A stretch of 64,000 bases of DNA from Halolamina sediminis. Its GTDB lineage: Archaea > Halobacteriota > Halobacteria > Halobacteriales > Haloferacaceae. Of the stretch, positions 1-64,000 are shown piece by piece. Made by a program: the position numbers and the translations under genes. The notes below the pieces were generated by a model, which saw nothing but the letters and a program-made list of their open reading frames with translations, did not search any database and was not told the origin of the DNA. The DNA lies in contig NZ_CVUA01000001.1 of the NCBI RefSeq assembly GCF_001282785.1, positions 2,480,001-2,544,000 of the forward strand, given 5' to 3'. Within the stretch, counting starts at the first letter, position 1, and the number at the start of each line of letters is the position of its first letter.

Positions 1-3000
1 CCCTCGCGATGCCCCACGCCGATCGCGTCCCGCCCGTCGGGCGTCACTGTGTACAGCTTGTGGGGACGGCGACAGTCGACGCGCAAGAGCCCGTCATCCA
101 ACAGCTCCTGCACCTCGTCGGTGTCGATCCCGACGTAGGCCTCCAGGTTGGTCATCGAGTCCCAGACGGTGTCGTACTCCAGCTGGGCGTCGAAGCGCTG
201 CTGGTGGGCCATGTAGACGGCCGCGAGCAGTCGGAGCTGGGCATCGCTGTACGGGCTGGCCGCGCGTTCCCCACTCGTGAGCTGGAGATCGAGCGAGCAG
301 ATGGGGATGGCGGCCCGGTCGACGGCGTCGAGCGAGTGGTGGCACGCGATCGCCCGGCGCATCCCCTCAGGCGTGGCCGCGTAGCGGGTCTCACACGTGT
401 CACAGACGATCGGGTACGGCGGTTCGTCGATGTAGGAGAGGCAGTCGGGGAACCGCTCCGTATGCGGGATCGTAGCGGTCGCCGCCGCGAGCCCGGCGAC
501 CGATCCTTCGATCGGCCCCTCCACAGCCGCAGGATCCGTACTCCCGCTGGCTGTACGTCCCACGGCGACGCCCACTTCCTGCCGGGTCCGACTTTTCGCG
601 TCGTCGAACGCCTCCCTGAAGGCCGCCTCACGAGCGCCGGTGAGCGGGCTGTCACTCTCCGGGTGGCCAGCGGGGAGCGACGGCGACGTCACCGTGAACG
701 GCCGGGGGTGGCGGTCAGCGAACGGGGCTGCGGGACGGACCAACCACTCCCCACGCTGGAGGTCGCGAAGCCGGTCCGCGACCGCGTCCGCGTCGGCGTC
801 ACTCGTTGCGAGGCGCTCGGCCAGCCGACGATCGACGCCGACGGGGCCCGTGATGATGGTGCCCACGTCGTTGAGCAACTCCGCGTACACTCGTGGGTGG
901 GACTCTCTGAGCTGCTCGGGGAACTGCATCGCGAGCGTGAGCGCGAGACCGAACGCCCGGCCCTGCGAGAGCAGCGTGTCGAGGATGCCCGTCATCGCCA
1001 ACTCGGCCGCCTCCTCGATGTAGCAGTTCACGAGCGGGTGATCGGTCGCCGTGCCGAGGGCCTGCCGTCGTTGGAGGGCGCGCCAGAGCTGGGAGAGGAT
1101 CGCGATCGCCAGCAGCGTCCGCGAGCGGTCGCCGTAGCCCCGCAGGTCGAACACGATGACGCAGTCCTCATCGAGGGCGCTGCGGAGATCGAACGTCGCC
1201 GTGTCGTGCTGGGCCTCGAACAGCGGGGCGAGCCGGGTGTCGTTCGTGGCGATGCCGATCCGCCGGGTGACGGCGCTCATGATGGTGTCGAACGTCGTCG
1301 GGGCGTTGGCAGCCGTGCTCGCGAGCTTCTGGTGGAGCGCACCGTCGGAAACCGGCGGTGGGTTGCCGGTCTCGTGGAACTGCGCGGCGGCCGCTAGCAG
1401 CTCCTGCTGACTGATGCTGTCGGCGCCGTGGACGGGGTCGAACAGCGCGCGGACGAGCTGCTGGATCACCTCGACGGCCGCCTCCGCGCTGTAGAACTGC
1501 TCGTGGCCCATCGCCGCCGCCAGCAGGTCGATGTAGTGTTCGGCGACCGTATTGACGGCCCACTCGCGGTCCAAGCCCGCCTCGAGCAGCGGTTCGATCG
1601 TGAGGAACGGCAGCGCGGGCAGGTACTCGGTGCAGTCGAAGTAGTAGACGTCGTCTAAATCACCGTCCCGGGCGAACTGACCGCGGGCGTACTCGACCGG
1701 GGCGTCGTCGCCTTTCGCGTCGATATAGATCGTGGCACCGTCGGTCGCCCCGTGGTTCGTCAGGTGCATCGTCTGGCCGACCACGGTTTTGCCGGCGCCG
1801 GTCGCCCCGAACAACGCGGTATGCAGTGGCTGGATCGACGGCGGCAACGACAGCGTTGCGTCGAGCGGTTCTCGGTCGGCCGTTTTCGGGTGACCGACCG
1901 TCATTCCCGACTGGTCGAGATAGCGGTCGAGGACGGTCCGCGGCGGGAGTTCGATCCCCGTGCGGTCGGTTGGTGTCGGTTCGAGCGCCCGGCTGGCCGC
2001 GGGACCCAGTGCCGGGCCGTTCACGAGACAGAGTGCCGCGACAGCGCCTGGATCGGCGACGATGGCCGGGCTCGCGTTCGTCGTGCCCGGGATGACGTGG
2101 GTGAAGCGTGTCGGCGACTGGTGGGTCGTACGCTGGCAGAGAGCCGTGAACTGATCGTGGGCCGCATCGGCGCCGTACTCGTACTGCGTTGGCGTGATCC
2201 GATAGTCGTCGCCGCGAATAGCCTCGAACCCCGTCGCCACCGACTGGATCGTTTGGGTCGCGTTGGCGGCGTCACTGTCGAGGGCGACTGCCCGGGCGTT
2301 GACGGTAAACGATCGGCGGGCGTCGACCGTTTCGAGCGCCTCGATCCGCCGTCGGTTCGCTGGGGCGATCGACGTGTCCGTCGTGGGGTCGTCGGCCCCG
2401 TTTGTCGCCGTGTCCGTGTCGGCCGAGCCCGACGAGCCAAGGAGTGACTGCAGCAGCGCGTTGCGCCGCAGGTCGCTATTGAGTTCGAGATCGATGCTGC
2501 GGTCCTGCTTCGCCGCGTGCCAGTCGGGCCGCGGCGTCACCAGCAGTTGGACGAGCGCGGGCGCATCACTGGTCGCCAGCGCGTCGAGCAGGCTCGCGAG
2601 CGGCCAGTTGCCGGCCGCCGCCTTGTCTGTCTGTGGCGTATCGCCGACGGCGAACGCTGGGAGCGCGGGGAGCGGACACTGCCAGTCGGCCGGTCGATCC
2701 CCAACTCCCTTCCACTCGACGGCGGCGACGTCCCAGTCAGGTGCCCCCGAGTCGTCATCCGGGTCGGGGAGCGGCGGCGCATCGACGGCTGCGCGATACG
2801 TCGTGTCGGTCTCGACGAGGTCGACCGAATCCGGGAGTGTTTGTCGGAGCGTCCGTTTGACGGGGGCAAGTGGGCCGTCACAGCCCACGTACCACACGAT
2901 GTGGCGGTCGCCCGTGCTGTTGGCGGCACCAGTCGCGGCGAACAGCCACTCGTACGTCGGCGGATCTTCCCCGCCCGTCGTTCGGTGCAGTTGGGCGATC

Positions 3001-3089
3001 GCCCGTGGCACCTGCTCGGCGCGAAGCGGGTCGTCACTCGGCTGGACACGGAGATACGACCGTTCGGTCGTGAATTCGTTCGGGACCAT
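1..3089 (-). CDS. VirD4/TraG-like conjugative coupling ATPase (partial, C-terminus off left edge)
   Basis: The reverse strand is open from an ATG at 3089 to the window edge, about 1029 codons. An in-frame stop lies just upstream of that ATG, so the start is fixed. A Walker A motif GATGAGKT sits near residue 427. A second acidic motor motif (YIEEAAELA) lies near residue 688. About 420 residues precede the motor, with no obvious membrane span. This layout fits the VirD4/TraG/HerA class of hexameric DNA pumps that feed DNA to a type IV secretion channel. The visible C-terminal part looks like a winged-helix segment followed by a Cys-containing stretch (CDTCETRY). It is divergent from a TFB gene and about 20 kb from the VirB4/VirB6-like genes, so a role in conjugation is inferred. 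A related HerA-type DNA translocase is possible. Confidence 0.8.
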   Translation of the reverse strand, partial: MVPNEFTTERSYLRVQPSDDPLRAEQVPRAIAQLHRTTGGEDPPTYEWLFAATGAANSTGDRHIVWYVGCDGPLAPVKRTLRQTLPDSVDLVETDTTYRAAVDAPPLPDPDDDSGAPDWDVAAVEWKGVGDRPADWQCPLPALPAFAVGDTPQTDKAAAGNWPLASLLDALATSDAPALVQLLVTPRPDWHAAKQDRSIDLELNSDLRRNALLQSLLGSSGSADTDTATNGADDPTTDTSIAPANRRRIEALETVDARRSFTVNARAVALDSDAANATQTIQSVATGFEAIRGDDYRITPTQYEYGADAAHDQFTALCQRTTHQSPTRFTHVIPGTTNASPAIVADPGAVAALCLVNGPALGPAASRALEPTPTDRTGIELPPRTVLDRYLDQSGMTVGHPKTADREPLDATLSLPPSIQPLHTALFGATGAGKTVVGQTMHLTNHGATDGATIYIDAKGDDAPVEYARGQFARDGDLDDVYYFDCTEYLPALPFLTIEPLLEAGLDREWAVNTVAEHYIDLLAAAMGHEQFYSAEAAVEVIQQLVRALFDPVHGADSISQQELLAAAAQFHETGNPPPVSDGALHQKLASTAANAPTTFDTIMSAVTRRIGIATNDTRLAPLFEAQHDTATFDLRSALDEDCVIVFDLRGYGDRSRTLLAIAILSQLWRALQRRQALGTATDHPLVNCYIEEAAELAMTGILDTLLSQGRAFGLALTLAMQFPEQLRESHPRVYAELLNDVGTIITGPVGVDRRLAERLATSDADADAVADRLRDLQRGEWLVRPAAPFADRHPRPFTVTSPSLPAGHPESDSPLTGAREAAFREAFDDAKSRTRQEVGVAVGRTASGSTDPAAVEGPIEGSVAGLAAATATIPHTERFPDCLSYIDEPPYPIVCDTCETRYAATPEGMRRAIACHHSLDAVDRAAIPICSLDLQLTSGERAASPYSDAQLRLLAAVYMAHQQRFDAQLEYDTVWDSMTNLEAYVGIDTDEVQELLDDGLLRVDCRRPHKLYTVTPDGRDAIGVGHRE

Positions 3090-3222
3090 GGCTCTATCCT
3101 GCCACACGTCGAGGTAGTCGGCTGATTCGGCACCTAATTACGCCTGCTCAGATGTATATTCTTTCCCGAATCCCCGCGTTCAGTTATCGCGGCCGACACG
3201 ACCGGCGATCAGCACGCCGCAG

Positions 3223-3250
3223 TTTTTCGGCCCCTGGGAGGGGTGCGGGG
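3223..3250 (+). promoter_or_regulatory. T-run plus hairpin leader upstream of the TFB gene
   Basis: TTTTT at 3223-3227 is followed by the perfect hairpin CCCCTGGGAGGGG and then TGCGGGG. It ends 37 bases before the ATG of the TFB gene. The same layout recurs upstream of five other small genes in this element, near 13662, 14118, 14469, 17239 and 17662. Function is unknown: it may be a terminator plus a structured 5' leader. Confidence 0.4.
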
Positions 3251-3287
3251 CGCGCCGACGTGACGCGACCTCGTGCAGGTGAGTCCA

Positions 3288-4211
3288 ATGCCCACGAGCA
3301 ACATCTACGATCGCGGCTTCGACGAGGACGTCCAGTGTGGGACAAACACGCCGTGTCCGGAGTGCGGTGGAGAGGTGCGGACCAACACGGCCGAGACCGT
3401 CTGTGAGGACTGCGGCCTCGTGATCGACGACCAAGCGATCGATCACGGGCCGGAGTGGCACATCGACGACGAGGACGAACGAAAGCGGACTGGCGCGCCG
3501 CTGACTGCCGCTCGGCACGATCGGGGCCTTTCGACCCAGATCGGTTCGGGCCAGGACGCAGCCGGGCGCGACCTCGACCCGGAGAAGCGTCGCCGGCTCG
3601 CCCGACTGCGACGGGAGCACGCCCGCGGCCGGTGGCAGTCGACACAGGACCGGAACCTCGGCCACGGCCTCACGGAGATCCGGCGGATCGCGAGCGCACT
3701 CGGTCTGCCTGACACCGTGCGTGATCAGGCGTGTCAGCTGTTCCGGACGGCGCAGAACGACGGACTGCTGCCGGGGCGCTCGATCGAGGCGATGGCAGCG
3801 GCGAGCGTCTTCGCCGCCTGTCGCTGTAACGGCCACTCCCGACTCATGACCGACGTGGCGCCGGTCGCCCAGGTTGCGCAGGCACGTATCGAGAACGCCT
3901 ACCAAGTGCTGAACGAGGCACTCGAGCTCCCCACGTCGCCGATGGCGCCGCCGCAGTTCGTGCCACGGCTGGCGTCCGAGTTGGGGTGTACCGACGCTGT
4001 GCGACGCCAAGCGGCGCAGCTTGCCGAACAGGCCGTCGACGCCGGCGTCACGACTGGCGTGCATCCCGCTGGGTTCGCTGCTGCCTGCCTGTACATGGCT
4101 GCCTGTGCGAACAACGAGCCGTTGACGCAAGCTGATGCCGCAGCAGCGGCTGAAGTAACGGTTGAGACGGTCCGGAATCATCGCGATAGGCTGCTCTCCG
4201 TCGTTGAGTGA
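3288..4211 (+). CDS. tfb: Transcription initiation factor TFB (element-borne paralogue)
   Basis: This 307-residue protein opens with a zinc ribbon (C23, C26, C39, C42; CPECGG...CEDCG). Two cyclin-like repeats fill the rest, at about residues 115-205 and 210-300, as in archaeal TFB/eukaryotic TFIIB, which bridge TBP, the BRE element and RNA polymerase. The ATG at 3288 was chosen over a GTG at 3273 because it gives the usual short N-terminus before the zinc ribbon. Haloarchaea carry many TFB paralogues. This copy is divergent from the coupling ATPase gene and shares a long intergenic region with it, so it may direct transcription of element genes; that is inference. The linker after the zinc ribbon is charged and poorly conserved in appearance. 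Confidence 0.9.
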   Translation: MPTSNIYDRGFDEDVQCGTNTPCPECGGEVRTNTAETVCEDCGLVIDDQAIDHGPEWHIDDEDERKRTGAPLTAARHDRGLSTQIGSGQDAAGRDLDPEKRRRLARLRREHARGRWQSTQDRNLGHGLTEIRRIASALGLPDTVRDQACQLFRTAQNDGLLPGRSIEAMAAASVFAACRCNGHSRLMTDVAPVAQVAQARIENAYQVLNEALELPTSPMAPPQFVPRLASELGCTDAVRRQAAQLAEQAVDAGVTTGVHPAGFAAACLYMAACANNEPLTQADAAAAAEVTVETVRNHRDRLLSVVE

Positions 4212-4339
4212 GCGTCAAACTAGACACGTTGCGGTCGCCACGCGGTCAACTCCGTCGCCGATTGCCACCGTGCAGCGACGGGTGTGAACCGTGCTGGCAT
4301 CGCCGAACCGTTTTCCCATCTGGGGACAGAGGCACAGCC

Positions 4340-4942
4340 ATGACCGGTATCGAGCTACGAAACGACACCTTGGTTGTCGACCGAGCGCCAAACCGGCTTG
4401 ACGATCTGGCGATCGAGTTCTCCGAGATCCTCACTGACTTCGGCATCGATCACGTCTTCATCGCTGGGTACGTGTCGATTCTCGCCGGGCGTGCCCGTTC
4501 GACTGAAGATGTCGACGTTCTCATCGAAGCGATAGATTCCGAAACGGCCGAGCAACTCGCTGCGAGGCTTGACGCCGAGGGATTCTGGGGTGCCGCGATG
4601 CCGCTTTCGGCGCTGGACGAAATGCTCTCGCATGGCGATCCAATCTGGGTTGCCCCACAGGATCAAGTAACGCCACATCTCGAACTGAAGGTTGTTAGCG
4701 ACGAGTTCGATCGTGCCTCCCTGCAGAACGCCATCACCGCGCGTATCGGTGGGGCGGAAATCCCGATCGGGCCGCTCGAACTCCAGATCGCGTACAAACT
4801 GCACCTCGGTGCCCAGAAAGACCTCGAAGACGCTGTCCACCTGTATACCCTGTTTGAGCAAAGCCTTAGTGTCTCTCGGCTCGAAACGTGGGTAGACCGA
4901 CTCGAGGTCGACGCCGAGTATGCCCGACTCAAACGTGCCTGA
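4340..4942 (+). CDS. Nucleotidyltransferase-fold protein (DUF6036/AbiEii-like)
   Basis: The protein is about 200 residues. The segment GYVSILAGRARSTEDVDVLI near residues 47-66 matches the Gly-rich start of the nucleotidyltransferase fold, followed by a D-x-D pair that binds metal. A second acidic region follows (ELKVVSDEFDR). Such minimal transferases are common toxin components or nucleotidyl-transfer regulators in archaeal accessory DNA. The ATG at 4340 is preferred; an upstream GTG at 4208 would overlap the TFB stop and add residues without family features. The next gene starts 23 bases before this stop, which suggests translational coupling as in toxin-antitoxin pairs. No substrate can be assigned. 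Confidence 0.7.
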   Translation: MTGIELRNDTLVVDRAPNRLDDLAIEFSEILTDFGIDHVFIAGYVSILAGRARSTEDVDVLIEAIDSETAEQLAARLDAEGFWGAAMPLSALDEMLSHGDPIWVAPQDQVTPHLELKVVSDEFDRASLQNAITARIGGAEIPIGPLELQIAYKLHLGAQKDLEDAVHLYTLFEQSLSVSRLETWVDRLEVDAEYARLKRA

Positions 4943-5177
4943 CGATCTGGACGCGAAACACGCCCGCAACCACGAGCAGCGCATCGCCGCGATCAAACGC
5001 TGGGTGGCGTATATCGAGTCTGAACCCCCAGAGAAATGGGGACCCCAGCAGAACGCGGTCGTCAACGATCAACTCGAGGCCGCCCAGAGCGTCCAGATGT
5101 CGGCAGCGCACAAGCAGCACGTCACGGACGTGGCTGCGGAGATCGCTGATGCTGCTGACGATTCCGCCGACACCTAA
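4920..5177 (+). CDS. Small acidic partner protein, possible antitoxin
   Basis: This 85-residue acidic, helix-rich protein has no recognisable catalytic motif. Its ATG lies inside the end of the nucleotidyltransferase gene (23-base overlap), so the two are probably co-translated. Size, charge and coupling fit an antitoxin or regulatory partner, but I do not recognise the family and the function is inferred from context only. Confidence 0.6.
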   Translation: MPDSNVPDDLDAKHARNHEQRIAAIKRWVAYIESEPPEKWGPQQNAVVNDQLEAAQSVQMSAAHKQHVTDVAAEIADAADDSADT

Positions 5178-5601
5178 CTGAGCCTTCGTTCATCCGTAGC
5201 TGACGTGGCGCGCGAGAAAAAAACGGGCTCTCGTTGCGTTGCCGAACGCCGTCACTCGTCGCCGCTATTGGGCCGCCACCAGCGGCGCGCGACACCATCC
5301 GAGTGCCAGTTTCGCCGGGCTCCACGCCGATGCATCGGTACAGGAAACTATTCCGCAACACAAGAATTGAATCCGAAACTAGCCAACGACGTGTATGGCC
5401 AAGCCAGACGCCGCGGATGGCCCACCGCCCCGACACCTGGCGACGATGCATCGTGGCCTGCCGATCATCGCGAGGTCGTGACGCTCGTCCTCGACGAGAT
5501 CGAAGACCGGATCGCAACCCTGTGGGGCGAGTAACTTCGACGAGCACTTTCTGGATTCGAACCCCCGAGAATGTCTGAAACGGGCACTCGTCCGCGAACG
5601 C
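5178..5601. other. Intergenic stretch with no intact gene
   Basis: I see no convincing full gene here. A short coding-like tail ends at 5534 (in-frame VVTLVLDEIEDRIATLWGE before TAA) but lacks a credible start. It may be the remnant of a small gene. A T-loop-like string (GGATTCGAACCCCC) at about 5552-5565 does not fold as a tRNA. Confidence 0.4.
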
Positions 5602-5982
5602 GTGAGCCCCAAGCCCCCTCCACAGGCTCACAACGTACACACGGTAAAGGCTAAGTGTGTTAGCTCACACTGTACACATATCAGTAGCGAGAAGAAACGC
5701 GTCCAGTTTCGGGCGCCCCATCGGCTCGTCGACCGCGCCGATGCGCTCGCGGACGTTCTCGGCGAGGATCGCACGGATATCCTCGTGACCGCACTCCGAG
5801 AGTACCTCCAGGAGGCGGCCCACGACGACGCGCTCACACAGGAGATCGCGGCCGCCTACTATGACGACGAGATCTCCTTCGAGCAACTCAAAGCGCTCGT
5901 CGGCGCCGAGGAAGCGGCGAATTTCCAGGTGTTGAAACAGCAGTTGGACGAGGAGTTCATCGACGAGGTCGCTGACGCATAG
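5602..5982 (+). CDS. Antitoxin-like ribbon-helix-helix protein, start probably degraded
   Basis: From residue 28 the protein reads like haloarchaeal antitoxins (SSEKKRVQFRAPHRLVDRAD, then DRTDILVTALREYLQEA), a ribbon-helix-helix DNA-binding domain with an acidic C-terminal tail. The expected start Met falls on ATC at 5680-5682. The only in-frame start is a GTG at 5602, which adds 26 residues unlike the family. Just before the ATC is an operator-like sequence, GTGTG-N6-CACAC at 5655-5670 followed by TGTACA, where antitoxin self-repression sites normally sit. The natural start therefore appears lost by mutation. The stop is immediately followed by the PIN gene, which is itself broken. Confidence 0.6.
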   Translation: MSPKPPPQAHNVHTVKAKCVSSHCTHISSEKKRVQFRAPHRLVDRADALADVLGEDRTDILVTALREYLQEAAHDDALTQEIAAAYYDDEISFEQLKALVGAEEAANFQVLKQQLDEEFIDEVADA

Positions 5983-6495
5983 ATGTCCAGGCTTGTTGCA
6001 GACGCCTCTGCGCTCGTCAGCCTCGGGGTTGTCGCTACCGACGATCCAGACCCGCTGTCGATCTGCCTGTCTCACTACGAGGTTGTCGTCCCGATCGCGG
6101 TCGTCGAGGAACTCCAGGAGATCGCCTCGTACGATGACGTGCACGGTCGTGCTGCATCTATCGCCCTCGATTGAACCGAAGCGGTCGAGACACGGTCCGT
6201 TACCCTTGATGCCGAGTTTCCACTTGACGATGGCGAGAACGCAGCCGTCACGCTCGCGAACGACGTCGATGCCGAACTCTTGCTTTGTGATGAATTCACC
6301 CAGCTGGGGTTGATCCACGCATCGCTCGCAGATACCCGGCTTGTCACGACGCCGACGCTCCTCTCAGTGCTCGTTCGAACTGGCCAGCTAGCAACTGCCG
6401 ATGCACAGCGGCTCCTTGAAGCGATCAGCGATGCCCGTAGCTGGGACACAAACAGCTACGTCCAACGGGCCCGCTCGTTGTTCGAGGAGCCCTGA
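5983..6495 (+). pseudogene. PIN-domain toxin (VapC-like), interrupted by an in-frame TGA
   Basis: The frame opens with VADASALVSLGVV, a PIN-domain start with the first catalytic Asp. It runs 63 codons to a TGA at 6172-6174. The same frame then continues without a break to 6495, with typical PIN features (FPLDDGENAAVTLAND, then LLLCDE). No frameshift is needed, so this is a point nonsense mutation in a toxin of about 170 residues. The paired antitoxin upstream has also lost its normal start, consistent with joint decay. PIN toxins are Mg-dependent ribonucleases. Confidence 0.75.
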
Positions 6496-6540
6496 CCGGC
6501 GAATCAGACAGATGGCGATGGTCAACGCCAGCGCTGCACA

Positions 6541-6825
6541 GGAGTAGCTCCCCTGGCGATCCTCAACAACGACAGCCATCCGTTCGGGGACGAGGAGTAC
6601 ATGACGGTCACGGTGACGACGACGCCCCACGAGGAGGAGATTCCCCTCGACGACGCCGACTGGGCTGCGGGCGGGATACCCAGGCAGAGCGACGCCTCGC
6701 CGTGGGCAGTCGCGTCGCCAAAGCACGCCGCGATCGTTCGGCGGCAGGGTCGTCTCGAGGAGTCGTTCGTCCGGACCGTCGCCGACGCGCTCGGAACGTA
6801 TCTCGAACTCTCGGCCGAGGAATGA
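6541..6825 (+). pseudogene. C-terminal remnant of a PemK/MazF-like toxin
   Basis: The frame encodes APLAILNNDSHPFGDEEY and continues with VTVTTTPHEEEIPL, then a Trp/Gly segment and ASPWAVASPKHAAIVRRQGRL. This resembles the central and C-terminal parts of haloarchaeal PemK/MazF-type endoribonucleases. No start codon precedes the conserved part; an internal ATG at 6601 would give only 74 residues and split the first strand. The N-terminal third is therefore missing. It follows the broken PIN gene by about 45 bases, making this a patch of decayed toxin-antitoxin loci. The family call is from memory of similar sequences. Confidence 0.5.
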
Positions 6826-6997
6826 CTATTTTCACCGCCGTGTACGACATCCCGAAACCGTGCTCGCTGTCGACGGATTTCTCCCTGACGAGTTCGGCGG
6901 GACGAACTTCCCGCTGATTCAGCCACGGCATTGCCCGTACTGACCGATGCAGTAGGTTCTGGTCACATCTATCACGGCGGGGGGCCAACCACACGCT

Positions 6998-7780
6998 ATG
7001 AACCGGAACCGCAAAATCGCCGTCGGCGTCGTCGTCATCGGCATTGCCCTCCTGTACGGCCTAGTTGGCTACCACCCAGCGTCTGCCGGGACAGCGGCTC
7101 CGTTCGACGATGCTGAGCCGAACGGATCGTACACGTCGCACATGTCGCTCTCGACCAACGGGAACCATTTCGTCACCTACGATATTCGCACCGACGAACC
7201 CGACGGGCAGCTCCTCCTCACCGCCGCGTTCGAGAACGTGACGTACACGACGTACTGGCACCAGAACCGCTCCGTGACACGCTCAAAACCGGCGACCAGA
7301 ACCCAGTACGAACAAATGCTCCATCTCAGCGCGGACGAGCGGCTGGTGCGACAAGACAACGAGTCGATGACTGCCGTCGTGGTCGATACGGACGAAGACC
7401 CCCCGGGCGGCGGCCGTAGCCTCCTGCTGAGCGTCCTCGAGTATCCGGAGTACGAACATACCGGGACGACGACGTACGACAGCCGTGCGGTCGACGTCTA
7501 CACAGCCCAGAGCGGGTGGCACAACACCCACAATTTCGCGTCAGGGCGGACGGCGTACAACGTCGAGTCAGCATCAGGTGTTCTCTACGTCGACGCCGAT
7601 ACTGAGCAACTCCTCTACTCGAACGTCACCTTCCAGTTCGTCCGTGCGGCGACCTGGGGTGAGTACCTCGTGACCAAGTACGTCCGCGGTGAATCACCGA
7701 CGACGTCCATCGATGTCGCCGTCGATCCCGGCGCGACGAACGTCACCCGGCCCGGATGGGCGCCAGCCCAGTCTGAGTGA
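6998..7780 (+). CDS. Exported or membrane-anchored protein of unknown function
   Basis: This 260-residue protein begins MNRNRK followed by a hydrophobic stretch at about residues 7-24, a signal peptide or N-terminal anchor. The remainder is soluble, acidic and rich in Thr, Tyr and beta-type segments, with several N-x-S/T sequons (NVTY, NRSV, NESM, NVTF, NVTR) that could be glycosylated outside the cell. No lipobox Cys and no second membrane span are seen. Similar exported beta-rich proteins of unknown role are common in haloarchaea. The 170-base upstream region contains no intact gene. Confidence 0.7.
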   Translation: MNRNRKIAVGVVVIGIALLYGLVGYHPASAGTAAPFDDAEPNGSYTSHMSLSTNGNHFVTYDIRTDEPDGQLLLTAAFENVTYTTYWHQNRSVTRSKPATRTQYEQMLHLSADERLVRQDNESMTAVVVDTDEDPPGGGRSLLLSVLEYPEYEHTGTTTYDSRAVDVYTAQSGWHNTHNFASGRTAYNVESASGVLYVDADTEQLLYSNVTFQFVRAATWGEYLVTKYVRGESPTTSIDVAVDPGATNVTRPGWAPAQSE

Positions 7781-7934
7781 CCCTCCCACCCAGTCTTGAA
7801 CCGTCACCGTGACGATCTAGGTGCTTTCCACGATAACTGGACGCGCGACCTCGAGGAGCCCCTCGTTACGACGCCTGTAGAGTGACCCAAACACTCGTTA
7901 CTGTTTCGCTGTTAACTGTAATCAAGACCGAATC

Positions 7935-8516
7935 GTGTCACGCACCTCAAACCGCGCCGACGGCGACATCGTCCAGGACTTCCTCTCGGTCGCGGACCTC
8001 CTTGAGGAGCCACAGCTCGCCCAGCTGTACGCGTACCTTGCTCGGGAGGGGGAGGCGACCGTCCAAGACGTGATGGACGACCTCGAACTCGCCCAGGGGA
8101 CGGCCTACAGCTACGTCAACCGGCTCGTCGACGCCGGCGTCGTCGACGTCACCGACGACGAACAGCCACGCCGGTACGCCGCCCGGGAGATCGACCTAAC
8201 CGTGACGACGGCCGCCGGTGACCGCGAGTACACGATAACGCCGGTGCTCATCGACGCCGTCGGCCGTCGCGAGACGGACGCCGACATCGACACCTACATC
8301 GACCGCCACGGCGTCGCCGGCCTCGCGACCGCGCTTCCCTACGCGGTTGCTCGGGAGCGTGGGGAAGTGACCCACCGGCTGATGGCCGAGGATCTGGACA
8401 TCTCACCGCTGGCTGCGGAGATGATCCTCCAGGCGCTCCGGCCCGTCGTCCACGAGCACGACGACATCGAGGAGGCAGGGACCGGACTCGACGAGTTGGA
8501 CATCGACGAGTCCTGA
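7935..8516 (+). CDS. Helix-turn-helix transcriptional regulator (DUF7437-like)
   Basis: The N-terminal 90 residues form a winged helix (TVQDVMDDLELAQGTAYSYV, then NRLVDAGVVDV), and the acidic C-terminal half is probably helical. Start is the GTG at 7935. No ATG lies earlier in the frame, and the A+T-rich stretch around 7895-7925 could hold its promoter. Haloarchaea carry many such single-domain regulators, and I recall DUF7437 for this type. Targets are unknown. Confidence 0.7.
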   Translation: MSRTSNRADGDIVQDFLSVADLLEEPQLAQLYAYLAREGEATVQDVMDDLELAQGTAYSYVNRLVDAGVVDVTDDEQPRRYAAREIDLTVTTAAGDREYTITPVLIDAVGRRETDADIDTYIDRHGVAGLATALPYAVARERGEVTHRLMAEDLDISPLAAEMILQALRPVVHEHDDIEEAGTGLDELDIDES

Positions 8517-8557
8517 AGCGAGCGGCAGATCACGACTTGGCAACCCTTCCACCGCGC

Positions 8558-9294
8558 CTCTGTTGAAGTTCTTAACCCGTTACAGATTTGCGGCCGATCG
8601 GTAAGTGTAGAGGAGGAGGTTAGCGGAGCTGTACGAGGTTATAATATATTTCCCACGCAAGTTCTGTCTATGGGGCTGTTCAGTTCAGACGACAATAAAC
8701 CGCATACTACTAAGAAGAATTGGCACAAGAGTCCGACAGAAATCCAGAAGGGCGGCTACAAGCTCCATATCACAGGAAAACACTACATTGTAGCTATTGA
8801 AACTCCTGACGGAGCGTTAGTATTATTCGAGGATTGGGAAGGAGTTCTGGCACATCTATGGCGAATTGTCCCCTCACTTTCGTTCGGTTCTACTAATTTC
8901 AAAGAACTCGAAAAACGTGCTGACCGCCGCGTGAGTGGTCTGCCCCGTTGTAACCTGCGAGCAGATTGGGACTATACTATGCAAGACTCGTTCATACCAG
9001 ATACGGCTACTATAGAAATGAAAGATGATGAAATAATTATTCCGCCTCAGAATAAAACTGCGAAAGATCTTCTGCTCCCGATCAAAGGAACAAAAATTAC
9101 AGAAAAAGAACTTAATGATTTTAGTAATTGCGAATAGACTCAATAGGAATCAACAAGCAACCGATATGCGCCTTGTATCTCGTACAGCAACCGCAACAGC
9201 CCTTCGAACTGGTAGAAATATCGGAATCAATATGTAATCTCACTTCCCGGCTGTTTTACCACAGATCGTGCCGGTCCAATAGGTTTCAACAGAG
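8558..9294. repeat. Inverted ends CTCTGTTGAA / TTCAACAGAG around an A+T-rich gene
   Basis: CTCTGTTGAA at 8558-8567 and its exact reverse complement at 9285-9294 flank a 737-bp stretch containing one A+T-rich gene. This resembles the ends of a small mobile element or a deleted insertion sequence, but 10 bp is short and no target duplication is clear. No transposase is present. Confidence 0.35.
8670..9137 (+). CDS. Hypothetical protein with foreign base composition
   Basis: This 155-residue protein has no recognised domain. It is lysine-rich (KPHTTKKNWHK, KGTKITEKELND), unlike the acidic proteins around it, and its codons are plainly A+T-richer than neighbouring genes. A TATA-like string (ATAATATATT) lies about 30 bases before the ATG. 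The composition and the flanking 10-bp inverted repeats suggest recent acquisition. Function unknown. Confidence 0.65.
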   Translation: MGLFSSDDNKPHTTKKNWHKSPTEIQKGGYKLHITGKHYIVAIETPDGALVLFEDWEGVLAHLWRIVPSLSFGSTNFKELEKRADRRVSGLPRCNLRADWDYTMQDSFIPDTATIEMKDDEIIIPPQNKTAKDLLLPIKGTKITEKELNDFSNCE

Positions 9295-9313
9295 CTGGAA
9301 GTGGAGATAGACG

Positions 9314-9727
9314 CTACGTGTCACTCGTGCTGTCGTACATTCGTTCGAACTCCTGTTCACCCTGGATCAGTTCGTCGACGCCGTCGGTAAGCGTCACTTC
9401 GCCGTAGACGGTTGCGCGGTAGTACGTGTAGAGGCCATCCTGCCCACGTTCGGTCCGTTGGCGTTTTTCGACGAGGCCGACGTCGACGAGTTTGTTGAGG
9501 TGGTAGTGGAGGGTGCTGTCGTCGATATCCATGGCGGCTTCCAGTTCTGTCGGGCTCATCTCGCCGCTGTGGACGAGCCGGTAGAGGATTTCATACCGTG
9601 TTCGGTGCCCGACAGCGGCATGCATTTCGAGGTACTCCTCGAGGCTGAGAACACTGTCCGCTGGGAGAAGGTCCTCCGGGTCCTCGGGGAGATCACCGCC
9701 GACCGATCGGGTCGGGTTCGTCGCCAT
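9314..9727 (-). CDS. ArsR-like winged-helix regulator
   Basis: The protein is about 137 residues. A winged helix is visible at about residues 40-105 (GHRTRYEILYRLVHSGEMSP, then DDSTLHYHLNKLVDVGLVEK). The ATG at 9727 (MATNPTRS) was chosen over one at 9793 because the extension has no family character. It is divergent from the DUF7509-like gene at 9826, with a 98-base shared promoter region containing A+T-rich TATA-like DNA (about 9785-9810). It likely controls itself, that neighbour or both. The ligand is unknown. Confidence 0.75.
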   Translation of the reverse strand: MATNPTRSVGGDLPEDPEDLLPADSVLSLEEYLEMHAAVGHRTRYEILYRLVHSGEMSPTELEAAMDIDDSTLHYHLNKLVDVGLVEKRQRTERGQDGLYTYYRATVYGEVTLTDGVDELIQGEQEFERMYDSTSDT

Positions 9728-9825
9728 CGTATGAATCGGTACGGGAGAGAGGCTCTTAGATGTTCCCAAGCCAAGTATCTTCAAAAACACCATTCTTTAA
9801 ATATATTTGGGTGATCTATGCGGTC

Positions 9826-10446
9826 ATGACTGCCGAGATCACACGTGACCAGATCGTCGCGCAGTTAGGCCACGTCCCGTACGATCGGTTTCTCTTCTAC
9901 ATCATGGGGCCGTACAAATCCTTCAACCTCAACTACGTGTTGAGTGAGGAGGAGCGTCAAGACATCGCCATCGACGACTTGCCGGGGCCGCTTCGTCGCC
10001 TGTTCCAGAACAAAGACGAGATCGACGCCGCTCAGGCACTGCTACGGCGATTCCAGGGATCACTTCGGGTGACACCGGGCGTCAACGCCTTCCTCGCGCT
10101 CGACGTCGATATCCCGACCGAGGAGGTGGATGCGGCAACCCAAAGTATCGAGTTCACGCGATGCAGCAATGCAACGGCGTTCGTCCTTCCCTTCCTCGGG
10201 CACAATTTCGGTGTCGGAGAGGAAGCCGGAAGTATTCTCGAAGCACTCTCTGAAACGCACGGTGATCGATTGATCTTCGTCCACGAAGACGACGTGACGA
10301 GTGCGATGATTCGATCCGCACGAGTCCGGTGGGACTTACGCGTCGATACGTACGACACCGAGGCAGAACTCGTCGAGAAACTCCGGCGCTTCGTCGGTGG
10401 CATCATGCATCGAGAACGACGTGGAGAACTCAGTCAGCTGGAGTAA
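9826..10446 (+). CDS. DUF7509-like protein with a deoxyribosyltransferase/TIR-like outline
   Basis: This protein of about 206 residues opens with a beta strand and phosphate-loop-like turn (FLFYIMGPYKSF). It later has CSNATAFVLPFLGHNFGVGEE, then LIFVHEDDV. The order resembles nucleoside 2-deoxyribosyltransferase, SLOG or TIR-like Rossmannoid folds: an early strand-Gly-Pro turn, then a Gly-rich loop with a conserved Glu that in deoxyribosyltransferases is catalytic. I recall the haloarchaeal family DUF7509 for such proteins. The enzymatic suggestion is inference from motif order only. It is divergent from a winged-helix regulator. An ATG at 9826 starts it. Confidence 0.6.
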   Translation: MTAEITRDQIVAQLGHVPYDRFLFYIMGPYKSFNLNYVLSEEERQDIAIDDLPGPLRRLFQNKDEIDAAQALLRRFQGSLRVTPGVNAFLALDVDIPTEEVDAATQSIEFTRCSNATAFVLPFLGHNFGVGEEAGSILEALSETHGDRLIFVHEDDVTSAMIRSARVRWDLRVDTYDTEAELVEKLRRFVGGIMHRERRGELSQLE

Positions 10447-10669
10447 CCAAGAGAGCGCGGAATCCCGCCATCGAGTCGGTTAGGCTGGTGGGCGCCTCGG
10501 AGATGGTGGTACGGCGATTGACAGACGGACGGAACGGACGAGTCACTCGATCTCGCTGCCCCTGACGATGTCGACGTGTGTCTCTTGCGTCCGTTTGGGG
10601 GAGCCTCCTCGGGTTGCGCGCGCTCCGGCCGGCAGCGACCGGTCCTGCCGGGCCCGGGCTTTCGCGCTG

Positions 10670-11292
10670 CCGTTGCGTCTGCGACGGACGGGGCACGGTC
10701 ACGGGACCGGGTCGGGCCAGGTGCAGTCGCCCGATACCGGTCGCACCCGACAGCGGGCCTGCGAGCGCTCGGCCCGCAACCGGGTTTGCCCGGCGCCGGG
10801 CCGACTGCATCTTCACCGGCCGTTGCGTCGGCGCTCCCCTACCGCGGTCGCGCCGACGGACGCCGGTTCAGACGTGGCCGCCTGCGCGGTCCGGGACGGG
10901 CTGCTCGCCGCTCGGGCTGTCGCCCTCGTCCCGAGTGGCCGCCGGGCTGCCGGCGCGACCGGGGTTCGCCGTGCTCACCCCGGGACGCCCCGGGTCCGGG
11001 CGTTCCTCGGGACCGGCTGCGCTGCCGGCCGGGCATGCGCTCGAACTCGGTCGCGACGGGGTGGGCTGCCGCGGGCGTGCCGGCCGCGGCCGGCGTGCCG
11101 CGCGAGGCGTTTCCGTTGCGTCTGCGACGGACGGGACAGGCTCGCGCGGGACCGGCCCCGCACGGGTCCGGCGGGGCCCACCCCTCTGCGTCCCTCGATG
11201 TGGCCGTATGCGGGGCCGTTCACCACCGTATACCCCCCGGCCGTGCCGCCTCGGCGCCGCGGCCGCTGCCGTTGCGTCTGCCGACGGACGGG
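10670..11292 (+). repeat. Dispersed repeat CCGTTGCGTCTGCGACGGAC (three full copies, one partial)
   Basis: Copies lie at 10670-10692, 11113-11135 and 11269-11292, each continuing into GGG. The third has one extra C. A partial copy (CCGTTGCGTC) is at 10820-10829. Each contains the small palindrome CGTC-TGC-GACG. They lie in the same orientation with irregular spacing, unlike a CRISPR array. Confidence 0.7.
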
Positions 11293-11341
11293 GATCGGCG
11301 CGGCGCCGACCCGCGGTGACCGGCTGGGTATACGGCGGTGA
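11220..11341. repeat. Inverted repeat around GTATAC
   Basis: The left arm TCACCACCGTATACCC (11220-11235) pairs with the right arm GGGTATACGGCGGTGA (11326-11341) with one mismatch across 16 bp. The arms are 90 bp apart and the third dispersed repeat lies between them. GTATAC is itself palindromic, so each arm could also be a protein-binding half-site. Confidence 0.6.
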
Positions 11342-11570
11342 CCGCGCGCTCACCTCGAGCTGCTCCCCCGCACTTGTTTGTCAGGGGGTGTCGTCGGCGC
11401 CGCGCCGCGCCGGACGGAGTCCGGCGTGGAGGCGCGGCGCGGGCGCCTCGGTGCCGGCAGCCGTCGACACGGTTGTCGACGGCGTCGCTGGTGAGTGGCG
11501 GTCCGTGAGAAACCCGCGATCCAGGTCGCGGGTGGCGGCGCGTCAGCGCCTTCGGAGTTAGTGAACTCCA

Positions 11571-12470
11571 ATGTCGAGTAAGAACTCAGATCGAAAGGTC
11601 GTTTCGGTGGATGAACAGGCATTCGAGAAAGCGGGCGGTCAGGCGGTCGATGCAGACGGCGTCCCGCTCGTTGACGACACGCCGGCGTTCGAGGCGGCGG
11701 TCGAGCAGGAGACGCAGGCAAAGGTGGATGCGAACCACCCGGACGGGATCGCGGACACGAGCGAGGACCGGATTCACGGTGTCACCCTCGAACAGGAAGA
11801 GCGCATTCGGGGACGAGACGCCGAGCTGGAGCGTATCAGTGCCCAAGCCGAGCTGGGCACGCAGGACGGTCGCGAGCAGCGCACGCGAGCGATCGCCGCC
11901 CAAGGGAGCAAGCAGCGCCGGCGGGAGTTCCAGAAGCGGGCCGCGAGCGTGGACCCGATGGCCGACCCCGAACGGGATGATCCCCGAGCGGAGCTCTCTC
12001 AGGACGAACTGGCGACGGTGAACGCGGAGGCAAACCGACTCGCGACGCGGGTGGATGGCTGGTCGCGTGCGGCGATCAGTCGACGCCTGGCCGAAGCGGT
12101 CGTCGACGGCGCGGACATGCCGAGTGCAGTCGTGCGGGTGTTCGAGGAGCTGCAGACGGCGCCCACCGGCTCGGTGCCCATCGACGCTCTCAAGGACGTC
12201 GATCGCGGCACGGTCACGATCGAGGGTCGTGTGAAAACCCTCTGGGACAGTGATTCGCCGGCCATCCAGCAAGTCGGGCTAATCGCGGACGAGAGCGGAA
12301 AAACGAAGGTGACGATCTGGAAGGCATCGGACGCGCCGTGGATCGAGGAAGGCGAGCGGGTGCGCATCCACGAAGCGGCCACGAACTGGTACGAGGGCCG
12401 GATCTCGGTGGCCGTGACGGGGTGGAGCGTCATCCACTTCCCGGAGCGCGGCCGGTGGTGGGACGAATAG
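11571..12470 (+). CDS. Single-strand DNA-binding protein, RPA-like with one OB fold
   Basis: The protein is 299 residues. An OB fold is visible in the C-terminal 100 residues (DVDRGTVTIEGRVKTLWD, then IQQVGLIADESGKTKVTIWK, then RVRIHEAATNWYEGRISVAV). This is the strand pattern of RPA/SOSS-type single-strand DNA-binding proteins. The N-terminal 190 residues are acidic, charged and probably helical, with a RING-free, Cys-free composition. Such proteins are widespread on haloarchaeal plasmids. Its position directly after the G+C-rich repeat region suggests a role in replication or transfer of the element. The ATG at 11571 is the only well-placed start. Confidence 0.75.
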   Translation: MSSKNSDRKVVSVDEQAFEKAGGQAVDADGVPLVDDTPAFEAAVEQETQAKVDANHPDGIADTSEDRIHGVTLEQEERIRGRDAELERISAQAELGTQDGREQRTRAIAAQGSKQRRREFQKRAASVDPMADPERDDPRAELSQDELATVNAEANRLATRVDGWSRAAISRRLAEAVVDGADMPSAVVRVFEELQTAPTGSVPIDALKDVDRGTVTIEGRVKTLWDSDSPAIQQVGLIADESGKTKVTIWKASDAPWIEEGERVRIHEAATNWYEGRISVAVTGWSVIHFPERGRWWDE

Positions 12471-12641
12471 CCAGTCGGCGCAGCTCCCTTTTTTGCTGTG
12501 GGCCGGGCCGACCCAAGCCCCACCGCCCCACCCACCGCTCCGTGCTCGCTCCTCGCGTCGCTGCGCGCGCAGCCACGACCGTTGGGGGAACGGATAATTT
12601 CTTCAAGAAACTATTTGTGTTTCAACCACGTAGCACCCAGT

Positions 12642-13154
12642 ATGATCGAGGCGTGGGAGGACGTCAACGAGCAGGTCAAGACGGACTGGAAAGACGAAAG
12701 GACACCGTTCGAGCGAGTGTACGAAATCGTCGAACAGACCCACGACGGGCAGTCGGCCGCCGAGATCGCCGACCGTGCGCTCGTGAGCGAGCCGACGGCG
12801 CGTCGACACTGCAAGGCCCTCGTGAACACCGGGTTCGCCGAGACGGAACAGGACGGCCAAGCAACGCTGTACAAGCGCAACAATGACCGGATCTTGATGT
12901 CCCGGATCCGTGAGCTACGTGAAGAAGTCGATCGGCCGGAGTTGCTCGACAGCATTCAGGAGATGAAGGCAGAGATCCGGCGCTACGAAGACCAGTACGA
13001 CGTGGTGTCCCCGGAGGAACTCGCCCAGCAACTCGACGGCGACGAGACAGAGGGGTGGGACGATCTCACGGCGTGGCGCACGACGCGGCAGAATCTCGCC
13101 ATCGCCCAAGCCGCGCTCGCCTACGACGAGGCCAGCCACCAGCTTGCTGTATGA
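12642..13154 (+). CDS. HTH regulator (DUF7342-like), possible antitoxin of the next gene
   Basis: This protein of about 170 residues has an N-terminal winged helix (HDGQSAAEIADRALVSEPTA, then RRHCKALVNTGFAE) and a long charged C-terminal helix, probably a coiled coil. The start is the ATG at 12642. The A+T-rich string at about 12592-12625 is a likely promoter, and an upstream T6 run (12490-12495) may end the previous transcript. Its stop overlaps the next start as ATGA, so the two are translationally coupled. I recall DUF7342 for this family. The pairing recurs in haloarchaea and resembles a toxin-antitoxin or regulator-effector module. Confidence 0.7.
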   Translation: MIEAWEDVNEQVKTDWKDERTPFERVYEIVEQTHDGQSAAEIADRALVSEPTARRHCKALVNTGFAETEQDGQATLYKRNNDRILMSRIRELREEVDRPELLDSIQEMKAEIRRYEDQYDVVSPEELAQQLDGDETEGWDDLTAWRTTRQNLAIAQAALAYDEASHQLAV

Positions 13155-13603
13155 ATGGCGACGACCGTGCCGGCGAGTTCGGGCCGATATATCTCCCGGC
13201 GCTCCAGCGGATTCGCGACCTGTGGCTCGACCTCGAGCCGCTCGTCGACGAAACGGCGTACGATGACGTCGTCGCCCCCACGGAACTGCAGATCAGTCTC
13301 AGCGATGGGCTCGGCGACGCCGAGAGCGCCCGGCTCGATATCCAGTGGAGCGAACTCGGGATGTACTCGTTCCACTACATCGATAGCGACGGCGTCAACT
13401 GGCGCTTCGAGCGCCACCCGAACACACACTCACCAGAGATTCATTTCCATCCTCCGCCCGCGGCCGCGACAACGGACGCCGAACCATCTTGTATCGATGT
13501 CACTGAGGTCTCACTCGTGACGCGTGCAGTTCATGCGATGTGGCGGGCTGCGTACGAGGACGACGCCACCGACCAGCTGAATAGCGCCTCAAACCCGCCG
13601 TGA
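13151..13603 (+). CDS. Partner protein of the HTH regulator, possible toxin-like effector
   Basis: This 150-residue protein has a compact alpha/beta pattern and several conserved-looking aromatic and charged residues (ELGMYSFHYIDSDGVNWRFE, RHPNTHSPEIHFHPPP). The clustered His residues could form an active or metal site. The ATG at 13151 overlaps the stop of the regulator (ATGA). The layout of a small HTH protein followed by a small effector suggests a toxin-antitoxin pair, possibly DUF6516-like, but the family is not certain. Confidence 0.6.
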   Translation: MNGDDRAGEFGPIYLPALQRIRDLWLDLEPLVDETAYDDVVAPTELQISLSDGLGDAESARLDIQWSELGMYSFHYIDSDGVNWRFERHPNTHSPEIHFHPPPAAATTDAEPSCIDVTEVSLVTRAVHAMWRAAYEDDATDQLNSASNPP

Positions 13604-13661
13604 GGTGGCATTAGCGCATCGATCGGTCCCCTGATCATCTGTTCGCGACCGCTGGGCGCTG

Positions 13662-13687
13662 TTTTTCGGCCGGGCACGAGGGGTGGC
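13662..13687 (+). promoter_or_regulatory. T-run plus hairpin leader
   Basis: TTTTT at 13662-13666 precedes a hairpin with arms CCGGGC and GCCCGG that encloses AGGGGTG. It lies about 30-50 bases before the ATG at 13714. It is one of the recurrent leaders of this element. Confidence 0.35.
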
Positions 13688-13713
13688 CCGGACTGCTTGG
13701 GCCTGATTCACTG

Positions 13714-14109
13714 ATGAGTTTGGAAGTACTTGACCGCCACAGTGAGGCACTGTTCGACTTCCTCTGGTGTCCGGTCTGCGGACACGAGGTGTTCAGCCAC
13801 ATCCCCTTCGAGGGGGTGTTCTGCAAGCACTGCAACACGCAGGTCGAACTGCAGGAGCCACTGGAGACACGCGGCCACGAGGACGCCGCCATCGCGCGCT
13901 TCACCACCGACACGACGTGGAACCTCCACGTCGACGAAAAACTGCGACGCGACCTCCCTGACGGCGCAGCGCGAGCGAAGATCCTCGGCGCACCGGGAGC
14001 CTACGAGGTGGACTGGTGGAGTCCAGCCCCCGGCGAGGAGTGGGAACCCGTCGAGCGTGGCGAGTTCGACGACATCGACGAGCCGGAAGATGTTGCCCAC
14101 CTAGCGTAG
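13714..14109 (+). CDS. Small zinc-ribbon protein (DUF7567-like)
   Basis: This 131-residue protein has two Cys pairs, CPVCGHE and CKHC, near residues 19-46. They form a probable zinc ribbon followed by an acidic C-terminal region (EVDWWSPAPGEEWEPVERGE). Function is unknown. Zinc ribbons of this kind bind nucleic acid or mediate protein contacts. It is the first of three small genes in a row (13714, 14169, 14524), each separated by a short T-run/hairpin leader. That suggests separate transcripts despite the tight spacing. I recall DUF7567 for similar haloarchaeal proteins. Confidence 0.65.
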   Translation: MSLEVLDRHSEALFDFLWCPVCGHEVFSHIPFEGVFCKHCNTQVELQEPLETRGHEDAAIARFTTDTTWNLHVDEKLRRDLPDGAARAKILGAPGAYEVDWWSPAPGEEWEPVERGEFDDIDEPEDVAHLA

Positions 14110-14117
14110 CGATCCTG

Positions 14118-14138
14118 TTTCTCATCCTCGCCAGGATG
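14118..14138 (+). promoter_or_regulatory. T-rich plus hairpin leader
   Basis: TTTCTC is followed by the perfect hairpin CATCCTCGCCAGGATG (6-bp stem). It lies between the zinc-ribbon gene and the SWIM gene. If translation began at the ATG at 14136, the hairpin would cover the start codon. Confidence 0.35.
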
Positions 14139-14168
14139 GGCGAAACCAGCACCCCGCCTTCACGCAGG

Positions 14169-14468
14169 ATGGAGCACCCACCACTCGCGGAACTCGACCC
14201 GTCGAATCGCGTGCGCAAACGCGCCCAGTACGAAGCCTTCGCGTTCTCGCTACAGGCCGGCGACGTCCGCGTTCGCAACGAGAGCCACCTCAACCCGGCC
14301 AAGCACGAGTACCGTGTCTCGGTCGTCGACGGCCTCCCCGTCAGCTGTACGTGTCCCGCCGACGAGCGGGACGACGACCCGTGCAAGCATCGCGTCGCCG
14401 TCGCGATCCGCCCGAAGATCCTCGAGGTCGCGATGGCGATGCAGGCCGTCAGCGACTGCGGGCCGTGA
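14169..14468 (+). CDS. SWIM zinc-finger protein
   Basis: This 99-residue protein has the SWIM pattern CTCPADERDDDPCKHRVAVA (C-x-C...C-x-H) near residues 60-80, a zinc-binding fold for DNA or protein contact. SWIM proteins are frequent on haloarchaeal mobile elements, often near transposition or recombination genes. The start at 14169 (MEHPPLAELDPSNRVRKRAQ) matches the usual haloarchaeal N-terminus; an ATG at 14136 would add 11 residues and sits in a hairpin. Function is probably regulatory and remains unassigned. Confidence 0.75.
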   Translation: MEHPPLAELDPSNRVRKRAQYEAFAFSLQAGDVRVRNESHLNPAKHEYRVSVVDGLPVSCTCPADERDDDPCKHRVAVAIRPKILEVAMAMQAVSDCGP

Positions 14469-14493
14469 TTTTCACCCCCAGGAAAGGGTGCGG
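14469..14493 (+). promoter_or_regulatory. T-run plus hairpin leader
   Basis: TTTT at 14469-14472 begins right after the stop of the SWIM gene. CCCCCAGGAAAGGGTGCGGG follows and can form a short stem. The ATG of the DUF6166 gene is 30 bases further on. Confidence 0.35.
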
Positions 14494-14523
14494 GAGTGCT
14501 CGCGTTGCCTCTCGCAACCCACT

Positions 14524-14895
14524 ATGAGTGGAACGATCGACGAGCCCACGACGGCACAGTCGACGACCGAGAAGACCGAAGTTCGGTACGTGGGGACGCG
14601 CGTTCGGGACGGCGTCCGCGTGCTGACGTACCCCGGAGCGACGGAACTCACGCCGGATCGGAGCCTCGAGATCGTGAGCCACAGCCCCTCGGGCTTCGAA
14701 TGGGGATATGGAGGGAGCGGCCCCGCCCAACTCGCCCTCGCGATCCTGCTCGACTACACCGACGATCCGGAAATCGCCCAGTCGCACTACCAAGCGTTCA
14801 AGCGCGAGATCGTGAGTCAACTCGAATGTACGGGGGGTGATGGGACGTGGACGCTCACGGCTGGCGAGATCGAGCAGTGGCTACCCGACGACTAG
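14524..14895 (+). CDS. DUF6166 family protein
   Basis: This 123-residue protein contains the DUF6166 hallmark GFEWGYGGSGPAQLALAILL at about residues 58-77. Ahead of it is a strand-rich N-terminus that begins with EVRYVGTRVRDGVRVLTYPG. The family is found on bacterial and archaeal plasmids and phages and has no known activity. Start at 14524 follows a leader hairpin. The previous gene ends 55 bases upstream, and the next genes are on the opposite strand, so this is a probable single-gene unit. Confidence 0.75.
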   Translation: MSGTIDEPTTAQSTTEKTEVRYVGTRVRDGVRVLTYPGATELTPDRSLEIVSHSPSGFEWGYGGSGPAQLALAILLDYTDDPEIAQSHYQAFKREIVSQLECTGGDGTWTLTAGEIEQWLPDD

Positions 14896-15006
14896 CGACG
14901 ATATCGGGCAACTGCGTCGCGTCTCCGCTGTCGGGGGCGAGAGCATCGGCGGCAACCAACCAGCTGCGGTGAGACACTGATCGAGCCGCCCTTTGACCCG
15001 TGGCCG

Positions 15007-15867
15007 TCAGTAATCCCCGAGCACGCCCAGGCGACGAGCGCGCCGCGTAGTGAGGCCGAAGATAGCGTACCCCAGCGCCAGATAGCCAACCGACGTCCCG
15101 ACGAGCACGGCAATGGTCAGTGGGTCGAACTCCCAGAGGCGGACGCCGTCGCGCATGGCCCGCTGGAGCATCGCGCTCCCCTGGGCCAGCGGCAGGAATC
15201 GGGCCCACGGGATGTCGAAGACGGGCGCCGAGATGAGGCCGATGAACGCGAACTGGAGGAGGTTAGCCACGTTCGAGATGCGCTTGTAGAGCACGCTCAG
15301 GCCACCCATCACCAGGCCGAGCCCGAGCGCACCTGCGATGGTCAGCGTCGCCACCGGAAGCACAGTTACGAGGTTGAGGTCGAGCGTCGTCCCGGTGATG
15401 AGCAGCATCACGACCAGCACCACCGCGGAGGTCATGAACGTCCGGAAGACGATCGCGATGGATTTGGCGACGACGACCGGCCCGAAGCCGAACGGCGTCA
15501 TGAAGTGCCGCTCCAGCGTCCCCCAGCTCGCTTCGGACTGGATGTCGTTCATGATGCCCGAGTAGGCGCCGATGGCGAGCGTCCACAGGAAGTAGCCGAC
15601 GATCAGCCCCTCGATGGAGTCCGAGAACGCCTGCCCGGCGACCATCGTCCCCCCGTAGAACATCAGCGCGAAGAAGAACACGCCCATGAAGATCCCCAGC
15701 GCCGCGTTCAGCGGGTAGCGAACCCAGATCAACAGGTCGCGATAGATGACGGCCTTCAGGAGGTGGGAGTACCCCCCGGTTCGCTCGGGAGTGATGAACT
15801 GGGACGGCCCGTCTGTGCCGCTGGCCCCATCGCCCTCGCCTCGATCGTCGCCGGCAGCAGCCGTCAT
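15007..15867 (-). CDS. ABC-2 type transporter permease
   Basis: This 286-residue polytopic membrane protein has about six hydrophobic segments. Examples are AALGIFMGVFFFALMFYGG, IEGLIVGYFLWTLAIGAYSG and AVVLVVMLLITG. The topology and an acidic cytoplasmic N-terminus fit ABC-2 permeases that export drugs, polysaccharides or lipids. The ATG overlaps the stop of the upstream ATPase gene by four bases (ATGA), so they form an operon and one transporter. The substrate cannot be read from the sequence. The pair is on the opposite strand to the flanking accessory genes. Confidence 0.85.
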   Translation of the reverse strand: MTAAAGDDRGEGDGASGTDGPSQFITPERTGGYSHLLKAVIYRDLLIWVRYPLNAALGIFMGVFFFALMFYGGTMVAGQAFSDSIEGLIVGYFLWTLAIGAYSGIMNDIQSEASWGTLERHFMTPFGFGPVVVAKSIAIVFRTFMTSAVVLVVMLLITGTTLDLNLVTVLPVATLTIAGALGLGLVMGGLSVLYKRISNVANLLQFAFIGLISAPVFDIPWARFLPLAQGSAMLQRAMRDGVRLWEFDPLTIAVLVGTSVGYLALGYAIFGLTTRRARRLGVLGDY

Positions 15868-16988
15868 CTGCGGTCACCCCGCTCGCTCGCTGGCGAACGG
15901 TTGGCCGGTGCCTCCCGGGTCGGCGACGCGTCTCCCTCGCTTTCGCCATCCGGGTCGGCAGTGCCGTTCGTCATTTCGACGAACACCTCGGCGAGATCCG
16001 GCTGGACCGTCTCCACGCTCGCCACATCGAGGTCGTGCGTCTCCATCGCGTCGGTCAGGCGGTAGAACGTCGCCGTGTCAGCGGCCACCTCGAAGCGCAG
16101 TCGGTCGCCGGCGTGCTGGACGTCGGTCAGGTCGAAGCGGTCCTCGAGGTCCGCACGCGCCGTCTCGGATCCGCTGCGGGCGGTGATTCGGTACCCCCGC
16201 GTCTCGAACCCCGCCAGCAGGTCCTCGACGGTGTCATCGACGACCACTTGCCCCTCGTTCATGATGACGACGCGGTCACAGACGTCCTCGATAACGTCCA
16301 TATCGTGGCTGGAGATGACCAGCGTCAGCCCCCGCTCCTCGGCGAGTCTGTGGAGCTCGGTCCGGAGCTTCAGCGAGCTCTCGATATCCAACCCGAGCGT
16401 GGGTTCGTCGAGGAAGGCGACGGAGATGTCGCCCGCGAGGACGCTCGCCAGCGACACTTTCTGCTTCATCCCGCGCGAGAGATCCCGGACTGCCGTGTCG
16501 GCTTTCGCCGCGAGGTCGAGGTGTTCCAGCAGTTCCGCGTGACGGTCGGTGACGGCGTCGGGATCCTGGCCCCTGATCGCGGCGAAGTAGCGAAGGTTCT
16601 CTCGGACGGTGAGCCGCCAGTAGTCGTTGCGGGCCCCCTCCAGCATGGCGTCGACGTGCTCGTAGGCCGCTCGCGGGTTGGCGTGGACGTCGATCCCGTG
16701 AACGCGAACCGTTCCCGCATCGGGCAGAATCAGCCCGAGAATCGACTTGATCGTCGTCGTCTTGCCCGCGCCGTTCGGCCCGAGTAACCCCACCACCTCA
16801 CCGGGCTCGACCGCGAGGGAGACGTCCTCGACCGCGGTCACGGCATCCTCGCCGCTTCCGAACGTCTTCGCGAGGCCGTCGACGTAGATGGCGGCCTCGT
16901 CGGGGTTGAGTTCGGGGGCCCCATCGTTGGCGCTCCAGGGCCGTTCGTCGCCGCGCGCCTGACCGTTGGTGGAGGGCTTGCGTCCCAT
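15864..16988 (-). CDS. ABC transporter ATP-binding protein
   Basis: This 374-residue protein shows a full ABC cassette: Walker A GPNGAGKTT, signature LSRGMKQK, Walker B VAFLDEPTLGLD and H-loop SSHDMD. The roughly 80-residue C-terminal extension (from RGYRITARSGSETARADLED) is typical of multidrug or sodium exporters of the NatA/CcmA group. The ATG at 16988 (MGRKPSTNGQ) was preferred over one at 17072. The latter would add an unrelated basic leader and extend into the probable promoter. It is coupled with the ABC-2 permease downstream. It hydrolyses ATP to drive export across the membrane. Confidence 0.88.
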   Translation of the reverse strand: MGRKPSTNGQARGDERPWSANDGAPELNPDEAAIYVDGLAKTFGSGEDAVTAVEDVSLAVEPGEVVGLLGPNGAGKTTTIKSILGLILPDAGTVRVHGIDVHANPRAAYEHVDAMLEGARNDYWRLTVRENLRYFAAIRGQDPDAVTDRHAELLEHLDLAAKADTAVRDLSRGMKQKVSLASVLAGDISVAFLDEPTLGLDIESSLKLRTELHRLAEERGLTLVISSHDMDVIEDVCDRVVIMNEGQVVVDDTVEDLLAGFETRGYRITARSGSETARADLEDRFDLTDVQHAGDRLRFEVAADTATFYRLTDAMETHDLDVASVETVQPDLAEVFVEMTNGTADPDGESEGDASPTREAPANRSPASERGDRR

Positions 16989-17297
16989 CGGATGGGAGCC
17001 GGTTCGGCGCTTCGGGTCAAAAGGGTACTGTCGATAGAGGGTGTTATAGAACAGTTCCCATACTACTGCCATGCCCCAGTTGAATCGCTAAGTACAGCAG
17101 TAACATATCTCAAGGCCTCAAGAGAACGAGCCCACCGATGTATCGACAGCAAGTGCCGGTCCTGCAGGGCATCAGTCCCCGACCGGCTGACGAAAACACC
17201 GAACTGTCTTTCCCGACCCATCTGATCGCGAACCGCGGTTTTTCTGCCCCGGGAATGGGCGAGGGCGCAGAGAGCGTCCTCACGAAGGTGACTCCCA
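16989..17297. other. Divergent promoter region between the ABC operon and a small gene
   Basis: 309 bases with no gene. A+T-richer segments (17038-17110) may hold promoters for both directions. It ends in one of the T-run/hairpin leaders. Confidence 0.4.
17239..17260 (+). promoter_or_regulatory. T-run plus hairpin leader
   Basis: TTTTT at 17239-17243 is followed by GCCCCGGGAATGGGC (arms GCCC and GGGC) and GAGGGCGC. It precedes the ATG at 17298 by about 38 bases, as in the other copies of this leader. Confidence 0.35.
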
Positions 17298-17648
17298 ATG
17301 AGTCAGAATCAGCAATGCGACGACGACATCTCGGTCGACTCGATCCCGATCGATCTGTCGAACACCCACTCCGGCGACGTTGCCCCGGATGAGGTCCCGG
17401 CAAAGATCGAGTCGATCACGCTCGCACTGACCGACGACCAGCCACCGACGAACCCACTCGTGGTCCTCAAGGCGGCGCGGTGGTGGTACCTCCACGGCAA
17501 GGGCGGCACGGATCCCGCGTTCACGTGGGCCATCGAGTGGACGCGGCATCTCGCAACGGGCGAGCCCAGTGACTCTGCACGTTTCGACGCGTTCCGCGAG
17601 TACCTCGTCACGGTTGGCTTGGTGGACGACCGCCACGAACTCCGGTAA
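17298..17648 (+). CDS. Small hypothetical haloarchaeal protein
   Basis: This 116-residue acidic protein has no recognised motif. The central part, rich in aromatic residues (VVLKAARWWYLHGKGGTDPA, then FTWAIEWTRHLA), looks helical and may be a binding surface. It starts at the ATG at 17298, after a T-run/hairpin leader. It is followed at 17662 by another such leader and then the ArdC-like gene. I do not recognise the family. Confidence 0.65.
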   Translation: MSQNQQCDDDISVDSIPIDLSNTHSGDVAPDEVPAKIESITLALTDDQPPTNPLVVLKAARWWYLHGKGGTDPAFTWAIEWTRHLATGEPSDSARFDAFREYLVTVGLVDDRHELR

Positions 17649-17661
17649 CCGACAGACTCGG

Positions 17662-17685
17662 TTTTTGAACGCCCCTGAGGGGTGC
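17662..17685 (+). promoter_or_regulatory. T-run plus hairpin leader
   Basis: TTTTT at 17662-17666 is followed by GCCCCTGAGGGGTGC (arms CCCC and GGGG). It lies 50 bases before the ATG of the ArdC-like gene. It closely matches the leader of the TFB gene. Confidence 0.4.
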
Positions 17686-17735
17686 AGCGCGGGCTGAACG
17701 GGCGCAGTCGCCGTGAACTTGATTCGGTGAACACG

Positions 17736-18683
17736 ATGTCCACGACCAGTGACGCATCGGTCTGCTTCGACGAGGCCGACACACGGCACGACGAGATGCA
17801 CAGCACGATCGAACAGTGGATCGACAACCTCGTCGCCGGCGTCGACGACGCGCAGGCCAGCGCGGAGTTTCAGGAGTGGCTCGATATCCAGAGTCGGCTC
17901 CATGACTACTCCTACCGCAACACGCTCCTGATCAAGCGGCAGTGCCCCGAGGCGACGAAAGTCGCCGGCTACCGGACGTGGCAGGAGGAGTTCGACCGGC
18001 ACGTCCAGGAAGGCGAGTCAGCCATCTGGATCTGGGCGCCGATCATCACCAAACGGTGCCCCGAGTGCGAGAACTCGCCGAGCTATCACGAGGACAGTGA
18101 CTGTGAGTACGACGAAACGCCGCTCGAGGAGTGGGCCGAGGGCCTCGTCGGGTTCCAGCCCGCGCCGGTGTTCGACGTTTCCCAGACCGAGGGCGAACCG
18201 CTTCCAGACCTCGACACGGCAGCGACGGGGGAGGCCGGCGATCTCGTCGACCAGTTAACTGCCGCCGCTGACGAGCTCGGCGTGACGGTCCGAATCGTTC
18301 CGGACGCGGAGTGGACCCACGGCGAGGCAAAGGGCATCTGCGAGCAACTGAGCCTCATCGACGGCCAGCCGCGCATCGAGGTGCGTGATCGGGCGAACGA
18401 GGCCGACCTTGCAACGACGTTGGTTCACGAGTACGCACACGCCCTGCTCCACTTCGATGTCGACGACGACACCGAGCGATCCAAGCGGGAAGTCGAGGCC
18501 GAAGCGGTCGCGTACGTCATCGGGCGGTACTGCGGACTCGACACGAGCGGGTCGGCGTTCTACCTCGCCGCGTGGAAGTCGGACGATCCCGAGGTCGTTC
18601 GCGAGCGGCTCGGGCGGATTAGTCGGACGGCCGAGGAACTCATCGACGTTCTGGAGGGCGAATCCTCGTCCTCTCTCAGTTAA
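17736..18683 (+). CDS. ArdC-like antirestriction protein with zincin metallopeptidase domain
   Basis: The protein is 315 residues. The N-terminal part (about 25-100: SYRNTLLIKRQCPEATKVAG, then YRTWQEEFDRHVQEGESAIW) matches the ArdC N-terminal domain, which binds single-stranded DNA. An insertion with Cys pairs (RCPECENSPSYHEDSDCEYD) follows. The C-terminal domain has the zincin motif HEYAH at about residues 231-235 and a downstream Glu segment (EVEAEAVAYVI), as in ImmA/IrrE peptidases. ArdC proteins travel on conjugative plasmids and protect incoming DNA from restriction. Carriage beside a secretion system fits that role. Start at 17736 is supported by the family N-terminus. The stop codon lies within a hairpin. 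Confidence 0.82.
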   Translation: MSTTSDASVCFDEADTRHDEMHSTIEQWIDNLVAGVDDAQASAEFQEWLDIQSRLHDYSYRNTLLIKRQCPEATKVAGYRTWQEEFDRHVQEGESAIWIWAPIITKRCPECENSPSYHEDSDCEYDETPLEEWAEGLVGFQPAPVFDVSQTEGEPLPDLDTAATGEAGDLVDQLTAAADELGVTVRIVPDAEWTHGEAKGICEQLSLIDGQPRIEVRDRANEADLATTLVHEYAHALLHFDVDDDTERSKREVEAEAVAYVIGRYCGLDTSGSAFYLAAWKSDDPEVVRERLGRISRTAEELIDVLEGESSSSLS

Positions 18684-18722
18684 CCAACAGAGTGATGGAT
18701 TCCTTCCGCTCTGTTGGTTAAG
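18681..18722. repeat. Hairpin TTAACCAACAGAG / CTCTGTTGGTTAA
   Basis: A perfect 13-bp inverted repeat with a 16-base loop. The left arm contains the stop codon of the ArdC-like gene and a short T-run follows, so it could act as a terminator. Two further hairpins with the same TTAACCAAC / GTTGGTTAA arms occur at 29450 and 31631. Confidence 0.65.
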
Positions 18723-18973
18723 TTTTCTGCGCCCGCAGAGGGGCCATCGGCGTTCTGGAGACAGTCTCCCTGTTCGTCAACTTACGAACTTTTGAAAGAT
18801 GAATTGAATAGAAAGAGGAACAAAAGAAAGGGAGTTGAAGCGGTAGTCGATTCTTCACCACCCCGGGGATGGCCGCAACCGATATTGGGTTCCAAGCGTT
18901 CCATCGTAATCGGGGCACCCGTTCGTCTGGGCGAAACACACAAGTCATTATCGCAGTAATGATAACCTAGATA

Positions 18974-20356
18974 ATGACCTTCTACGACAGAGAGGCGGAG
19001 CTCGAGGCGCTGGAGACCGCCTACGAATCGGGGGAGGCCGGGTACTTCGTCGTCTACGGGCGTCGCCGGATCGGGAAGACGGCGCTCCTGAAGGAATTCT
19101 GTAGGGAGCGGCCCCATATCTACTTCCTCGCGGCACAGGAATCCGAACAGCGCCAGCGAGAGAAGTTCGTCGAGCAGATCGCCGCCCACGTCGACGAACG
19201 CCCCCCACGGATCTCGGGCTGGGAGGATGCACTCACGTACCTCGCCGAGAAGTTGCAAGAAAAGCGGCTTATCGTCGTTATCGACGAGTTCCCCTATCTA
19301 GTGGCGGAGAACGAATCACTCCCTTCGTACTTCCAGTCGTTCATCGACGAGCAGCTTTCGGGGACCGACTCGATGCTCGTGCTGTGTGGGTCCAGTGTGA
19401 GTACGATGGAGTCGGAAATCCTCGGTCAGGAAAGCCCGTTGCATGGCCGTCGGACTGGACAGATCGATCTCCAACCGTTCTCCTTCGGTGATGCACGGGC
19501 CGTCATCTCCTACGAGTTCGAAGACGCCGTGCAGTCCTACAGTGTCACCGGCGGGACAGCAATGTACCTCACTCAGTTCGACTACGACCGGTCGCTCGCC
19601 GAGAACATCAAACAGGAAATCCTGTCGCCGACGGCGATGCTGTACAACGAGCCGGCGTTCTTGCTCCGGACCGAACTCCGGAGCCCCGCTCGGTATCTGA
19701 GCATCCTCGAGGCGATCGCGACCGGCCACACGACGCCAAACGAGATCGCTGGGGCGACTGGGGTCGGATCCGGGCCCCTCTCGAAGTATCTCCAGACACT
19801 CCGGCGTCTCCGCTTGATTACTCGCGAAACGCCAGTCACAGCGTCGACGAAGCAGTCCAAACGGTCGCAGTACGTCGTCGCCGACGAGTTCCTCCGATTC
19901 TGGTTTCGGTTCGTCGAGCCGAACCGCTCGAGCATCGAGGAGGCACCAGAGATGGTGTATGGGGGAACGATCGCACCTCGATTGGCCGATCACGCCGCAA
20001 AAACGTTCGAGGATATCTGTCAGGAAGCCGTCTGGGAAGCGATCAGGCAGGGTGAGCTCGCCCCCTATGCCGATATTGGTCGCTGGTGGTACGGTGAACA
20101 GGAGATCGATATCGTCGGTCTCGCGCCAAGTGACGACCGAATCCTCTTTGGGGAGTGTAAGTGGACTACAGAGCCAGTCGGTCACGGACTCGTTGATTCT
20201 TTGACTCAGAAAGCCGCCGATGTTCGCTGGGGCCCAGCCAATCGGACTGAATCGTTCGCGCTATTCTCGCGTAGTGGATTCGTCGATGGCCTTGCAGACG
20301 ACATCGGCGAGAATTGGTCGCTATTCGGGCCAGAGGAATTGGGAGCTCTCCTCTGA
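18974..20356 (+). CDS. Archaeal ATPase with C-terminal DUF234 nuclease-like domain
   Basis: The protein is 460 residues. Walker A GRRRIGKT is at residues 29-36 and Walker B (LIVVIDEFPYL) near residue 100, as in the archaeal ATPase family related to Orc1/STAND. A winged helix follows in the middle (GHTTPNEIAGATGVGSGPLS). The C-terminal DUF234 part carries a PD-(D/E)XK-like signature (EIDIVGL...LFGECKW). Such proteins are widespread in archaea, are often linked to mobile DNA and have unclear roles. It starts at the ATG at 18974, after an intergenic region with A+T-rich DNA. It is not obviously in an operon. Confidence 0.85.
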   Translation: MTFYDREAELEALETAYESGEAGYFVVYGRRRIGKTALLKEFCRERPHIYFLAAQESEQRQREKFVEQIAAHVDERPPRISGWEDALTYLAEKLQEKRLIVVIDEFPYLVAENESLPSYFQSFIDEQLSGTDSMLVLCGSSVSTMESEILGQESPLHGRRTGQIDLQPFSFGDARAVISYEFEDAVQSYSVTGGTAMYLTQFDYDRSLAENIKQEILSPTAMLYNEPAFLLRTELRSPARYLSILEAIATGHTTPNEIAGATGVGSGPLSKYLQTLRRLRLITRETPVTASTKQSKRSQYVVADEFLRFWFRFVEPNRSSIEEAPEMVYGGTIAPRLADHAAKTFEDICQEAVWEAIRQGELAPYADIGRWWYGEQEIDIVGLAPSDDRILFGECKWTTEPVGHGLVDSLTQKAADVRWGPANRTESFALFSRSGFVDGLADDIGENWSLFGPEELGALL

Positions 20357-20380
20357 CCCCGTATGGGATCAGATACCGTA

Positions 20381-20536
20381 CTACTTGCTGACGAGGCTGT
20401 CGAGTCCGCGGTCCTCAAGGAGGTCCATCGGGACGAGCATATCGAGTTGGACGATACCCGGGAGCCGCCCGATCTGGACGCCCCCGGTGACCGTACATCG
20501 AGCACGAATTTTCCCCTTACTCATTTCGAATTGCAT
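20381..20536 (-). CDS. Possible short protein
   Basis: A 51-codon reverse frame reads MQFEMSKGKIRARCTVTGGV and continues with hydrophobic, strand-like segments. The amphipathic composition looks more protein-like than the surrounding alternatives, but there is no known family and the start is uncertain (20536 or 20524). It lies in the 417-base gap between the DUF234 ATPase and the secretion block; nothing else coding is seen there. Confidence 0.3.
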   Translation of the reverse strand: MQFEMSKGKIRARCTVTGGVQIGRLPGIVQLDMLVPMDLLEDRGLDSLVSK

Positions 20537-20773
20537 CGACGCGCAGTCAGGCGTTCTGTCTGGCGTCGTTAATCGTTGTGCCCGAGCCAAGCACCTAGAT
20601 CGGCCCCATGTCCGTCTTCACGTCGTGGCGCATTTGTACCGCGTGATTTTCTCAGCTATCGATTCTCGACAAACCGAGATTGGTTTTCTGTTTTGGGAAA
20701 AGAAATAAGTTCCAACTATGTATATTGTTACCGCGTACCGAGACTCAACCAACACATACCCACCGCCACATGC

Positions 20774-21052
20774 ATGATCACCCGCTCAGTCACCATCGAG
20801 CCGATCGATGAACTGTATCTCCAGTGGCACGAGCACATCAACGCCTCAGCCCTCTATCGGCGTGCACTCCGCGAGGAGATGGCCGTTCGCGGTGTGGACA
20901 GCGATGAGCTCCGCGACTGCCTTGAGCGAGCGCAGGAGCAGGGGTACACGCTGGACGAGATCGCGACGGAAACCAACCGGTTTGCGGATCTGGCAGCACT
21001 CGTCGCCGACGAAGAGCCCGAATCACCCACTGCCGACAGTCCCACGGAGTGA
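20774..21052 (+). CDS. Small acidic protein at the head of the secretion block
   Basis: This 92-residue protein has a segment (HINASALYRRALREEMAVRG) that resembles the helical core of ribbon-helix-helix regulators, followed by an acidic tail. The ATG at 20774 is preferred to one at 20770, which is out of frame. It ends only five bases before the next gene's ATG at 21058 and so opens a run of tightly spaced genes through 28381. It may regulate the block or be a structural accessory. Confidence 0.6.
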   Translation: MITRSVTIEPIDELYLQWHEHINASALYRRALREEMAVRGVDSDELRDCLERAQEQGYTLDEIATETNRFADLAALVADEEPESPTADSPTE

Positions 21053-21057
21053 TCACG

Positions 21058-21477
21058 ATGGCCCAGCACACTGCCCCCGATGACCCTGCCCCGTGTCCCG
21101 CCTCCGAGACATCGACGACCCGGCGGCTCATCAAGCAGGCAGCCCTCACCGTCGTCCTCCTCAGCGTGGTCGCCGTCGAGCCCGTCGTCGCCCAGGACAA
21201 TGCCGTCTGTAGCGCGGACAACCTCCCCAGTATGATCGAGGGGTTCTTCCAGTTGACGACGGCGCTGGGGATCGTCGGCCTCGTCGTTGTGTGGCAGGCC
21301 GACTCGCTGCTCGAGATGTTCACCATCGACCGCGAACAGAAAGAGCGCTTCAAACGCCACAAGCGCTCGGCAATGAAGTCCGCGGTGGTGCTCGTCGTCC
21401 TCGGCCCGCTGTACACCGTCGCCGGCTCGATGATGAGCCTCCCGCTGGCTGAGTGTGTCAATCTCGTCCCCTGGTAG
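21058..21477 (+). CDS. VirB2/pilin-like small membrane protein
   Basis: This 139-residue protein has three hydrophobic segments: a signal-like one at about 25-47 (AALTVVLLSVVAVEPVVAQ), then two spans (ALGIVGLVVVWQA and AVVLVVLGPLYTVAGSMM) separated by a basic loop. A cleavable leader plus two membrane spans is the layout of VirB2/TrbC pilins. Two Cys residues (CSADN and ECVNL) could form a disulfide outside the membrane. An SD-like GGAGTG precedes the ATG at 21058. The context of VirB4 and VirB6-like genes supports the assignment, which remains inferred from topology. Confidence 0.6.
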   Translation: MAQHTAPDDPAPCPASETSTTRRLIKQAALTVVLLSVVAVEPVVAQDNAVCSADNLPSMIEGFFQLTTALGIVGLVVVWQADSLLEMFTIDREQKERFKRHKRSAMKSAVVLVVLGPLYTVAGSMMSLPLAECVNLVPW

Positions 21478-21489
21478 CCACCACTCCCC

Positions 21490-23223
21490 ATGGCGCCACG
21501 CGCCCCCGTCGTGGTCACCGCCGTGCTGTGTCTCGCCGCAGGAGTCGCCGCCGTGGGGACCGCGAACCCCCCAGCGCCGGGGACGGACGACAACGGCCTC
21601 ACCGAGAACGAGTCCGCGACGTTGTGGTCCCGCGACGCCGACAACTACACCGCCCAATCCGCGTATCGCCGCCGCTACGGTGAGTCGCGAACGGCGATGC
21701 AGCAGCTCGCGAACGGGACCGACATCACATTCACCCGGCCGCCAGCAACAGCTGCAACCTGGACGCGCAACGATTTCGCGGATCTCCATGCTGGCGGCCC
21801 GACCACGTCGGTCTCCCCCAGCGGCGCAACCCTCAAAAACGGGACGTTGATCGCCGACGCCCACGCGACGATCTTCGCCGCCCAGCCGTCGACGCGGGGC
21901 CATCTCGCGCCGAACGAGACCGTACAGTACCTTGCGCCGAACGGGACGCTCCGCGGGTTCGTCGACTACCGCGTTCGCCGCCCGAACGCGAGTCCGGGCG
22001 GCACCGGGACGACCGAGTGGTCGATCGCGAGCCACGAGATCGAGACCGTTCGACTGCTCCGCGACGGCGAGCCGATCGTCGACCGCAACGGGACCCACAC
22101 GCCGACGCTGCAGTACGACCTTCGGACCGATGGCCAGGTGACGGTAACGCTCGAAGCAACGATCCACGTCCGGCTCCGTGGCACGGTCCGCGATAACGGG
22201 ACTGGGGCCGCAACGAACACCACGGTCAGGACCGAGACGCTCACCGTTCGCGACTCGCTGACGGCTGAGGTGTACGACCTCTCGGCGTCGGTCTACTACG
22301 CCGAGTACGCCAACGGTGACACTGGCGTCGCCGTCTTCCAGACGCGGCCGTGGCAGGGGTACACCCTCACCGCGAACGAGTCACCGCGCGTTCGCGGCGT
22401 CTGGCGGTTCTACACGGCCCGCGACACGAGTTGGGACACGCTCACCCGAACGAACGGCACGGCGACGGAGACGGTTGCCTCGGATGCGGTCCCCGTCTTC
22501 GTCCACGCCTACCCCTCGCGGATCGGCCCCCGTGCGGAGCCAGTCCGGGATGGGCCGACCATCCTCGAGACGTGGGGGACGACCGCGGCGTCGCCGGCGC
22601 CGACGCTGGGCGAGAACATCACCATCGATGTGGTGCATCACCCGTACACGGCCAGTTACGGTGTCGCCGTGCGGGCGGCTCGTGTCGATCCCGGTGCGAT
22701 CAACATCGGCGGTATCGTCCGCGGAGTGAACGCCTCGATTACCGAACCGAACGACGGGTTCGAGCGCCCGCTCACCCGGAGCAACCTGACGGCGACCATC
22801 CGGGAGCAGACTCAGTCTGGGGCGCGCGTTCGCGTGACGCTCCGGACTGCCGATAGGGGCGAGCCGATCGTTCTCGACGACAGTGCCCGCGACGGCCCAA
22901 CCGTGCGGCCGGAACGCACCGGCTACATCACCATCGCCGGCCAGCGCGTCGAGACGAATGCGTCGGGCGTCGCCGTCGTAACGGTTGACCAGCCCGGAAT
23001 CTACACGGTGCGGTATCACCCGGAGTCGTGGGTGTCACAGTCGTCCGCGTACGTCGGCGATACCGCGACTGTTCGGTGGCATCCACTCACCACGCTCGAT
23101 GGCTGGGTCGCGCTCCTGCTCGAGGTGGGCTGGCAGTTGCTTCCGTTCGTCGTCGCGCTCTACGCCGGGCGTCGACTACTGGCGTTGCTGAGTCCTGCAG
23201 GGCGGTACTCCGACAGCCAATGA
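21490..23223 (+). CDS. Large exported surface protein of the secretion block
   Basis: The 577-residue protein has an N-terminal signal (PVVVTAVLCLAAGVAAVGTA) and a single C-terminal membrane span (ALLLEVGWQLLPFVVALYAG) with a short basic tail. The body is beta-rich and contains many N-x-S/T sequons, so it is probably a glycosylated extracellular protein anchored at its C-terminus. It is separated from the pilin-like gene by 12 bases and overlaps the next gene as ATGA. A surface adhesin or channel component of the conjugation apparatus is a fair guess. No family is recognised. Confidence 0.7.
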   Translation: MAPRAPVVVTAVLCLAAGVAAVGTANPPAPGTDDNGLTENESATLWSRDADNYTAQSAYRRRYGESRTAMQQLANGTDITFTRPPATAATWTRNDFADLHAGGPTTSVSPSGATLKNGTLIADAHATIFAAQPSTRGHLAPNETVQYLAPNGTLRGFVDYRVRRPNASPGGTGTTEWSIASHEIETVRLLRDGEPIVDRNGTHTPTLQYDLRTDGQVTVTLEATIHVRLRGTVRDNGTGAATNTTVRTETLTVRDSLTAEVYDLSASVYYAEYANGDTGVAVFQTRPWQGYTLTANESPRVRGVWRFYTARDTSWDTLTRTNGTATETVASDAVPVFVHAYPSRIGPRAEPVRDGPTILETWGTTAASPAPTLGENITIDVVHHPYTASYGVAVRAARVDPGAINIGGIVRGVNASITEPNDGFERPLTRSNLTATIREQTQSGARVRVTLRTADRGEPIVLDDSARDGPTVRPERTGYITIAGQRVETNASGVAVVTVDQPGIYTVRYHPESWVSQSSAYVGDTATVRWHPLTTLDGWVALLLEVGWQLLPFVVALYAGRRLLALLSPAGRYSDSQ

Positions 23224-24062
23224 CCTCCAACAACTCCCTCATCGATCGACGCACCGCGCTTCGAACGTTCGTCATCGGCGCCACCGTCGGTGTCAGCGGC
23301 TGTGCCGCGGATGATGGGCCAGCCGGTCCGGGGACCGAGTCAAGGACTGCGCAGAATCGGGCGAGTGCCGGCCCGTTTCAGGCGGTTGGCGTCGACGGCA
23401 CGACGCTGGTCGTCAAGCTCGCCGCCGAGACAGCGGTTGAGCAGGTGAACCTCATCAAACCGAACGGCGAACTGTGGGGGACCCGCGACGTCGCCGCCGG
23501 CGCCAAGCAGGTGTCTTTCGAGTTCCGGACCGCGTACACGCCCGGTGAGTACGACGTCGTCGGCGTCGACGGCGAGGAGACGGTCGCGGAAACGTCGCTG
23601 GAGATCCGTCCTGAGCTCGAGATCCGTGAAGTGGGGCTGTATCGGAACCATCCAGACAAACCGTGGGAGGAGGTGTACGGGGAATCGGAGACGAATCGGC
23701 TGGTCAACGGTCAAGCATTCGTGACTGTGGAGAACACGGGAACTGGGCCAGAGACAGTAACTGAACTCGTGTTCTCCGGCGATGTTCCTGGACCTACGGA
23801 AGATCCATGGAGTAATGGCATGCAAAGAACTGACCGGGCACTCATCCCAGCTGGCCAAACAATTGAGCTCTATAGTTCGTCTGCTCCGTTTGGATCAAAA
23901 TCTCCGGACGGTATGGGATGCTCGCCAGATGGGAATAATGGCCAGTTCACAGTCGTCCTAGAGACTGCCGTCAAATCCTCCAATACAACTCAAACGTTCG
24001 ATGTCCAGTATACCAGCTCAACAGAGATGACCGATTGTGATGTAACCGTCACGGAGGTGTAG
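23220..24062 (+). CDS. Tat-exported lipoprotein of the secretion block
   Basis: This 280-residue protein begins with a twin-arginine motif (DRRTALRTFVIGA) and a lipobox-like VSGC. It is therefore probably exported folded through Tat and attached to the membrane by a lipid on that Cys. The mature part is beta-rich with an Ig-like look, and its later codons (after about 23700) become A+T-richer than the first half. Start at 23220 overlaps the preceding stop (ATGA). It is followed two bases later by the VirB6-like gene. A role as a surface subunit of the secretion apparatus is inferred from context. Confidence 0.75.
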   Translation: MTSNNSLIDRRTALRTFVIGATVGVSGCAADDGPAGPGTESRTAQNRASAGPFQAVGVDGTTLVVKLAAETAVEQVNLIKPNGELWGTRDVAAGAKQVSFEFRTAYTPGEYDVVGVDGEETVAETSLEIRPELEIREVGLYRNHPDKPWEEVYGESETNRLVNGQAFVTVENTGTGPETVTELVFSGDVPGPTEDPWSNGMQRTDRALIPAGQTIELYSSSAPFGSKSPDGMGCSPDGNNGQFTVVLETAVKSSNTTQTFDVQYTSSTEMTDCDVTVTEV

Positions 24063-24064
24063 CG

Positions 24065-25165
24065 ATGGTTGATCTGATTGATGTCGTCCTTGAGGGGATC
24101 AAGGCTAGCGTCGATTGGCTTGTTAGCCAGTTCATGAACGGGCTCCGATCAGGGTATCAGACCCTTTCGGAGGCAATGCTCGGAACGCCGACACCGAGGA
24201 CCAACGGGCCATTCGTGTTCGGAGAGCCAACGAACCAACCGTGGGTTGAGCTCCAAGACACGCTTGTCGGCGGTGAAATCGTGCTAATCGCGCTGCTCCT
24301 TCTCGTGGTGAGTGTCCAAGGGCGACATGCAATCCGGATCTTCAATATCGGGAGTAACTACGAGGCACGGAAGACCAAGAAGAATGCGTGGACTGGTGCG
24401 TTCCTGATTATCGTGTGGTACTGGGTCGGAACGCTATCGCTTTACCTCGTCGACGGGTTCACGATTGCTCTCCTTCCCGCTGTGGGGGTACTGACCGATC
24501 TGATGCTGGATCTCTTGAGAGGCTCTATCACCAATCCCGCCCTCTCCCTCCTCTTCGCTCTTGCCGGCGGTATCTCCATGTGGGCACTGCAGGCGCTCCT
24601 CTACATCCGCGAAATCTTGCTCTACGTCTACCTCTACGGGATGCCGATCGCCATCGCCGTCGCTTACGGTAACGTCCCGATCCTGTCGAGTATCGGCCAC
24701 GGGTTCGCGAAACGCTTCGTCCCGCTCACCGTCCTCCCACTCCCGGCAGCGATCGTGTTCAAGGGGTACGACATCGTCTACTCGACGGGCGGCCTCTCGC
24801 CCAACACACCGTTCCTGCAGTATCTCGTCGCCGTCTCCCTCCCCGTCGTCGCCCTCTACGCCACGTGGCAGACGTTCAAGTACGCCACTCCACTGACCGC
24901 GAAAGCCCTCAGCGGTGTCACCCGCGGCGCAGCGCTCGTCGGCGGCGTCGCCGCCGGTGCGTACGCCGGAAACGCGAGCGTCGCAACGACCGCCGCACGA
25001 TGGGGCCCCAAAGCCGCCGCGGGCCAAGCAGTCGCCCAGAAAGCCGCTGCTCGAAGTGAAGACGGCGATGGGAATGGGGAGCCGTCCTACCGTCGCACTG
25101 AAAACGAGCCGAGTGGGAGCGAATCGAACGATTACGGGATGGACTTCGATCGCGGGATCCACTAA
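24065..25165 (+). CDS. VirB6/TrbL-like polytopic membrane protein
   Basis: The protein is 366 residues. At least six hydrophobic spans are visible between about residues 70 and 305 (EIVLIALLLLVVSVQG, GAFLIIVWYWVGTLSLYLVD, LLLYVYLYGMPIAIAVAYG, FLQYLVAVSLPVVALYATW). A hydrophilic, acidic C-terminal tail follows. This matches VirB6/TrbL channel proteins of type IV secretion systems. The gene lies between the lipoprotein and the VirB4-like ATPase with spacing of two and three bases, so it is clearly cotranscribed. The first part of the gene, to about 24500, is A+T-richer than the rest. Confidence 0.75.
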   Translation: MVDLIDVVLEGIKASVDWLVSQFMNGLRSGYQTLSEAMLGTPTPRTNGPFVFGEPTNQPWVELQDTLVGGEIVLIALLLLVVSVQGRHAIRIFNIGSNYEARKTKKNAWTGAFLIIVWYWVGTLSLYLVDGFTIALLPAVGVLTDLMLDLLRGSITNPALSLLFALAGGISMWALQALLYIREILLYVYLYGMPIAIAVAYGNVPILSSIGHGFAKRFVPLTVLPLPAAIVFKGYDIVYSTGGLSPNTPFLQYLVAVSLPVVALYATWQTFKYATPLTAKALSGVTRGAALVGGVAAGAYAGNASVATTAARWGPKAAAGQAVAQKAAARSEDGDGNGEPSYRRTENEPSGSESNDYGMDFDRGIH

Positions 25166-25168
25166 TCC

Positions 25169-28100
25169 ATGAGCTCAGACAACGACGCAGCCGCACGGCG
25201 CATCATGGACCAGTTCGGCGAGGAGAGCCGTATTCCCTACCTCAACATCGAGGAGGGCGATGTCGGCGTCCTGATCGCGTTCCCCATCGCGGGCTTGTTC
25301 CTTGCCAGTCTCACCGGCGTCGAATCACTCGCACTCCCCCTGATCGCCGCCGGCACGGGGTTCGGCACGGCGGTCGTCTACGTCACGCCCGAGCACATGA
25401 ACGCATGGACGTGGACGACCGACGTATACCAGTACCTCAAGCGCCCCAGGGCCACGTTTAGCGCCCCAGAGGAGGCCGACAGTAGTACCAACGAGGCAGA
25501 GCGCAACGAAGGTGGTCTCGCGAACTACACGCCGTTCACACCGGACGAGCGGACACAGGACCTCACCAACATCGAGCGGGCGTGGCCCGGGGCCGGCGCG
25601 GTACAGCGCGTCGACGGGACGATGGAGGCGTTCATCGAGGTCGACCCGGGGAACATGGACTTCGCCATGTCCGAGGACTGGGCCCAACTGCAGGACGCCG
25701 GCGCGGCGTTCGCGAACAAGGAACTCGACGCGAAGTTGACGTTCCACGCGACGACCCGGTCGTTTCCGGTGGAACAGCTAACCGAGACGATCGAGGACCG
25801 CCTCGACGACGAAGACGTCGAAGCCAACCCGATCTTCCGAGAACTCCTCGAGGAGTACCGGGACACGCGGCCGAAAGAAATGCGCGAACGGGGGATCCAA
25901 CAGGTGCAGTACTACATCGGCGTCGAGGTCTCGCCGCTGGACGTGTACGACCGCTACCGGGAGGAGGCCACGCCGGCCGAAAAACTGACGCAGCTTCCCG
26001 TGCTCGGTATGCTGTTCACGCCGTTCGTGACCCGACGCGAGGACCTCACCGACGTCGAGCGGCGGGCGCGGATGTTCGAGGAGCTGGATAGTCGGGTTGC
26101 CGACGTGCGGACAGAGTTCATCCAGCAGGCCTCGAGCTGGTCGGCCCGCCGCCTCAGCACGGTCGAGCTGTTCCTCCTGAACATGGCGTTCTGGAACGGT
26201 CGCGAGGACGACTACGGCGATGCTGCGGAGGTTGTTCGTGAACAGCCGGTTGTCGGCCACTCGCGCCGGGAGGACCAGGCGATGCGTAGCGCGATCATCC
26301 AGTCGGGTGTCTTGAGACAGCTCCGAGAGTGGCTTGCGTCGCCGACGACCGTCGAGGGGGCCGCGCTCTATCTGGTGCTCGTCAGCGCCGTCGTTGCCGG
26401 TGGCAAGGTGCTGTGGGATCGGTATCGCGCTAACGACGAGGAAACAGTCGACTTCTCTGAGGTCCTCGACGAGGAGACGCTCGCCGATGGGCAGGCCGAA
26501 GGCCAACTGCTCGACGACATCGCCGAGTCCCACAAGACCGTCACGGCACCCGACGCCATCGAGTGGGAGACCCGTGCCGCCCGTGTCGGCGACCAGTGGA
26601 CGTCGACGCTGTACATCGCCGACTATCCGGACTACCCCACTGACGGCTACCTCAGCGAGCTGTTCGAGCTGACCGACGTGCAGTTCGATCTAACCGCCCA
26701 CATCACGCCGAAGAACCAGGAGCGCGCGCGGACCGAACTGCAGGAGATCGCCGACGACCTGCAGGTGGACGCCGATCTGGAGCAGAGCGTGCGGAGTTCG
26801 TACCTGCAGGAGCGGGCGGACGAGGCGGCGGCGACATATACGGCCGTCGAGAACGGGGCTCGGGTGTTCGATCAGGGTGTGTTCGTGACGGTGCGCGCCG
26901 ACGATCGGGAAACACTACAGGATGACGTGCAGCAGGTGAAGAGCACGCTGCGGGACGAGCCGGCGAACCTGACGCCGAAGACGGCGATCTGCCGGCAGGG
27001 CGTGGCGCTGCAGTCGGCGGCGCCGATCGGCGCGAACGAGTTCGGCCGCGAGTCGATCGCGCTGGGTGGCGCCGTCGGGGCGTTGCTGGCGGCGCCACAC
27101 AACGCAACGATTCTGGAGGAAGGTGGCGTCGAGTTCGGGATGCACAAGGATACGCGGAGCCCCGTGGTGATCGATCCGTTCAACAGGGAGAACGGGTACG
27201 CGATGTTCACCGTCGGCGATCCCGGCTCGGGGAAGTCGTTCAGTTCCAAGCAGAATTTCATCCGGTCGATCGAACAGAGCACGGGCCGTATCGGCATCAT
27301 CCTCGAACCGTTGAACGATTGGGCAGGTGTCGCGGAAGCGCTCGATGCGAAACGCATCACTGTCGGCGGGACGCTCGGGTTGAATCCCCTCGAACTGCGG
27401 GAAACGCCGGAGCGCGTCCAGCGCGCGATGGGCGAGGACGCCAGTCCGTTCAACGAGAAACTCGACGACGCGATGAGTTTTCTGACGAACTTCTTCGCGT
27501 TACGTGGGGTCTCGCTTGGAGATCGACGAACGACGCTGGAACTCGGGCTCAAGCGCGCGTACAATCGCAACGACATCACCGACGATATCTCGACGCACGA
27601 CAACCCGAGTCCGACTATTCGGGACATGATGGACGTCTTCGAGGATATGGTTGACGAGCCCGAGGCGTTCGTCGTGCGGGCCGACGAGGAAGCGAAGAAG
27701 CTCAAAGAGGACGCGACGTGGTTGCTCGACCAGCTCCGTCCCTTCGAGGAAACCGGGCGGCATTCGAATCTCGGACAGTCCTCAGAGTTTGATATTCGCG
27801 ATCAAAAGGTCATCTATCTGGATTTAGCCCAGCAGGAGGGGAGTGTGGATAGTGGGACGGCCTTAACGATGCAGTTGTTGATCTCACTGGTCTACGAGCG
27901 TGCGAAAGTCTCGAAGAAGGAGGTCGTCTTCTACATCGACGAAGCTCGTTATCTCATGCAGGACGCCGCGAGTCTCGCGTTCCTTGAGACGGTGTTTCGC
28001 CACCACCGACATCACGACCTCTCGATTCGCCTCGTGACGCAGACGGTTGATGAGTTCTTCGAACACGCCGAGAGTGAGGCCATTCTTGACCAGTGTGCGG

Positions 28101-28381
28101 TGAAGCAGTTCCACCGGTTGGACGGGATGGACGAAGAGTGGGCCCAGGAGTTCGGATTGAACTACGCCCAGATGCGGTATGTGCAGGACGCGGTGCCGGG
28201 GAATGAGGATGCGGGGTTTGCGGAGGCGCTTATTGGGGTGGATGGCGAATGGCGCGGGATTCAGGTTGAGGCGATGCCCAACGAGAAGCAAGTGATTGAC
28301 TTTGACCCGACTGAGCAAGAACGGTCGTCGCTGCCTGGCGCCGACGAAGAACGTAGTGAGGCCGGTCGGACTGACACGTAG
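25169..28381 (+). CDS. VirB4-like conjugation ATPase with VirB3/PrgI-like N-terminus
   Basis: The protein is 1070 residues. A two-span membrane segment near residues 30-75 (VGVLIAFPIAGLFLASLTG, LPLIAAGTGFGTAVVYV) resembles VirB3/PrgI fused ahead of VirB4. Another hydrophobic span lies near 397-414 (ALYLVLVSAVVAGGK). Walker A GDPGSGKS is at about 683-690 and Walker B (VVFYIDEA) at about 919. VirB4 ATPases energise pilus assembly and transfer. Start ATG at 25169 follows the VirB6-like stop by three bases. The C-terminal half recurs as a truncated copy at 29641 and a deleted copy at 32895. Confidence 0.85.
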   Translation: MSSDNDAAARRIMDQFGEESRIPYLNIEEGDVGVLIAFPIAGLFLASLTGVESLALPLIAAGTGFGTAVVYVTPEHMNAWTWTTDVYQYLKRPRATFSAPEEADSSTNEAERNEGGLANYTPFTPDERTQDLTNIERAWPGAGAVQRVDGTMEAFIEVDPGNMDFAMSEDWAQLQDAGAAFANKELDAKLTFHATTRSFPVEQLTETIEDRLDDEDVEANPIFRELLEEYRDTRPKEMRERGIQQVQYYIGVEVSPLDVYDRYREEATPAEKLTQLPVLGMLFTPFVTRREDLTDVERRARMFEELDSRVADVRTEFIQQASSWSARRLSTVELFLLNMAFWNGREDDYGDAAEVVREQPVVGHSRREDQAMRSAIIQSGVLRQLREWLASPTTVEGAALYLVLVSAVVAGGKVLWDRYRANDEETVDFSEVLDEETLADGQAEGQLLDDIAESHKTVTAPDAIEWETRAARVGDQWTSTLYIADYPDYPTDGYLSELFELTDVQFDLTAHITPKNQERARTELQEIADDLQVDADLEQSVRSSYLQERADEAAATYTAVENGARVFDQGVFVTVRADDRETLQDDVQQVKSTLRDEPANLTPKTAICRQGVALQSAAPIGANEFGRESIALGGAVGALLAAPHNATILEEGGVEFGMHKDTRSPVVIDPFNRENGYAMFTVGDPGSGKSFSSKQNFIRSIEQSTGRIGIILEPLNDWAGVAEALDAKRITVGGTLGLNPLELRETPERVQRAMGEDASPFNEKLDDAMSFLTNFFALRGVSLGDRRTTLELGLKRAYNRNDITDDISTHDNPSPTIRDMMDVFEDMVDEPEAFVVRADEEAKKLKEDATWLLDQLRPFEETGRHSNLGQSSEFDIRDQKVIYLDLAQQEGSVDSGTALTMQLLISLVYERAKVSKKEVVFYIDEARYLMQDAASLAFLETVFRHHRHHDLSIRLVTQTVDEFFEHAESEAILDQCAVKQFHRLDGMDEEWAQEFGLNYAQMRYVQDAVPGNEDAGFAEALIGVDGEWRGIQVEAMPNEKQVIDFDPTEQERSSLPGADEERSEAGRTDT

Positions 28382-28387
28382 CGAACG

Positions 28388-28420
28388 GAAGCCCATCCCT
28401 TCAGGGGCGGGAGGATATCA
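28388..28420 (+). mobile_element. Solo right end of an IS200/IS605-type element
   Basis: GAAGCCCATCCCTTCAGGGG followed by CGGGAGGATATCA forms a hairpin with a TTCA loop and then GAGGATATCA. This is the usual right-end signature of haloarchaeal IS200/IS605 (IS1341/TnpB) elements. No tnpA, tnpB or left end is present; the VirB4-like gene ends seven bases before it. It is probably a remnant or a small non-autonomous copy. Confidence 0.55.
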
Positions 28421-28590
28421 ATTTCTTCACGTCTGTAGAGAACCGTTCAGTTCGTTCCGAACCATGTCTATCGTCGCGTCAGTGACCTTCGCGGGCTGGC
28501 GGCTGATCATTTTCTGAGACGTGGAAGGGGCGCACAATAGAGATGGAGGGTTTTGGAGAGTGCTTGCGGTAACGGTTTCGGGAACGGCGG

Positions 28591-29103
28591 TCAGTCTTGA
28601 AGCGAATCGAGTTTCTGGGCGATCTTCGCGTAGACATCGGGTGCACAGTACCATCCTTCCTCGATCATCGAATCGATCACATCTCGCGCGTCGTCAGTGC
28701 TGATCGCCCCCTGCGTTGTGAGTTTCAACACGAGATACGCTGTTCCTCTGGTCGTGATTCCTTCGGCGGCGGCAACGTCCCGACCGTACGTCTCGTCCAT
28801 CACGGCAGTCCCGTCGTGTGCGTCGGCATACGCAAGCACGGCGATGTCTGCGTCGCTGAGGGAGGGATTCTGCTGGAGCCGGGAGAAGAGTGGCGTCGAT
28901 TCGACCGGTTGCACCACGAAGTGGCCTGCATCGACGCTCCGTTCGACACGGCGAGCGTCCGGATACCCCTCTTCGATTCCGGTTTCGACCACCTCGTCGT
29001 AGACACGACTAGGGATAATGCACTCCTCGTCAAGGTGTTGGACGAGCGTGAGTCGATCAGTCTTCGCGAGATAGATGAGGGGCGTCGCGTCGAACACCCA
29101 CAT
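28591..29103 (-). CDS. PIN-domain toxin (DUF3368-like)
   Basis: The 170-residue protein starts MWVFDATPLIYLAKTDRL with the first catalytic Asp at position 5. Further acidic motifs (LSDADIAVLAYADAHDG, VMDETYGRD) follow at the usual PIN positions. Members cleave RNA and act as toxins. The ATG directly follows the stop of the UPF0175 gene (TGA ATG), so they are one operon, antitoxin first. It lies between the VirB4 gene and its truncated copy, as element cargo that may stabilise inheritance. Confidence 0.85.
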   Translation of the reverse strand: MWVFDATPLIYLAKTDRLTLVQHLDEECIIPSRVYDEVVETGIEEGYPDARRVERSVDAGHFVVQPVESTPLFSRLQQNPSLSDADIAVLAYADAHDGTAVMDETYGRDVAAAEGITTRGTAYLVLKLTTQGAISTDDARDVIDSMIEEGWYCAPDVYAKIAQKLDSLQD

Positions 29104-29394
29104 TCACAGCGCCTCGAGGTCCCCGTCGACGTGGTCGTCGTCGACCCAGGTGATGTCGCGCTCCTTGGCGAGTTGTGCAAAGTCCCAGACGGACATCCCC
29201 GCCATCTCGGCCGCTTTGCTGAACGAGATTTTTCCGTTGGCGAGCCGCTCGAGGGCCTGTTCGCGACGCCACTCGTCGAGCCCTTCGGTGAGGAGTTTCC
29301 GAACTGCCGTGCTTCGGTCGAGGTTCTCGTCTTCGAGATACGTCTCGAGTTCTGCCTCTAACTCGTCGGGTACCCGTGCGGAGATCGTTCCCAT
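29104..29394 (-). CDS. UPF0175 family antitoxin
   Basis: The 96-residue protein has an N-terminal ribbon-helix-helix (TISARVPDELEAELETYLED, then DRSTAVRKLLTEGLDEW). The UPF0175 signature follows (GKISFSKAAEMAGMSVWDFA, QLAKERDITWV). UPF0175 proteins act as antitoxins to PIN toxins and repress their own operon. The start at 29394 is followed upstream by two TGTATACA boxes, a likely self-binding site. The toxin gene follows without a gap. Confidence 0.88.
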   Translation of the reverse strand: MGTISARVPDELEAELETYLEDENLDRSTAVRKLLTEGLDEWRREQALERLANGKISFSKAAEMAGMSVWDFAQLAKERDITWVDDDHVDGDLEAL

Positions 29395-29396
29395 GG

Positions 29397-29422
29397 TGTA
29401 TACATTGCACTCGATGTATACA
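29397..29422. promoter_or_regulatory. Twin TGTATACA operator of the UPF0175/PIN pair
   Basis: Two identical 8-bp palindromes TGTATACA lie at 29397-29404 and 29415-29422, centre to centre 18 bp, immediately upstream of the antitoxin start codon. The paired arrangement is typical of sites bound by dimeric ribbon-helix-helix antitoxins. Confidence 0.6.
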
Positions 29423-29449
29423 AGCGCTTTGGTGGTTCAGCAAGGCTGT

Positions 29450-29490
29450 TTAACCAACGTACCTCCCGAAATTGCCGAGAATTGTTGGTT
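29450..29490. repeat. Imperfect TTAACCAAC / GTTGGTT hairpin
   Basis: TTAACCAAC at 29450-29458 pairs with GTTGGTT at 29484-29490, with an imperfect outer end. It stands left of the truncated VirB4 copy; a related hairpin stands right of it at 31631. Confidence 0.5.
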
Positions 29491-29640
29491 GAAACGCTAT
29501 CACCGATGTGAGTTACAGTTCCCCGACTCGGGGAAAGAATTCCTCATTTCGGAAATCGCGATTTCGGAAACGGGGAGTTCGATATCTCGGAGAGACACAC
29601 CACCAGTTCAAGTGAACCGAGAAGATCAGAATTTGGGCCG

Positions 29641-31563
29641 TTGAGGCACTTGAGCAGGTTGGTCGTGAACTGGTACGCTGGTGTCCACCTCCTCGAAGGC
29701 ATCGCCAAATCGCACAAGACCGCGACGGCGCCGTCAAAGAATGGGTTGGAGACTTGGGCTGCTTGTGTGGGCGAGCAGTGGACGTCGACGCTCTACATCG
29801 CCGACTACCCGAGTGATGGCTACCTCAGCGACCTGTTCGAACTGACCGACGTGCAGTTCGATCTAACCGCCCACATCACACCGAAGAACCAGGAACGGGC
29901 CCGCAACGAACTGCAGGAGATCGCCGACGACCTGCAGGTGGATGCCGACCTCGAACAGAGTGTTCGGAGTACGTATCTCCAAGAGCGGGCGGATGAGGCG
30001 GTGGCGACGTACACGGCGGTCGAGAATGGGGCAAGTGTGTTCGACCAGGCCGTGTTCGTTACGGTGCGCGCCGATGATCGGGAGACGCTACAGGACGACG
30101 TGCAGCAGGTCAAGAGCACGCTGCGGGACGAGCCCGCGAACCTCACACCGAAGACGGCGATCTGTCGGCAGGAGGTAGCGCTGCAGTCGGCGGCACCGAT
30201 CGGGGCGAACGAGTTTGGCCGGGAATCTATCGTGCTCGGTGGCGCCGTCGGGGCGCTGCTGGCGTCGCCGCACAACGCGACGATCCTCGAGGAAGGTGGC
30301 GTCGAGTTCGGGATGCACAAAGATACTCGGAGCCCAGTCGTGATCGATCCATTTGCGCGGGACAACGGCTACGCGATGTTCACGGTCGGCGACACCGGGT
30401 CGGGGAAGTCGTTCAGTTCCAAGCAGAACTTCATCCGGTCGATGGAGCAGGTGCGCGACCGGATCGGCGTCATCCTCGAACCGCTGAACGACTGGGCCGG
30501 CGTCGCCGAAGCGTTGGACGCGAAGCGGATCACGGTTGGCGGGACGCTCGGACTGAATCCGCTCGAAATTCGGGAGACGCCTGAGCGTGTGCAGCGGGCG
30601 ATGGGGGAAGATGCGAGCCCGTTCAACGAGAAGCTCGACGACGCGATGAGTTTTCTCACGAACTTCTTCGCGCTGCGGGGGATTTCGCTGGGAGATCGAC
30701 GGACGACAATGGAGCTCGGGCTCGAGCGCGCGTACAAGCGCAAGGGCATCACTGACGTTATCTCGACGCATGGGAATCAGAGTCCGACGATTCGGGATAT
30801 GCTGGACGTGTTTGAGGACATGGTCGAGGAACCGGAGGACTTCGTCGTCCGGGCTGACGAAGAGGCGACGAAAATCGAGGAGGACGCGACGTGGTTGCTT
30901 GATCAGCTCCGGCCGTTCGAGGAAGGTGGCCGTCACGCGAACCTGGGAACCGAGTCCGAGTTCGACATTCGGGACGAGAAGGTGATCTACCTGGATCTCG
31001 CGCAGCAGGAGGGGCGTGTGGATAGTGGGACGGCGCTGACGATGCAGTTGTTAATCTCGCTGGTCTACGAGCGTGCGAAAGTGTCCGAGAAGGAGGTGGT
31101 GTTCTACATCGACGAAGCACGCTACCTGATGCAGGACGCCGCGAGTCTGGCGTTCTTGGAGACAGTGTTTCGGCATCACCGCCATCACAACCTCTCGATT
31201 CGGCTTGTGACGCAGACCGTCGACAAGTTCTTCGAGCACACCGAGAGTGAGGCGATTCTCGACCAGTGCGCGGTGAAGCAGTTCCATCGGTTGGACGGGA
31301 TGGACGAAGCGTGGGCTCAAGAATTCGGGCTCAACTACGCCCAGATGCGATACGTACAGGACGCGGTGCCCGGGAACGAGGATGCCGGATTCGCAGAGGC
31401 ATTGGTCGGCGTCGATGGGGAGTGGCGCGGGATTACCGTTGAGGCGATGCCGAAGGAGAAGGAAGTGATAGATTTCGACCCGGCGGGGGAAGCACCATCG
31501 TCGCTACCCGGTGCCGACGATCAACAGAGTACGAACGGTCGGCGGGGTTCAGCAGACGAGTAG
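29641..31563 (+). CDS. VirB4-like ATPase, N-terminally truncated second copy
   Basis: The 640-codon frame is closely similar to residues of about 447-1070 of the full-length copy at 25169, and lacks the VirB3-like and first VirB4 segments. Walker A is GDTGSGKS at about residue 250, and Walker B VVFYIDEA is intact. The first 20 residues are unrelated to the parent. The start shown is TTG at 29641; no ATG precedes the homologous part. The upstream 245 bases contain a hairpin and an ATTTCGGAAA direct repeat. It may be a decoy, a spare motor domain or an inactive duplicate. Differences from copy 1 are spread evenly, so divergence is not recent. Confidence 0.7.
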   Translation: MRHLSRLVVNWYAGVHLLEGIAKSHKTATAPSKNGLETWAACVGEQWTSTLYIADYPSDGYLSDLFELTDVQFDLTAHITPKNQERARNELQEIADDLQVDADLEQSVRSTYLQERADEAVATYTAVENGASVFDQAVFVTVRADDRETLQDDVQQVKSTLRDEPANLTPKTAICRQEVALQSAAPIGANEFGRESIVLGGAVGALLASPHNATILEEGGVEFGMHKDTRSPVVIDPFARDNGYAMFTVGDTGSGKSFSSKQNFIRSMEQVRDRIGVILEPLNDWAGVAEALDAKRITVGGTLGLNPLEIRETPERVQRAMGEDASPFNEKLDDAMSFLTNFFALRGISLGDRRTTMELGLERAYKRKGITDVISTHGNQSPTIRDMLDVFEDMVEEPEDFVVRADEEATKIEEDATWLLDQLRPFEEGGRHANLGTESEFDIRDEKVIYLDLAQQEGRVDSGTALTMQLLISLVYERAKVSEKEVVFYIDEARYLMQDAASLAFLETVFRHHRHHNLSIRLVTQTVDKFFEHTESEAILDQCAVKQFHRLDGMDEAWAQEFGLNYAQMRYVQDAVPGNEDAGFAEALVGVDGEWRGITVEAMPKEKEVIDFDPAGEAPSSLPGADDQQSTNGRRGSADE

Positions 31564-31630
31564 TCGACGACGGAATGGATCGAGGAACCTCTCGTGGACT
31601 TCATTCGGTCTAGCGTTTTCTCACCCGGGT

Positions 31631-31671
31631 TTAACCAACGGTTGCTCCATCTGCACCCAAGTGTTGGTTAA
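31631..31671. repeat. TTAACCAAC / GTTGGTTAA hairpin
   Basis: TTAACCAAC at 31631-31639 and GTTGGTTAA at 31663-31671 are exact reverse complements with a 23-base loop. It follows the stop of the truncated VirB4 copy by 67 bases. Confidence 0.6.
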
Positions 31672-31746
31672 GGCTTCCCTCGGTAGTGAGAGGGACTGCT
31701 GGCGTCGATGCAGGAGGTCCTGCGGGATCCGTGAGAGCGAAGGAGC

Positions 31747-32271
31747 TCAAAACTGAATGCGGGTCGGTTCATCCGGTTTGTAGTCGCTCGGCTCGGCGCC
31801 ACCTCGCTCGCCGAGGAAGACGATGGCGTCGAGGTCACCACGCGTGAACCGTGCCTCGTACGACCAGTAGAGCCCGTCTTCGATATCGTCGTGTTTCCCG
31901 TGAACCTCGAACGAGCCGTGCATATTGTGGTCAACCCAGAACTCTTCGTCGACGGTCTGCTCGTCGGGGCCGCCGACGCCGATTCCCCGCTGGACGATGT
32001 CGTGGGTATCCACATCCTCGCAGAACGAGATGTACGCTTCCCAGGAGTCGAAGCCCTGCTCGGTGGCCTCCTCGTGTTTCTCCTCGACGGTTTTCTCGTG
32101 GTACTCCCGTTCACGTCGCAGTAATCGCCCCGTCGACGTGAGTTTGTACTGCTGCATCGCCGGGCGGCCGATCTGCTTCGTCTGCTACTCGACCTCGGTC
32201 GGACTCCGGGTATCGGGGAACTTCGGTAGTTCGAGGCAGTCAACCACGAGCAGGTCGTCGTACAGCCCCAT
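31747..32271 (-). pseudogene. Haloarchaeal hypothetical protein with in-frame TAG
   Basis: The frame starts at ATG 32271 (MGLYDDLLVVDCLELPKFPD) and meets TAG at 32185-32187. It then continues without a shift as QTKQIGRPAMQQYKLTSTGR and runs to 31747 (175 codons). Similar haloarchaeal proteins that I recall carry a Trp at this place, so this looks like a TGG to TAG nonsense mutation. An internal ATG at 32157 would leave 136 residues. The downstream part (LYWSYEARFTRGDLDAIVFL) is well preserved, so the mutation is recent or the shorter form is still made. Function unknown. Confidence 0.65.
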
Positions 32272-32415
32272 CGGTAGCATCGCTGTGGTTGGCGACGACA
32301 AAAACATCCGCCACGATCAGTAGTCAGCGGTCAGCGCATCTGTTGATCGTCGATTAACAAACGCTGAAGTATGGTTCATCGACTTCCTCACCCATCGTGT
32401 CGAGTGTTCCGTCGA

Positions 32416-32876
32416 CAAGGTACTCAACAAGCAGGAACGGACGACAGTGTTTGGCGAGACGTTCGAGGTGTTCAAGGGTCGATAGCTCTCAATGGCGAGT
32501 CGGCGACACCCGTCGAGGACGAGGAGAATGAACAGATCACTCGGGTCGGGCGCGTGTTGCGGCGCACGCACCTCGACGAGATCCCACAGCTCTGGTCGAT
32601 CTTGGTTGGGGATATGATTGTGGTCGGTCCGCGAGCGGTGTGGACGCAGGAGGAGTCGCTGTTGGAGGCCCAAGAGCGGACCTGGTGGAAGCGGTGGTTC
32701 GTGAACATGGGTTGACGGGGCTGGCGCAGGTGAACGACGTGAAGAGTACGAACCCGGTGGAGAAGTTGCGGTACGATCTGCAGTACGTGAAAGAGCAGTC
32801 GTTCACGTCGGACGTGAAGATCGTCGTCAGGCAGGTTTGGAAGGTGGTGGATGTGGTGAGTACGGTCCGGGACTAA
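32416..32876 (+). pseudogene. Decayed exopolysaccharide sugar transferase (WbaP-like) fragment
   Basis: Three reading frames must be joined. They give KQERTTVFGETFEVFK, then TRVGRVLRRTHLDEIPQLWS with LVGDMIVVGPRA, then LTGLAQVNDVKSTNPVEKLR to DVVSTVRD. These are the C-terminal motifs of polyprenyl-phosphate sugar-1-phosphate transferases that start surface glycan synthesis. A TAG and at least two frameshifts (near 32480-32510 and 32710) disable it. It stands at the junction between the conjugative element and the glycosyltransferase island and may be a relic of the island's initiating enzyme. Confidence 0.75.
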
Positions 32877-32894
32877 ACCAGATTTAGCCTGATT

Positions 32895-33314
32895 GTGTCT
32901 AGTGGTGAGTCGGTGGAGAAGGCACGGGACCGGATCGGCATCATTCCTGAACCGCTGAACGACTGGGCCGGCGTCGCCGAAGCGCTCAACGCGAAGAGAA
33001 ATTCGGTCGGCGGGATGCTCGGGCTAAATTCACCAGAGATCGACGAGTTCTTCGAACACGCCGAGAGTGAAGCCATTCTTGACCAGTGTGCGATGAAGCA
33101 GTTCCATCGGTTGGACGGGATAGCGAGGAGTGGGCCCAGGAAGTTCGGACTGAGATACGCCCAGATGCGGTAGGTACAGGATGCGGTGCCCGGGAACGAG
33201 GATGCCGGGTTCGCGGAGGCAATTGGAGTCAATGATAAATCGCGTGGACTTTCGGTTGAGGCTATGTCTAAAGAGAAGCGGGTTATTGACTTTGCCCCCA
33301 CCGAACAGAAGTAG
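32895..33314 (+). pseudogene. Third VirB4-like copy, internally deleted remnant
   Basis: The sequence matches two separate parts of the VirB4-like gene: RIGIIPEPLNDWAGVAEALN around the region after Walker A, then directly DEFFEHAESEAILDQCA from the C-terminal part. About 220 codons, including Walker B, are missing. A TAG at 33171-33173 interrupts it, after which the frame continues to 33314 with PGNEDAGFAEA and VEAMSKEKRVIDFAPTEQK. It is clearly inactive. Confidence 0.75.
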
Positions 33315-33489
33315 TAGTTATTTGATAGTTCTAAAGGTGAAATGAGGAAGTACTTCAACCCGGCCACAAAGACGAATGACTGGGTTTTGGCTGCATTGGT
33401 AGCGATCGAAATACGTTGGTGCCAGCTATCTCACCCGGAGGAGAACAGAAAGTTGGTTAACTGCGAGAAGACTCACAAATCTAACCCTT

Positions 33490-34605
33490 CTATAGGATCG
33501 AATCATAGAGTCTCCGGTAGTCTGAGACCATCCGGTCTTCCGTAAAACGATCTACGGCAACCTGTTGTGCACGTTTTCCCATCTCTCGTCGTTGCTCCGG
33601 ATGTTTGAGGAGTGTTTCAACTCGACCAACGAAACGACTGTTGTCCGCGTCTGGAGGGACGACAAAACCGGTTTTCCCATCGTCGATAGCCTCGGCGACG
33701 CCACCGACATCGTGTGCGACGAGGGGTACACCTGCATGTAGACACTCTAGTATAGTCAGTGGGAACCCCTCGAACCGTGACGGTAGCAAGAACACGTCGA
33801 AGTCCGGGAGAAATTCTAGCGCATTATCCACGAATCCCGGCATATAGACGCTATCTAAGCCGTGTTCGTCGACATATTGGATACATTTGTCCTTAAGCGG
33901 CCCGCTGCCGATGAGGACAGTTGCAATCTCGTATCCGTCATCTCTGAGCTGCTTCGCGGTTTTGAGGATTGCTATCGGATCTTTTTGGGCCGCAAGTCTT
34001 CCTATCGAGCCAACAATTGGTGTGTCTGGATCGATCTCGAATTCATCGTAGAGAGTGCTCCGATTAGACGAATATTGTAGTGGTGGAATCCCGTTATGAA
34101 TGACGGTTCCGGACTCCTCAGAGAGAATTCCGTGACGCCTACCCTCTCGGAGGTCGTTTCGAGATACGCAGACCACTTCGTCAGTGCGTCGCTCAAGGAA
34201 CCGTTCTCCCTTAATTACGATTGGACGGAGTGATCCGTATTCAGTGTTGTAAAATCCCCATCCATGGACGGTGAAAACGCTTGGAACCCCCACCCTGGAT
34301 GCTGCGAGGCGGGCAAGTGCTCCTGCCTTTGTGCTGTGACTGTGTACGAGATCAAACTCTCCTCCCGCGATAAGCTGCCGCAAGTCTCGATACGCGAGTA
34401 CATCTTTTGGATGAGGTGTACTCTGTAAATACGGTTGAACATGAACCTGTACCCCCTGCTTTTTGAGTCGGTTAATTAATCGCCCGCCAGGACCACAGGC
34501 AACGGCCGTGACATCGTCAATATTGGTTGCTAACGACTCGACAACACGAGGTGCACCACCCCAATCAGATCGGGTGATTATCTGTAGAATCTCATGTGAA
34601 CTCAT
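33490..34605 (-). CDS. Glycosyltransferase family 4 protein
   Basis: This 371-residue two-domain GT-B protein has an N-terminal acceptor-side domain with LVHSHSTKAGALARLA. The C-terminal nucleotide-sugar domain carries GSIGRLAAQKDPIAILKTAK and the E-x7-E motif (FEGFPLTILECLHAGVPLV). GT4 enzymes are retaining transferases that add sugars to lipid-linked or protein-linked glycans at the cytoplasmic face. This is the first gene of the polysaccharide island and is read towards the element. It shares a 361-base divergent region with the polymerase gene. Sugar specificity cannot be read. Confidence 0.88.
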   Translation of the reverse strand: MSSHEILQIITRSDWGGAPRVVESLATNIDDVTAVACGPGGRLINRLKKQGVQVHVQPYLQSTPHPKDVLAYRDLRQLIAGGEFDLVHSHSTKAGALARLAASRVGVPSVFTVHGWGFYNTEYGSLRPIVIKGERFLERRTDEVVCVSRNDLREGRRHGILSEESGTVIHNGIPPLQYSSNRSTLYDEFEIDPDTPIVGSIGRLAAQKDPIAILKTAKQLRDDGYEIATVLIGSGPLKDKCIQYVDEHGLDSVYMPGFVDNALEFLPDFDVFLLPSRFEGFPLTILECLHAGVPLVAHDVGGVAEAIDDGKTGFVVPPDADNSRFVGRVETLLKHPEQRREMGKRAQQVAVDRFTEDRMVSDYRRLYDSIL

Positions 34606-34966
34606 TTGAGGTATCCCAGCTGTTCTAACTGATATGTTATCGTGTCCGATACAATATCTCTATCGGAGGGAGGCTTTCGTTTCTCAGTTTCCGGAGGCAA
34701 CTGGAATAGTAACCCGGTCACGTCAGGAGTGTGCGGGAGCGCTTTTCAGCATTATTGGCGGGACTCGATACATAGAGAACTTATACAGAATTGAATCAAT
34801 CACTAGTCAGTATATCACGAAGTGACTATTAATCACCGGATCCGATCTACTTCCTACGAGGACAGTCTAGTCTTAAAACTCTTATTAAGAACTACTATAA
34901 AATTGATCATGTCCGTTCTAGTAGTTCGGAACCTCCATATGTTGTCGGTATCTAACTAAACAGTAA
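34606..34966. other. A+T-rich divergent intergenic region
   Basis: 361 bases with no convincing gene. Strongly A+T-rich DNA (34770-34960) probably holds promoters for the glycosyltransferase on the minus strand and the polymerase operon on the plus strand. Confidence 0.45.
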
Positions 34967-36190
34967 ATGAGTGGGTATTCGAAAACGGCTCGTTCAACTG
35001 GCTTCGAAAAAGTCATACCCAATATTTGCTTATATATCTTTATTGTCTCAATATTCATGACCCAAATGAGAGTCCCAGAGGTTATTGGCTATCTATCCGC
35101 GATCGTCGGATATATTCTGTTGTGTGTTTTCTTATACACCACTACCAATCTTTCACTAATCGGAGATTTTCGTGTTATGGTTGGAGTTATGATACTGTTA
35201 GTCTCACTTGCGATCAGCGTGGTTATGTCTCCTAGTGTTGAGTCGGTTATCCGAATCGTGGTTTTCCCTTTAGCAATATTATTCAACTTTTTTATTCTAC
35301 CTGCAAATATACCCCGTCGTGTTTTTTTCAAATCACTTTCTCAGACTACAGCACTCTTCGTTCTTATCGGATTCCCGGCTATTTTCGGTGGATCATTTGG
35401 CCCAGTGCCGTCGTATTCCGGACAGTCGTACCTCCTAGGGACCTCAGTATCATTACATGGGTTAACGTCATTCTTTGCTAATCCAAACCCATTCGGCGCT
35501 ATTGCGGTCTTCGGAGCACTTGCTGCTCTTTGGGAATATTATTCATATGGTGGTAACCTACCCAAAGTCATTTTCATTATCAATTCCGCTGGTGTATACT
35601 TTACTCAATCAAGAACTGCTATCCTATCTCTAGTTGTCGCAACGATACTATTTGCCATATATAGAGTTTCCAATAGGAAATATTTATTAATAGCTACTAT
35701 ACTTGGTGGTGTTAGTGCGATCCTCGGGTTATCAATAAAATTCAAGCTCGTTCCAGGTCCATCAATAATCCAAAATATCAGTCTTACCCATCGATCAGAA
35801 TTATGGACCGCAGCTTATCAGGCATGGATCACCAAACCATTGATTGGATGGGGTATTGGCAATGTCCCTGATTCGATGATTCCCTATATTCGAACCAGTA
35901 TACTGCAGGGGTATGGCCCACACAATAGTTACATAAGAATATTCGCTGCGAGTGGGATAGCCGGCGGCCTCACATACATATATATAAATATCAAACCACT
36001 GTTGAATCGGTTCCGAACGGCAACCACTTGCGAAAACTTCATAGAATACTCAATAGTAGTATCTGTGCTGGTAATTCAGGTATTTGAGGGAAATTCCATT
36101 TTTGGAATTAGTGCCTTCTCAGTTCTATCAGCAGTCATCTTAGGATATGCACAATCATCAACCACGGAGTCTTCTAAATTAGTGCCATGA
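34967..36190 (+). CDS. O-antigen polymerase/ligase-like membrane protein (Wzy/WaaL type)
   Basis: This 407-residue protein has about ten to twelve membrane spans. A large loop near residues 260-330 contains the Wzy_C-type signature GWGIGNVPDSMIPYIR and GPHNSYIRIFAASG. Such proteins polymerise or transfer lipid-linked oligosaccharides at the outer face of the membrane. The codon use is conspicuously A+T-rich, much more than the flanking conjugation and epimerase genes, which suggests horizontal origin. The next gene overlaps its stop (ATGA). Confidence 0.8.
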   Translation: MSGYSKTARSTGFEKVIPNICLYIFIVSIFMTQMRVPEVIGYLSAIVGYILLCVFLYTTTNLSLIGDFRVMVGVMILLVSLAISVVMSPSVESVIRIVVFPLAILFNFFILPANIPRRVFFKSLSQTTALFVLIGFPAIFGGSFGPVPSYSGQSYLLGTSVSLHGLTSFFANPNPFGAIAVFGALAALWEYYSYGGNLPKVIFIINSAGVYFTQSRTAILSLVVATILFAIYRVSNRKYLLIATILGGVSAILGLSIKFKLVPGPSIIQNISLTHRSELWTAAYQAWITKPLIGWGIGNVPDSMIPYIRTSILQGYGPHNSYIRIFAASGIAGGLTYIYINIKPLLNRFRTATTCENFIEYSIVVSVLVIQVFEGNSIFGISAFSVLSAVILGYAQSSTTESSKLVP

Positions 36191-37275
36191 ACGTTACCTA
36201 TTTGATTAATACGCTCAGTGTCGGTGGTGCAGAACGAGGGATGGCCCGCCTCCTATCCGGGCTACCACCGGACCAATTCGATGTTACCGTTGTTGCTCTG
36301 GCAACTCGAGGCGGTAGGATTGTCGAACAACTACCCGAGAACGTACGAGTGGTGGATCTTGATATCGAGTCACCACTTGAGATCACTCGTTTGCGGACAG
36401 TCTGGAACGAAATCTCTGAGACTGATGTTCTTGTAACGTCGCTCTATCACGCGACACAAATCGGGCGCATTTTCGGTACTCTTCGACGGGTCCCCATTAT
36501 TTTAAGTTGGCGACATAACGAGAATCTCAAAACCGCTACAAGGCAGCGATTATTCGGTCTTTTATCCCCCCTCGATACAGCTGTATTAGCTGATTCGAAT
36601 GCAGCAAAGTCTGGCGCTATTAAGTCTGGAGTAGCAGCTGAGAAAATCCGCCGTGTTCCAATTGCGGGTATAGATCCTAGTGAGTACTCCCCAGTCACCC
36701 ATCGTCCGAAAGAACGGGTTACAATTGGCACAGTTGGCCGGTTAACCTCGCAAAAAAACATGCACGCTGTTCTTGATATTGCTGCCAACCTGAAGCAGGA
36801 ACCAATTGAGTTCCGTATCGCGGGGCGTGGCCCACAACGTGACGAACTTCAACGACGTATACAAGAGAATTCGCTCAGTAACGTCACTTTAGAAGGGTTC
36901 GTTGACAGTGTTCCCGAGTTTTTGGAAAACTTGGATATCTATTTTCAGCCATCAATTCGGGAGGGGCTTTGTATTACTGTCGTGGAAGCGATGGCTACCG
37001 GGCTTCCTGTCGTCGCGAGTAATGTTGGCGGTATTACAGAGTCTGTCGTACCTGGTGAAACTGGCTATCTTGAAGAACCTTCATCTACAGATGCGTTCAC
37101 TCAGCACCTACTTGACTTAACTACAGATCCAGAGCGAAGAGCAGCCTATGGAACCGCCAGCCGGAGACGTGTTGTGGAGAACTACTCGCAAGAACGGTTG
37201 GTTGAAGAATTTCTTAATGTGCTTGATGAAGTTGGAGCATATAATGAAGCCGCCGAGGATGAGTCATACTTATAG
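36187..37275 (+). CDS. Glycosyltransferase family 4 protein
   Basis: This 362-residue GT-B protein has an N-terminal Gly-rich loop (NTLSVGGAERGMARLLSGLP). Its C-terminal domain carries GTVGRLTSQKNMHAVLDIAA and the donor-site motif IREGLCITVVEAMATGLPVV. It overlaps the polymerase stop by four bases and is followed after about 25 bases by the sulfatase-like gene, so it belongs to a plus-strand operon building one glycan. It is probably cytoplasmic or membrane-associated. Donor and acceptor are unknown. Confidence 0.88.
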   Translation: MNVTYLINTLSVGGAERGMARLLSGLPPDQFDVTVVALATRGGRIVEQLPENVRVVDLDIESPLEITRLRTVWNEISETDVLVTSLYHATQIGRIFGTLRRVPIILSWRHNENLKTATRQRLFGLLSPLDTAVLADSNAAKSGAIKSGVAAEKIRRVPIAGIDPSEYSPVTHRPKERVTIGTVGRLTSQKNMHAVLDIAANLKQEPIEFRIAGRGPQRDELQRRIQENSLSNVTLEGFVDSVPEFLENLDIYFQPSIREGLCITVVEAMATGLPVVASNVGGITESVVPGETGYLEEPSSTDAFTQHLLDLTTDPERRAAYGTASRRRVVENYSQERLVEEFLNVLDEVGAYNEAAEDESYL

Positions 37276-37299
37276 GGTGTCGTAATCAAGATTTGAGCT

Positions 37300-38256
37300 A
37301 TGAGGCGGAGTCGATATAATACCAGAAATCTGATAAATGCAATTCGGAATCCTAGTTTATTAGTGGATGAACTAAACCAGTCTCTCAGGACCTTATTAGT
37401 TCAAAATTTATATGATGGTGATAATTTTATGGAAGAAGACTGGGACAATCTCATTATTCTAGATGCTTGCCGCCCCGGCTTCTTCCAACAATATCATCCG
37501 TTCAACGGGGAATTATCCTATCGGACTTCATTAGGAGCGTCAAGCGCTGAGTTCTTTTTTAACAATTTCAAAGGAAACCGTTATTACGATACTGTTTATG
37601 TCACAGGCAACCCGAATGTCCGCGCAATTGATGACGATTCTATATACAAGGTAGTGAAAACATTTTCCGAATCTCACGACCACCATAAGGGATGGCTACC
37701 CGAAACAACGCTCGATGTCGCTCTGAAAACTTACGAGAAACATCCCAATAAGCGTCTTGCCGTCCATTTCATGCAACCACATGCACCATATCTCGGTGAG
37801 TTTGCTAACGACCTGCGGCAGAGAGTAACTGAAGAGTATGACGTCCGATTCACATACGCGAGAAACGATAACGAAGATCCTGAGGCAACCACTGACCAAA
37901 TAAATCTACTTCATGCGTATAAACACGGGTATATTTCCAAGGATGAGATTCGTGAGGTGTACGCAGAAAATCTCTGCTTGGTTCTTGAGCATGTGGAAAA
38001 GCTCCTCGATACTATCGAAGGGAAGACAGTGATAACATCTGACCATTCTGAGTCCTTAGGCGATTTTAAAGGTATCTTCGGTAGGATTTATGGACACAAA
38101 GAATATGCCTTGTCCAAGAAACTTCGAGAAGTTCCGTGGCTTGTGCTCAACGGAAGCAGACGAGACACGTATGCGGAAAATCCTGTGGAATCTATTTCTG
38201 TCGAAGAGGATGTAGTCCGTGAAAACCTACGCGATCTTGGGTATATCCAAGAATAA
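37300..38256 (+). CDS. Sulfatase/alkaline-phosphatase superfamily hydrolase
   Basis: The 318-residue protein has the superfamily outline. NLIILDACRPGFF near residue 50 places a metal-binding Asp and a Cys near the sulfatase nucleophile position. HFMQPHAPY follows in the middle, then TSDHSESLGDF and YGHKEY, which supply the remaining metal ligands. There is no signal peptide, so it probably acts inside the cell or with the glycan machinery. Similar proteins occur in archaeal surface-polysaccharide clusters, where they may transfer or remove sulfate or phosphate groups. A link with the downstream sulfoquinovose gene is possible but unproven. Confidence 0.75.
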   Translation: MRRSRYNTRNLINAIRNPSLLVDELNQSLRTLLVQNLYDGDNFMEEDWDNLIILDACRPGFFQQYHPFNGELSYRTSLGASSAEFFFNNFKGNRYYDTVYVTGNPNVRAIDDDSIYKVVKTFSESHDHHKGWLPETTLDVALKTYEKHPNKRLAVHFMQPHAPYLGEFANDLRQRVTEEYDVRFTYARNDNEDPEATTDQINLLHAYKHGYISKDEIREVYAENLCLVLEHVEKLLDTIEGKTVITSDHSESLGDFKGIFGRIYGHKEYALSKKLREVPWLVLNGSRRDTYAENPVESISVEEDVVRENLRDLGYIQE

Positions 38257-38325
38257 TGTTACGTGTGAAGAATACAGATCACCATAAATAGTCACCGAAC
38301 ACTCTTTAACTGTATAGTCAATAAG

Positions 38326-39450
38326 ATGGCAATACTGATGCAAATCTCATATATTACGAACGGCGTAAAGATGGGACACTATCACTATGCACAGAATCTT
38401 CTCGCAGGGCTCTCCAAAGTTGATGACGCTTCGGTAGACACTTTCTTTATTCGAGAAGATGATGATGCCAAATTTCCTGGCGCTCACTCGATAAGACCGC
38501 TGGCAACTAGTACGAAGAACTCCTTCGCAGCAAATCTACTTTTTACCCTATCCTACCATGTACAGTTCGCCGTATATCTCATTATGTCTCGACCGGACGT
38601 CATCCACTTTAATACTGTTTTCCGGAACCAATATCACACGTATGTACTAACACTTCTGGGAAAGATCGCTGGTGCACGAATTGTCCGAACGGTCCATGAG
38701 GTAACAGCCGAACGGCTACGTGATGTCTCCGACTGGGAGCAACGAATCGCATACCGCCACCTACAGTCGTGTAACCATCTAATCGTCCATTCCGAGGATG
38801 TACAGGAAGACCTTCGATCCAACGGCGTTTCGACGCCGACGACGGTACTCCCACACGGGAACTATCTCTTCTTCCGAGACCACTTGGACCCGGAGGCTAA
38901 GCCACCACTTCCCATCGACGACGAACCGGTTGTCCTGTTTTTCGGCCCGAAACGACACAAGGGGATCGACATCTTCGCTGAAGCGCTGACCGAAGTCGAA
39001 ACATCGTTCACGACGTGGATCGCCGGTCCTGTCAATCCCGATGCGAAAGAGACCGTGAATCGGCTCAAGTCGGACCCCAACGTGTACGTCGACACAGGGT
39101 ATATTCCTGACAAAGAGCTTCCAGCATACTTTGACCACGCGGACATAGTCGTATTGCCGTACCTCTCTGGAACCACCAGCGGCGCGGTCCATCTGGCGCG
39201 CGCATTTGAGAACGCGGTCATTACGTCGCCTTTGCCGTGTTTCACTGATGTTGTCGAACATCGGGAGGATGGCTATATTATAGGTGAAAGCACCCCCTCT
39301 GATCTAGCAAAAGCGCTCGAAGAACTCATATTATCTCCTGAACTCGCCCAAGACCTTGCGGAATCTGGGTTAGCTACTGAACAGTCGGAACGTTTCAACT
39401 GGGATCGAATTGCGGAGGAGACTATTCAGACTTATAGGAGTACGGAATGA
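38326..39450 (+). CDS. Glycosyltransferase family 4-like protein
   Basis: This 374-residue GT-B protein is more divergent in its donor domain: VLFFGPKRHKGIDIFAEALT is followed by LPYLSGTTSGAVHLARAFEN in place of the usual E-x7-E. The N-terminal half contains DVIHFNTVFRNQYHTYVLTL and VRTVHEV. This arrangement is typical of haloarchaeal glycosyltransferases in N-glycosylation or exopolysaccharide loci. Codon use becomes G+C-richer after about 38700, so the gene may be a recombinant. It starts at the ATG at 38326, with a TATA-like sequence 25-30 bases upstream. Confidence 0.8.
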   Translation: MAILMQISYITNGVKMGHYHYAQNLLAGLSKVDDASVDTFFIREDDDAKFPGAHSIRPLATSTKNSFAANLLFTLSYHVQFAVYLIMSRPDVIHFNTVFRNQYHTYVLTLLGKIAGARIVRTVHEVTAERLRDVSDWEQRIAYRHLQSCNHLIVHSEDVQEDLRSNGVSTPTTVLPHGNYLFFRDHLDPEAKPPLPIDDEPVVLFFGPKRHKGIDIFAEALTEVETSFTTWIAGPVNPDAKETVNRLKSDPNVYVDTGYIPDKELPAYFDHADIVVLPYLSGTTSGAVHLARAFENAVITSPLPCFTDVVEHREDGYIIGESTPSDLAKALEELILSPELAQDLAESGLATEQSERFNWDRIAEETIQTYRSTE

Positions 39451-39635
39451 CCTGAGACACTTCTAGTACAGAATTGTTATGATTACGGTTGACTTGGTTT
39501 CTATGACCTCAACTGAGGTTACTTCCAGCATCTATTGATAACAGCCAGCTTAGCCACCGATATAAATTACTTCGGCGTCATTAGAATCCCTTCTGCGGGC
39601 GACATACATTTGTACCAAAGACGAACAGACCACAT

Positions 39636-40430
39636 ATGGACATTTGCCTGCTTGTCGATGCTGAATCTTCTGGGTGGTTCCATTCGTCAATAGAGCGGTT
39701 GATTAATCAAGAAGACGATGTGTCAGTTCGTCTTATAGTTAGGAAGAAGTGTGTAGACGACGATACTCCTCGAGAACAGCCGTACGAATCTCTGATAAGA
39801 AAGTACGTGTATCATACGTTTAAAAAAAAGGTATTCTCGAACTCAGCTGAGAAATCCCCTGTTACACCAGATCAATTTGATAATAAACCTGAGCTGGTTG
39901 AGGTTGAACCAAAGAAAGTTGGTAAGTACAGGCTAGAGATACCATGCGATGTATTAGATAAAATAAATTCAGAATGTGACATCATAATCCAAAATCATTT
40001 CGGTATATTAACGGGGGATATCCTAGATGCAACTGAACAAGGTGTCTTGAGCGTCCACTGGGGGAACATACGAAAGTATCGAGGTAGCTATCCAGGGCTC
40101 TGGCAGATCCTCCACGATGAAAAGGAAATAACTCTCACGGTTCAGCGACTGACTGAAAAACTAGATGGCGGAGAACTTGTCTACGAACGCCGAGTGGACA
40201 TCTCGGACCTAATAACACCACGTGAGGTGAAGGAGGCAGCGTACGAAGAGTCTAAACATCTATATCCCAAAGCGATTAGTCGTATCCGAGATCCCTCAAT
40301 TTCACCCCAGACGATTCCGGAGTCCGAACTCGGCGAGAACTACCGTACTTCGAGGGTAGATATCAAGATTAAAATTGCCCTGGTATGGAAAATGGTAGCT
40401 CGCTATCTGCGGGCCAGAGTAGTGGGGTAG
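39636..40430 (+). CDS. Formyltransferase-like protein of the polysaccharide island
   Basis: The 264-residue protein has the formyl-transferase N-terminal pattern at about residues 105-190. NHFGILTGDILDATEQGVLS has the catalytic Asn, SVHWGNIRKYRGSYPGLWQI the catalytic His, and LTEKLDGGELVYE the Asp segment. Family members use 10-formyl-tetrahydrofolate to formylate amino sugars or Met-tRNA. Size and location among glycosyltransferases point to N-formylation of a sugar in the surface glycan. The 185 bases upstream contain no gene and probably hold its promoter. Confidence 0.78.
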   Translation: MDICLLVDAESSGWFHSSIERLINQEDDVSVRLIVRKKCVDDDTPREQPYESLIRKYVYHTFKKKVFSNSAEKSPVTPDQFDNKPELVEVEPKKVGKYRLEIPCDVLDKINSECDIIIQNHFGILTGDILDATEQGVLSVHWGNIRKYRGSYPGLWQILHDEKEITLTVQRLTEKLDGGELVYERRVDISDLITPREVKEAAYEESKHLYPKAISRIRDPSISPQTIPESELGENYRTSRVDIKIKIALVWKMVARYLRARVVG

Positions 40431-40485
40431 ATATTCATTACTCGTGAGTGTATGGTACCCTAATGATGTTCTCAGGTATGGTTAG

Positions 40486-41970
40486 TCACTGATTGCTTCG
40501 CAGTTGCTTGTAGGTTTGAATATCTCTCTCTGTGAGTCCAAAGTAGAGAAATGCTGTGAGGAACCCGACTGTGGTGATAATACCAACAAGTGGTAATTTT
40601 AGTAACCCTGCTACGGACAGTCTCCGCACTACTACCACCAACGGTATACTGAACGCCGCACCAACGAAAAGTGGTACTGCGGTCTCACGGGCCTTCAGAC
40701 CGATATCGAACCGTCTGTTGAGATAGAAAAAGTAGGAAGCATCAAGTCCGGCCGAGACGGTCGCCGTCGCGAGTGCAGCTCCGATTAGCCCGAACGCTGG
40801 AATCAGTATAAGGTTGAGAACAATATTAACGACGACACCGACGATGTTCCCAACCATCACGGCGTTGGGCTTTCCGATTGCAGTTAGTGCTTGTCCGCCG
40901 AGACCAGTTGCAGTCCGGAGATACATTCCTGTGAGGAGGATGACGAGCGCCACGCGACCCGCTATGAATTCTGGTCCGAACATCACGTCAAGGACCGTTG
41001 GTGCAAGGCCGACTAAGGTCAGGTATACTGGCGCGACGAGGAGAGTCATCCACTTTGTGATTGTACTGTACACTTGGTTCATTTGGTCGGTATCACCCTC
41101 GCTGGCGAGTTCCGAGAATACTGGTAGGAAAAGGAAACCAAAAGCTGTGTATATGGCAATAATCAGTGCGCCTAGCGCGAACGCCACGTCGTAGATACCG
41201 ACTGCCTCTGTACCCAATAGGCCCCCAACGAGCAACGTGTCTGTGTTGCCCAGTAGTGTCCCCATCGCCGATGTCACCATCAACGGGAACGCGAATTTGA
41301 AATACTTGACTCGCGAGATCTGCGAGAGTGATCCCACGACACGCGGCTCTACGGAGTACAACAGCAGCATAGCAGCGAGTGCAGTTACGACAAACGTGGC
41401 GAGCCACGCGTTCGCCACCCACAGCAAGGGGAGTCCGCTAAGGACTACGACTCCTGTTAGAGACAGTCTCAGCAGTGGCTTGAGTACGTCCTGTATTAAT
41501 GTCCGCGAACGAGCATTTACCATTCCGCGGTACACGCCTGAGATGACATTAATTAGTGCCAGAAACGGGATGGCGACGGCGAAAACGCGGATAAAGGGAC
41601 TCAAAGAGGAGTCGTTAAAAATGTCGGTTGCGATTCTATCGGCCGCCAGCCAGAATGTACCGCTGAGCATCCCACTGGCTGCCAGTGTAATTACAATCGA
41701 CGTGGCGATGTAGTTACGCCGCTCGCCCCAATCTTCTGTTTGCGGAAGGTAACGGGCAAGTGCAGTCGGAAACCCGAGTTTCCCGATAAACAGTACTGTC
41801 GTGACAGTAGAGTACGCCAACATCAGTGTCCCGAAACCGTCAGGACCGTACTGGTGTGCGAGGACAGACTTAACGGCGAATCCCGAGACCTTTGAAACGA
41901 CTGTCCCGGCAAACACGAGCGCCGCACCACCGAGGATTGTCGTCAATAGCGACTGTTGATTGGTGGTCAT
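40486..41970 (-). CDS. Oligosaccharide flippase of the MOP/PST type (Wzx-like)
   Basis: This 494-residue protein has about 12-14 membrane spans distributed along its whole length. The N-terminal signature is VVSKVSGFAVKSVLAHQYGPDGF. Its first half also has ISGVYRGMVNARSRT, as in polysaccharide transporters that flip lipid-linked glycans across the membrane. Codon use is closer to typical haloarchaeal than that of the neighbours. It is on the minus strand, convergent with the formyltransferase gene. Together with the Wzy-like gene it would complete a flippase/polymerase pathway. Confidence 0.85.
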   Translation of the reverse strand: MTTNQQSLLTTILGGAALVFAGTVVSKVSGFAVKSVLAHQYGPDGFGTLMLAYSTVTTVLFIGKLGFPTALARYLPQTEDWGERRNYIATSIVITLAASGMLSGTFWLAADRIATDIFNDSSLSPFIRVFAVAIPFLALINVISGVYRGMVNARSRTLIQDVLKPLLRLSLTGVVVLSGLPLLWVANAWLATFVVTALAAMLLLYSVEPRVVGSLSQISRVKYFKFAFPLMVTSAMGTLLGNTDTLLVGGLLGTEAVGIYDVAFALGALIIAIYTAFGFLFLPVFSELASEGDTDQMNQVYSTITKWMTLLVAPVYLTLVGLAPTVLDVMFGPEFIAGRVALVILLTGMYLRTATGLGGQALTAIGKPNAVMVGNIVGVVVNIVLNLILIPAFGLIGAALATATVSAGLDASYFFYLNRRFDIGLKARETAVPLFVGAAFSIPLVVVVRRLSVAGLLKLPLVGIITTVGFLTAFLYFGLTERDIQTYKQLRSNQ

Positions 41971-42300
41971 CGTGTCGGAAGTGGAGTTGGTCTAAGTTTA
42001 GACATTAGACTATCGGCCGCTGGTTGGCACTCGGATTCCCGCCGTTTAATAGAGTAACCTTCTCCTCATTACGCCTTTCTTCTTGTCTCACGATTGTAAT
42101 TCAACGTCGCACTGTTGTCGGCCACTACTGTCACAAGTTTCCGCAGTCGTTTGTTCGGATCAGACTAGCCGCGCTACTCAGCTGTCTACCATCAGATTGC
42201 CGGTTACACTGAACGTCTCTATTAGCTGACCAGCAGCCCCTCATCATTATCTATAACCGAGTATTGTGGTCGGCAAGGTGGTTTAATTTGTATTTTGATA
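41971..42300. other. Intergenic region, no gene seen
   Basis: 330 bases upstream of the flippase gene and downstream of the deacetylase gene, both on the minus strand. Short frames here lack protein character. It probably contains the flippase promoter. Confidence 0.4.
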
Positions 42301-43122
42301 CTAATAATCATAATCAATATACTTGGGTGCATTTCTACAAAAGTCGGTTTCATAATCTTGATCAGCGATCCACTCACAGAGAGAAGTAAACCCTTCAAAA
42401 TCGTCTGCAACGGACATACAGACCGGATGCGCTAAGACCGTTGCAGTACGGCCTGCATCGACCCGCTTCATGATTTGGTCGCGAATGATGTTACACCATT
42501 CGGATATTTCATATGATTCTGAGGTATACGGGTCCGTCCATCCATTCTCTATTAACTTATCTACATCCTCTCGGGTCCGATTACCGTGAATGAGGTGTTC
42601 ATGATCGGGAAGTGTGCTAATAGGGAGTTCAATAATATCTGAGATAGAAGATTTATGAACCTGTGCTGAGGGTTCAACAAGGTCCGAAATCACATCTACA
42701 GAGGATTGGGCTAGCAATTTCCGCGTTGTTGCATCTGAACGGTAAGCGTGGGTTCGCCAACTTCGGGGAGTCACACCCAAATCAGATGTCAAATACTGTA
42801 ATGTGCGAGAAATGTCTCTTTTTTGAATATATTTTTGTCCGTATGGACTCCCCGAAATATATTGTCCTATGTCGTATAGCCAGTTAGGCCTGAATGCAGA
42901 CCATGTATGTCCCCCAATTTCCAGGTGTTCGTTCCTCGCTAATTGTCTAGCTTTCTGTGGGTAATCTCTTATCGCCCGTCCAGTAACAAAAAGTGTTCCA
43001 ACGAGATTATTCTCTTCAAGGATTGATGCATAGCGAACCGCTGCATCAAGCTCATCCCCTGGAAGATGATCCTGTTCATCGGTCCCCATATCTTGATGCA
43101 CGTCACCTGTGAGAAATATCAC
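42301..43122 (-). CDS. Polysaccharide deacetylase-like protein
   Basis: The 273-residue protein follows the NodB outline: FLTGDVHQDMGTDE near the start (metal-binding Asp), GTLFVTG, EIGGHTWSAF (His position) and SWRTHAYRSDATTRKLL. It ends with TVLAHPVCM. These enzymes remove N-acetyl groups from sugars, using a metal bound by Asp and His. There is no signal peptide, so it may act on lipid-linked or cytoplasmic intermediates. It overlaps the methyltransferase gene by four bases and is last of a three-gene minus-strand operon. Confidence 0.8.
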   Translation of the reverse strand: MIFLTGDVHQDMGTDEQDHLPGDELDAAVRYASILEENNLVGTLFVTGRAIRDYPQKARQLARNEHLEIGGHTWSAFRPNWLYDIGQYISGSPYGQKYIQKRDISRTLQYLTSDLGVTPRSWRTHAYRSDATTRKLLAQSSVDVISDLVEPSAQVHKSSISDIIELPISTLPDHEHLIHGNRTREDVDKLIENGWTDPYTSESYEISEWCNIIRDQIMKRVDAGRTATVLAHPVCMSVADDFEGFTSLCEWIADQDYETDFCRNAPKYIDYDY

Positions 43123-43952
43123 TTGATCTCACCTACCTTTTTAAACCAGTGGACCGACCCTACGTCTGAGCTCGGGAGTGGATCCGACCCTGTGTAGGCG
43201 AACCCCATCTTTTCTGCCCACCGATCAAGCGACTCTTCAGAGAATAGGTTTGCATGAAATGGTATCTGGTAAAAGTGATGACCCTTAGGATACGCTGTCG
43301 CAGTAGGAAAACTGTGTGCCATGAGGCCTCCCATAGTGAGTGCACGATTAAAGTATCTCCACGTGGATTCAAGTTCTGAAACGTGTTCAAGCGCATCAAC
43401 TGAAAATATCGCTTGAAATGTTTGCTCTGGTTCCGAGTCCGGGTTAAATTTGAAAAAGCGGTCACCATCATACGGGTATCCGGTTCGAACGTCGCAGGCA
43501 CGCAGTGAAACATCAAGATCCTTCTGGAGTATCGGATAGTTATCTCCGCATGAAAAATCAAGGACGTTAACCCCGTCACCAAGACGGTTAACGATACGGT
43601 TGATGATTTCAACCTCAGAATGGATCCGAGGGTTCGGCGAATCTGATTTGCTTGGATAACAATCTTCGTAGAGTACTCCCAACTTATCGGTATCTGGGAA
43701 CCACTCAGCTGACACGTGGTTACACTCCTTGCACTCATACTTAATGTGCCTTGGGAGTTGCCTACCAGGGGTATCGAACGGTGGATACCGGAGAAGTCGT
43801 GCAGTCATGGTATCACAGATAGGGCAGTCGTGAATGACCGTTGGAGAAAGCAAGGCGTGGTTTCGAAGGCTATGTACGAACGTATCCAGTGTGCTTCTTG
43901 CTCGCTCGATCTGTTGGAGGATTTCAGACCCCGTCTTCCGTAAGACGCTCAT
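43119..43952 (-). CDS. SAM-dependent methyltransferase with N-terminal zinc ribbon
   Basis: The 277-residue protein has a zinc ribbon (CPIC near residue 43, CKEC near 75), followed by the class I methyltransferase motif I (NVLDFSCGDNYPIL). Later motifs are AIFSVDALEHVSE and GGLMAHSFPTATAYP. The zinc-ribbon plus methyltransferase layout is common among sugar-modifying enzymes (C-methyl or O-methyl transfer) in surface polysaccharide clusters. Its start overlaps the preceding glycosyltransferase stop (TAATG) and its stop overlaps the deacetylase start, so the operon is tight. Confidence 0.8.
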   Translation of the reverse strand: MSVLRKTGSEILQQIERARSTLDTFVHSLRNHALLSPTVIHDCPICDTMTARLLRYPPFDTPGRQLPRHIKYECKECNHVSAEWFPDTDKLGVLYEDCYPSKSDSPNPRIHSEVEIINRIVNRLGDGVNVLDFSCGDNYPILQKDLDVSLRACDVRTGYPYDGDRFFKFNPDSEPEQTFQAIFSVDALEHVSELESTWRYFNRALTMGGLMAHSFPTATAYPKGHHFYQIPFHANLFSEESLDRWAEKMGFAYTGSDPLPSSDVGSVHWFKKVGEIK

Positions 43953-45118
43953 TAATTACACCCATCCACATGGTCCACATAGAAGTCACGAAGCTGGTCG
44001 GCTACGACATCAATCGCATAGTTCTCCGTAACCAATTCACGTGATGCCCGTGCGAGTTCACTTCTAAATTCCTCATCCTCATACAGACGAGAAAACGCTT
44101 CGTATAGTGCACTTACAGACCGTTCATCGACCACGAGGCTAGTTTCACCATGTTGTGCAACGTGTGGGAGTCCGCCGACATCCGTAACGACTGACGGTGT
44201 TCCACAGGCCATCGCCTCGATAAGCGCCATTCCAAACTGCTCTTCGTTGTACCAGACAGTCACGCTCGGGAGAACAAAGACATCAGAGAAATTATATAGA
44301 GCGGAAATCTCATCATAAGGTACATATTCTATATGATATATATCTGGGTTATCTCGAATGCGTTGGCGAATATTATCATTATCAAGAGAATCCGAACCAA
44401 CGAGGATTAGTGACCCTTCGGAGGCCTCACGCTGAAACCGCTCAAATGCCTCAACGAGATACGGAGTTCCCTTCTGTTCACAGAGCCGGTGTACAAATAA
44501 GAATGTGAAGTCTTCATCACAAATCTCTGGTAATCCAACTTCGGCTGCCGTGGTCGGATCCGGTTCAAATTCGGTGGTGTCTAAGGCGTTCGGTACGACC
44601 TTGATGTCCGAGTGAGGTACTCCCTCATGGATGAGCGCTCGCTTTCCCTGTATCGTCGTCGCAGTTGCCCCGTCTGCTCGCTGGTTCACATATGACTTAT
44701 GAAAGCTCGTCGGGACGCTGTGGGGATAAAATGGAATGTTCTCGCCAGCAGTGAAAACAAAGTCAGTGTCGGAGTTGGTACATGCTCTGGCTGCCTGTGC
44801 CGAGAATAGATTAAAATTTTCGCTCGTATGGATGATATCGTATTTATTAGTAAGGTCTTTAATACCACCAAGAACGGCTCGTGGGAGTTTGAACTTACAA
44901 AACGCGTCATAAATGAAATGTTCGTGGCCGAGAGCAGATAGCTTCCCGTCATACCATGGGAGCGACTCTACAGGCATATCGAGAGAAGATGTGTCGAACC
45001 GAGATGGATCGCTGGCAAACGCTGTAATCTCGAATTCAGGGCTATTCTCATGGAGATACTCCCAAGGACGGACTCCACTCGGTCGGAGAAACGGTCCGCG
45101 GACTATGGCCACTTTCAC
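43952..45118 (-). CDS. Glycosyltransferase family 4 protein
   Basis: The 388-residue GT-B protein starts MKVAIVRGPFLRPSGVRPWE. Its donor domain has FLFVHRLCEQKGTPYLVEAF and the motif EEQFGMALIEAMACGTPSVV. It is first gene of the minus-strand operon with the methyltransferase and deacetylase. The promoter is in the 78 bases up to 45197, which also separate it from the end of the next glycosyltransferase. The sugar is unknown. Confidence 0.88.
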   Translation of the reverse strand: MKVAIVRGPFLRPSGVRPWEYLHENSPEFEITAFASDPSRFDTSSLDMPVESLPWYDGKLSALGHEHFIYDAFCKFKLPRAVLGGIKDLTNKYDIIHTSENFNLFSAQAARACTNSDTDFVFTAGENIPFYPHSVPTSFHKSYVNQRADGATATTIQGKRALIHEGVPHSDIKVVPNALDTTEFEPDPTTAAEVGLPEICDEDFTFLFVHRLCEQKGTPYLVEAFERFQREASEGSLILVGSDSLDNDNIRQRIRDNPDIYHIEYVPYDEISALYNFSDVFVLPSVTVWYNEEQFGMALIEAMACGTPSVVTDVGGLPHVAQHGETSLVVDERSVSALYEAFSRLYEDEEFRSELARASRELVTENYAIDVVADQLRDFYVDHVDGCN

Positions 45119-45196
45119 GATCAGAAATTGGGCCAGTTAGTATAAAAGCAGCCAGGTATTCACGCGTCGAGTCCCTCAGTAGTTTGGAGGGATTCG

Positions 45197-46246
45197 TCAA
45201 GTATCGGGGGGGCTAGAAAGGGATTTGTATAGTGATGAATACTCATCGACGACGTTTGATACATAATGCTCTTTAATGGGGAACTCGTCCGGTTCAAGAC
45301 CTTCGTCGAGGATTCGGTCTATCGTATTCTGAATTTCACTAGCATCGATGGCCGATAGCGTCATCTCGGGAAGGTGTTGGTGGAATTCCGGAACGATGGG
45401 TGGACAGACAACTGGTGTTTCGTGAAACACCGATTCGAGGACCACTCGAGGAAGTCCCTCTTCCTTCGATGGGAGGAAGACGATATCAGCAGCACGAATA
45501 TAACAGAGGACTTCCTTATGGGGCTGTGGACCTAGATAGCTGATCGTATCAAGCCGTTCAATATCTATATCTGCATTAACGCGTTCCCCTATCAAAACAA
45601 GTTTTCGGCCTCGAGGATCTGACTCATATGCGTCTAGCAATTCTGGAACTCCCTTCCGCTCAGTGATGTCGCCAACAAATAGGAAGTACGGCTCCGCCGG
45701 GGTTGACACGTCCTGACAGTTCACTGAGAGGGTTTTCGGATTAATTCCGACCGGAATTCGGATGAGGCGCTCGTCTCGGTCGTCGGCCTTATTGTAGATG
45801 TTGTCGGAAATAGCGACGAAAACGTCACCTGTCGCAGGAAAAGATGGTGCCCCTAGGTCACGGCCGTCGACAACCACACTTACCCCTGCCGCCTTTGCTA
45901 CCCGTACTGCCCAAGAAAAATAGTTTCTTGTATGAGTATGCATAATTGAAGTATTGAATAAAAATATAGAAGCTAAAGAAAAAATAGTTGCTATAAGGTA
46001 GTTTGCGATGATCTTTGGCTTCGACCAGCCACGATGGATACTATTCGGTGAAAACAAAACCCGGAGAATTATTCCGTTTTGACGTGGTTCATAGATTGGT
46101 GCTTCTGGGGAGTACGCGGATATTAGGATAAAGAAGCTAATTGTCTCATTTTCAATAAGTCCTCGTGTCAACTGATCAAAATGAACGGCGGCTCCTCCAA
46201 CGTACGGTTCAAATATCGGCGTGAGGAATAGTGCCCGTTCGGCCAT
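45197..46246 (-). CDS. Glycosyltransferase family 4 protein
   Basis: The 349-residue GT-B protein begins at the ATG at 46246 (MAERALFLTPIFEPYVGGAA), which gives the normal Gly-rich first loop. A longer frame from 46453 adds residues without family features. The donor domain has FLFVGDITERKGVPELLDAY and LPSKEEGLPRVVLESVFHET. The middle (about 45900-46100) is very A+T-rich. It lies at the right edge of the island, divergent from the UDP-sulfoquinovose synthase-like gene, with about 290 bases between them that hold both promoters. Confidence 0.82.
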   Translation of the reverse strand: MAERALFLTPIFEPYVGGAAVHFDQLTRGLIENETISFFILISAYSPEAPIYEPRQNGIILRVLFSPNSIHRGWSKPKIIANYLIATIFSLASIFLFNTSIMHTHTRNYFSWAVRVAKAAGVSVVVDGRDLGAPSFPATGDVFVAISDNIYNKADDRDERLIRIPVGINPKTLSVNCQDVSTPAEPYFLFVGDITERKGVPELLDAYESDPRGRKLVLIGERVNADIDIERLDTISYLGPQPHKEVLCYIRAADIVFLPSKEEGLPRVVLESVFHETPVVCPPIVPEFHQHLPEMTLSAIDASEIQNTIDRILDEGLEPDEFPIKEHYVSNVVDEYSSLYKSLSSPPDT

Positions 46247-46533
46247 ACAACTTGAATTCGAAAGTCGGTGGATTAAGTATTCCGGGATAGGCCATCTGGG
46301 ATGGGTGTTGGAATCTTTAGTAAGGTATCGAAACACCGGGAAGTAACAATTGTAGGATGGTGTCTCACATCCAACCCGGCCCAAGGCCCATAGTCTGCTA
46401 AAGTATTCAATATTGGTATTAGATCTTCCCTGAAGTTTCTCTGTGGTTTTCAAAACTCGCCCCCACTCTTCTGCAAATAAATAATACTCTCTTGAACTTC
46501 CACCACAATCCCATACTTATTTACTCAAAGCCA

Positions 46534-46554
46534 GTTACTCACTACTTGAGTAAC
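46534..46554. promoter_or_regulatory. TrmB-type palindrome at the start of the sulfoquinovose gene
   Basis: GTTACTCA-CTACT-TGAGTAAC is a perfect palindrome with a five-base centre, ending one base before the ATG at 46556. It contains TACT-N8-GAGTA, the motif reported for haloarchaeal TrmB. A half-like TTACTCA lies at 46520-46526. TATA-like A+T-rich DNA is just upstream. The position over or after the transcription start suggests repression. Confidence 0.7.
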
Positions 46555-46555
46555 C

Positions 46556-47767
46556 ATGACGATCCTCATAACCGGCGCCGACGGCTACATCGGCTGGCCC
46601 ACGTCGCTCCGAATCGCCAAACAAACTGACGACCGCGTGCTCCTCGTCGACAACTTCGCACGCCGCGAATGGGTCGACGAGATCGGCTCCAAATCCGCAA
46701 CCCCCGTCCAGCCGATCGAGGCGCGCCTCGACGCCGCCGAAGAGACGCACGGCCTCACGAACCTCTCGTTCGTGGAGGGCGACCTCACAAACAAGGACTT
46801 CGTCGACGAACTCCTCGCCGTCCACGAACCAGACACGGTCGTCCACACGGCCGCCCAACCCTCGGCGCCGTACTCTCAGATCAACGGCGAGCGCGCGAAC
46901 TACACCCAGCACAACAACCTCCAGGCGACGCGTAACCTCCTCTGGGGGCTCGAGGAACACGACCTTACGGACACCCACTTCATCGAGACCACCACCACGG
47001 GGGTCTACGGCGCGCCCGAGTTTCCCATCCCCGAGGGCGGCGCCACTATGGAGAACCAAGGCGAACGTGACGACGTTCCCTTCCCCGCGATGGCGGGGTC
47101 GTGGTACCACCTCACCAAGAGCCACGACGCGGCGAATATGCGCCTCGCCCACCAGCAGTTCGACATCCCCGTCAGCGACGTCCGCACCGCCATCGTCTAC
47201 GGCACGCAGACGGAGGAGACGCGCGCCGACGACCGCCTGAACACGCGGTTCGACTTCGACTACTACTTCGGTACCGTCGCCCACCGATTCGCTGCTCAAG
47301 CCGTCGCCGGCTACCCCGTCACCGTCTACGGCAAGGGCGAACAGCGCAAACCGTTCATCAGTCTCGAAGACGCCGTCGAAGGGCTCGCCCAGCTCGCACT
47401 CGACGATCCCGAAGACCGGCCGGGCGACCACGTCGTCTACAACCAGGTCACGCGCGCGATCAGTATCGTCGAGATCGCGAACACGATCGCCGACGTCGGC
47501 GACGACTACGGTCTCGACGTTGCCGTCGAACACTTCGAGAACCCCCGCGACGAGGACGAAACCCACAAGATGGAGATCGAGAACGACCGCTACGCCAGCC
47601 TCATCGACGGCCAGTCTCAAACCTTCGAGGATGGCATCCAGGACGTCTTCGCGACGCTGACAGATCACGCCGACGTCATCGAAGCCCACGAGGATCGCTT
47701 CCTCCCGGGCGTCCTCGAAGATCGTCTCGAAGAGGAGGAGGACGACGCCGCTCCTTCCGCTCAGTAA
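46556..47767 (+). CDS. UDP-sulfoquinovose synthase-like NAD-dependent enzyme
   Basis: The 403-residue extended short-chain dehydrogenase opens with TILITGADGYIGWPTSLRIA, the SQD1/Agl3-type version of the NAD-binding loop. The active-site region has ETTTTGVYGAPEFP and the Y-x3-K motif in SWYHLTKSHD. SQD1/Agl3 enzymes convert UDP-glucose and sulfite to UDP-sulfoquinovose for sulfolipids or archaeal N-glycans. The specific call rests on the GYIGWPTS loop and length; a related UDP-sugar epimerase cannot be excluded. Start is directly downstream of a TrmB-type operator. Two epimerase genes follow. Confidence 0.82.
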   Translation: MTILITGADGYIGWPTSLRIAKQTDDRVLLVDNFARREWVDEIGSKSATPVQPIEARLDAAEETHGLTNLSFVEGDLTNKDFVDELLAVHEPDTVVHTAAQPSAPYSQINGERANYTQHNNLQATRNLLWGLEEHDLTDTHFIETTTTGVYGAPEFPIPEGGATMENQGERDDVPFPAMAGSWYHLTKSHDAANMRLAHQQFDIPVSDVRTAIVYGTQTEETRADDRLNTRFDFDYYFGTVAHRFAAQAVAGYPVTVYGKGEQRKPFISLEDAVEGLAQLALDDPEDRPGDHVVYNQVTRAISIVEIANTIADVGDDYGLDVAVEHFENPRDEDETHKMEIENDRYASLIDGQSQTFEDGIQDVFATLTDHADVIEAHEDRFLPGVLEDRLEEEEDDAAPSAQ

Positions 47768-47818
47768 CGAAACTCGGTTTTCGAACCCTTTACCCTGAGG
47801 CTCCCATTTGACGGTGAT

Positions 47819-48784
47819 ATGCGTCTCCTAGTGACTGGCGGTTGTGGGTATATCGGCAGTGCGCTACTCCCACAACTACTTGCGGAGAGCCAAGACACGG
47901 TCGAGTCCGTGACGATCCTCGACAACCTCTCTGCGGGCAGCCCGCGAAACCTCACGGGCACAGGTCTTGGTGTCAGTGATCGGCTCGATTTTCAGCGTGG
48001 TGACGTTCGCGAGTACGGTGACGTCGAGAACGCGATGCGGAACGTCGACACGGTCATCCACCTCGCTGCGATCACGGGTGCCGACAGTACACACGACCGG
48101 CGTGAGGAGACGTTCGCCGTCAACTACGATGGCACCGAAAACGTCGTTCGTGCTGCCGGAAAACTCGGCGTCGACAACATCGTCTTCGCCTCGTCGTGTA
48201 ACCTCTACGGGCGTGCATCGACCACCGAAATCGATGAGACCACCGATCCCGACCCGTTGAACCCGTACGCGGAAGCGAAACACGATGCCGAAACGCGGGT
48301 CCTTGAAGCAACCGAGGAGTACGACTTCGACACGACCGCTCTTCGCATGAGTACGAACTACGGCTACTCACCCGGTGTTCGTTTCAACCTCGTCGTCAAC
48401 CACTTCGTGTTCTGCGCACTTACGGATCGGCCGCTTACCGTCTACGGGGACGGCAAGAACTGGCGACCGTTCATCCACGTCACGGACGCGGCACGGGCAT
48501 ACAAGCACGCCGCCCTCAACCCGGATGCCTGGCCACAGGACGTGTACAACGTTGGCGCCGACGATCAGAACTACCGTGTGAAAGAAATCGCCGAAGTCGT
48601 GCAAGATGAGGTCAACAACGACCTCGAAATCACATATCTTCGGGACGAACACCCCGGCCCCTCCTACCACGTGAACTTCGATCGGCTCAACGAGACAGGG
48701 TTCGAACTCGAACACTCACTTCGGGCCGGCGTCCGAGAGCTTGCTGATCAGTTCACCACCCCATCGAAAATCACCAATTCATGA
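47819..48784 (+). CDS. NAD-dependent sugar-nucleotide epimerase/dehydratase
   Basis: The 321-residue extended SDR protein has the NAD loop TGGCGYIGSALLPQLL, SSCNLYGRAS, and Y-x3-K in NPYAEAKHDAE. It probably epimerises or dehydrates an NDP-sugar used in the nearby glycan. Start is ATG 47819, 52 bases after the sulfoquinovose gene, and its last bases overlap the next start (ATGA). All three are thus likely one operon under the upstream TrmB site. Confidence 0.88.
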   Translation: MRLLVTGGCGYIGSALLPQLLAESQDTVESVTILDNLSAGSPRNLTGTGLGVSDRLDFQRGDVREYGDVENAMRNVDTVIHLAAITGADSTHDRREETFAVNYDGTENVVRAAGKLGVDNIVFASSCNLYGRASTTEIDETTDPDPLNPYAEAKHDAETRVLEATEEYDFDTTALRMSTNYGYSPGVRFNLVVNHFVFCALTDRPLTVYGDGKNWRPFIHVTDAARAYKHAALNPDAWPQDVYNVGADDQNYRVKEIAEVVQDEVNNDLEITYLRDEHPGPSYHVNFDRLNETGFELEHSLRAGVRELADQFTTPSKITNS

Positions 48785-49785
48785 CCTCGTTCGACACCGA
48801 CACTGACCAAGTGCCACGAATCGCGATTACGGGCGCCGCCGGCTACATTGGGAGTCGCGTCGTCAAACTGCTCACAGACCGTCACCCGGAATGGGAGTAC
48901 GTTGCTCTCGACAATTTCTATCTGGGGGAGATCCGCAGCATCGGCGAAGTCGACGTCGAACATGTCGATATCCGGAACCGCAGCGAACTAGAGACCGCAC
49001 TCGATGGCCCTGACGTCGTTCTCCACCTCGCTGCGATCAGCGGCGTCGACGACTGCGAGCAAAACCAGGACCTCGCTTACGAGGTCAACGTCACTGGCAC
49101 GAACAACGTCGCGTGGTTCTGTCGAAAGACCGGCGCCGCGCTCGTGTTCCCCTTCAGTATGGCCGTCCTCGGGGATCCAGAGCGCTTCCCGATCACGGTC
49201 GACGATCCACGAGACCCGTTCAACTGGTACGGCCGAACGAAACTGCTCGGAGAACGCGCTATCGAAGGGCTCGCCGAGGACGCGTTCCCCGCTCATCTCT
49301 ATCTCAAGTCGAACCTTTACGGGGAACACGAAATCGACGGCCAAGAAGTCTCGAAGGGCACCGTAATCAACTATTTCGTCGGTAGGGCGATCAATGGGGA
49401 CCCACTCACGGTCTACAAGCCGGGGACGCAGTCACGAAACTACGTCCACGTCGACGATGTCGCACGGGCCTACGTCCGTAGTACCGAACAGCTCCTTGAA
49501 GAACTCGATAACGGTGAAACGGGAGTCAAGAAGTTTGAGATCGCGTCCGATGAAGATCCCAGCGTTCAGGCCGTTGCTGAACTTGTCCAAGCCATCACCG
49601 CCGAGGAGCGGGAGGAACACGTTCCCGTCGAACTCGTCGATAATCCGCGTGGCGACGATGAGACGCTTGTGTCAGAATTCCCTGTCGACACGTCTCAGGC
49701 AGAGTCCGAGCTCGGATGGGAGCCAAAGCACACCGTTGAGGAAACTATTCGGGCACTCATTCAAGACAGTACTTCCGACGAATAA
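48781..49785 (+). CDS. NAD-dependent sugar-nucleotide epimerase/dehydratase
   Basis: The 334-residue extended SDR protein has the NAD loop ITGAAGYIGSRVVKLL, a Ser/Met variant in place of the usual Ser-Ser-Ser (FPFSMAVLGDPERF), and Y-x3-K in FNWYGRTKLLGE. It overlaps the previous gene by four bases and is the last of the three-gene sugar-nucleotide operon. The stop is 14 bases from the convergent TrmB-like gene's stop. The specific sugar is unknown. Confidence 0.88.
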   Translation: MTSFDTDTDQVPRIAITGAAGYIGSRVVKLLTDRHPEWEYVALDNFYLGEIRSIGEVDVEHVDIRNRSELETALDGPDVVLHLAAISGVDDCEQNQDLAYEVNVTGTNNVAWFCRKTGAALVFPFSMAVLGDPERFPITVDDPRDPFNWYGRTKLLGERAIEGLAEDAFPAHLYLKSNLYGEHEIDGQEVSKGTVINYFVGRAINGDPLTVYKPGTQSRNYVHVDDVARAYVRSTEQLLEELDNGETGVKKFEIASDEDPSVQAVAELVQAITAEEREEHVPVELVDNPRGDDETLVSEFPVDTSQAESELGWEPKHTVEETIRALIQDSTSDE

Positions 49786-49799
49786 TTCGCGCTGTTCCC

Positions 49800-50660
49800 T
49801 TAGGTATCCTCCTCAAACGAATACGAACTAGCGCTCTCGTACGTCCACAGCAGTTCGAAATACCGTTCGAGTCCGGCGACAAACGATCCGTTCTCCGTAA
49901 CTGCCGCTTGGCGCTTGTGTAATGGGATATCCTTCTCCTCGACGAGCATGATCGCCGCCCCCGATTCGTAATCCATACTCGGGTCGATAATCGTTCCCCG
50001 CCACGGCAGTAGTCCCTCACTGAACCGTGTCTCTACTGCCGGATAGGACTCGTTGATATACTCGACAATCTCCTGCTGGATATCTCGGTTATCCGGAGAC
50101 AGATGTTGTGGATGTAAGAATAGAATCCGTACATCACATCCGTCTTCGAGCGCTGCAACCAACGTCGGCTCGACCGTTTCGAAATACTCGAAGCTCTTCG
50201 TGATGATGTCGATCTGATTGTCGGCAGTCCGGTAGAGCTGGCGCGTCTCTTCCTCGCTAGGCTCGCCGACATCAACGACGTAGAACAGCTCCTCCGTGGG
50301 CGTAACTTCCTCGCTGGCAGATTCATATAGCGGCTGGAACGTCTCCACGAAGTCCTCCCGAATGTCTTCAAGTTCGTGACGATACGATTCGAACTCCTGC
50401 CGGCGCGACTCGATTGCCCGGTCGAGGATCTCCGCAGGTGGTTTCGGTTGGTATTGTTTTGGCCTTCCAGGAATCACTTTGACATACCCGTTATCGGCTA
50501 GCGAGTCAAGGACACCATAGACACGTGCCTTCGGAATTCCGGTCGCCTCTGACAAGTCCGGGGCGGTTGTCTGCCCCAGCATAAGAAGCGATTCGAGCGC
50601 CTGTTCTTCGTACTCCGTGAGGTTGAGGGCCGACAGTAGCGCGGATGAATCTTCACTCAT
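49800..50660 (-). CDS. TrmB-family transcriptional regulator
   Basis: The 286-residue protein has an N-terminal TrmB winged helix (LNLTEYEEQALESLLMLGQT, PKARVYGVLDSLADNGYVKV) and a helical linker. The C-terminal sensor-like domain resembles the TrmB effector domain (VVDVGEPSEEETRQLYRTAD, VRILFLHPQ). TrmB proteins sense sugars and control sugar metabolism genes. The start at 50660 (MSEDSSALLS) was chosen over 50714. It is convergent with the epimerase operon and divergent from a microprotein gene. A TACT-N8-GAGTA palindrome in the divergent region and another at 46534 suggest that this regulator controls itself and the sugar operon. Confidence 0.85.
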   Translation of the reverse strand: MSEDSSALLSALNLTEYEEQALESLLMLGQTTAPDLSEATGIPKARVYGVLDSLADNGYVKVIPGRPKQYQPKPPAEILDRAIESRRQEFESYRHELEDIREDFVETFQPLYESASEEVTPTEELFYVVDVGEPSEEETRQLYRTADNQIDIITKSFEYFETVEPTLVAALEDGCDVRILFLHPQHLSPDNRDIQQEIVEYINESYPAVETRFSEGLLPWRGTIIDPSMDYESGAAIMLVEEKDIPLHKRQAAVTENGSFVAGLERYFELLWTYESASSYSFEEDT

Positions 50661-50752
50661 TGTCTCCCCTTCAGATGCGTACACGAATAAAACGCCACTC
50701 CTCACGCTGCGCACCTCGTATCACCGATAGATTAATACGAGCCTCGAACAGA

Positions 50753-50773
50753 GTTACTCACAAGATGAGTAAC
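50753..50773. promoter_or_regulatory. TrmB-type palindrome overlapping the microprotein start codon
   Basis: GTTACTCA-CAAGA-TGAGTAAC has the same arms and spacing as the box at 46534. Its centre contains the ATG at 50765 of the microprotein gene, so binding would block its translation start region or promoter. It also lies in the upstream region of the TrmB-like gene. Confidence 0.7.
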
Positions 50774-50878
50774 TATGAAGAACGCGATGACGAACACCTC
50801 AGTGATGTCGAAGATGGCGCAGGCTGTACCGAAATTTGGGAACATCTGAGCGAGAAGCGTCGCGAGAACGACGACTGA
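50765..50878 (+). CDS. Cys-containing acidic microprotein
   Basis: The 37-residue frame reads MSNYEERDDEHLSDVEDGAG, then CTEIWEHLSEKRRENDD. It is strongly acidic with a Cys-Thr-Glu-Ile-Trp core that I recall in similar haloarchaeal small proteins near glycosylation genes. Its start codon lies inside a TrmB-type operator, so it is probably regulated with the sugar operon. It may be a regulatory partner or a small binding protein. Function unknown. Confidence 0.55.
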   Translation: MSNYEERDDEHLSDVEDGAGCTEIWEHLSEKRRENDD

Positions 50879-50884
50879 GTAAGC

Positions 50885-50950
50885 GAAATCACTCAATTCG
50901 ACTTCCGGGAAGGCCTGAAACGAACCTTCCCCTACTACCGCGACAGGTGA
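50885..50950 (+). pseudogene. C-terminal tail of an epimerase gene (remnant)
   Basis: The frame reads EITQFDFREGLKRTFPYYRD and ends in TGA. This matches the terminal residues of NAD-dependent sugar epimerases (...F-x-E-G-L-x-R-T-x-x-Y-Y-R). No upstream epimerase body is present in this frame. A second similar tail lies at 51867-51920, on the other side of the VapBC pair. Confidence 0.5.
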
Positions 50951-51000
50951 GTTTCGAACGCATAGTGCCGGCTGAATCGGTCCTCCACCGGAACAAATAT

Positions 51001-51024
51001 TTGTGTTTGTACACACAAACACAA
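51001..51024. promoter_or_regulatory. VapB operator
   Basis: The arms TTGTGTTTGT (51001-51010) and ACAAACACAA (51015-51024) are exact reverse complements around ACAC. The box ends three bases before the vapB start codon and overlaps the probable promoter (CAAATATTT), as expected for autoregulation by the antitoxin or toxin-antitoxin complex. Confidence 0.65.
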
Positions 51025-51027
51025 CGT

Positions 51028-51309
51028 ATGGGGACGAAGACCATCGGCCTCCGGGAGGACGCCTACGAGCGGCTGAAAGCGCGCAAGCGAGAGAGCGAGA
51101 GCTTCACCGACCTCGTCGAGCGCCTGCTCGAGGAGACCACCACGGACTGGCGTGAGGGGTTCGGCACGCTCTCCACGGGAGAGATGGAAGCGCTCGAAGA
51201 CGCGGTCGCCGAGTCTCGCGACCGGACGAGCCAAGGATTGGGAGACCGCCAGCAGTGCGCGCTCGATGCGCTCGCGAACGTCGACGAGGAGACGGATGAA
51301 ACTGCTTGA
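51028..51309 (+). CDS. vapB: VapB-type antitoxin (DUF217-like)
   Basis: The 93-residue protein begins MGTKTIGLREDAYERLKARK, then RESESFTDLVERLLEE, the short ribbon-helix-helix of haloarchaeal VapB/DUF217 antitoxins. An acidic, unstructured tail follows to bind the toxin. Start at 51028 is right after the operator. It overlaps the toxin gene by 14 bases, giving translational coupling. It lies between two epimerase tail fragments, suggesting insertion of the pair into or beside an epimerase gene. Confidence 0.85.
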   Translation: MGTKTIGLREDAYERLKARKRESESFTDLVERLLEETTTDWREGFGTLSTGEMEALEDAVAESRDRTSQGLGDRQQCALDALANVDEETDETA

Positions 51310-51700
51310 TACGACGTTCCTGATCCACTACTGGGGCGGCGTGGACGACGCGGCCGACTACCTCGAGAGCCACGAGGACGAGGAGTTTCTTACGACGACG
51401 CTCAACCTCAAAGAGATCGCGGTCGGGCGTCGACTTCAGGGGAAACTCGATCGGGCGGAGATTCTGACCACGTTCGACTGGGTAACACTCGTCCCGTTTG
51501 ACGCCGAACACGCCTTCGTCGCCGCCGAACTGGAAGCGAACCTTCGACAGCAGTCGGACATCAACGAAGACCGGATCAACGCGCTCGCGGGGGATCTCCT
51601 CATCGCCGCCGTCGCCAAGGAGCGAAACGCGTCGGTAGTTACCGAAAACACGCGTGATTTCGCACTGTTCGACGGCGTCCCCGTCGATACGTATCGGTGA
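51296..51700 (+). CDS. vapC: VapC-type PIN-domain toxin
   Basis: The 134-residue PIN protein has KLLDTTFLIHYWGG with the first Asp at residue 5, EEFLTTTLNLKEIAVG, and ALAGDLLIAAVAKERNASVV followed by TENTRDF. These acidic residues form the PIN ribonuclease site. It is coupled to VapB by a 14-base overlap and shares its operator. VapC toxins cut tRNA or rRNA when the antitoxin is lost. The target here is unknown. Confidence 0.88.
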   Translation: MKLLDTTFLIHYWGGVDDAADYLESHEDEEFLTTTLNLKEIAVGRRLQGKLDRAEILTTFDWVTLVPFDAEHAFVAAELEANLRQQSDINEDRINALAGDLLIAAVAKERNASVVTENTRDFALFDGVPVDTYR

Positions 51701-51866
51701 GCGCGAGGATCCGCGACCGCTCTCACGAGTCGCACGTGACCGAATGGAAGGGAGTCCACGCGAAACCACTCAACGGAGCGAACGGCGAGGCCGTTCAAGA
51801 GACGCGACACGCCTCGTGATGATGAAACGCCGGAGGCGTCTCGAACCAGCGTGAGCGAGTACGGTG

Positions 51867-51920
51867 GGGGAGTTAACAGATAAGCTCGAACGAACCAACC
51901 CCTACTACCGCAACGACTGA
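51867..51920 (+). pseudogene. Second epimerase C-terminal tail (remnant)
   Basis: The frame reads GELTDKLERTNPYYRND before TGA, the same type of epimerase end as at 50885-50950. It is surrounded by about 290 bases with no gene (51701-51992). The two tails flanking VapBC suggest that an epimerase gene end was duplicated or that the pair was inserted with it. Confidence 0.45.
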
Positions 51921-51992
51921 CGCTCGTCCCTTCCGGAACCATTTTCCCGCTCTGCAGACCACTCAAGCCCAACATGCCCGGTGATCGACTCT

Positions 51993-53390
51993 ATGGAACT
52001 CCTTGACGACGACGGCAACCTCTTCGGCGTCGTCAACGTCGTCGACGCCCTTGTCGTCCTGCTCGTGCTCGCCGTCGTCGCCGCGGGCGCGGCGTTCGTC
52101 CTCCAACCCGGCCCCGAAGAACCGGACGTCGGCACGACCCACGTCACCCTCGACCTCGGCACGCAGCCGGACTACCTCGTCTCGGCCATCAACGAGGGCG
52201 ACACCCACAACGCTGGCGGGGAGAGTCGGCTCACGATCACCGACGTCTACCTCACCCCGCAGGGCGACCAGACACAAGTCATCGTCCGCGCGCAACTCCG
52301 CGGCCTCGCAAGCGGCGAGAGCATCGACTACGCGGACGCGCCCCCGCGCCTCGGGCGCGCGCTCGACATCGCCACGAGCACCTACCAGGTCAGCGGCCGC
52401 ATCCGCGCGGTCGGCGGGAACGACTCCCTCACGACCGAACAGACGACCGTGGTCCTCAGCGACACCATGTCGGCCGCCAACGCCGACGAGGTGACCCAGG
52501 GCGACCAGATCCGGCTCGCCGGCCGCACCGTCGCCACCGTGGAGGACGTCGCCGCCTACGCGACCAACAATCCGACCCAGCGGCGCGTGATCGTCGAGGC
52601 GAACCTCACCACCCATCACCAGCTCGGCGAACGCCGCTTCGGCGGGGCGCCGGTCCAACGCGGGCAGACGGTCACCCTCCCGGCTGACGAGTACACGTTC
52701 AACGGCCGGATCGACCGCGTCGGCACTGGTCTCGAACGCGGCAGCGCCGACGTGCTGATCGAGGATGTCGTCGACGTGGAGACCGCCGAGCGCATCCGCG
52801 AGGGTGACGTGTCCTCCGTCGCCGGCTACGAGACGGCGACAGTCGAGTCAGTCACCACCTACGCCACGCGGAACCCCGACCGGAAACGCGTCGCCGTCGG
52901 CCTCTCGCTGTCGACGCTGACCCACGGCGAGCGCGAGCGGTTCGGCGGCACGCCCATCCAGCGCGGCAACGCGATCACCGCCGACTTCGGGAACTACGAA
53001 CTCGGCGGGGCGATCGAACGCCTCGACGCGCTCGAACCGCGCGGCACCGTCACCGAACGCACGGTCACGCTCCAGATGTACGAGGTGCGCGACGTGATGG
53101 CCGACGCCATCCTGCCGGGCATGGCCGAGCGCTCGGGCGGGGAGGCGATCGCCGAGATCACCGGCGTGGAGACTGAACCCTCGCTCATCGTCACCACCGG
53201 GGACGACGGGAGCGTCAACGTCGTCGACCACCCGTACAACCGAAAAGTGACGATCACGGCCGACCTCCGCGTCCGCCAGACGACGTCCGGGCTCACGTTC
53301 AAGGGCGAGTCGATCCGACAGGGCTCGGAAGTCGTCATCGACCTCGGAACGATCACCGTCCGGGCGACGGTCGTCAGCGTCGGCGGCTAA
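51993..53390 (+). CDS. DUF4330 family membrane-anchored protein
   Basis: The 465-residue protein begins MELLDDDGNLFGVVNVVDAL and then has one hydrophobic span (VVLLVLAVVAAGAAFVL), the DUF4330 start. The long exterior part contains repeated beta units, each with a form of RRFGGAPVQRG / ERFGGTPIQRG near residues 213, 313 and, less exactly, 435. It is a single-pass protein with a large outside domain, of unknown function. ATG 51993 is preferred to a GTG at 51981. The following gene at 53443 is a frequent partner. Confidence 0.82.
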   Translation: MELLDDDGNLFGVVNVVDALVVLLVLAVVAAGAAFVLQPGPEEPDVGTTHVTLDLGTQPDYLVSAINEGDTHNAGGESRLTITDVYLTPQGDQTQVIVRAQLRGLASGESIDYADAPPRLGRALDIATSTYQVSGRIRAVGGNDSLTTEQTTVVLSDTMSAANADEVTQGDQIRLAGRTVATVEDVAAYATNNPTQRRVIVEANLTTHHQLGERRFGGAPVQRGQTVTLPADEYTFNGRIDRVGTGLERGSADVLIEDVVDVETAERIREGDVSSVAGYETATVESVTTYATRNPDRKRVAVGLSLSTLTHGERERFGGTPIQRGNAITADFGNYELGGAIERLDALEPRGTVTERTVTLQMYEVRDVMADAILPGMAERSGGEAIAEITGVETEPSLIVTTGDDGSVNVVDHPYNRKVTITADLRVRQTTSGLTFKGESIRQGSEVVIDLGTITVRATVVSVGG

Positions 53391-53442
53391 CGACTTCCAG
53401 TACCGAAACCGACATACTCCTCCTGCCGAACTCTCAACGTAG

Positions 53443-53871
53443 ATGTCCAAGAACTCGCGGCTCCCTGACTCGCTCGCGTCACAGCTCGAGCGAGTCAACC
53501 GCGTGATCGACAACTCCAGCGTCGTCGGCGCTGCAAAGGCGGTTAGCGACCGAACGGCGACGTTCGTCCGCAACTCTTGGCTCTACCGGTGGCTGACCGC
53601 CGAGCCTGAACCGGAGGTCATCGTCATCGACCTCCGCGAGACTTGGACGGTCGGCCCGTTCATCAAACTCCTCGACTGGGCGATCGAGAAGACGGCACCG
53701 TGGTACCGCGCGTCGACGCTCAAACGCGGCGTCGACGCCGTTGTCTCCCTCGGCGAACGCGCTGCCGAGACCCGTGTCGGCGAACTCCTGATCGCGCTGC
53801 TCGAACCGCCGGAGCCGCCCGCAGACGACGAACGGGAGCGGAAACGCGAGCCCGACGACGAGCAGCAATAA
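53443..53871 (+). CDS. Hypothetical haloarchaeal protein next to DUF4330
   Basis: The 142-residue protein is mainly helical and has no recognised motif. The central segment (VIVIDLRETWTVGPFIKLLD) is strand-helix and moderately hydrophobic, and the C-terminal tail is highly charged (EPPEPPADDERERKREPDDE). It begins 53 bases after the DUF4330 gene and is probably cotranscribed. Such partners occur with DUF4330 in haloarchaea, but the role is unknown. Confidence 0.72.
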   Translation: MSKNSRLPDSLASQLERVNRVIDNSSVVGAAKAVSDRTATFVRNSWLYRWLTAEPEPEVIVIDLRETWTVGPFIKLLDWAIEKTAPWYRASTLKRGVDAVVSLGERAAETRVGELLIALLEPPEPPADDERERKREPDDEQQ

Positions 53872-53895
53872 GCCAGATATCTCCGACAGTCGTGC

Positions 53896-54408
53896 TCAGC
53901 GCCCGCACAGGCACTCGTGCGAAAGCCGTGCGAACCCCGTGACGTGGTCGTGGGTGGCGACCGCGAGAGCAAACATCGCTTCGGCTTGCTGGGCAGCCGC
54001 CACCGTGTCTCGGTAGTACGCGGCGGCGCGATTGTCGCGGTACAGTTGCTTCAGTCGTCGTGCCGTCGCTTCCGAAACGAGGTTCAGTTCTGCACCGCGG
54101 TCATAGGCACGGTCGTGTCCCTCGCGGAAGTCGTCGATCGTGTCGTTCGAGGCAGTGAGCGCGTAGAACTCGAACGTGCGCTCGATAGCCGCGAAGGACA
54201 TCTCGATGACGCTCGTGTGGTAGCCATCGTGCTCGCGGAGGAGGCGACACGCGTCGAGCAGCCGGCACGCTTTCCGGAGCTGGATCACGTCGGCGTCGTG
54301 TTCGTTCGGATCGAGCCCCGCCTCGTAGTCCGGCCGGCCGAGTTGCCCAGCGAACGCATCCTCGGCCCGATCAATGGCGTCACCGAGATCGTCGGGCTCG
54401 TCAGGCAT
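53896..54408 (-). CDS. HEPN-like partner of a nucleotidyltransferase (HEPN/MNT pair)
   Basis: This 170-residue helical protein resembles HEPN domains. The expected R-x4-6-H ribonuclease motif is replaced by YRDNRAAAYYRDTVAAAQQA (Arg and Tyr but no His at the normal place). It may therefore be a degenerate or atypical HEPN, or use a different residue. It overlaps the nucleotidyltransferase gene by eight bases, downstream of it. HEPN/MNT pairs act as toxin-antitoxin modules in which the transferase AMPylates and silences the HEPN toxin. The call is strengthened by context. Confidence 0.7.
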   Translation of the reverse strand: MPDEPDDLGDAIDRAEDAFAGQLGRPDYEAGLDPNEHDADVIQLRKACRLLDACRLLREHDGYHTSVIEMSFAAIERTFEFYALTASNDTIDDFREGHDRAYDRGAELNLVSEATARRLKQLYRDNRAAAYYRDTVAAAQQAEAMFALAVATHDHVTGFARLSHECLCGR

Positions 54409-55081
54409 TGCTCAGCACCTCGTGCTTCAGGCCTCGAAGGGTGTCGCTGTCCATCAGCGTGATCGCGCCGACGAACACGTCTTCGAGGTTCTCGGCGTGG
54501 CTGCGAGCGGACTCCGGCGTCTCGACGAGGATCTGGAACTCGTAACGATCGCCGTCGAACCGTTCCTGTCCAAGTTCTTTGGCGAGTTCGTTGGCGCGAT
54601 GCTGGTCGGCGCGGTCGTCAGCAAGCACCCAGAGGTCGATGTCGCTCTGGCGGTCGGCCTGCCCGCTGGCGACGCTGCCGAAGACGAGGACGCCCTGAAT
54701 CTCACCCAACCCCTCGCGGATTCGTTCGAGTGCCCCACGAACGGGGCGATGGAACTCCGGTTGCGGGATGCGAAGGACGGGATCGTCGGGTTTCGTCACC
54801 CGAGTTCGGTTGATCCCGATGAGCCGGCGGTTGCCCTCGCTCTCGGCGACGACGACGCCGTTGGCTTCGAGGACGTCGACCGCCCGCTTCACGGACTGAG
54901 CCGCGTTATCAGTGAGTCGACTCAGCTCCCGGATCGTGAACTGTTCGTAGGGATTGTCGACCAGCAGTTGGAGAAGATCGTCGGTAGCCGTGTGACGGAA
55001 CAGGCTAGGCTCCGGAGCCGGGATCGGCAACCCGACGGTTGCTTGCTCCGTTTCGTTGGGCCCGCCTTCTTGTCTCGTCAT
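54401..55081 (-). CDS. HTH-nucleotidyltransferase protein (MNT antitoxin-like)
   Basis: The 226-residue protein has an N-terminal winged helix (FTIRELSRLTDNAAQSVKRA) followed by an MNT domain with VFGSVASGQADRQSDIDLWV. The Gly-Ser start and D-x-D metal motif of minimal nucleotidyltransferases are thus complete. In HEPN/MNT systems such enzymes modify and neutralise the HEPN toxin; the fused DNA-binding domain could add autoregulation. The ATG at 55081 (MTRQEGG) is preferred to GTG at 55090. It is first in a two-gene operon with the HEPN-like gene. Confidence 0.85.
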   Translation of the reverse strand: MTRQEGGPNETEQATVGLPIPAPEPSLFRHTATDDLLQLLVDNPYEQFTIRELSRLTDNAAQSVKRAVDVLEANGVVVAESEGNRRLIGINRTRVTKPDDPVLRIPQPEFHRPVRGALERIREGLGEIQGVLVFGSVASGQADRQSDIDLWVLADDRADQHRANELAKELGQERFDGDRYEFQILVETPESARSHAENLEDVFVGAITLMDSDTLRGLKHEVLSNA

Positions 55082-55263
55082 ACGGTACACGTTCCGTCTA
55101 ACGAGACAATAATCTTGGGGCGTGCTAGGCTCTGTACATTCACTACACGCACGGTTGGCGGGTGTCCATCTCCGAAGCTGATCGGAAGCCGAGACCGAGG
55201 AAGCGATGGATCGGCTTCGTGAGCGTCGAAACCGCTCCGAGTGACGCCGACAGGAACTCCCGA

Positions 55264-57063
55264 CTACTCTACCGTCACGCTCTTCGCGAGGTTCCGCGGT
55301 TTGTCGATGTTGCGACCCAGTTTCTTCGCGACGTGGTAGCTGACCAGTTGCAGTTGCACGTTCGCCAGCACGGGCGCCAGTCGCGGATCCGTCTCCGGAA
55401 CCTCCAGCACCTCGTCCGCGTACCGCTCGACGTCAGTCCGTCCATCAGTCACTGCAACCACGGGCGCGTTCCGCGCCTCGACCTCCTTCACGTTCCCGAC
55501 GGTCTTCTCCGAGCCCGTCTCGCCGGTCACCACAGCAAAGACCGGCGTGTTCCCGGTCACCAGCGCCAGCGGCCCGTGTTTGAGCTCGCCGGCCGGGAAC
55601 CCCTCGGCGTGCTTGTAGCTGATCTCCTTCATCTTCAGCGCGCCCTCCATCGCGACCGGGTAGTCGTAGCCGCGGCCGATGAAGAAGTACGCGTCCGAGT
55701 CGACGAACCGCTCGGCCACTGCCTCGGCGTTGGTCTCGTCGAGCACCGTCTGCACCTGCCCGGGCAGATCCCGCAGCGCGCTCACGAACTCGTGGCTCGT
55801 GCCGCCGTTGCCCATCACCGCCGCGACCATGTTCGCGGCGACGACCTGCGCGGAGAACGTCTTGGTGGCAGCGACGCCGATCTCGGGGCCCGACCGAATG
55901 TACAGCACGCCGTCACACTCCCGCGCTGCGGTACTCCCGACCACGTTCGTCACCGCGAGCGTGTCCACGCCGCGGCGCTGAGCATCCCGGAGCGCGCTCA
56001 GCGTGTCAGCGGTCTCCCCGCTCTGGGTGATGCCGACGACGAGCGTGTCCTCGTCGTGTGGCGGCGCCGAGGTGACGTACTCGCTGGCGATGAACGCCTG
56101 TGCGGGCACGCCCTGTGAGCGGAACAGCTCCGCGGCGTACAGCGCCGCGTGGTAGGAGGTCCCGCAGGCGACGAGCTGGATCGACTCGGCGCTCCGAACT
56201 GCCGTCGCGATATCGTCACCGAGATCCACGGTTCCGGAGAGTTCGTCGACGCGCTCCTGCAGACACTGCCGGAGCGCCCGCGGCTGCTCGTGGATCTCCT
56301 TGAGCATGTAGTGGTCGTAGCCGCTCTTGCCCGTCTCCTCGGACTCCCAGTCGACCGTCCGGACGTCCTTCTCGACGGGCTCGCCGTCGAGCGTCGTCAC
56401 GCTCCAGCCGTCGGGGGAGAGTTCGGCCACCTCGCCGTCCTCGAGGTAGACCACGCGATCCGTGAACTCCAGAAACGCCGGGACGTCGCTGCCGAGGTAC
56501 GTCGCGTCGTCGGCGACACCGAGCACTAGCGGCGAGTCGTTGCGCGCCGCGTAGACAGTGTCCGACCCCTCGATCACGGCCGCGATGGCGTAGCTCCCTT
56601 CGAGCCGACTCACGGCCTGCCGGAACGCCGTCTCGAAGGACGCTCCATCGGCGCGGTAGGTCTCGATCAGGTGCGGGACGACCTCCGTGTCCGTCTCACT
56701 TCTGAACGTATGCCCCGACGCAGTGAGCTCCGCTTTGATCGACTGGTAGTTCTCGATGATTCCGTTGTGGACGACGGCGACAGTGTCCGTGCAGTCCGTG
56801 TGCGGGTGAGCGTTCTCGTCGGTCGGCGCCCCGTGGGTCGACCAGCGCGTGTGCCCGATCCCGACGGTACCGGGGAGCGATTCGCCTTCGAGCGCCGTTT
56901 CGAGCGCCTCGAGCTCGCCCGACCGCTTCGCGACCGACAGCTCCCCGCCCGAGACGGCGACGCCCGCGGAGTCGTAGCCGCGGTACTCGAGGTTCGAGAG
57001 CCCGGCCAGCAGCGTGTCGAGCGTCGCGTCCCCGCGACCGACGGCGCCGATGATCCCGCACAT
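55264..57063 (-). CDS. glmS: Glutamine-fructose-6-phosphate aminotransferase
   Basis: The 599-residue protein starts MCGIIGAVGRGDATLDTLLA with the catalytic Cys exposed after Met removal (N-terminal glutaminase domain). Two SIS domains follow (for example LVACGTSYHAALYAAELFR, VGITQSGETADTLSALRDAQ), and the protein ends with the family tail NLAKSVTVE. It makes glucosamine-6-phosphate, the first step to UDP-GlcNAc. The ATG at 57063 shares bases with the stop of the GlmU-like gene, so the pair is coupled. A much longer upstream frame is spurious. Confidence 0.95.
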   Translation of the reverse strand: MCGIIGAVGRGDATLDTLLAGLSNLEYRGYDSAGVAVSGGELSVAKRSGELEALETALEGESLPGTVGIGHTRWSTHGAPTDENAHPHTDCTDTVAVVHNGIIENYQSIKAELTASGHTFRSETDTEVVPHLIETYRADGASFETAFRQAVSRLEGSYAIAAVIEGSDTVYAARNDSPLVLGVADDATYLGSDVPAFLEFTDRVVYLEDGEVAELSPDGWSVTTLDGEPVEKDVRTVDWESEETGKSGYDHYMLKEIHEQPRALRQCLQERVDELSGTVDLGDDIATAVRSAESIQLVACGTSYHAALYAAELFRSQGVPAQAFIASEYVTSAPPHDEDTLVVGITQSGETADTLSALRDAQRRGVDTLAVTNVVGSTAARECDGVLYIRSGPEIGVAATKTFSAQVVAANMVAAVMGNGGTSHEFVSALRDLPGQVQTVLDETNAEAVAERFVDSDAYFFIGRGYDYPVAMEGALKMKEISYKHAEGFPAGELKHGPLALVTGNTPVFAVVTGETGSEKTVGNVKEVEARNAPVVAVTDGRTDVERYADEVLEVPETDPRLAPVLANVQLQLVSYHVAKKLGRNIDKPRNLAKSVTVE

Positions 57064-58253
57064 CAGCGCACCACCTCCGCGCCGCGGGACACGCGACCGA
57101 CAACGTGCGTGCCGACGCCGAGCGAGGCGTCGGTGCCGACGATCGCGCCCGGGGCGAAGCTGTTGTCGCCCGCAGCCGTCACGCGGTCGGCGAGCACCGC
57201 GCCGACTGACTGGCCCTCCACGACCTGCCCGGCGACGGGGATGTCCGCGGCACCGCTCGGTGCGACGGTCCCCGCGCCGATGTCGACCGCGCGGCCGGTG
57301 ACGACCTCGTGCAGCGAGCAGTTCGGCCCGACGCGGGTGTCGACGTCGAGGACCGAGCGGGAGATGGTCGCGTTCGCGCCGACGGTCGCGTTCCGGCCGA
57401 GCGACGTTGCAGGCCCGACCACCGCGTTCGGCCCGACCACCGCGTCGGGGGCGACGACGACCGGTGCCCGAAGCACGGCCGAGTCGTGCACCTGCGCGGA
57501 GTCGGCGACCCAGACGCCCTCGTCCTCGGTCACACCCTCGATCCACTCGACGTCGAGGAGGTGTTCGGCGACGGCGAGCAGGTCCCACGCGTACGTCGCG
57601 TCGAGCCACAGGCCGTCGGTCCGTACCGCACGCAGCCGCCCATCAGCGTCGTCGGTGACGACTCGTTCCAGCGTCACGGGCAGCGAGAGTTCGCCGTCGG
57701 TCCGCGGCGTCGCGTCGATGGCGTCGAAGATCCGCCCGTCGAACGCGTAGACGCCCGCGTTTACCAGGCCGGAGTCGGCGTCCGGGGTCTCGGAGACCGT
57801 CGTCACGACATCGTCGGCGATCGAGACGGTGCTGTAGCGGACGACAGCCGCCTGTTCGATGACGCCTAGCGCGCCGACCTCCTGGGCGGGGTCGTAGGCG
57901 TCCCGCACGTCGGTGACCATTCCCGGATCGACGATCTGGTCGCCATTGAGGACGAGAAACGGGCCATCGACCGCGTCGCGGGCCTGCAGCAGTGCGTGCC
58001 CGCTCCCCAACTGCTTCTCCTGCACGACGTACTCGAGCGGCGTATCCCGGTACGTGTTCCCGAAGTGATCGCGAATGTGGTCGCGCTCGTAGCCGATCAC
58101 GACGGCGATCGAGTCAACGCCGGCGTCGACGAGCGTATCGAAGACGTACGAGAGGATCGGACGGTTCGCGGCGGGGAGCATCGGCTTGGGCCGTGACTCG
58201 GTCAGCGGCGCCAGCCGTTCGCCCTCCCCGGCCGCGAGAACGACAGCATCCAT
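57063..58253 (-). CDS. GlmU-like sugar-1-phosphate nucleotidyltransferase with hexapeptide repeats
   Basis: The 396-residue protein has an N-terminal nucleotidyltransferase domain (AVVLAAGEGERLAPLTESRP, FLVLNGDQIVDPG) and a C-terminal left-handed beta helix of hexapeptide repeats (VVGPNAVVGPATSLG, ATVGANATISRSV). The architecture fits bifunctional UDP-GlcNAc pyrophosphorylase/GlcN-1-P acetyltransferase or a related archaeal sugar-nucleotide enzyme. It precedes and overlaps glmS in an operon, so it probably acts in the same pathway. Start at 58253. A second GlmU-like gene enters the window at its right end. Confidence 0.85.
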   Translation of the reverse strand: MDAVVLAAGEGERLAPLTESRPKPMLPAANRPILSYVFDTLVDAGVDSIAVVIGYERDHIRDHFGNTYRDTPLEYVVQEKQLGSGHALLQARDAVDGPFLVLNGDQIVDPGMVTDVRDAYDPAQEVGALGVIEQAAVVRYSTVSIADDVVTTVSETPDADSGLVNAGVYAFDGRIFDAIDATPRTDGELSLPVTLERVVTDDADGRLRAVRTDGLWLDATYAWDLLAVAEHLLDVEWIEGVTEDEGVWVADSAQVHDSAVLRAPVVVAPDAVVGPNAVVGPATSLGRNATVGANATISRSVLDVDTRVGPNCSLHEVVTGRAVDIGAGTVAPSGAADIPVAGQVVEGQSVGAVLADRVTAAGDNSFAPGAIVGTDASLGVGTHVVGRVSRGAEVVR

Positions 58254-58359
58254 GATGGACCTATCTCTCGGGGCGCGATAGGTGACTGTTTCGATGCCCG
58301 CAGTTTCGGGGTTGGCACAGAACGGAACGATCATACGCCTCCCCGTCCCGCCGTGCTGT

Positions 58360-59166
58360 ATGGCTCGGGACCTCGTCGTCGCCCTTGTCGTCGGTATCCT
58401 GCAGGGCATCTTCGAGTGGCTGCCGATCTCCAGCGAGGGCAACATCACGATCGTCCTCTCCGCACTCGGGCGCTCGCCGGAGGCGGGCGTCGCATTCGCG
58501 CTGTTTCTCCACCTCGGGACCGCCCTCGCCGCGACGGTATACTACCGGGAGGATATCTGGGCGGTGCTCACGCTGCTGCCGACGTGGCGGCCGACCAACG
58601 CCACCGAGGGGGAGTACGCGACGGTCACGTTCCTCGGGATCGGGACGCTCGTCTCGGGCGTCGTCGGCATCGCGGCCTACGTGACGCTCGTCGACGCCGT
58701 CTCGGAGCTCGGCGGCGGGCTGTTCGTCGCGCTCGTCGGCGTCCTCCTGGTGCTCACCGGCGCGTTCCAGTACCTCTCGCAGAATCTCGTCGGGGATCCA
58801 CGGACGCCGACCCCCCTCGACGCGGTGCTCGTCGGCGTCGCACAGGGCGTCGCCATCCTCCCCGGCGTCTCCCGTTCCGGGATGACGACCGGGACGCTGC
58901 TCCTCCGCGGTCACGAGGGGGCGCGGGCGTTCCGGCTCTCGTTCCTGCTCGCGATCCCGGCCTCCGTCGGCGGGGGCCTGCTCGGCTACCTCGACACGGG
59001 GCTGAACACGTCGCTGGTCGCCGCGGGGGTCGCACTCGGCGCGGCAGCCGTCGTGGGGTACGCCTCCATCGGCGCGCTGATGCGGATCGTCGACGAGCTC
59101 CCGTTCTGGAGCGTCTGTGTGGGGCTGGGTGTGCTCGCGATCGCCGGCGGCGTGCTGGTGGTGTAA
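58360..59166 (+). CDS. uppP: Undecaprenyl-diphosphatase-like membrane phosphatase (UppP/BacA)
   Basis: The 268-residue polytopic protein has the two UppP signatures: QGIFEWLPISSEGNITIVL near the N-terminus and ILPGVSRSGMTTGTLLLRG in the middle. UppP proteins hydrolyse polyprenyl diphosphates to recycle the lipid carrier for surface glycans. In archaea, which use dolichol-type carriers, such proteins are thought to serve the same purpose. It is divergent from the glmU-like/glmS operon, with 107 bases between starts, consistent with shared regulation of glycan precursor and carrier supply. Confidence 0.85.
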   Translation: MARDLVVALVVGILQGIFEWLPISSEGNITIVLSALGRSPEAGVAFALFLHLGTALAATVYYREDIWAVLTLLPTWRPTNATEGEYATVTFLGIGTLVSGVVGIAAYVTLVDAVSELGGGLFVALVGVLLVLTGAFQYLSQNLVGDPRTPTPLDAVLVGVAQGVAILPGVSRSGMTTGTLLLRGHEGARAFRLSFLLAIPASVGGGLLGYLDTGLNTSLVAAGVALGAAAVVGYASIGALMRIVDELPFWSVCVGLGVLAIAGGVLVV

Positions 59167-59798
59167 AGCGAGAGGCAGAGCGGGAGGAACGCAGTCCAGC
59201 GACGCTTCCAGATCGCCGAGTTGGGGGTGTAGTCTCCTGACAATGAAACGCCTCAATCGAAGATTCGGAGTTTTTCGAGGACGGCGCTGCGTGACTCCAT
59301 CGATATGGGATCGTGAAGATGATGGTAAACATCGGAATCTGAAACTGGGTGCGCACCAACAGCGACCACGGGGTCCTAAACTGGGGACCACTAGCCGACC
59401 ACGAGAGCGACGCCGTTCCGTGCCTGGCCCACTGCACGGCGAGATCAGTTTCGGCACGCTTCGCAACATCGTCCAACGGGCCGACATCGAGGACTACGAC
59501 GAGTTTTGCTCGTGGATCGACCGGAACAGGTAGCTCACTTCGTCCACTCGCGGATTTCTTCCTGCATGTGGGTCTTCCCGCCGATTCTGTCGCCAGTTCG
59601 GCGGCGAGATCGGGGTCAAATTCGCGAGAGAGCTTGGCCCACCAATGGGTTCACCGCCGTTGTCACCGCTCGCGAGCACCTCTCTCGCTTCCAGTTAGGC
59701 GATACGGTTTGCGACCATCGGTTCCAATGCACCGAGTTCGTCGGCGACGGTATGGGCCGGCAGCGGTTCTTCATCCACCCTCCATTCACCACACAACC
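59167..59798. other. Gap with gene fragments only
   Basis: 632 bases without an intact gene. A plus-strand fragment ends at 59533 (GEISFGTLRNIVQRADIEDY, then DEFCSWIDRN before TAG). A minus-strand fragment reads EPLPAHTVADELGALEPMVA, then NRIA. Both lack starts and look like remains of small genes, as expected next to the broken Orc1-like gene. Confidence 0.4.
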
Positions 59799-60804
59799 AT
59801 GAATATCGACCCGGACAAACTGAAAGAGAACTATCTCCCGAACGCCATGCCGGGGCGGGAGCCGAAACTCCAGCGGATCAGCGACGTGCTCGAACCGGCG
59901 ACCGAGGGCGAGCCGGCTGGCTCGGTGTGGGAGATCGGCCCCAGCGGCGTCGGCAAAACGTCGACGGCGCAGTTCCTCCTCAAAGAGGCTCGCGAGTGGG
60001 GCGTCGACTGGATGTACCTCCCCTGCACGTCGTACACGCGGTGGGGGGCGCTCCAGAAGATCGCTGACAAACACCCAACGTCGATCGCGCGCCCGAACGC
60101 GAGCACGAACGAACTCACCGAGTGGATCGCCGCCGGCGAGCAGCCGTTTGTGGTGATCCTCGACGGGATCGGCGCGCTGGAGGACCCCGAACTGCTCGCG
60201 AATCTCGCCGACGCCGAGTGGCTCTCGCTGATCCTGATCGGCCACAAGCGAGCGAACGCGTTGGGCCAGGTGCCCGATCACGCCGACCGACTACGCTTCG
60301 CGGAGCTCGTGGAGTTCGACCCCTACGACGCGACCGCGCTGTTCGATATTCTCGCTGCGCGTCGTGAGGTGGCGCTCAAACGCGGCGTCGTCGACGACGC
60401 CCAGCTCGAACGCATCATCGCCGAAGCCGAGGGTCGGCGCGGTTCGGCGTCCAAGACCTGCGCTCGGCGGTCGACCTCGGCATCGAGCGCGGCCACACAA
60501 CCGTCGAGTCCGAAGACGTCGACGACTGTTTCCAACGCGCGAACGAGCGCATCCGACAGCAGCAGTTGGAGTCCCTGGGCCGTGAGCATCATCTCGTCTA
60601 TCGGGCGGTCCGGGAGCACGGGCCGCTGCAGCCGGTCGAGATTCACGAGCACTACCAACAGCTTGGGGGTCGCACTCACGGACGACGACGCTGAAGTACC
60701 GGCAGAAACTGGACGAGAACGACCTGATCGAGCCGACCGGCGAGGGCTGGATCGCCGTCGACGAGACGCTCGCGGCGCCGCGTCGGGAAGCGCGGGTTGC
60801 TTAG
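59799..60804 (+). pseudogene. Orc1/Cdc6-like AAA+ gene with two frameshifts
   Basis: The frame from ATG 59799 encodes a AAA+ domain with Walker A GPSGVGKT and an acidic Walker B-like VVILDGIGALED. After about 60440 the reading shifts to another frame giving ARFGVQDLRSAVDLGIERGH, ESEDVDDCFQRANE and the winged-helix start (LVYRAVREHGPLQPVEIHEH). A second shift near 60690 recovers TTLKYRQKLDENDLIEPTGE and ends RVA at 60804. This is the layout of haloarchaeal Orc1/Cdc6-type initiators or related plasmid ATPases. Two frameshifts make it inactive unless sequencing errors are responsible. It stops inside a palindromic repeat. Confidence 0.75.
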
Positions 60805-61467
60805 TGTGTTGGTCTAAGCCACTAGCTTAGCGAGAGTTCGATATCGGCTCGAATACGCCGGCGAGGCTGGCTTTACTTTCACCGGGGTTCGGTCAGGGTT
60901 ATACATGCTGCTCCACAACCCCCACATGCTGCCTGAAACCGGGCAGTATCAAGCAATGAACGTCTAGAGCCGTGGATCTGCGAGAGTGTAACCCCGGTTG
61001 CACTACTCCAAACACCCCGGGAACCAAGCGGTTAATGCGGGTCCACGGAACACAAACAAATGCTGCCTGAGAAGGTAGCGACTGATGGATAAGTCAGTCC
61101 AAAAGGCGATCGCGGCGGGCGGCGTGACCCTGCTGATGGCTGGCCGGCCTTCGGGGTTCACGCTCGTCGCAGCCGCGATCGTCCACGACCTAGTCGCGTC
61201 GGCTCTCGACCGCGTCGAGTTCTAAGCTCGACGCCCTATTTTTCGTGTGGGTGCACGGTGGTTGTGGCGGTGGCTGAGCCGTGCGTTTGATCGTAGGATG
61301 AGCGGAGATAAAAATCTACTCACTACTAACGGGTTTCCACCCCGCTTGTGTAGATTGGCAGCTACTAGGCTTCTACTCCGGATTGAAGCAGTCGCAGCGC
61401 CCTGCCGCGAGCGACGGATTGCTTAGCGTGGTAGTCTAAGCCACTAGCTTAGTGCGTCGGTCTAAGC
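60799..61467. repeat. Three copies of the 21-bp palindrome GCTTAG-N9-CTAAGC
   Basis: Copies are at 60799-60819 (centre TGTGTTGGT), 61421-61441 (CGTGGTAGT) and 61447-61467 (TGCGTCGGT). The first and second lie in 34-bp direct repeats (60797-60830 and 61419-61452) with three mismatches. The first covers the stop codon of the Orc1-like gene. The third covers the stop of the minus-strand gene at 61449. Confidence 0.7.
61085..61225 (+). CDS. Possible 46-residue membrane microprotein
   Basis: The frame reads MDKSVQKAIAAGGVTLLMAG, RPSGFTLVAAAIVHDLVASA, LDRVEF. It has two short hydrophobic stretches and a charged end. It lies alone in the 644-base gap between the Orc1-like gene and the next minus-strand gene; nothing else in the gap looks coding. 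Start ATG 61085. No family recognised. Confidence 0.45.
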   Translation: MDKSVQKAIAAGGVTLLMAGRPSGFTLVAAAIVHDLVASALDRVEF

Positions 61468-62264
61468 AACCCAAGCTCTCGAACTGCAGCGGCCGAGATC
61501 GTCACGCCGTGCTCGCTCGCGGTCGCCGTTTCTCCGGTCACGTCCTCGATCAACCGCGCCACGTCGCGGAAGTACTGCGGCCCGCGATCCGTCTGGATCG
61601 TTCGCGTCCCTTTCCCCTCGTACTCTGTGCCTCGTCCACGGACAAGTATCACGGCGAGATTCAGCTTCAGCACCATCGGCGCGTCGGCAACCCAGTCCGG
61701 CAGTCCATGCACTGAGTCGGCGTTTTTGTCACCCATCGGCGCCCCGGCGACGACCAGTACGCGACCGAGCTTTGTGCTCTGCTGCCCCGGGCGGATCTCG
61801 TCGGCTTGCGCGTCGCCGTCCCGCTCGACGTGCTGATAGCCGACCCCCGCCCACGTCAGCGCATCCTCAATCGCGCCTTGACTGTCTGGATCGTCGGGAC
61901 TCCATGACGGCACGTAATTCTCGGTGACGATCGATCCGAACGCGTAGACCCCGATCACGAGCTCGGCGAGCGCCTCGGTCGTGTCAGTCCAGCCGTCGGC
62001 ATCCCAGCCAAGCTCGCGTGCCACGTCGACGGCACGGGCGGCGTCTGGCTTGCTGTCGTCGTCCACCCACGCCCGGACTTCGCTCCGGGAGATGCCCTCG
62101 AAGTCGTTCGATTGGTCGCTATTGATCGCACTCGCGACGCGCTGGGCGCCCCAGTCGTCGGGTTTCGTGGCAGCTTCGCGGTAGAGTTCGACGGCCGTCC
62201 ACGGGTCTTTGCTCGGGTGGTTGTACGTCCGGGCGAGGGCTTTTGGAGTGATGAGCGGGGGCAT
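61449..62264 (-). CDS. Hypothetical protein, possible LAGLIDADG-like
   Basis: The 271-residue protein has an N-terminal helical part resembling a helix-turn-helix (DFEGISRSEVRAWVDDDSKP, AARAVDVARELGW). The C-terminal part has an internal G-x-F/Y-A-F-G-S-I segment (VIGVYAFGSIVTENYVPSWS) and GAPMGDKNADSVHGLPDWV. This spacing is reminiscent of the LAGLIDADG/homing-type proteins seen in haloarchaea. The assignment is weak. It ends within the third 21-bp palindrome. The 54-base gap upstream separates it from the pilin gene's end. Confidence 0.55.
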   Translation of the reverse strand: MPPLITPKALARTYNHPSKDPWTAVELYREAATKPDDWGAQRVASAINSDQSNDFEGISRSEVRAWVDDDSKPDAARAVDVARELGWDADGWTDTTEALAELVIGVYAFGSIVTENYVPSWSPDDPDSQGAIEDALTWAGVGYQHVERDGDAQADEIRPGQQSTKLGRVLVVAGAPMGDKNADSVHGLPDWVADAPMVLKLNLAVILVRGRGTEYEGKGTRTIQTDRGPQYFRDVARLIEDVTGETATASEHGVTISAAAVRELGLLRPTH

Positions 62265-62318
62265 AGCTGTGGCTGTATGGGTTTTGTGTATAAAGAAAAA
62301 CGGCGTGGGTGTGCCGTA

Positions 62319-62831
62319 TTACTGCAGCGTGACGTCCTGCGACACAATCGTCGTTTCGGACGGCACGTGGATCACCTGAACTGTGTAGGTGGTTCCAGAC
62401 GACAGGCTGCCAGATACACTCTTGTCATCCTGCATTGTGATTGTGTCACCCACACCGAACTCATCATCCGCAGCAGGTGCGGAGCCGTCACCATTCAGGC
62501 TCAGATCGCCACTAGTCCCTGTGATACTTTTTGCGTTGGATCCGTCAGCGTTTCGTACAACGAATCTCAGATCACCCATAACGAGCGCGTCGCCTTGCTG
62601 GTGAGAAAAGACGAACGCGTCGGTGGCGCCAGTTCCAGCACTGAAGTCTGTACTCGAATCACTGACGCCCACACTGCTCTGCGGCGCCTGATTCAGACTG
62701 TCGCCCAGCCCCAGGACGAACGTCCCGATCACAGCTGCCAGAATCACTGTGATGGCAACCATGAGGATAACACCTATGACAGGTGAGACACCACGCTTCT
62801 CTTCTAACATCGCTTTGATTTTCGCTTTCAT
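62319..62831 (-). CDS. Type IV pilin
   Basis: The 170-residue pilin has a class III prepilin leader: MKAKIKAMLEEKRG then VSPVIGVILMVAITVILAAV, with probable cleavage after RG by the archaeal prepilin peptidase PibD. The hydrophobic helix continues to GTFVLGLGDSL. The mature part is beta-rich with Ser, Gly and Asp. An earlier ATG (62933) would add an unrelated extension. No assembly ATPase or membrane platform gene is next to it, so it must use machinery elsewhere. It may form adhesive pili. Confidence 0.88.
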   Translation of the reverse strand: MKAKIKAMLEEKRGVSPVIGVILMVAITVILAAVIGTFVLGLGDSLNQAPQSSVGVSDSSTDFSAGTGATDAFVFSHQQGDALVMGDLRFVVRNADGSNAKSITGTSGDLSLNGDGSAPAADDEFGVGDTITMQDDKSVSGSLSSGTTYTVQVIHVPSETTIVSQDVTLQ

Positions 62832-63174
62832 ATTGACCTTGCAACCCGGCAGTAGGGGCATAATACCGCACATCGACGAGCCCACGACCACCGCGTATAC
62901 TCTCCCTACTTTGTGGGAGTACATAAGGGGCATGGCTTAATTATCACGAGCGAAAATACTGCCCGATGTGACAAATTACCAAAGACAGTGCCGGGGGTAT
63001 TCCCCGGACTGCCGGGTTGTAGGTAAGGCCCCGTACAGGGACCAATAGAACGGATGTGCCTGCCCGATATAACATCATCGGGACAACTATCAAACGAGAT
63101 ACCTTCCAACAGCCCGGCGTCGCCGAGACTTAACACACATCTGCCGTACTCCTGCCGGTAATGGTGGTGAAACT
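62832..63174. other. Intergenic region, no gene seen
   Basis: 343 bases between the pilin start and a small broken gene. It contains the pilin promoter and several short stems (for example GGGGGTATTCCCC near 62993). No protein-like frame. Confidence 0.4.
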
Positions 63175-63340
63175 GTGGTCGAAAAGCGAGCGGACATCAC
63201 CGAGTCCCAAGTCAAGTACCTAGAGCGGGAGTTCGGTGATGAGTGTAAGTCGGACGCCGAAGTCTTCCGAACCCTCATCCGCGAACACAGGGTATGTCCC
63301 GACTACTCGCGCTCGACGAGTACGCCGACGACGTGCCCGA
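63175..63340 (+). pseudogene. Small DNA-binding-like protein, probably frameshifted
   Basis: From GTG 63175 the frame reads VEKRADITESQVKYLEREFG, then DECKSDAEVFRTLIREHR. The typical continuation (SRLLALDEYADDV) lies in another frame beginning near 63294, so one base has been gained or lost at about 63290. It resembles small haloarchaeal ribbon-helix-helix proteins. Its 3' end approaches the convergent GlmU-like gene. Confidence 0.4.
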
Positions 63341-63438
63341 CAGTAGTTGCTCGCACGCGATCGAGAAACAGAACCGACGTATTCTCGCCGTGGGAGTCGC
63401 TTATTCACCCAATTGGCACACGAAATTCGGCGATACCG

Positions 63439-64000
63439 CTACTCCAACCGATCCCGCGTCACCGTCTCGTTCGGTTTCGTCCGCGTTCCAGCCCCCAGCT
63501 TCACACCTGCGTTGAGACTCGTATCGATCCCCGTCTTCGCCCCGTCGCCGACGACGACGCCGAACTTCCGCCGTCCCGTGTCGATCGACTCGCCTTTCAC
63601 TCGAACCCGGACGTGCTCGTCGTCGTGCCGGAGGTTCGCGACAGTGGTCCCCGCGCCGAAGTTCACGTCGGCGCCGAGCACCGAGTCGCCGACGTAGGAG
63701 AGGTGCCCACAGGCGGTGTCGGCCATCAGGATGGAGTTCTTCACCTCGACGGCGTTCCCCACGCGAACGTCAGGGCCGATCACGCTCGCCCCGCGGACGT
63801 ACGCGTTCGGTCCCACGTCCGCGCCCGCCTGCACGACGACCGGTCCCTCGATGTACGCGCCGTTGCGGACGCGAGCACCCTCCTCGACGACGACCGGCCC
63901 GTCGAGCGTCGCACGGGGTTCGACCGTTCCACGGAGATCGCGCTCCAGCCCGTCGAGCAGGTGTTCGTTCGCTTCGAGCAGCTCCCACGGCCGCCCCACG
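63439..64000 (-). CDS. GlmU-like protein, C-terminal hexapeptide-repeat domain (partial)
   Basis: The reverse frame ending at 63439 contains repeats such as GPVVVEEGARVRNGAYIEGP, VVVQAGADVGPNAYVRGASV and ADVNFGAGTTVANLRHD, as in the acetyltransferase half of bifunctional GlmU. The N-terminal pyrophosphorylase half is outside the window. The GAGTTVANLRHDDE segment corresponds to the GlmU active-site region. It could make UDP-GlcNAc together with glmS, or a related NDP-sugar. It is the second GlmU-like gene of the window. Confidence 0.82.
   Translation of the reverse strand, partial: VGRPWELLEANEHLLDGLERDLRGTVEPRATLDGPVVVEEGARVRNGAYIEGPVVVQAGADVGPNAYVRGASVIGPDVRVGNAVEVKNSILMADTACGHLSYVGDSVLGADVNFGAGTTVANLRHDDEHVRVRVKGESIDTGRRKFGVVVGDGAKTGIDTSLNAGVKLGAGTRTKPNETVTRDRLE

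Follow-up and report, generated by a model that had tools for sequence, protein, structure and literature searches.

The six tightly packed plus-strand genes at 20774–28381 of the window (the whole 64,000-nucleotide stretch of the Halolamina sediminis genome analysed here, NZ_CVUA01000001.1, positions 2,480,001 to 2,544,000) probably form the mating-channel operon of a haloarchaeal VirB4/VirB6/VirD4 conjugation-type type IV secretion system (T4SS), derived from a plasmid family that colonised the chromosome. The genes encode, in order, a small protein, a pilin-like protein, a 577-aa protein, a Tat lipoprotein, VirB6 and VirB4. The features of the operon and its surroundings are as follows.

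1–3107, continuing to about -490 left of the window, minus strand: VirD4-type coupling protein, 1199 aa (PF10412 TrwB_AAD_bind)
3273–4211, plus: TFB (TFIIB-like) transcription factor, divergent from virD4 (PF00382, E 8e-38)
11571–12470, plus: OB-fold DNA-binding protein, plasmid backbone (70% identity to a plasmid DNA-binding protein; weak PF01336 match, under the cut-off)
14314–14895, plus: DUF6166 protein, plasmid backbone (PF19663, E 3e-31; 59% to the plasmid ortholog)
17682–18683, plus: ArdC-like ssDNA-binding anti-restriction/metalloprotease-type protein (73% to a plasmid ArdC-like protein)
20774–21052, plus: small conserved first operon gene, 92 aa (present in Halolamina relatives)
21049–21477, plus: VirB2-like pilin candidate (layout and position)
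21490–23223, plus: 577-aa surface protein (alignment of 28, AF2 model)
23220–24062, plus: Tat lipoprotein, 280 aa (twin arginine and lipobox)
24065–25165, plus: VirB6/TrbL channel protein (PF19590 TrbL_3)
25169–28381, plus: VirB4 ATPase, two-gene fusion (NCBIfam conjugal ATPase models)
28591–29103, minus: PIN-type (DUF3368) toxin candidate (PF11848)
29104–29394, minus: UPF0175 antitoxin candidate (PF03683)
29641–31563, plus: second VirB4 copy, N-terminally truncated, from another element lineage (DNA identity)
32427–32874, plus: wbaP-like glycan gene, degenerate 3' fragment (intact copy at -3216 to -1783)
32910–33311, plus: VirB4 gene debris (two out-of-register fragments)

The gene block is real. 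Every open reading frame that a preliminary description had listed in it is present at its place, and the conserved gene order set beforehand as a check held in the loci long enough to judge. The order pilin, 577-aa protein, lipoprotein, VirB6, VirB4-N, VirB4-C is kept with few exceptions and is common to relatives from many haloarchaeal genera. Comparison with three Halolamina relatives gave dN/dS values of 0.06–0.38 for every gene tested, so that operon and virD4 in the window copy are under purifying selection; together with the conserved order, these values show that the block is not a chance arrangement. The first gene begins at 20774, with an identical MITRSVTIE.. start in plasmid orthologs, and its plasmid ortholog (74% identity) lies directly upstream of the pilin gene. 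The lipoprotein starts at 23220 rather than at the longest-ORF start, 23028.

The proposed type IV secretion identity was borne out by family matches. VirB6 matched Pfam PF19590 TrbL_3 with an E-value of 8.8e-127 (423.5 bits, cut-off 23), and VirB4 matched the NCBIfam models conju_CD1110 (E 1.1e-38), VirB4_plasma (3.9e-37) and TraC-F (7.4e-18); these scores are under the curated cut-offs of the equivalog conjugation models and thus place VirB4 in the superfamily only. On these matches, the VirB6/TrbL membrane protein and VirB4-type ATPase characteristic of a T4SS are present. Against solved structures, neither protein gave a meaningful match by sequence. A VirB4 gene is indeed there, as first described, but it is not a single normal gene: the 1070-aa protein is a lineage-specific fusion in which a ~370-aa upstream product (VirB4-N) is joined to the ATPase (VirB4-C), the two being encoded by separate adjacent genes in all relatives compared. 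Small deletions at the junction took out the stop, and the frame runs across both parts. Among the operon proteins, no Pfam match to the VirB8 or VirB3 families and no match to the VirB1 family was found, and the VirB4-N profile had no meaningful PDB match.

The surface proteins are conserved but unstudied families. None matched a Pfam family above the cut-off, as originally noted, but the suggestion of a novel component did not stand, since roughly half of the haloarchaeal genomes sampled encode the 577-aa protein. The product of 21049–21477 has an N-terminal hydrophobic segment and two further hydrophobic segments with a basic loop between them, and its C50 and C132 are invariant in an alignment of 20 orthologs. 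It matched nothing in Pfam or the PDB, including any solved pilin by sequence; its layout and its place in the operon, from which it was named, point to a possible pilin role. The 577-aa protein (gene dN/dS 0.24–0.26) belongs to no Pfam family; it comprises an N-terminal hydrophobic helix, a beta-domain at ~106–262, an Ig-like domain at ~430–530 and a C-terminal membrane helix at 536–567. Its AF2 model had an overall pLDDT of 64, with a poorly modelled centre below 50, and the confident parts gave domain-level PDB matches to Fn3 and Ig/MG-type sandwiches, which suggests Ig/Fn3-like beta-domains with a C-terminal membrane anchor. Most of the 15 lipoprotein orthologs aligned keep the twin arginine (RR) and the lipobox GC (G27, C28), and some are shortened at the N-terminus; a weak DUF4982 match was under the cut-off.

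The VirD4-like gene reported at the left edge of the window also proved real, although it lies on the minus strand and runs from 3107 leftwards beyond the edge; the plus-strand ORF 9–1397 inside it is an antisense artefact. VirD4 scored 24.5 bits against PF10412 (cut-off 20.5) and is homologous to the plasmid protein encoded downstream of VirB4 (30% over 1107 aa), by which the VirD4-type coupling protein of a T4SS is also present. Its gene, with a dN/dS of 0.11, is 17.6 kb from the operon on the opposite strand, and the divergent virD4/TFB pair recurs in four Halolamina relatives. In VirD4, the last ~230 residues comprise a winged helix and, after it, the conserved acidic motif D..ExE..DxDK; in a second group of coupling proteins, PD..ExE..K occupies a comparable position. 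The two C-terminal groups showed no link when their profiles were compared, so their likeness is one of motif only. Searches of Pfam and the PDB with this domain gave only weak winged-helix-type matches, and an AF2 model from four close sequences was too poor to use (pLDDT 39.5).

The T4SS type is widespread and not new, and serves commonly as a transfer module on haloarchaeal plasmids. Of 391 haloarchaeal genomes, 194 contain TrbL_3 and 199 the 577-aa protein, about half in each case. Among plasmid records, which come from many genera, at least 80% of VirB4 is covered in 113 and the 577-aa protein is found in 116. The transfer block is that of circular ~94–113 kb haloarchaeal plasmids, where VirB4 has VirD4 and a DNA primase behind it; by its six-gene transfer operon, the window copy can be assigned to this ~100 kb T4SS plasmid family. 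The primase follows VirD4 in eight loci, with PF01896 just above the cut-off, and an NrS-1-like polymerase follows VirB4 in three chromosomal relatives. All six circular plasmids read were typed as non-mobilizable, with no known relaxase, and five of them as MPF_T. The ArdC-like protein matched Peptidase_M78 at the cut-off and ArdcN below it. In viral contigs, a scan limited to close relatives confirmed no relative of the 577-aa protein, VirD4 or VirB4, and a viral origin of the operon was set aside on this basis. A literature search, with most subscription papers outside its reach, found no description of the operon.

The window copy is chromosomal, as is that in genome G073 (C1). The plasmid ParA, Orc1/Cdc6, PolB, primase and integrase modules have no ortholog within the window element, and the primase was not found in this Halolamina genome. 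The absence of relaxase and integrase noted for the window was borne out: no relaxase family matched among the scanned element proteins (a new family is possible), no tyrosine integrase (PF00589) was found within ~295 kb, and no oriT was found. A search for direct att sites found no tRNA gene in the window (ARAGORN) and only the diverged glycan-gene fragments, which align in direct orientation over 456 bases at 83.6% identity. A search for an empty site with the right-flank glycosyltransferase returned only distant paralogs within the genus. Rep-Arvir (PF25227; PMC13107129), considered as a relaxase, occurs in 265 of 391 genomes but is absent from the region, the single copy in this genome being at the distant site C1:14953, and by-eye comparison of the matches listed revealed no regular link. 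Lacking plasmid replication, partition, primase and integrase genes, the window copy may have lost its autonomy as a transfer element, and would be either a helper-dependent integrated element or a domesticated remnant still under selection; as it also adjoins broken T4SS fragments, it may be inactive for transfer.

Two alternatives concern what this copy has become. It is possible, if on balance doubtful, that a formerly conjugative plasmid integrated in the chromosome is decaying and shedding genes, a reading compatible with the mating-channel operon since it concerns the state of the copy. The truncated second VirB4 (83% DNA identity to copy 1 and 88% to Halolamina pelagica, G089, whereas copy 1 is closer to G073), the VirB4 debris, the wbaP fragment, the missing modules and the fusion of VirB4 through small deletions speak for decay; all six operon genes and virD4 are nevertheless open and, where tested, selected, and the fusion frame is intact through both parts. 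We consider it unlikely that the system is a domesticated DNA-import or recombination machine like Ced/Ted, with the Halolamina chromosomal copies moving chromosomal DNA between cells for repair. Such a role would suit the chromosomal location in both genomes, the conservation of the T4SS in four Halolamina genomes besides this one, the lack of replication or integrase modules near the copies in the two genomes examinable, the purifying selection and the VirB2-, VirB4- and VirB6-like proteins that Ced/Ted likewise have (PMC9905601). However, the VirD4 coupling protein, ArdC and toxin-antitoxin genes (in both G073 and L081 the PIN-type candidate also precedes the operon) have been retained as in an element, and the differing flanks in the window and G073, with T4SS fragments of two lineages in tandem, indicate that the elements have moved.

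The other alternatives concern function. Protein secretion or contact killing instead of DNA transfer is very improbable: relaxase-less bacterial T4SSs are often protein exporters (PMC3158045), but this system is plasmid-borne in many genera and linked on plasmids to DNA primases, ArdC and the OB-fold protein. Least credible of all is a fusexin-dependent cell-fusion element, with the 577-aa protein as a membrane fusogen like Fsx1. The layout (large ectodomain, C-terminal membrane helix) and the element context with VirB4 are alike (PMC9259645), and Foldseek ranked the class II fusogen dengue E first; yet that match, at TM 0.10 and rmsd 37.8, is meaningless noise, the profile found no Fsx1 among all PDB sequences at E up to 1, no fusexin was among the structural matches listed (VIA-align), and the confident model parts resemble the sandwich domains above. 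We therefore rejected a fusexin identity at the sequence level; the model is too weak to bear on a class II fusogen fold.

In the proposed mating channel, the pilin-like protein would build a thin filament or channel extension, while contact with the recipient would be made or stabilised by the Ig-like 577-aa protein together with the Tat lipoprotein, both lying beneath the S-layer on the outer face of the membrane. VirB6 would form the membrane channel, the fused VirB4 would power assembly, and the VirD4-like ATPase, encoded 17.6 kb away beside its own TFB, would feed in the DNA. A single strand may be transferred, then protected and primed in the recipient, which would fit the primase gene after virD4 in plasmid relatives and the ArdC-like protein. 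The pilin and adhesive roles, the ssDNA cargo and DNA transfer itself are what we infer from these genes. VirB4 and VirD4 are required for transfer of pT33-3 (as reviewed in PMC12857230), and reports of relaxase-less archaeal elements with VirB4 and T4CP go back to 2011 (PMC3158045).

The closest known systems are plasmid T4SS blocks with identical six-gene order, e.g., pJ7-1 (NC_018225), Natribaculum luteum unnamed2, Haloprofundus halobius unnamed3 and Haloarcula sp. SYNS111 unnamed1. In the best records VirB4 is 82–85% and the 577-aa protein 60–66% identical to the window, and ArdC, TFB, OB-fold and DUF6166 genes are shared. The plasmids have a split VirB4, VirD4 directly downstream, and primase, ParA, Orc1, integrase and often PolB genes, whereas the window copy is chromosomal, with a fused VirB4 and a divergent, distant VirD4. 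By gene content, the system resembles the MPF_FATA class of firmicutes, actinobacteria, tenericutes and archaea (VirB4, VirB6, VirD4, monoderm-type envelope; PMC3158045, PMC12102498), but has no known relaxase, no VirB8/VirB1 family match and haloarchaea-specific surface proteins. The Thermococcus plasmid pT33-3 and Sulfolobus conjugative plasmids likewise have VirB4/VirD4 homologs and no recognised relaxase; only those two components are recognisable there (review PMC12857230), whereas here VirB6 joins a pilin candidate and two surface proteins in a conserved operon. Ced/Ted share the VirB2-, VirB4- and VirB6-like trio but are chromosomal import systems of thermophiles, while here a VirD4 protein is present and relatives live as plasmids. 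The Fsx1 integrated mobile elements are also haloarchaeal and likewise combine VirB4 and TraG/VirD4 genes with a large surface protein; between Fsx1 and the 577-aa protein there is no sequence link. The apHPV core set of pR1SE-type plasmid-vesicle elements differs by description (PMC10818511).

Haloarchaea exchange genes heavily, and their conjugation machinery is barely described; the missing relaxase of archaeal conjugative elements has been a question since at least 2011 (PMC3158045, PMC12857230). What is gained is an operon with defined parts (channel, pilin candidate, two proteins of the outer face, split VirB4 and coupling protein), together with its occurrence in about half of haloarchaeal genomes, its primase association and a concrete candidate for a strand-processing domain. 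That putative domain, the conserved coupling-protein C-terminus, is the one novel lead. It is improbable, but conceivable from its motif, that this nuclease-like domain is an archaeal relaxase fused to the coupling protein that nicks the transfer origin; if so, haloarchaeal conjugation would proceed without a classical tyrosine relaxase. All of this can be tested in genetically tractable haloarchaea.

The window occupies positions 2480001-2544000 of a single 2.84 Mb contig, and the genomes nearest to it are those of Halolamina pelagica and H. rubra, which places it in Halolamina or very near that genus. The block of the preliminary description (20774-28381; six genes, plus strand) contained every gene described there, with the lipoprotein start now placed at 23220 and the 'VirB4' recognized as a fusion. 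At the left edge, the VirD4-like gene was present as well; it lies on the minus strand and runs on beyond that edge to a full length of 1199 aa. In Pfam comparisons, VirB6 matched TrbL_3 far above the cut-off, and the coupling protein matched TrwB_AAD_bind above the cut-off. VirB4 matched conjugal ATPase models (E 1e-38), yet under their curated cut-offs, and 'VirB4 family type IV secretion system protein' is the existing RefSeq name for this ATPase. The pilin-like, 577-aa and lipoprotein genes gave no family match above cut-off, as had been stated of the surface proteins; the first is a candidate pilin, named by layout and position only. For the 577-aa protein, AF2 gave a model of mean pLDDT 64 in which the well-modelled parts were a long-stranded beta-domain (~106-262) and, ahead of a membrane helix, an Ig-like domain (~430-530); the centre (~276-417) was mostly unmodelled. 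Domain matches were a CbhA Fn3-like module (Z 7.8, rmsd 2.2 over 86 residues), invasin (Z 8.2, rmsd 2.1 over 76 residues) and alpha-2-macroglobulin (Z 8.4, rmsd 1.9 over 71 residues), Z-values common among beta-sandwiches that say nothing on function. From place and fold, our guess is that the surface proteins would act in cell contact.

A scan of genome contigs yielded 29 loci of this type IV secretion system (T4SS). The proposed conserved order was borne out in sufficiently long loci (pilin, 577-aa protein, lipoprotein, VirB6, VirB4-N, VirB4-C), except that no pilin was detectable in L106-L109, the most diverged group (34-38% identity), and no lipoprotein in L098. Of 391 haloarchaeal genomes, 194 had TrbL_3 and 199 the 577-aa protein; the plasmid database PLSDB held some VirB4 match in 280 records (at least 80% covered in 113) and the 577-aa protein in 116. 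The T4SS genes tested in the window copy are under purifying selection, with dN/dS of 0.06-0.15 for VirB4, VirB6 and VirD4, 0.17-0.26 for the 577-aa protein and lipoprotein, and 0.32-0.38 for the pilin candidate.

Among circular plasmids, we examined stretches of six and read three of these in full. Four records of 94-113 kb largely shared a backbone of ParA-like protein, tyrosine integrase, T4SS operon and VirD4; the three fully read plasmids also carried primase, TFB, an ArdC-like protein and Orc1, and two of them PolB. In PLSDB typing, all six came out as non-mobilizable, for want of a known relaxase, and five as MPF_T. In eight loci virD4 was followed by a gene resembling a DNA primase small subunit (PF01896 just above cut-off), and three chromosomal relatives had an NrS-1-type polymerase gene after VirB4 in its place. 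Because the T4SS is repeatedly linked to primases, we infer single-stranded DNA as its cargo, this recurring link being the best indirect sign. On several plasmids (L132, L134, L043, L044), the exonuclease VII genes xseA-xseB, unusual neighbours for a transfer operon, lay immediately upstream of the T4SS operon. Short direct duplications ~4.3 kb apart were observed at the VirB4 end, or shortly after it, in L096 (16809-16942 / 21102-21235, with transposase-like ORFs between) and L107 (16590-16708 / 20966-21084).

An alignment of twelve coupling proteins, in two groups, showed invariant D111, E126, E128, D140, D142 and K143 (numbered by its first row) in the last ~230 residues, after a winged-helix-like part. 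A further group had PD..ExE..K, and profile comparison between the C-terminal groups found no link. The coupling-protein C-terminus is a long-shot lead for the missing relaxase. Elsewhere in the window's genome, a Rep-Arvir (PF25227) protein at C1:14953-15942, near an integrase at C1:3472, likely marks another mobile element.

In relatives, the VirB4-N stop overlaps the VirB4-C start; small deletions in the window have made these one reading frame, although sequencing error is possible. A second, truncated VirB4 (29641-31563) was 83% identical to the first; it was closer to H. pelagica and the first copy to G073, another Halolamina relative, and therefore two element lineages met at this site. 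Diverged wbaP-like copies flank the window element in direct orientation: a degenerate 3' fragment (32427-32874) right of the second VirB4, and an intact gene (-3216..-1783, left of the window) left of virD4. In G073 C1, diverged direct repeats of an epimerase-like 3' end flank the element (g73 coordinates, offset 1656000):
59356-59742, epimerase-like 3' end, direct repeat
101105-101486, epimerase-like 3' end, direct repeat
102386-102695, epimerase-like 3' end, direct repeat
These two cases make insertion beside glycan genes a pattern but do not prove it as a mechanism. Right of the window element, a low-GC stretch (33490-46453; 44-52%) with glycosyltransferase genes is probably a polysaccharide cluster.

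Compared with orthologs on one plasmid, window identities were 30% for VirD4, 60% for TFB, 70% for an OB-fold protein, 59% for DUF6166, 73% for the ArdC-like protein and 74% for the small gene; plasmid ParA, Orc1, PolB, primase and integrase had no counterpart in the window copy. No primase was found in the window's genome, and the nearest tyrosine recombinases lay at least ~295 kb away (contig counted as a circle). The divergent virD4-TFB pair also occurred in related Halolamina genomes, and in G073 virD4 is divergent relative to the T4SS operon, as in the window. The flanks of the window and G073 elements were not alike, and therefore at least one copy has moved. An ABC transporter pair lay inside the element (15007-17072) and beside the T4SS on H. 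pelagica contig C37. In Halolamina, a TFB gene was found beside virD4 (window copy 3273-4211), and seven loci outside the genus (L088, L096, L102, L103, L106, L108, L109) had one no more than 10 kb from the T4SS. With about 7-12 TFB genes in each genome, this exceeds a rough estimate of the expected number, and the element may therefore encode a transcription factor of its own. The initial reading of an archaeal DNA-transfer machine was mostly right in kind, the correction being that the machine is not new: the system is of a widespread known type.

Follow-up and report, generated by a model that had tools for sequence, protein, structure and literature searches.

Palindromic dyads at gene ends in a Halolamina island: putative relic sites of a mobile-element regulator

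The stretch of Halolamina sediminis DNA analyzed here (64 kb, in the following the window) carries three copies of a GCTTAG-N9-CTAAGC palindrome next to a broken Orc1/Cdc6-like gene. Comparison of sequences leads us to a tentative explanation, to which we give somewhat less than an even chance: the palindromes may be relic putative binding sites of a regulator of haloarchaeal mobile elements. We favor such regulator sites because members of a plasmid gene family have a site of this type immediately ahead of their start, and we regard those in the window as relics because neither the Orc-like gene nor the regulator gene is still intact in this genome. The site class would be TTAG-N9-CTAA, with GCTTAG-YGYGKYRGT-CTAAGY as its form here. 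Its likely reader would be the product of the plasmid gene, which begins MPN[AP]IKSTGADAV and could act as its own repressor through the dyad that covers the start of its gene. In H. pelagica, the regulator sitting on an array between convergent stops could block read-through and antisense transcription. We infer a single site class for all dyads as well as binding, the reader, autoregulation and the roadblock effect. The array is placed at gene ends, not at a promoter, and in two genomes only, which counts against regulator sites.

If the explanation is true, genes labelled hypothetical on haloarchaeal plasmids would gain a concrete operator and a candidate reader. It would further suggest that a single regulator serves separate mobile elements of one archaeon and that operator-type sites can be located at gene ends.

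The dyads and the island that holds them

A pattern scan of the window revealed three exact dyads on the plus strand: GCTTAG-TGTGTTGGT-CTAAGC at 60799-60819, GCTTAG-CGTGGTAGT-CTAAGC at 61421-61441 and, with a spacing of 26 bp from the second, GCTTAG-TGCGTCGGT-CTAAGC at 61447-61467. An extra half-site at 60825-60830 (plus strand), not mentioned in the initial annotation, follows dyad 1, and its partner is absent, so that the left copy of the array comprises three half-sites and the right copy four. When two mismatches were allowed, five dyad matches were found in the window, a number reached by none of 100 dinucleotide shuffles. Single half-sites are rarer in the 64 kb than base composition predicts (five GCTTAG and six CTAAGC, with 13.4 expected per strand), and seven of these 11 fall within the two copies. 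The initial annotation had reported the three palindromes, and they are indeed exact, non-random and located where it placed them. It had named scatter over the genome as the observation that would refute its reading; for the exact dyad this was not seen, since the 2.84-Mb genome holds three copies only, all of them here, and the reversed control pattern gave no match.

Dyads extend over two gene ends, as had been noticed before. The stop codon of the Orc-like gene (TAG, 60802-60804) lies inside dyad 1 and that of a convergent gene for a 271-aa protein (61449-61451) inside dyad 3. The start of dyad 2 coincides with the stop of what is probably the remnant of another Orc-like gene, its 3' end (61385-61426, plus strand), which was read by eye; a direct repeat (60770-60830 and 61392-61452, 79%) was found in addition. 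The overlap of stops and dyads is less surprising than it appears, because the dyad itself contains TAG and TAA.

The Orc1/Cdc6-like pseudogene (59799-60804, plus strand) has two frame breaks. It consists of three open pieces in different frames, each of which matches a protein that is intact in H. pelagica: similarity in the first frame stops at 60440, the other open pieces cover 60368-60691 and 60586-60801, and the third reads into the TAG within dyad 1. The window protein is 80% identical to residues 2-213 of the intact protein. Walker A is present. Walker B reads LDG, while six relatives and the virus SNJ2 have DE, hence the glutamate has been replaced by glycine. The initial annotation was therefore right to call the gene broken. 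With the NCBIfam model TIGR02928 (Orc1/Cdc6, cut-off 181.3 bits), both the window piece (84.2) and the intact H. pelagica relative (128.8) score below the cut-off; elsewhere in the window genome two Orc loci score above it.

The pseudogene is part of a foreign island of 4.28 kb (59165-63442), which is inserted between uppP and a glmU-like gene and varies in GC content from 0.52 to 0.68. Homologous uppP and glmU flanks are only 29 bp apart in the Halolamina genome G003. The same junction contains inserts of around 4.4 kb in H. pelagica (G006) and around 1.3 kb in G002, neither of which gave a blastn match to the window island. With unlike inserts in three genomes and a nearly empty G003, the junction looks like an insertion hotspot in Halolamina. 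An integrase site was considered and dropped, as no integrase was seen in the island. Further contents are a type IV pilin-like gene (62319-62933, minus strand; Pilin_N, 3.3e-20) and a 39-residue piece (63175-63291, plus strand), 90% identical, of a small protein shared with the Orc element on contig C30 of H. pelagica. A small 46-aa ORF (61085-61225, plus strand) resembles by eye, in place and type, a small ORF downstream of Orc in G003, and tblastn gave no significant match between the two. A hairpin over its stop followed by a T-run (61212-61234, plus strand) is an ordinary terminator-like site.

The four-half-site array, searched with up to three mismatches, occurs in two of 170 genomes of the family, namely the window genome and H. 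pelagica. On contig C31 of the latter, an Orc-like and a LAGLIDADG-like gene converge with their stops 35 bp apart, and a 47-bp pair of sites spans this gap together with both stops. The Orc-like gene beside this array is intact, and a tyrosine integrase gene is located around 6 kb away. Viral contigs held no match to three half-sites; 14 matches to a loose oriented motif correspond, by our estimate, to about the number expected by chance. Two exact single dyads with unlike cores, one on H. pelagica contig C34 (by eye in an integrase-like frame) and one on contig C13 of genome G022 (by eye over an HxlR-like stop), were likewise put down to chance. A literature search brought up no description that we recognized as the GCTTAG-N9-CTAAGC dyad.

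Sites at gene starts and a plasmid gene family

Counts of the relaxed exact motif [GC]TTAG-N9-CTAA[GC] compare with the reversed control as three versus one in the own genome and seven versus six in H. pelagica, and remain at or below it in four other Halolamina genomes (one each); the argument consequently rests on the position of the dyads and not on their number. The seven Halolamina genomes together contain 84 dyads with up to two mismatches, which is below the reversed control in each genome (19 versus 105 in the own genome). Four of these 84 were examined, chosen by eye for likeness of the core, and two were kept as gene-start sites. One, on H. pelagica contig C24, is the sole dyad with a single mismatch among the matches listed and is followed after 2 bp by the ATG of a 141-aa gene. 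Its core has eight of nine bases in common with two window dyads, for which 0.12 matches would be expected among 84 sites. The second site is located at 2,562,542 of the own genome. Two of its arm bases are changed, and it occupies the same place at the start of the orthologous gene, which is broken there; its 7/9 core match is not unusual (1.39 expected). ParA-type genes are found around 1 kb upstream at both loci, and no Orc-like frame was found within 12-13 kb around the two sites.

The oriented cores of the five array sites have a mean identity of 0.53, compared to 0.22 when one of a pair is flipped. Adding the gene-start sites gave 0.59 versus 0.21 for the seven, all of which had been found through their arms. 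In both cases none of 5000 shuffles reached the observed value. Shared cores need not mean selection, since several of the sites are alike by descent. A refined motif built from the seven sites, and hence made from the very sites that it finds, had six matches with up to one mismatch in 392 genomes, all in the window genome and H. pelagica. At three mismatches it appeared once in each of three other genomes; these matches were dropped as chance, with a reversed control that was not empty (26 and 30 in one genome).

The gene behind the start sites belongs to a family with tblastn matches in 16 plasmid records. We compared 15 family loci, ten from plasmid records and five from genomes; 14 were scored together and one (L123) was scanned apart. 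A TTAG-N9-CTAA dyad precedes the gene start by 21-23 bp in 11 of the 14, with 0.0015 expected per 40 bp, although these 11 are not independent because five are Haladaptatus plasmids; plasmids of that genus have the gene in several copies. The own-genome locus, in which one base of the right TTAG/CTAA arm is changed, was left out of the 11. Three of the 15 loci are free of dyads (L132, L134 and L123). Four of the 14 have a second dyad in the stretch from 15 bp upstream to 60 bp downstream of the gene end, just behind or over the stop (L126:3438, L128:2836, L135:2038 and L122:1909), and thus placement at a gene end is not peculiar to the window. Elsewhere, the family loci contain three dyads in 81,848 bp. 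Among the seven Halolamina genomes, the gene is present in the same two as the array, the window genome and H. pelagica, a coincidence of 1 in 21 by chance. Outside the C24 site the arms read GTTAG, including a locus on H. pelagica contig C10, and since the relatives use these arms, GCTTAG sites could be read by a different protein. On contig C20 of H. pelagica we also observed a GTTAG-N9-CTAAC dyad one base different from the C10 start dyad (L142:1501), located 38 bp after the stop of a gene that by eye is of helix-turn-helix-like type.

MraZ is a regulator with a double AbrB fold that binds repeated boxes at its own promoter. A structure model of the plasmid family protein (five sequences, pLDDT 90.9) suggests a comparable, double-AbrB and MraZ-like fold. 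The best five structure matches had Z values of 6.9-7.2 over 93-96 residues and the next row 4.2. Three of the five are titled MraZ and two UPF0040, which we take to be MraZ as well. The similarity is modest (top match Z 7.2, 96 residues, rmsd 3.0; best Foldseek E value 0.039), and we treat the fold as a lead because the Z values are below 8. Pfam gave no match above cut-off for the family protein, and neither this nor the 271-aa protein had a convincing counterpart when solved structures were searched by sequence. The candidate may share its predicted fold with MraZ and, like it, has repeated sites at its own gene start. It differs in being an archaeal plasmid gene with 7-12% sequence identity and in its inverted TTAG-N9-CTAA sites, which also occur at gene ends. 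It is conceivable, though rather doubtful, that the plasmid family is an undescribed group of MraZ-like regulators that bind TTAG-N9-CTAA at gene starts and ends and in this way link their own gene near a partition locus with an Orc-like/LAGLIDADG-like switch that an SNJ2-related element carries at another place in the genome. Binding at convergent gene ends would then represent a regulated, protein-based transcription barrier in archaea.

The convergent gene and the SNJ2-like setting

The convergent gene (61449-62264, minus strand, frame intact) encodes a 271-aa protein of the SNJ2 gp9 family (phrog_14115). Members occur in 147 of 392 genomes of the order, in 22 plasmid records and in virus SNJ2 itself (L040:11731-12519), and 32 of 34 places have a pilin-like ORF within the fetched flank (around 1.5 kb for most). 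Pfam and NCBIfam gave no match above their cut-offs, and the PHROGs match is a family of unknown function. A structure model (25 sequences, pLDDT 93.1) predicts a LAGLIDADG fold, with Z 15.4 to the TliVMA intein (187 residues, rmsd 3.4) and Z 11.8 to WhiA. The fold is thus common to WhiA, LAGLIDADG homing endonucleases and the convergent gene product, which differs by the loss of the catalytic acids: at the catalytic positions, which we assigned from the helix pattern, the first is acidic in none and the second in one of 30 sequences. Together this argues for a DNA-binding protein that would not cut, and it offers a starting point for a virus gene to which the libraries searched assign no function. 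In four loci (L017, L023, L028 and L037) the divergent gap between the gp9-family gene and the pilin-like genes contains by eye a similar GCTTCAAG...GCTGTA.G stretch, a possible operator.

The island resembles the betapleolipovirus SNJ2 in combining adjacent homologues of gp8 (Orc-like) and gp9 with a pilin-like gene. The two viral genes are codirectional, whereas their counterparts in the window are convergent, and the sole [GC]TTAG-N9-CTAA[GC] match of SNJ2 lies elsewhere (L040:4217). According to passages in PMC13107129, SNJ2 replication depends on ORF19 (Rep-Arvir), and orf4-orf10 form a regulatory region for lysogeny and lysis that was deleted from a replicon construct. By the numbering of the SNJ2 record this range includes gp8 and the LAGLIDADG-like gp9. 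Since gp8 sits in a regulatory region that, in that account, the replicon can dispense with, the presence of an Orc-like gene in such surroundings did not count for us as a sign of an origin.

The same setting raises the question whether the Orc-like protein of the element is itself the reader and acts in a transcription switch as in SNJ2, where an Orc homologue is reported to take part in the lysogeny switch (PMC10544981). The array indeed tracks the type of Orc: the Orc proteins of the window and of H. pelagica C31 are 80% identical and the LAGLIDADG-like proteins there 30-34%. Several TTCCGTTC repeats directly follow the stop of the SNJ2 Orc-like gene, before orf7 (L040:13644-13786), and on contig C3 of G003 an ACTTAG-N9-CTAAAC dyad with a CTAAGC close by (L079:4599) lies around 1.3 kb before the Orc-like gene. 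However, none of five further close Orc genes with 50-77% identity (one in G001, two in G003, one on H. pelagica C30 and one in H. rubra) has TTAG-N9-CTAA at its 3' end, and the two gene-start sites have no Orc-like frame around them, so that we consider the Orc-like protein an unlikely reader. LAGLIDADG proteins bind pseudo-palindromes of around 20 bp, and the convergent gene product could instead be a non-cutting, WhiA-like regulator reading the dyads, as its fold, the loss of its catalytic acids and the end of its gene within the array in both genomes would allow. Against this, the 13-kb stretch around a 72%-identical relative on H. pelagica C14 is free of such dyads, whereas the protein on C31, with 30% identity, is accompanied by them, and among 37 gp9-family stretches listed a GCTTAG dyad at the stop occurs in the window and C31 only, which makes this reader quite improbable.

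Hairpins and iterons

Bidirectional terminators and replication iterons, the two resemblances suggested by the initial annotation, are less likely readings than regulator sites. As RNA hairpins the dyads could terminate both convergent genes, a view to which the stops inside the dyads lend some support. The paired arrays fold with -17 to -20 kcal/mol (z -2.0 to -3.5), a single dyad with -7.6 (z -1.2). Termination of 59% of transcripts by a hairpin has been reported from a reporter assay in Haloferax volcanii (PMC7237163), and a gp9-family member in genome G370 has a different inverted repeat, AACTGAG-N11-CTCAGTT, over its stop. No T-run follows the dyads, however; a scan for hairpins with T-runs did not return them, and its loop limit of 8 also excludes the 9-base loop. 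Only one of 27 called gene ends in the window (genes of at least 120 codons, with a GC3 filter) carries such a repeat, and this is the array locus itself, compared to 169 of 2000 random 41-mers. A loop would not need the similar oriented core, and the same dyad precedes a start codon. Shared terminators hence fit poorly and are quite unlikely to be the right explanation. A generic 3' hairpin conserved at Orc ends was rejected as well: among the 34 of 36 loci scored, only two H. pelagica genes, those on C31 and C30, had a repeat that no more than 5% of random stretches from their own locus could match.

Plasmid iterons sit beside Rep genes. The dyads resemble them in being tandem repeats spaced by 26 bp next to an initiator-like gene. 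ParA-type genes in the neighborhood of the other sites would also suit a dead replicon with the dyads as its replication iterons or partition sites. Yet none of the five close Orc relatives has this type of repeat at its 3' end, the same site occurs at a fixed position before the start codon in another plasmid gene family, and PMC10544981 describes the SNJ2 Orc homologue as regulatory. We therefore do not regard the dyads as replicon iterons and expect this explanation least of all to hold. Of the dead integrated replicon proposed initially, what finds support is mobile DNA of foreign origin in decay, with its broken Orc1-like gene and real, non-random repeats; a role of these repeats as iterons is not supported.
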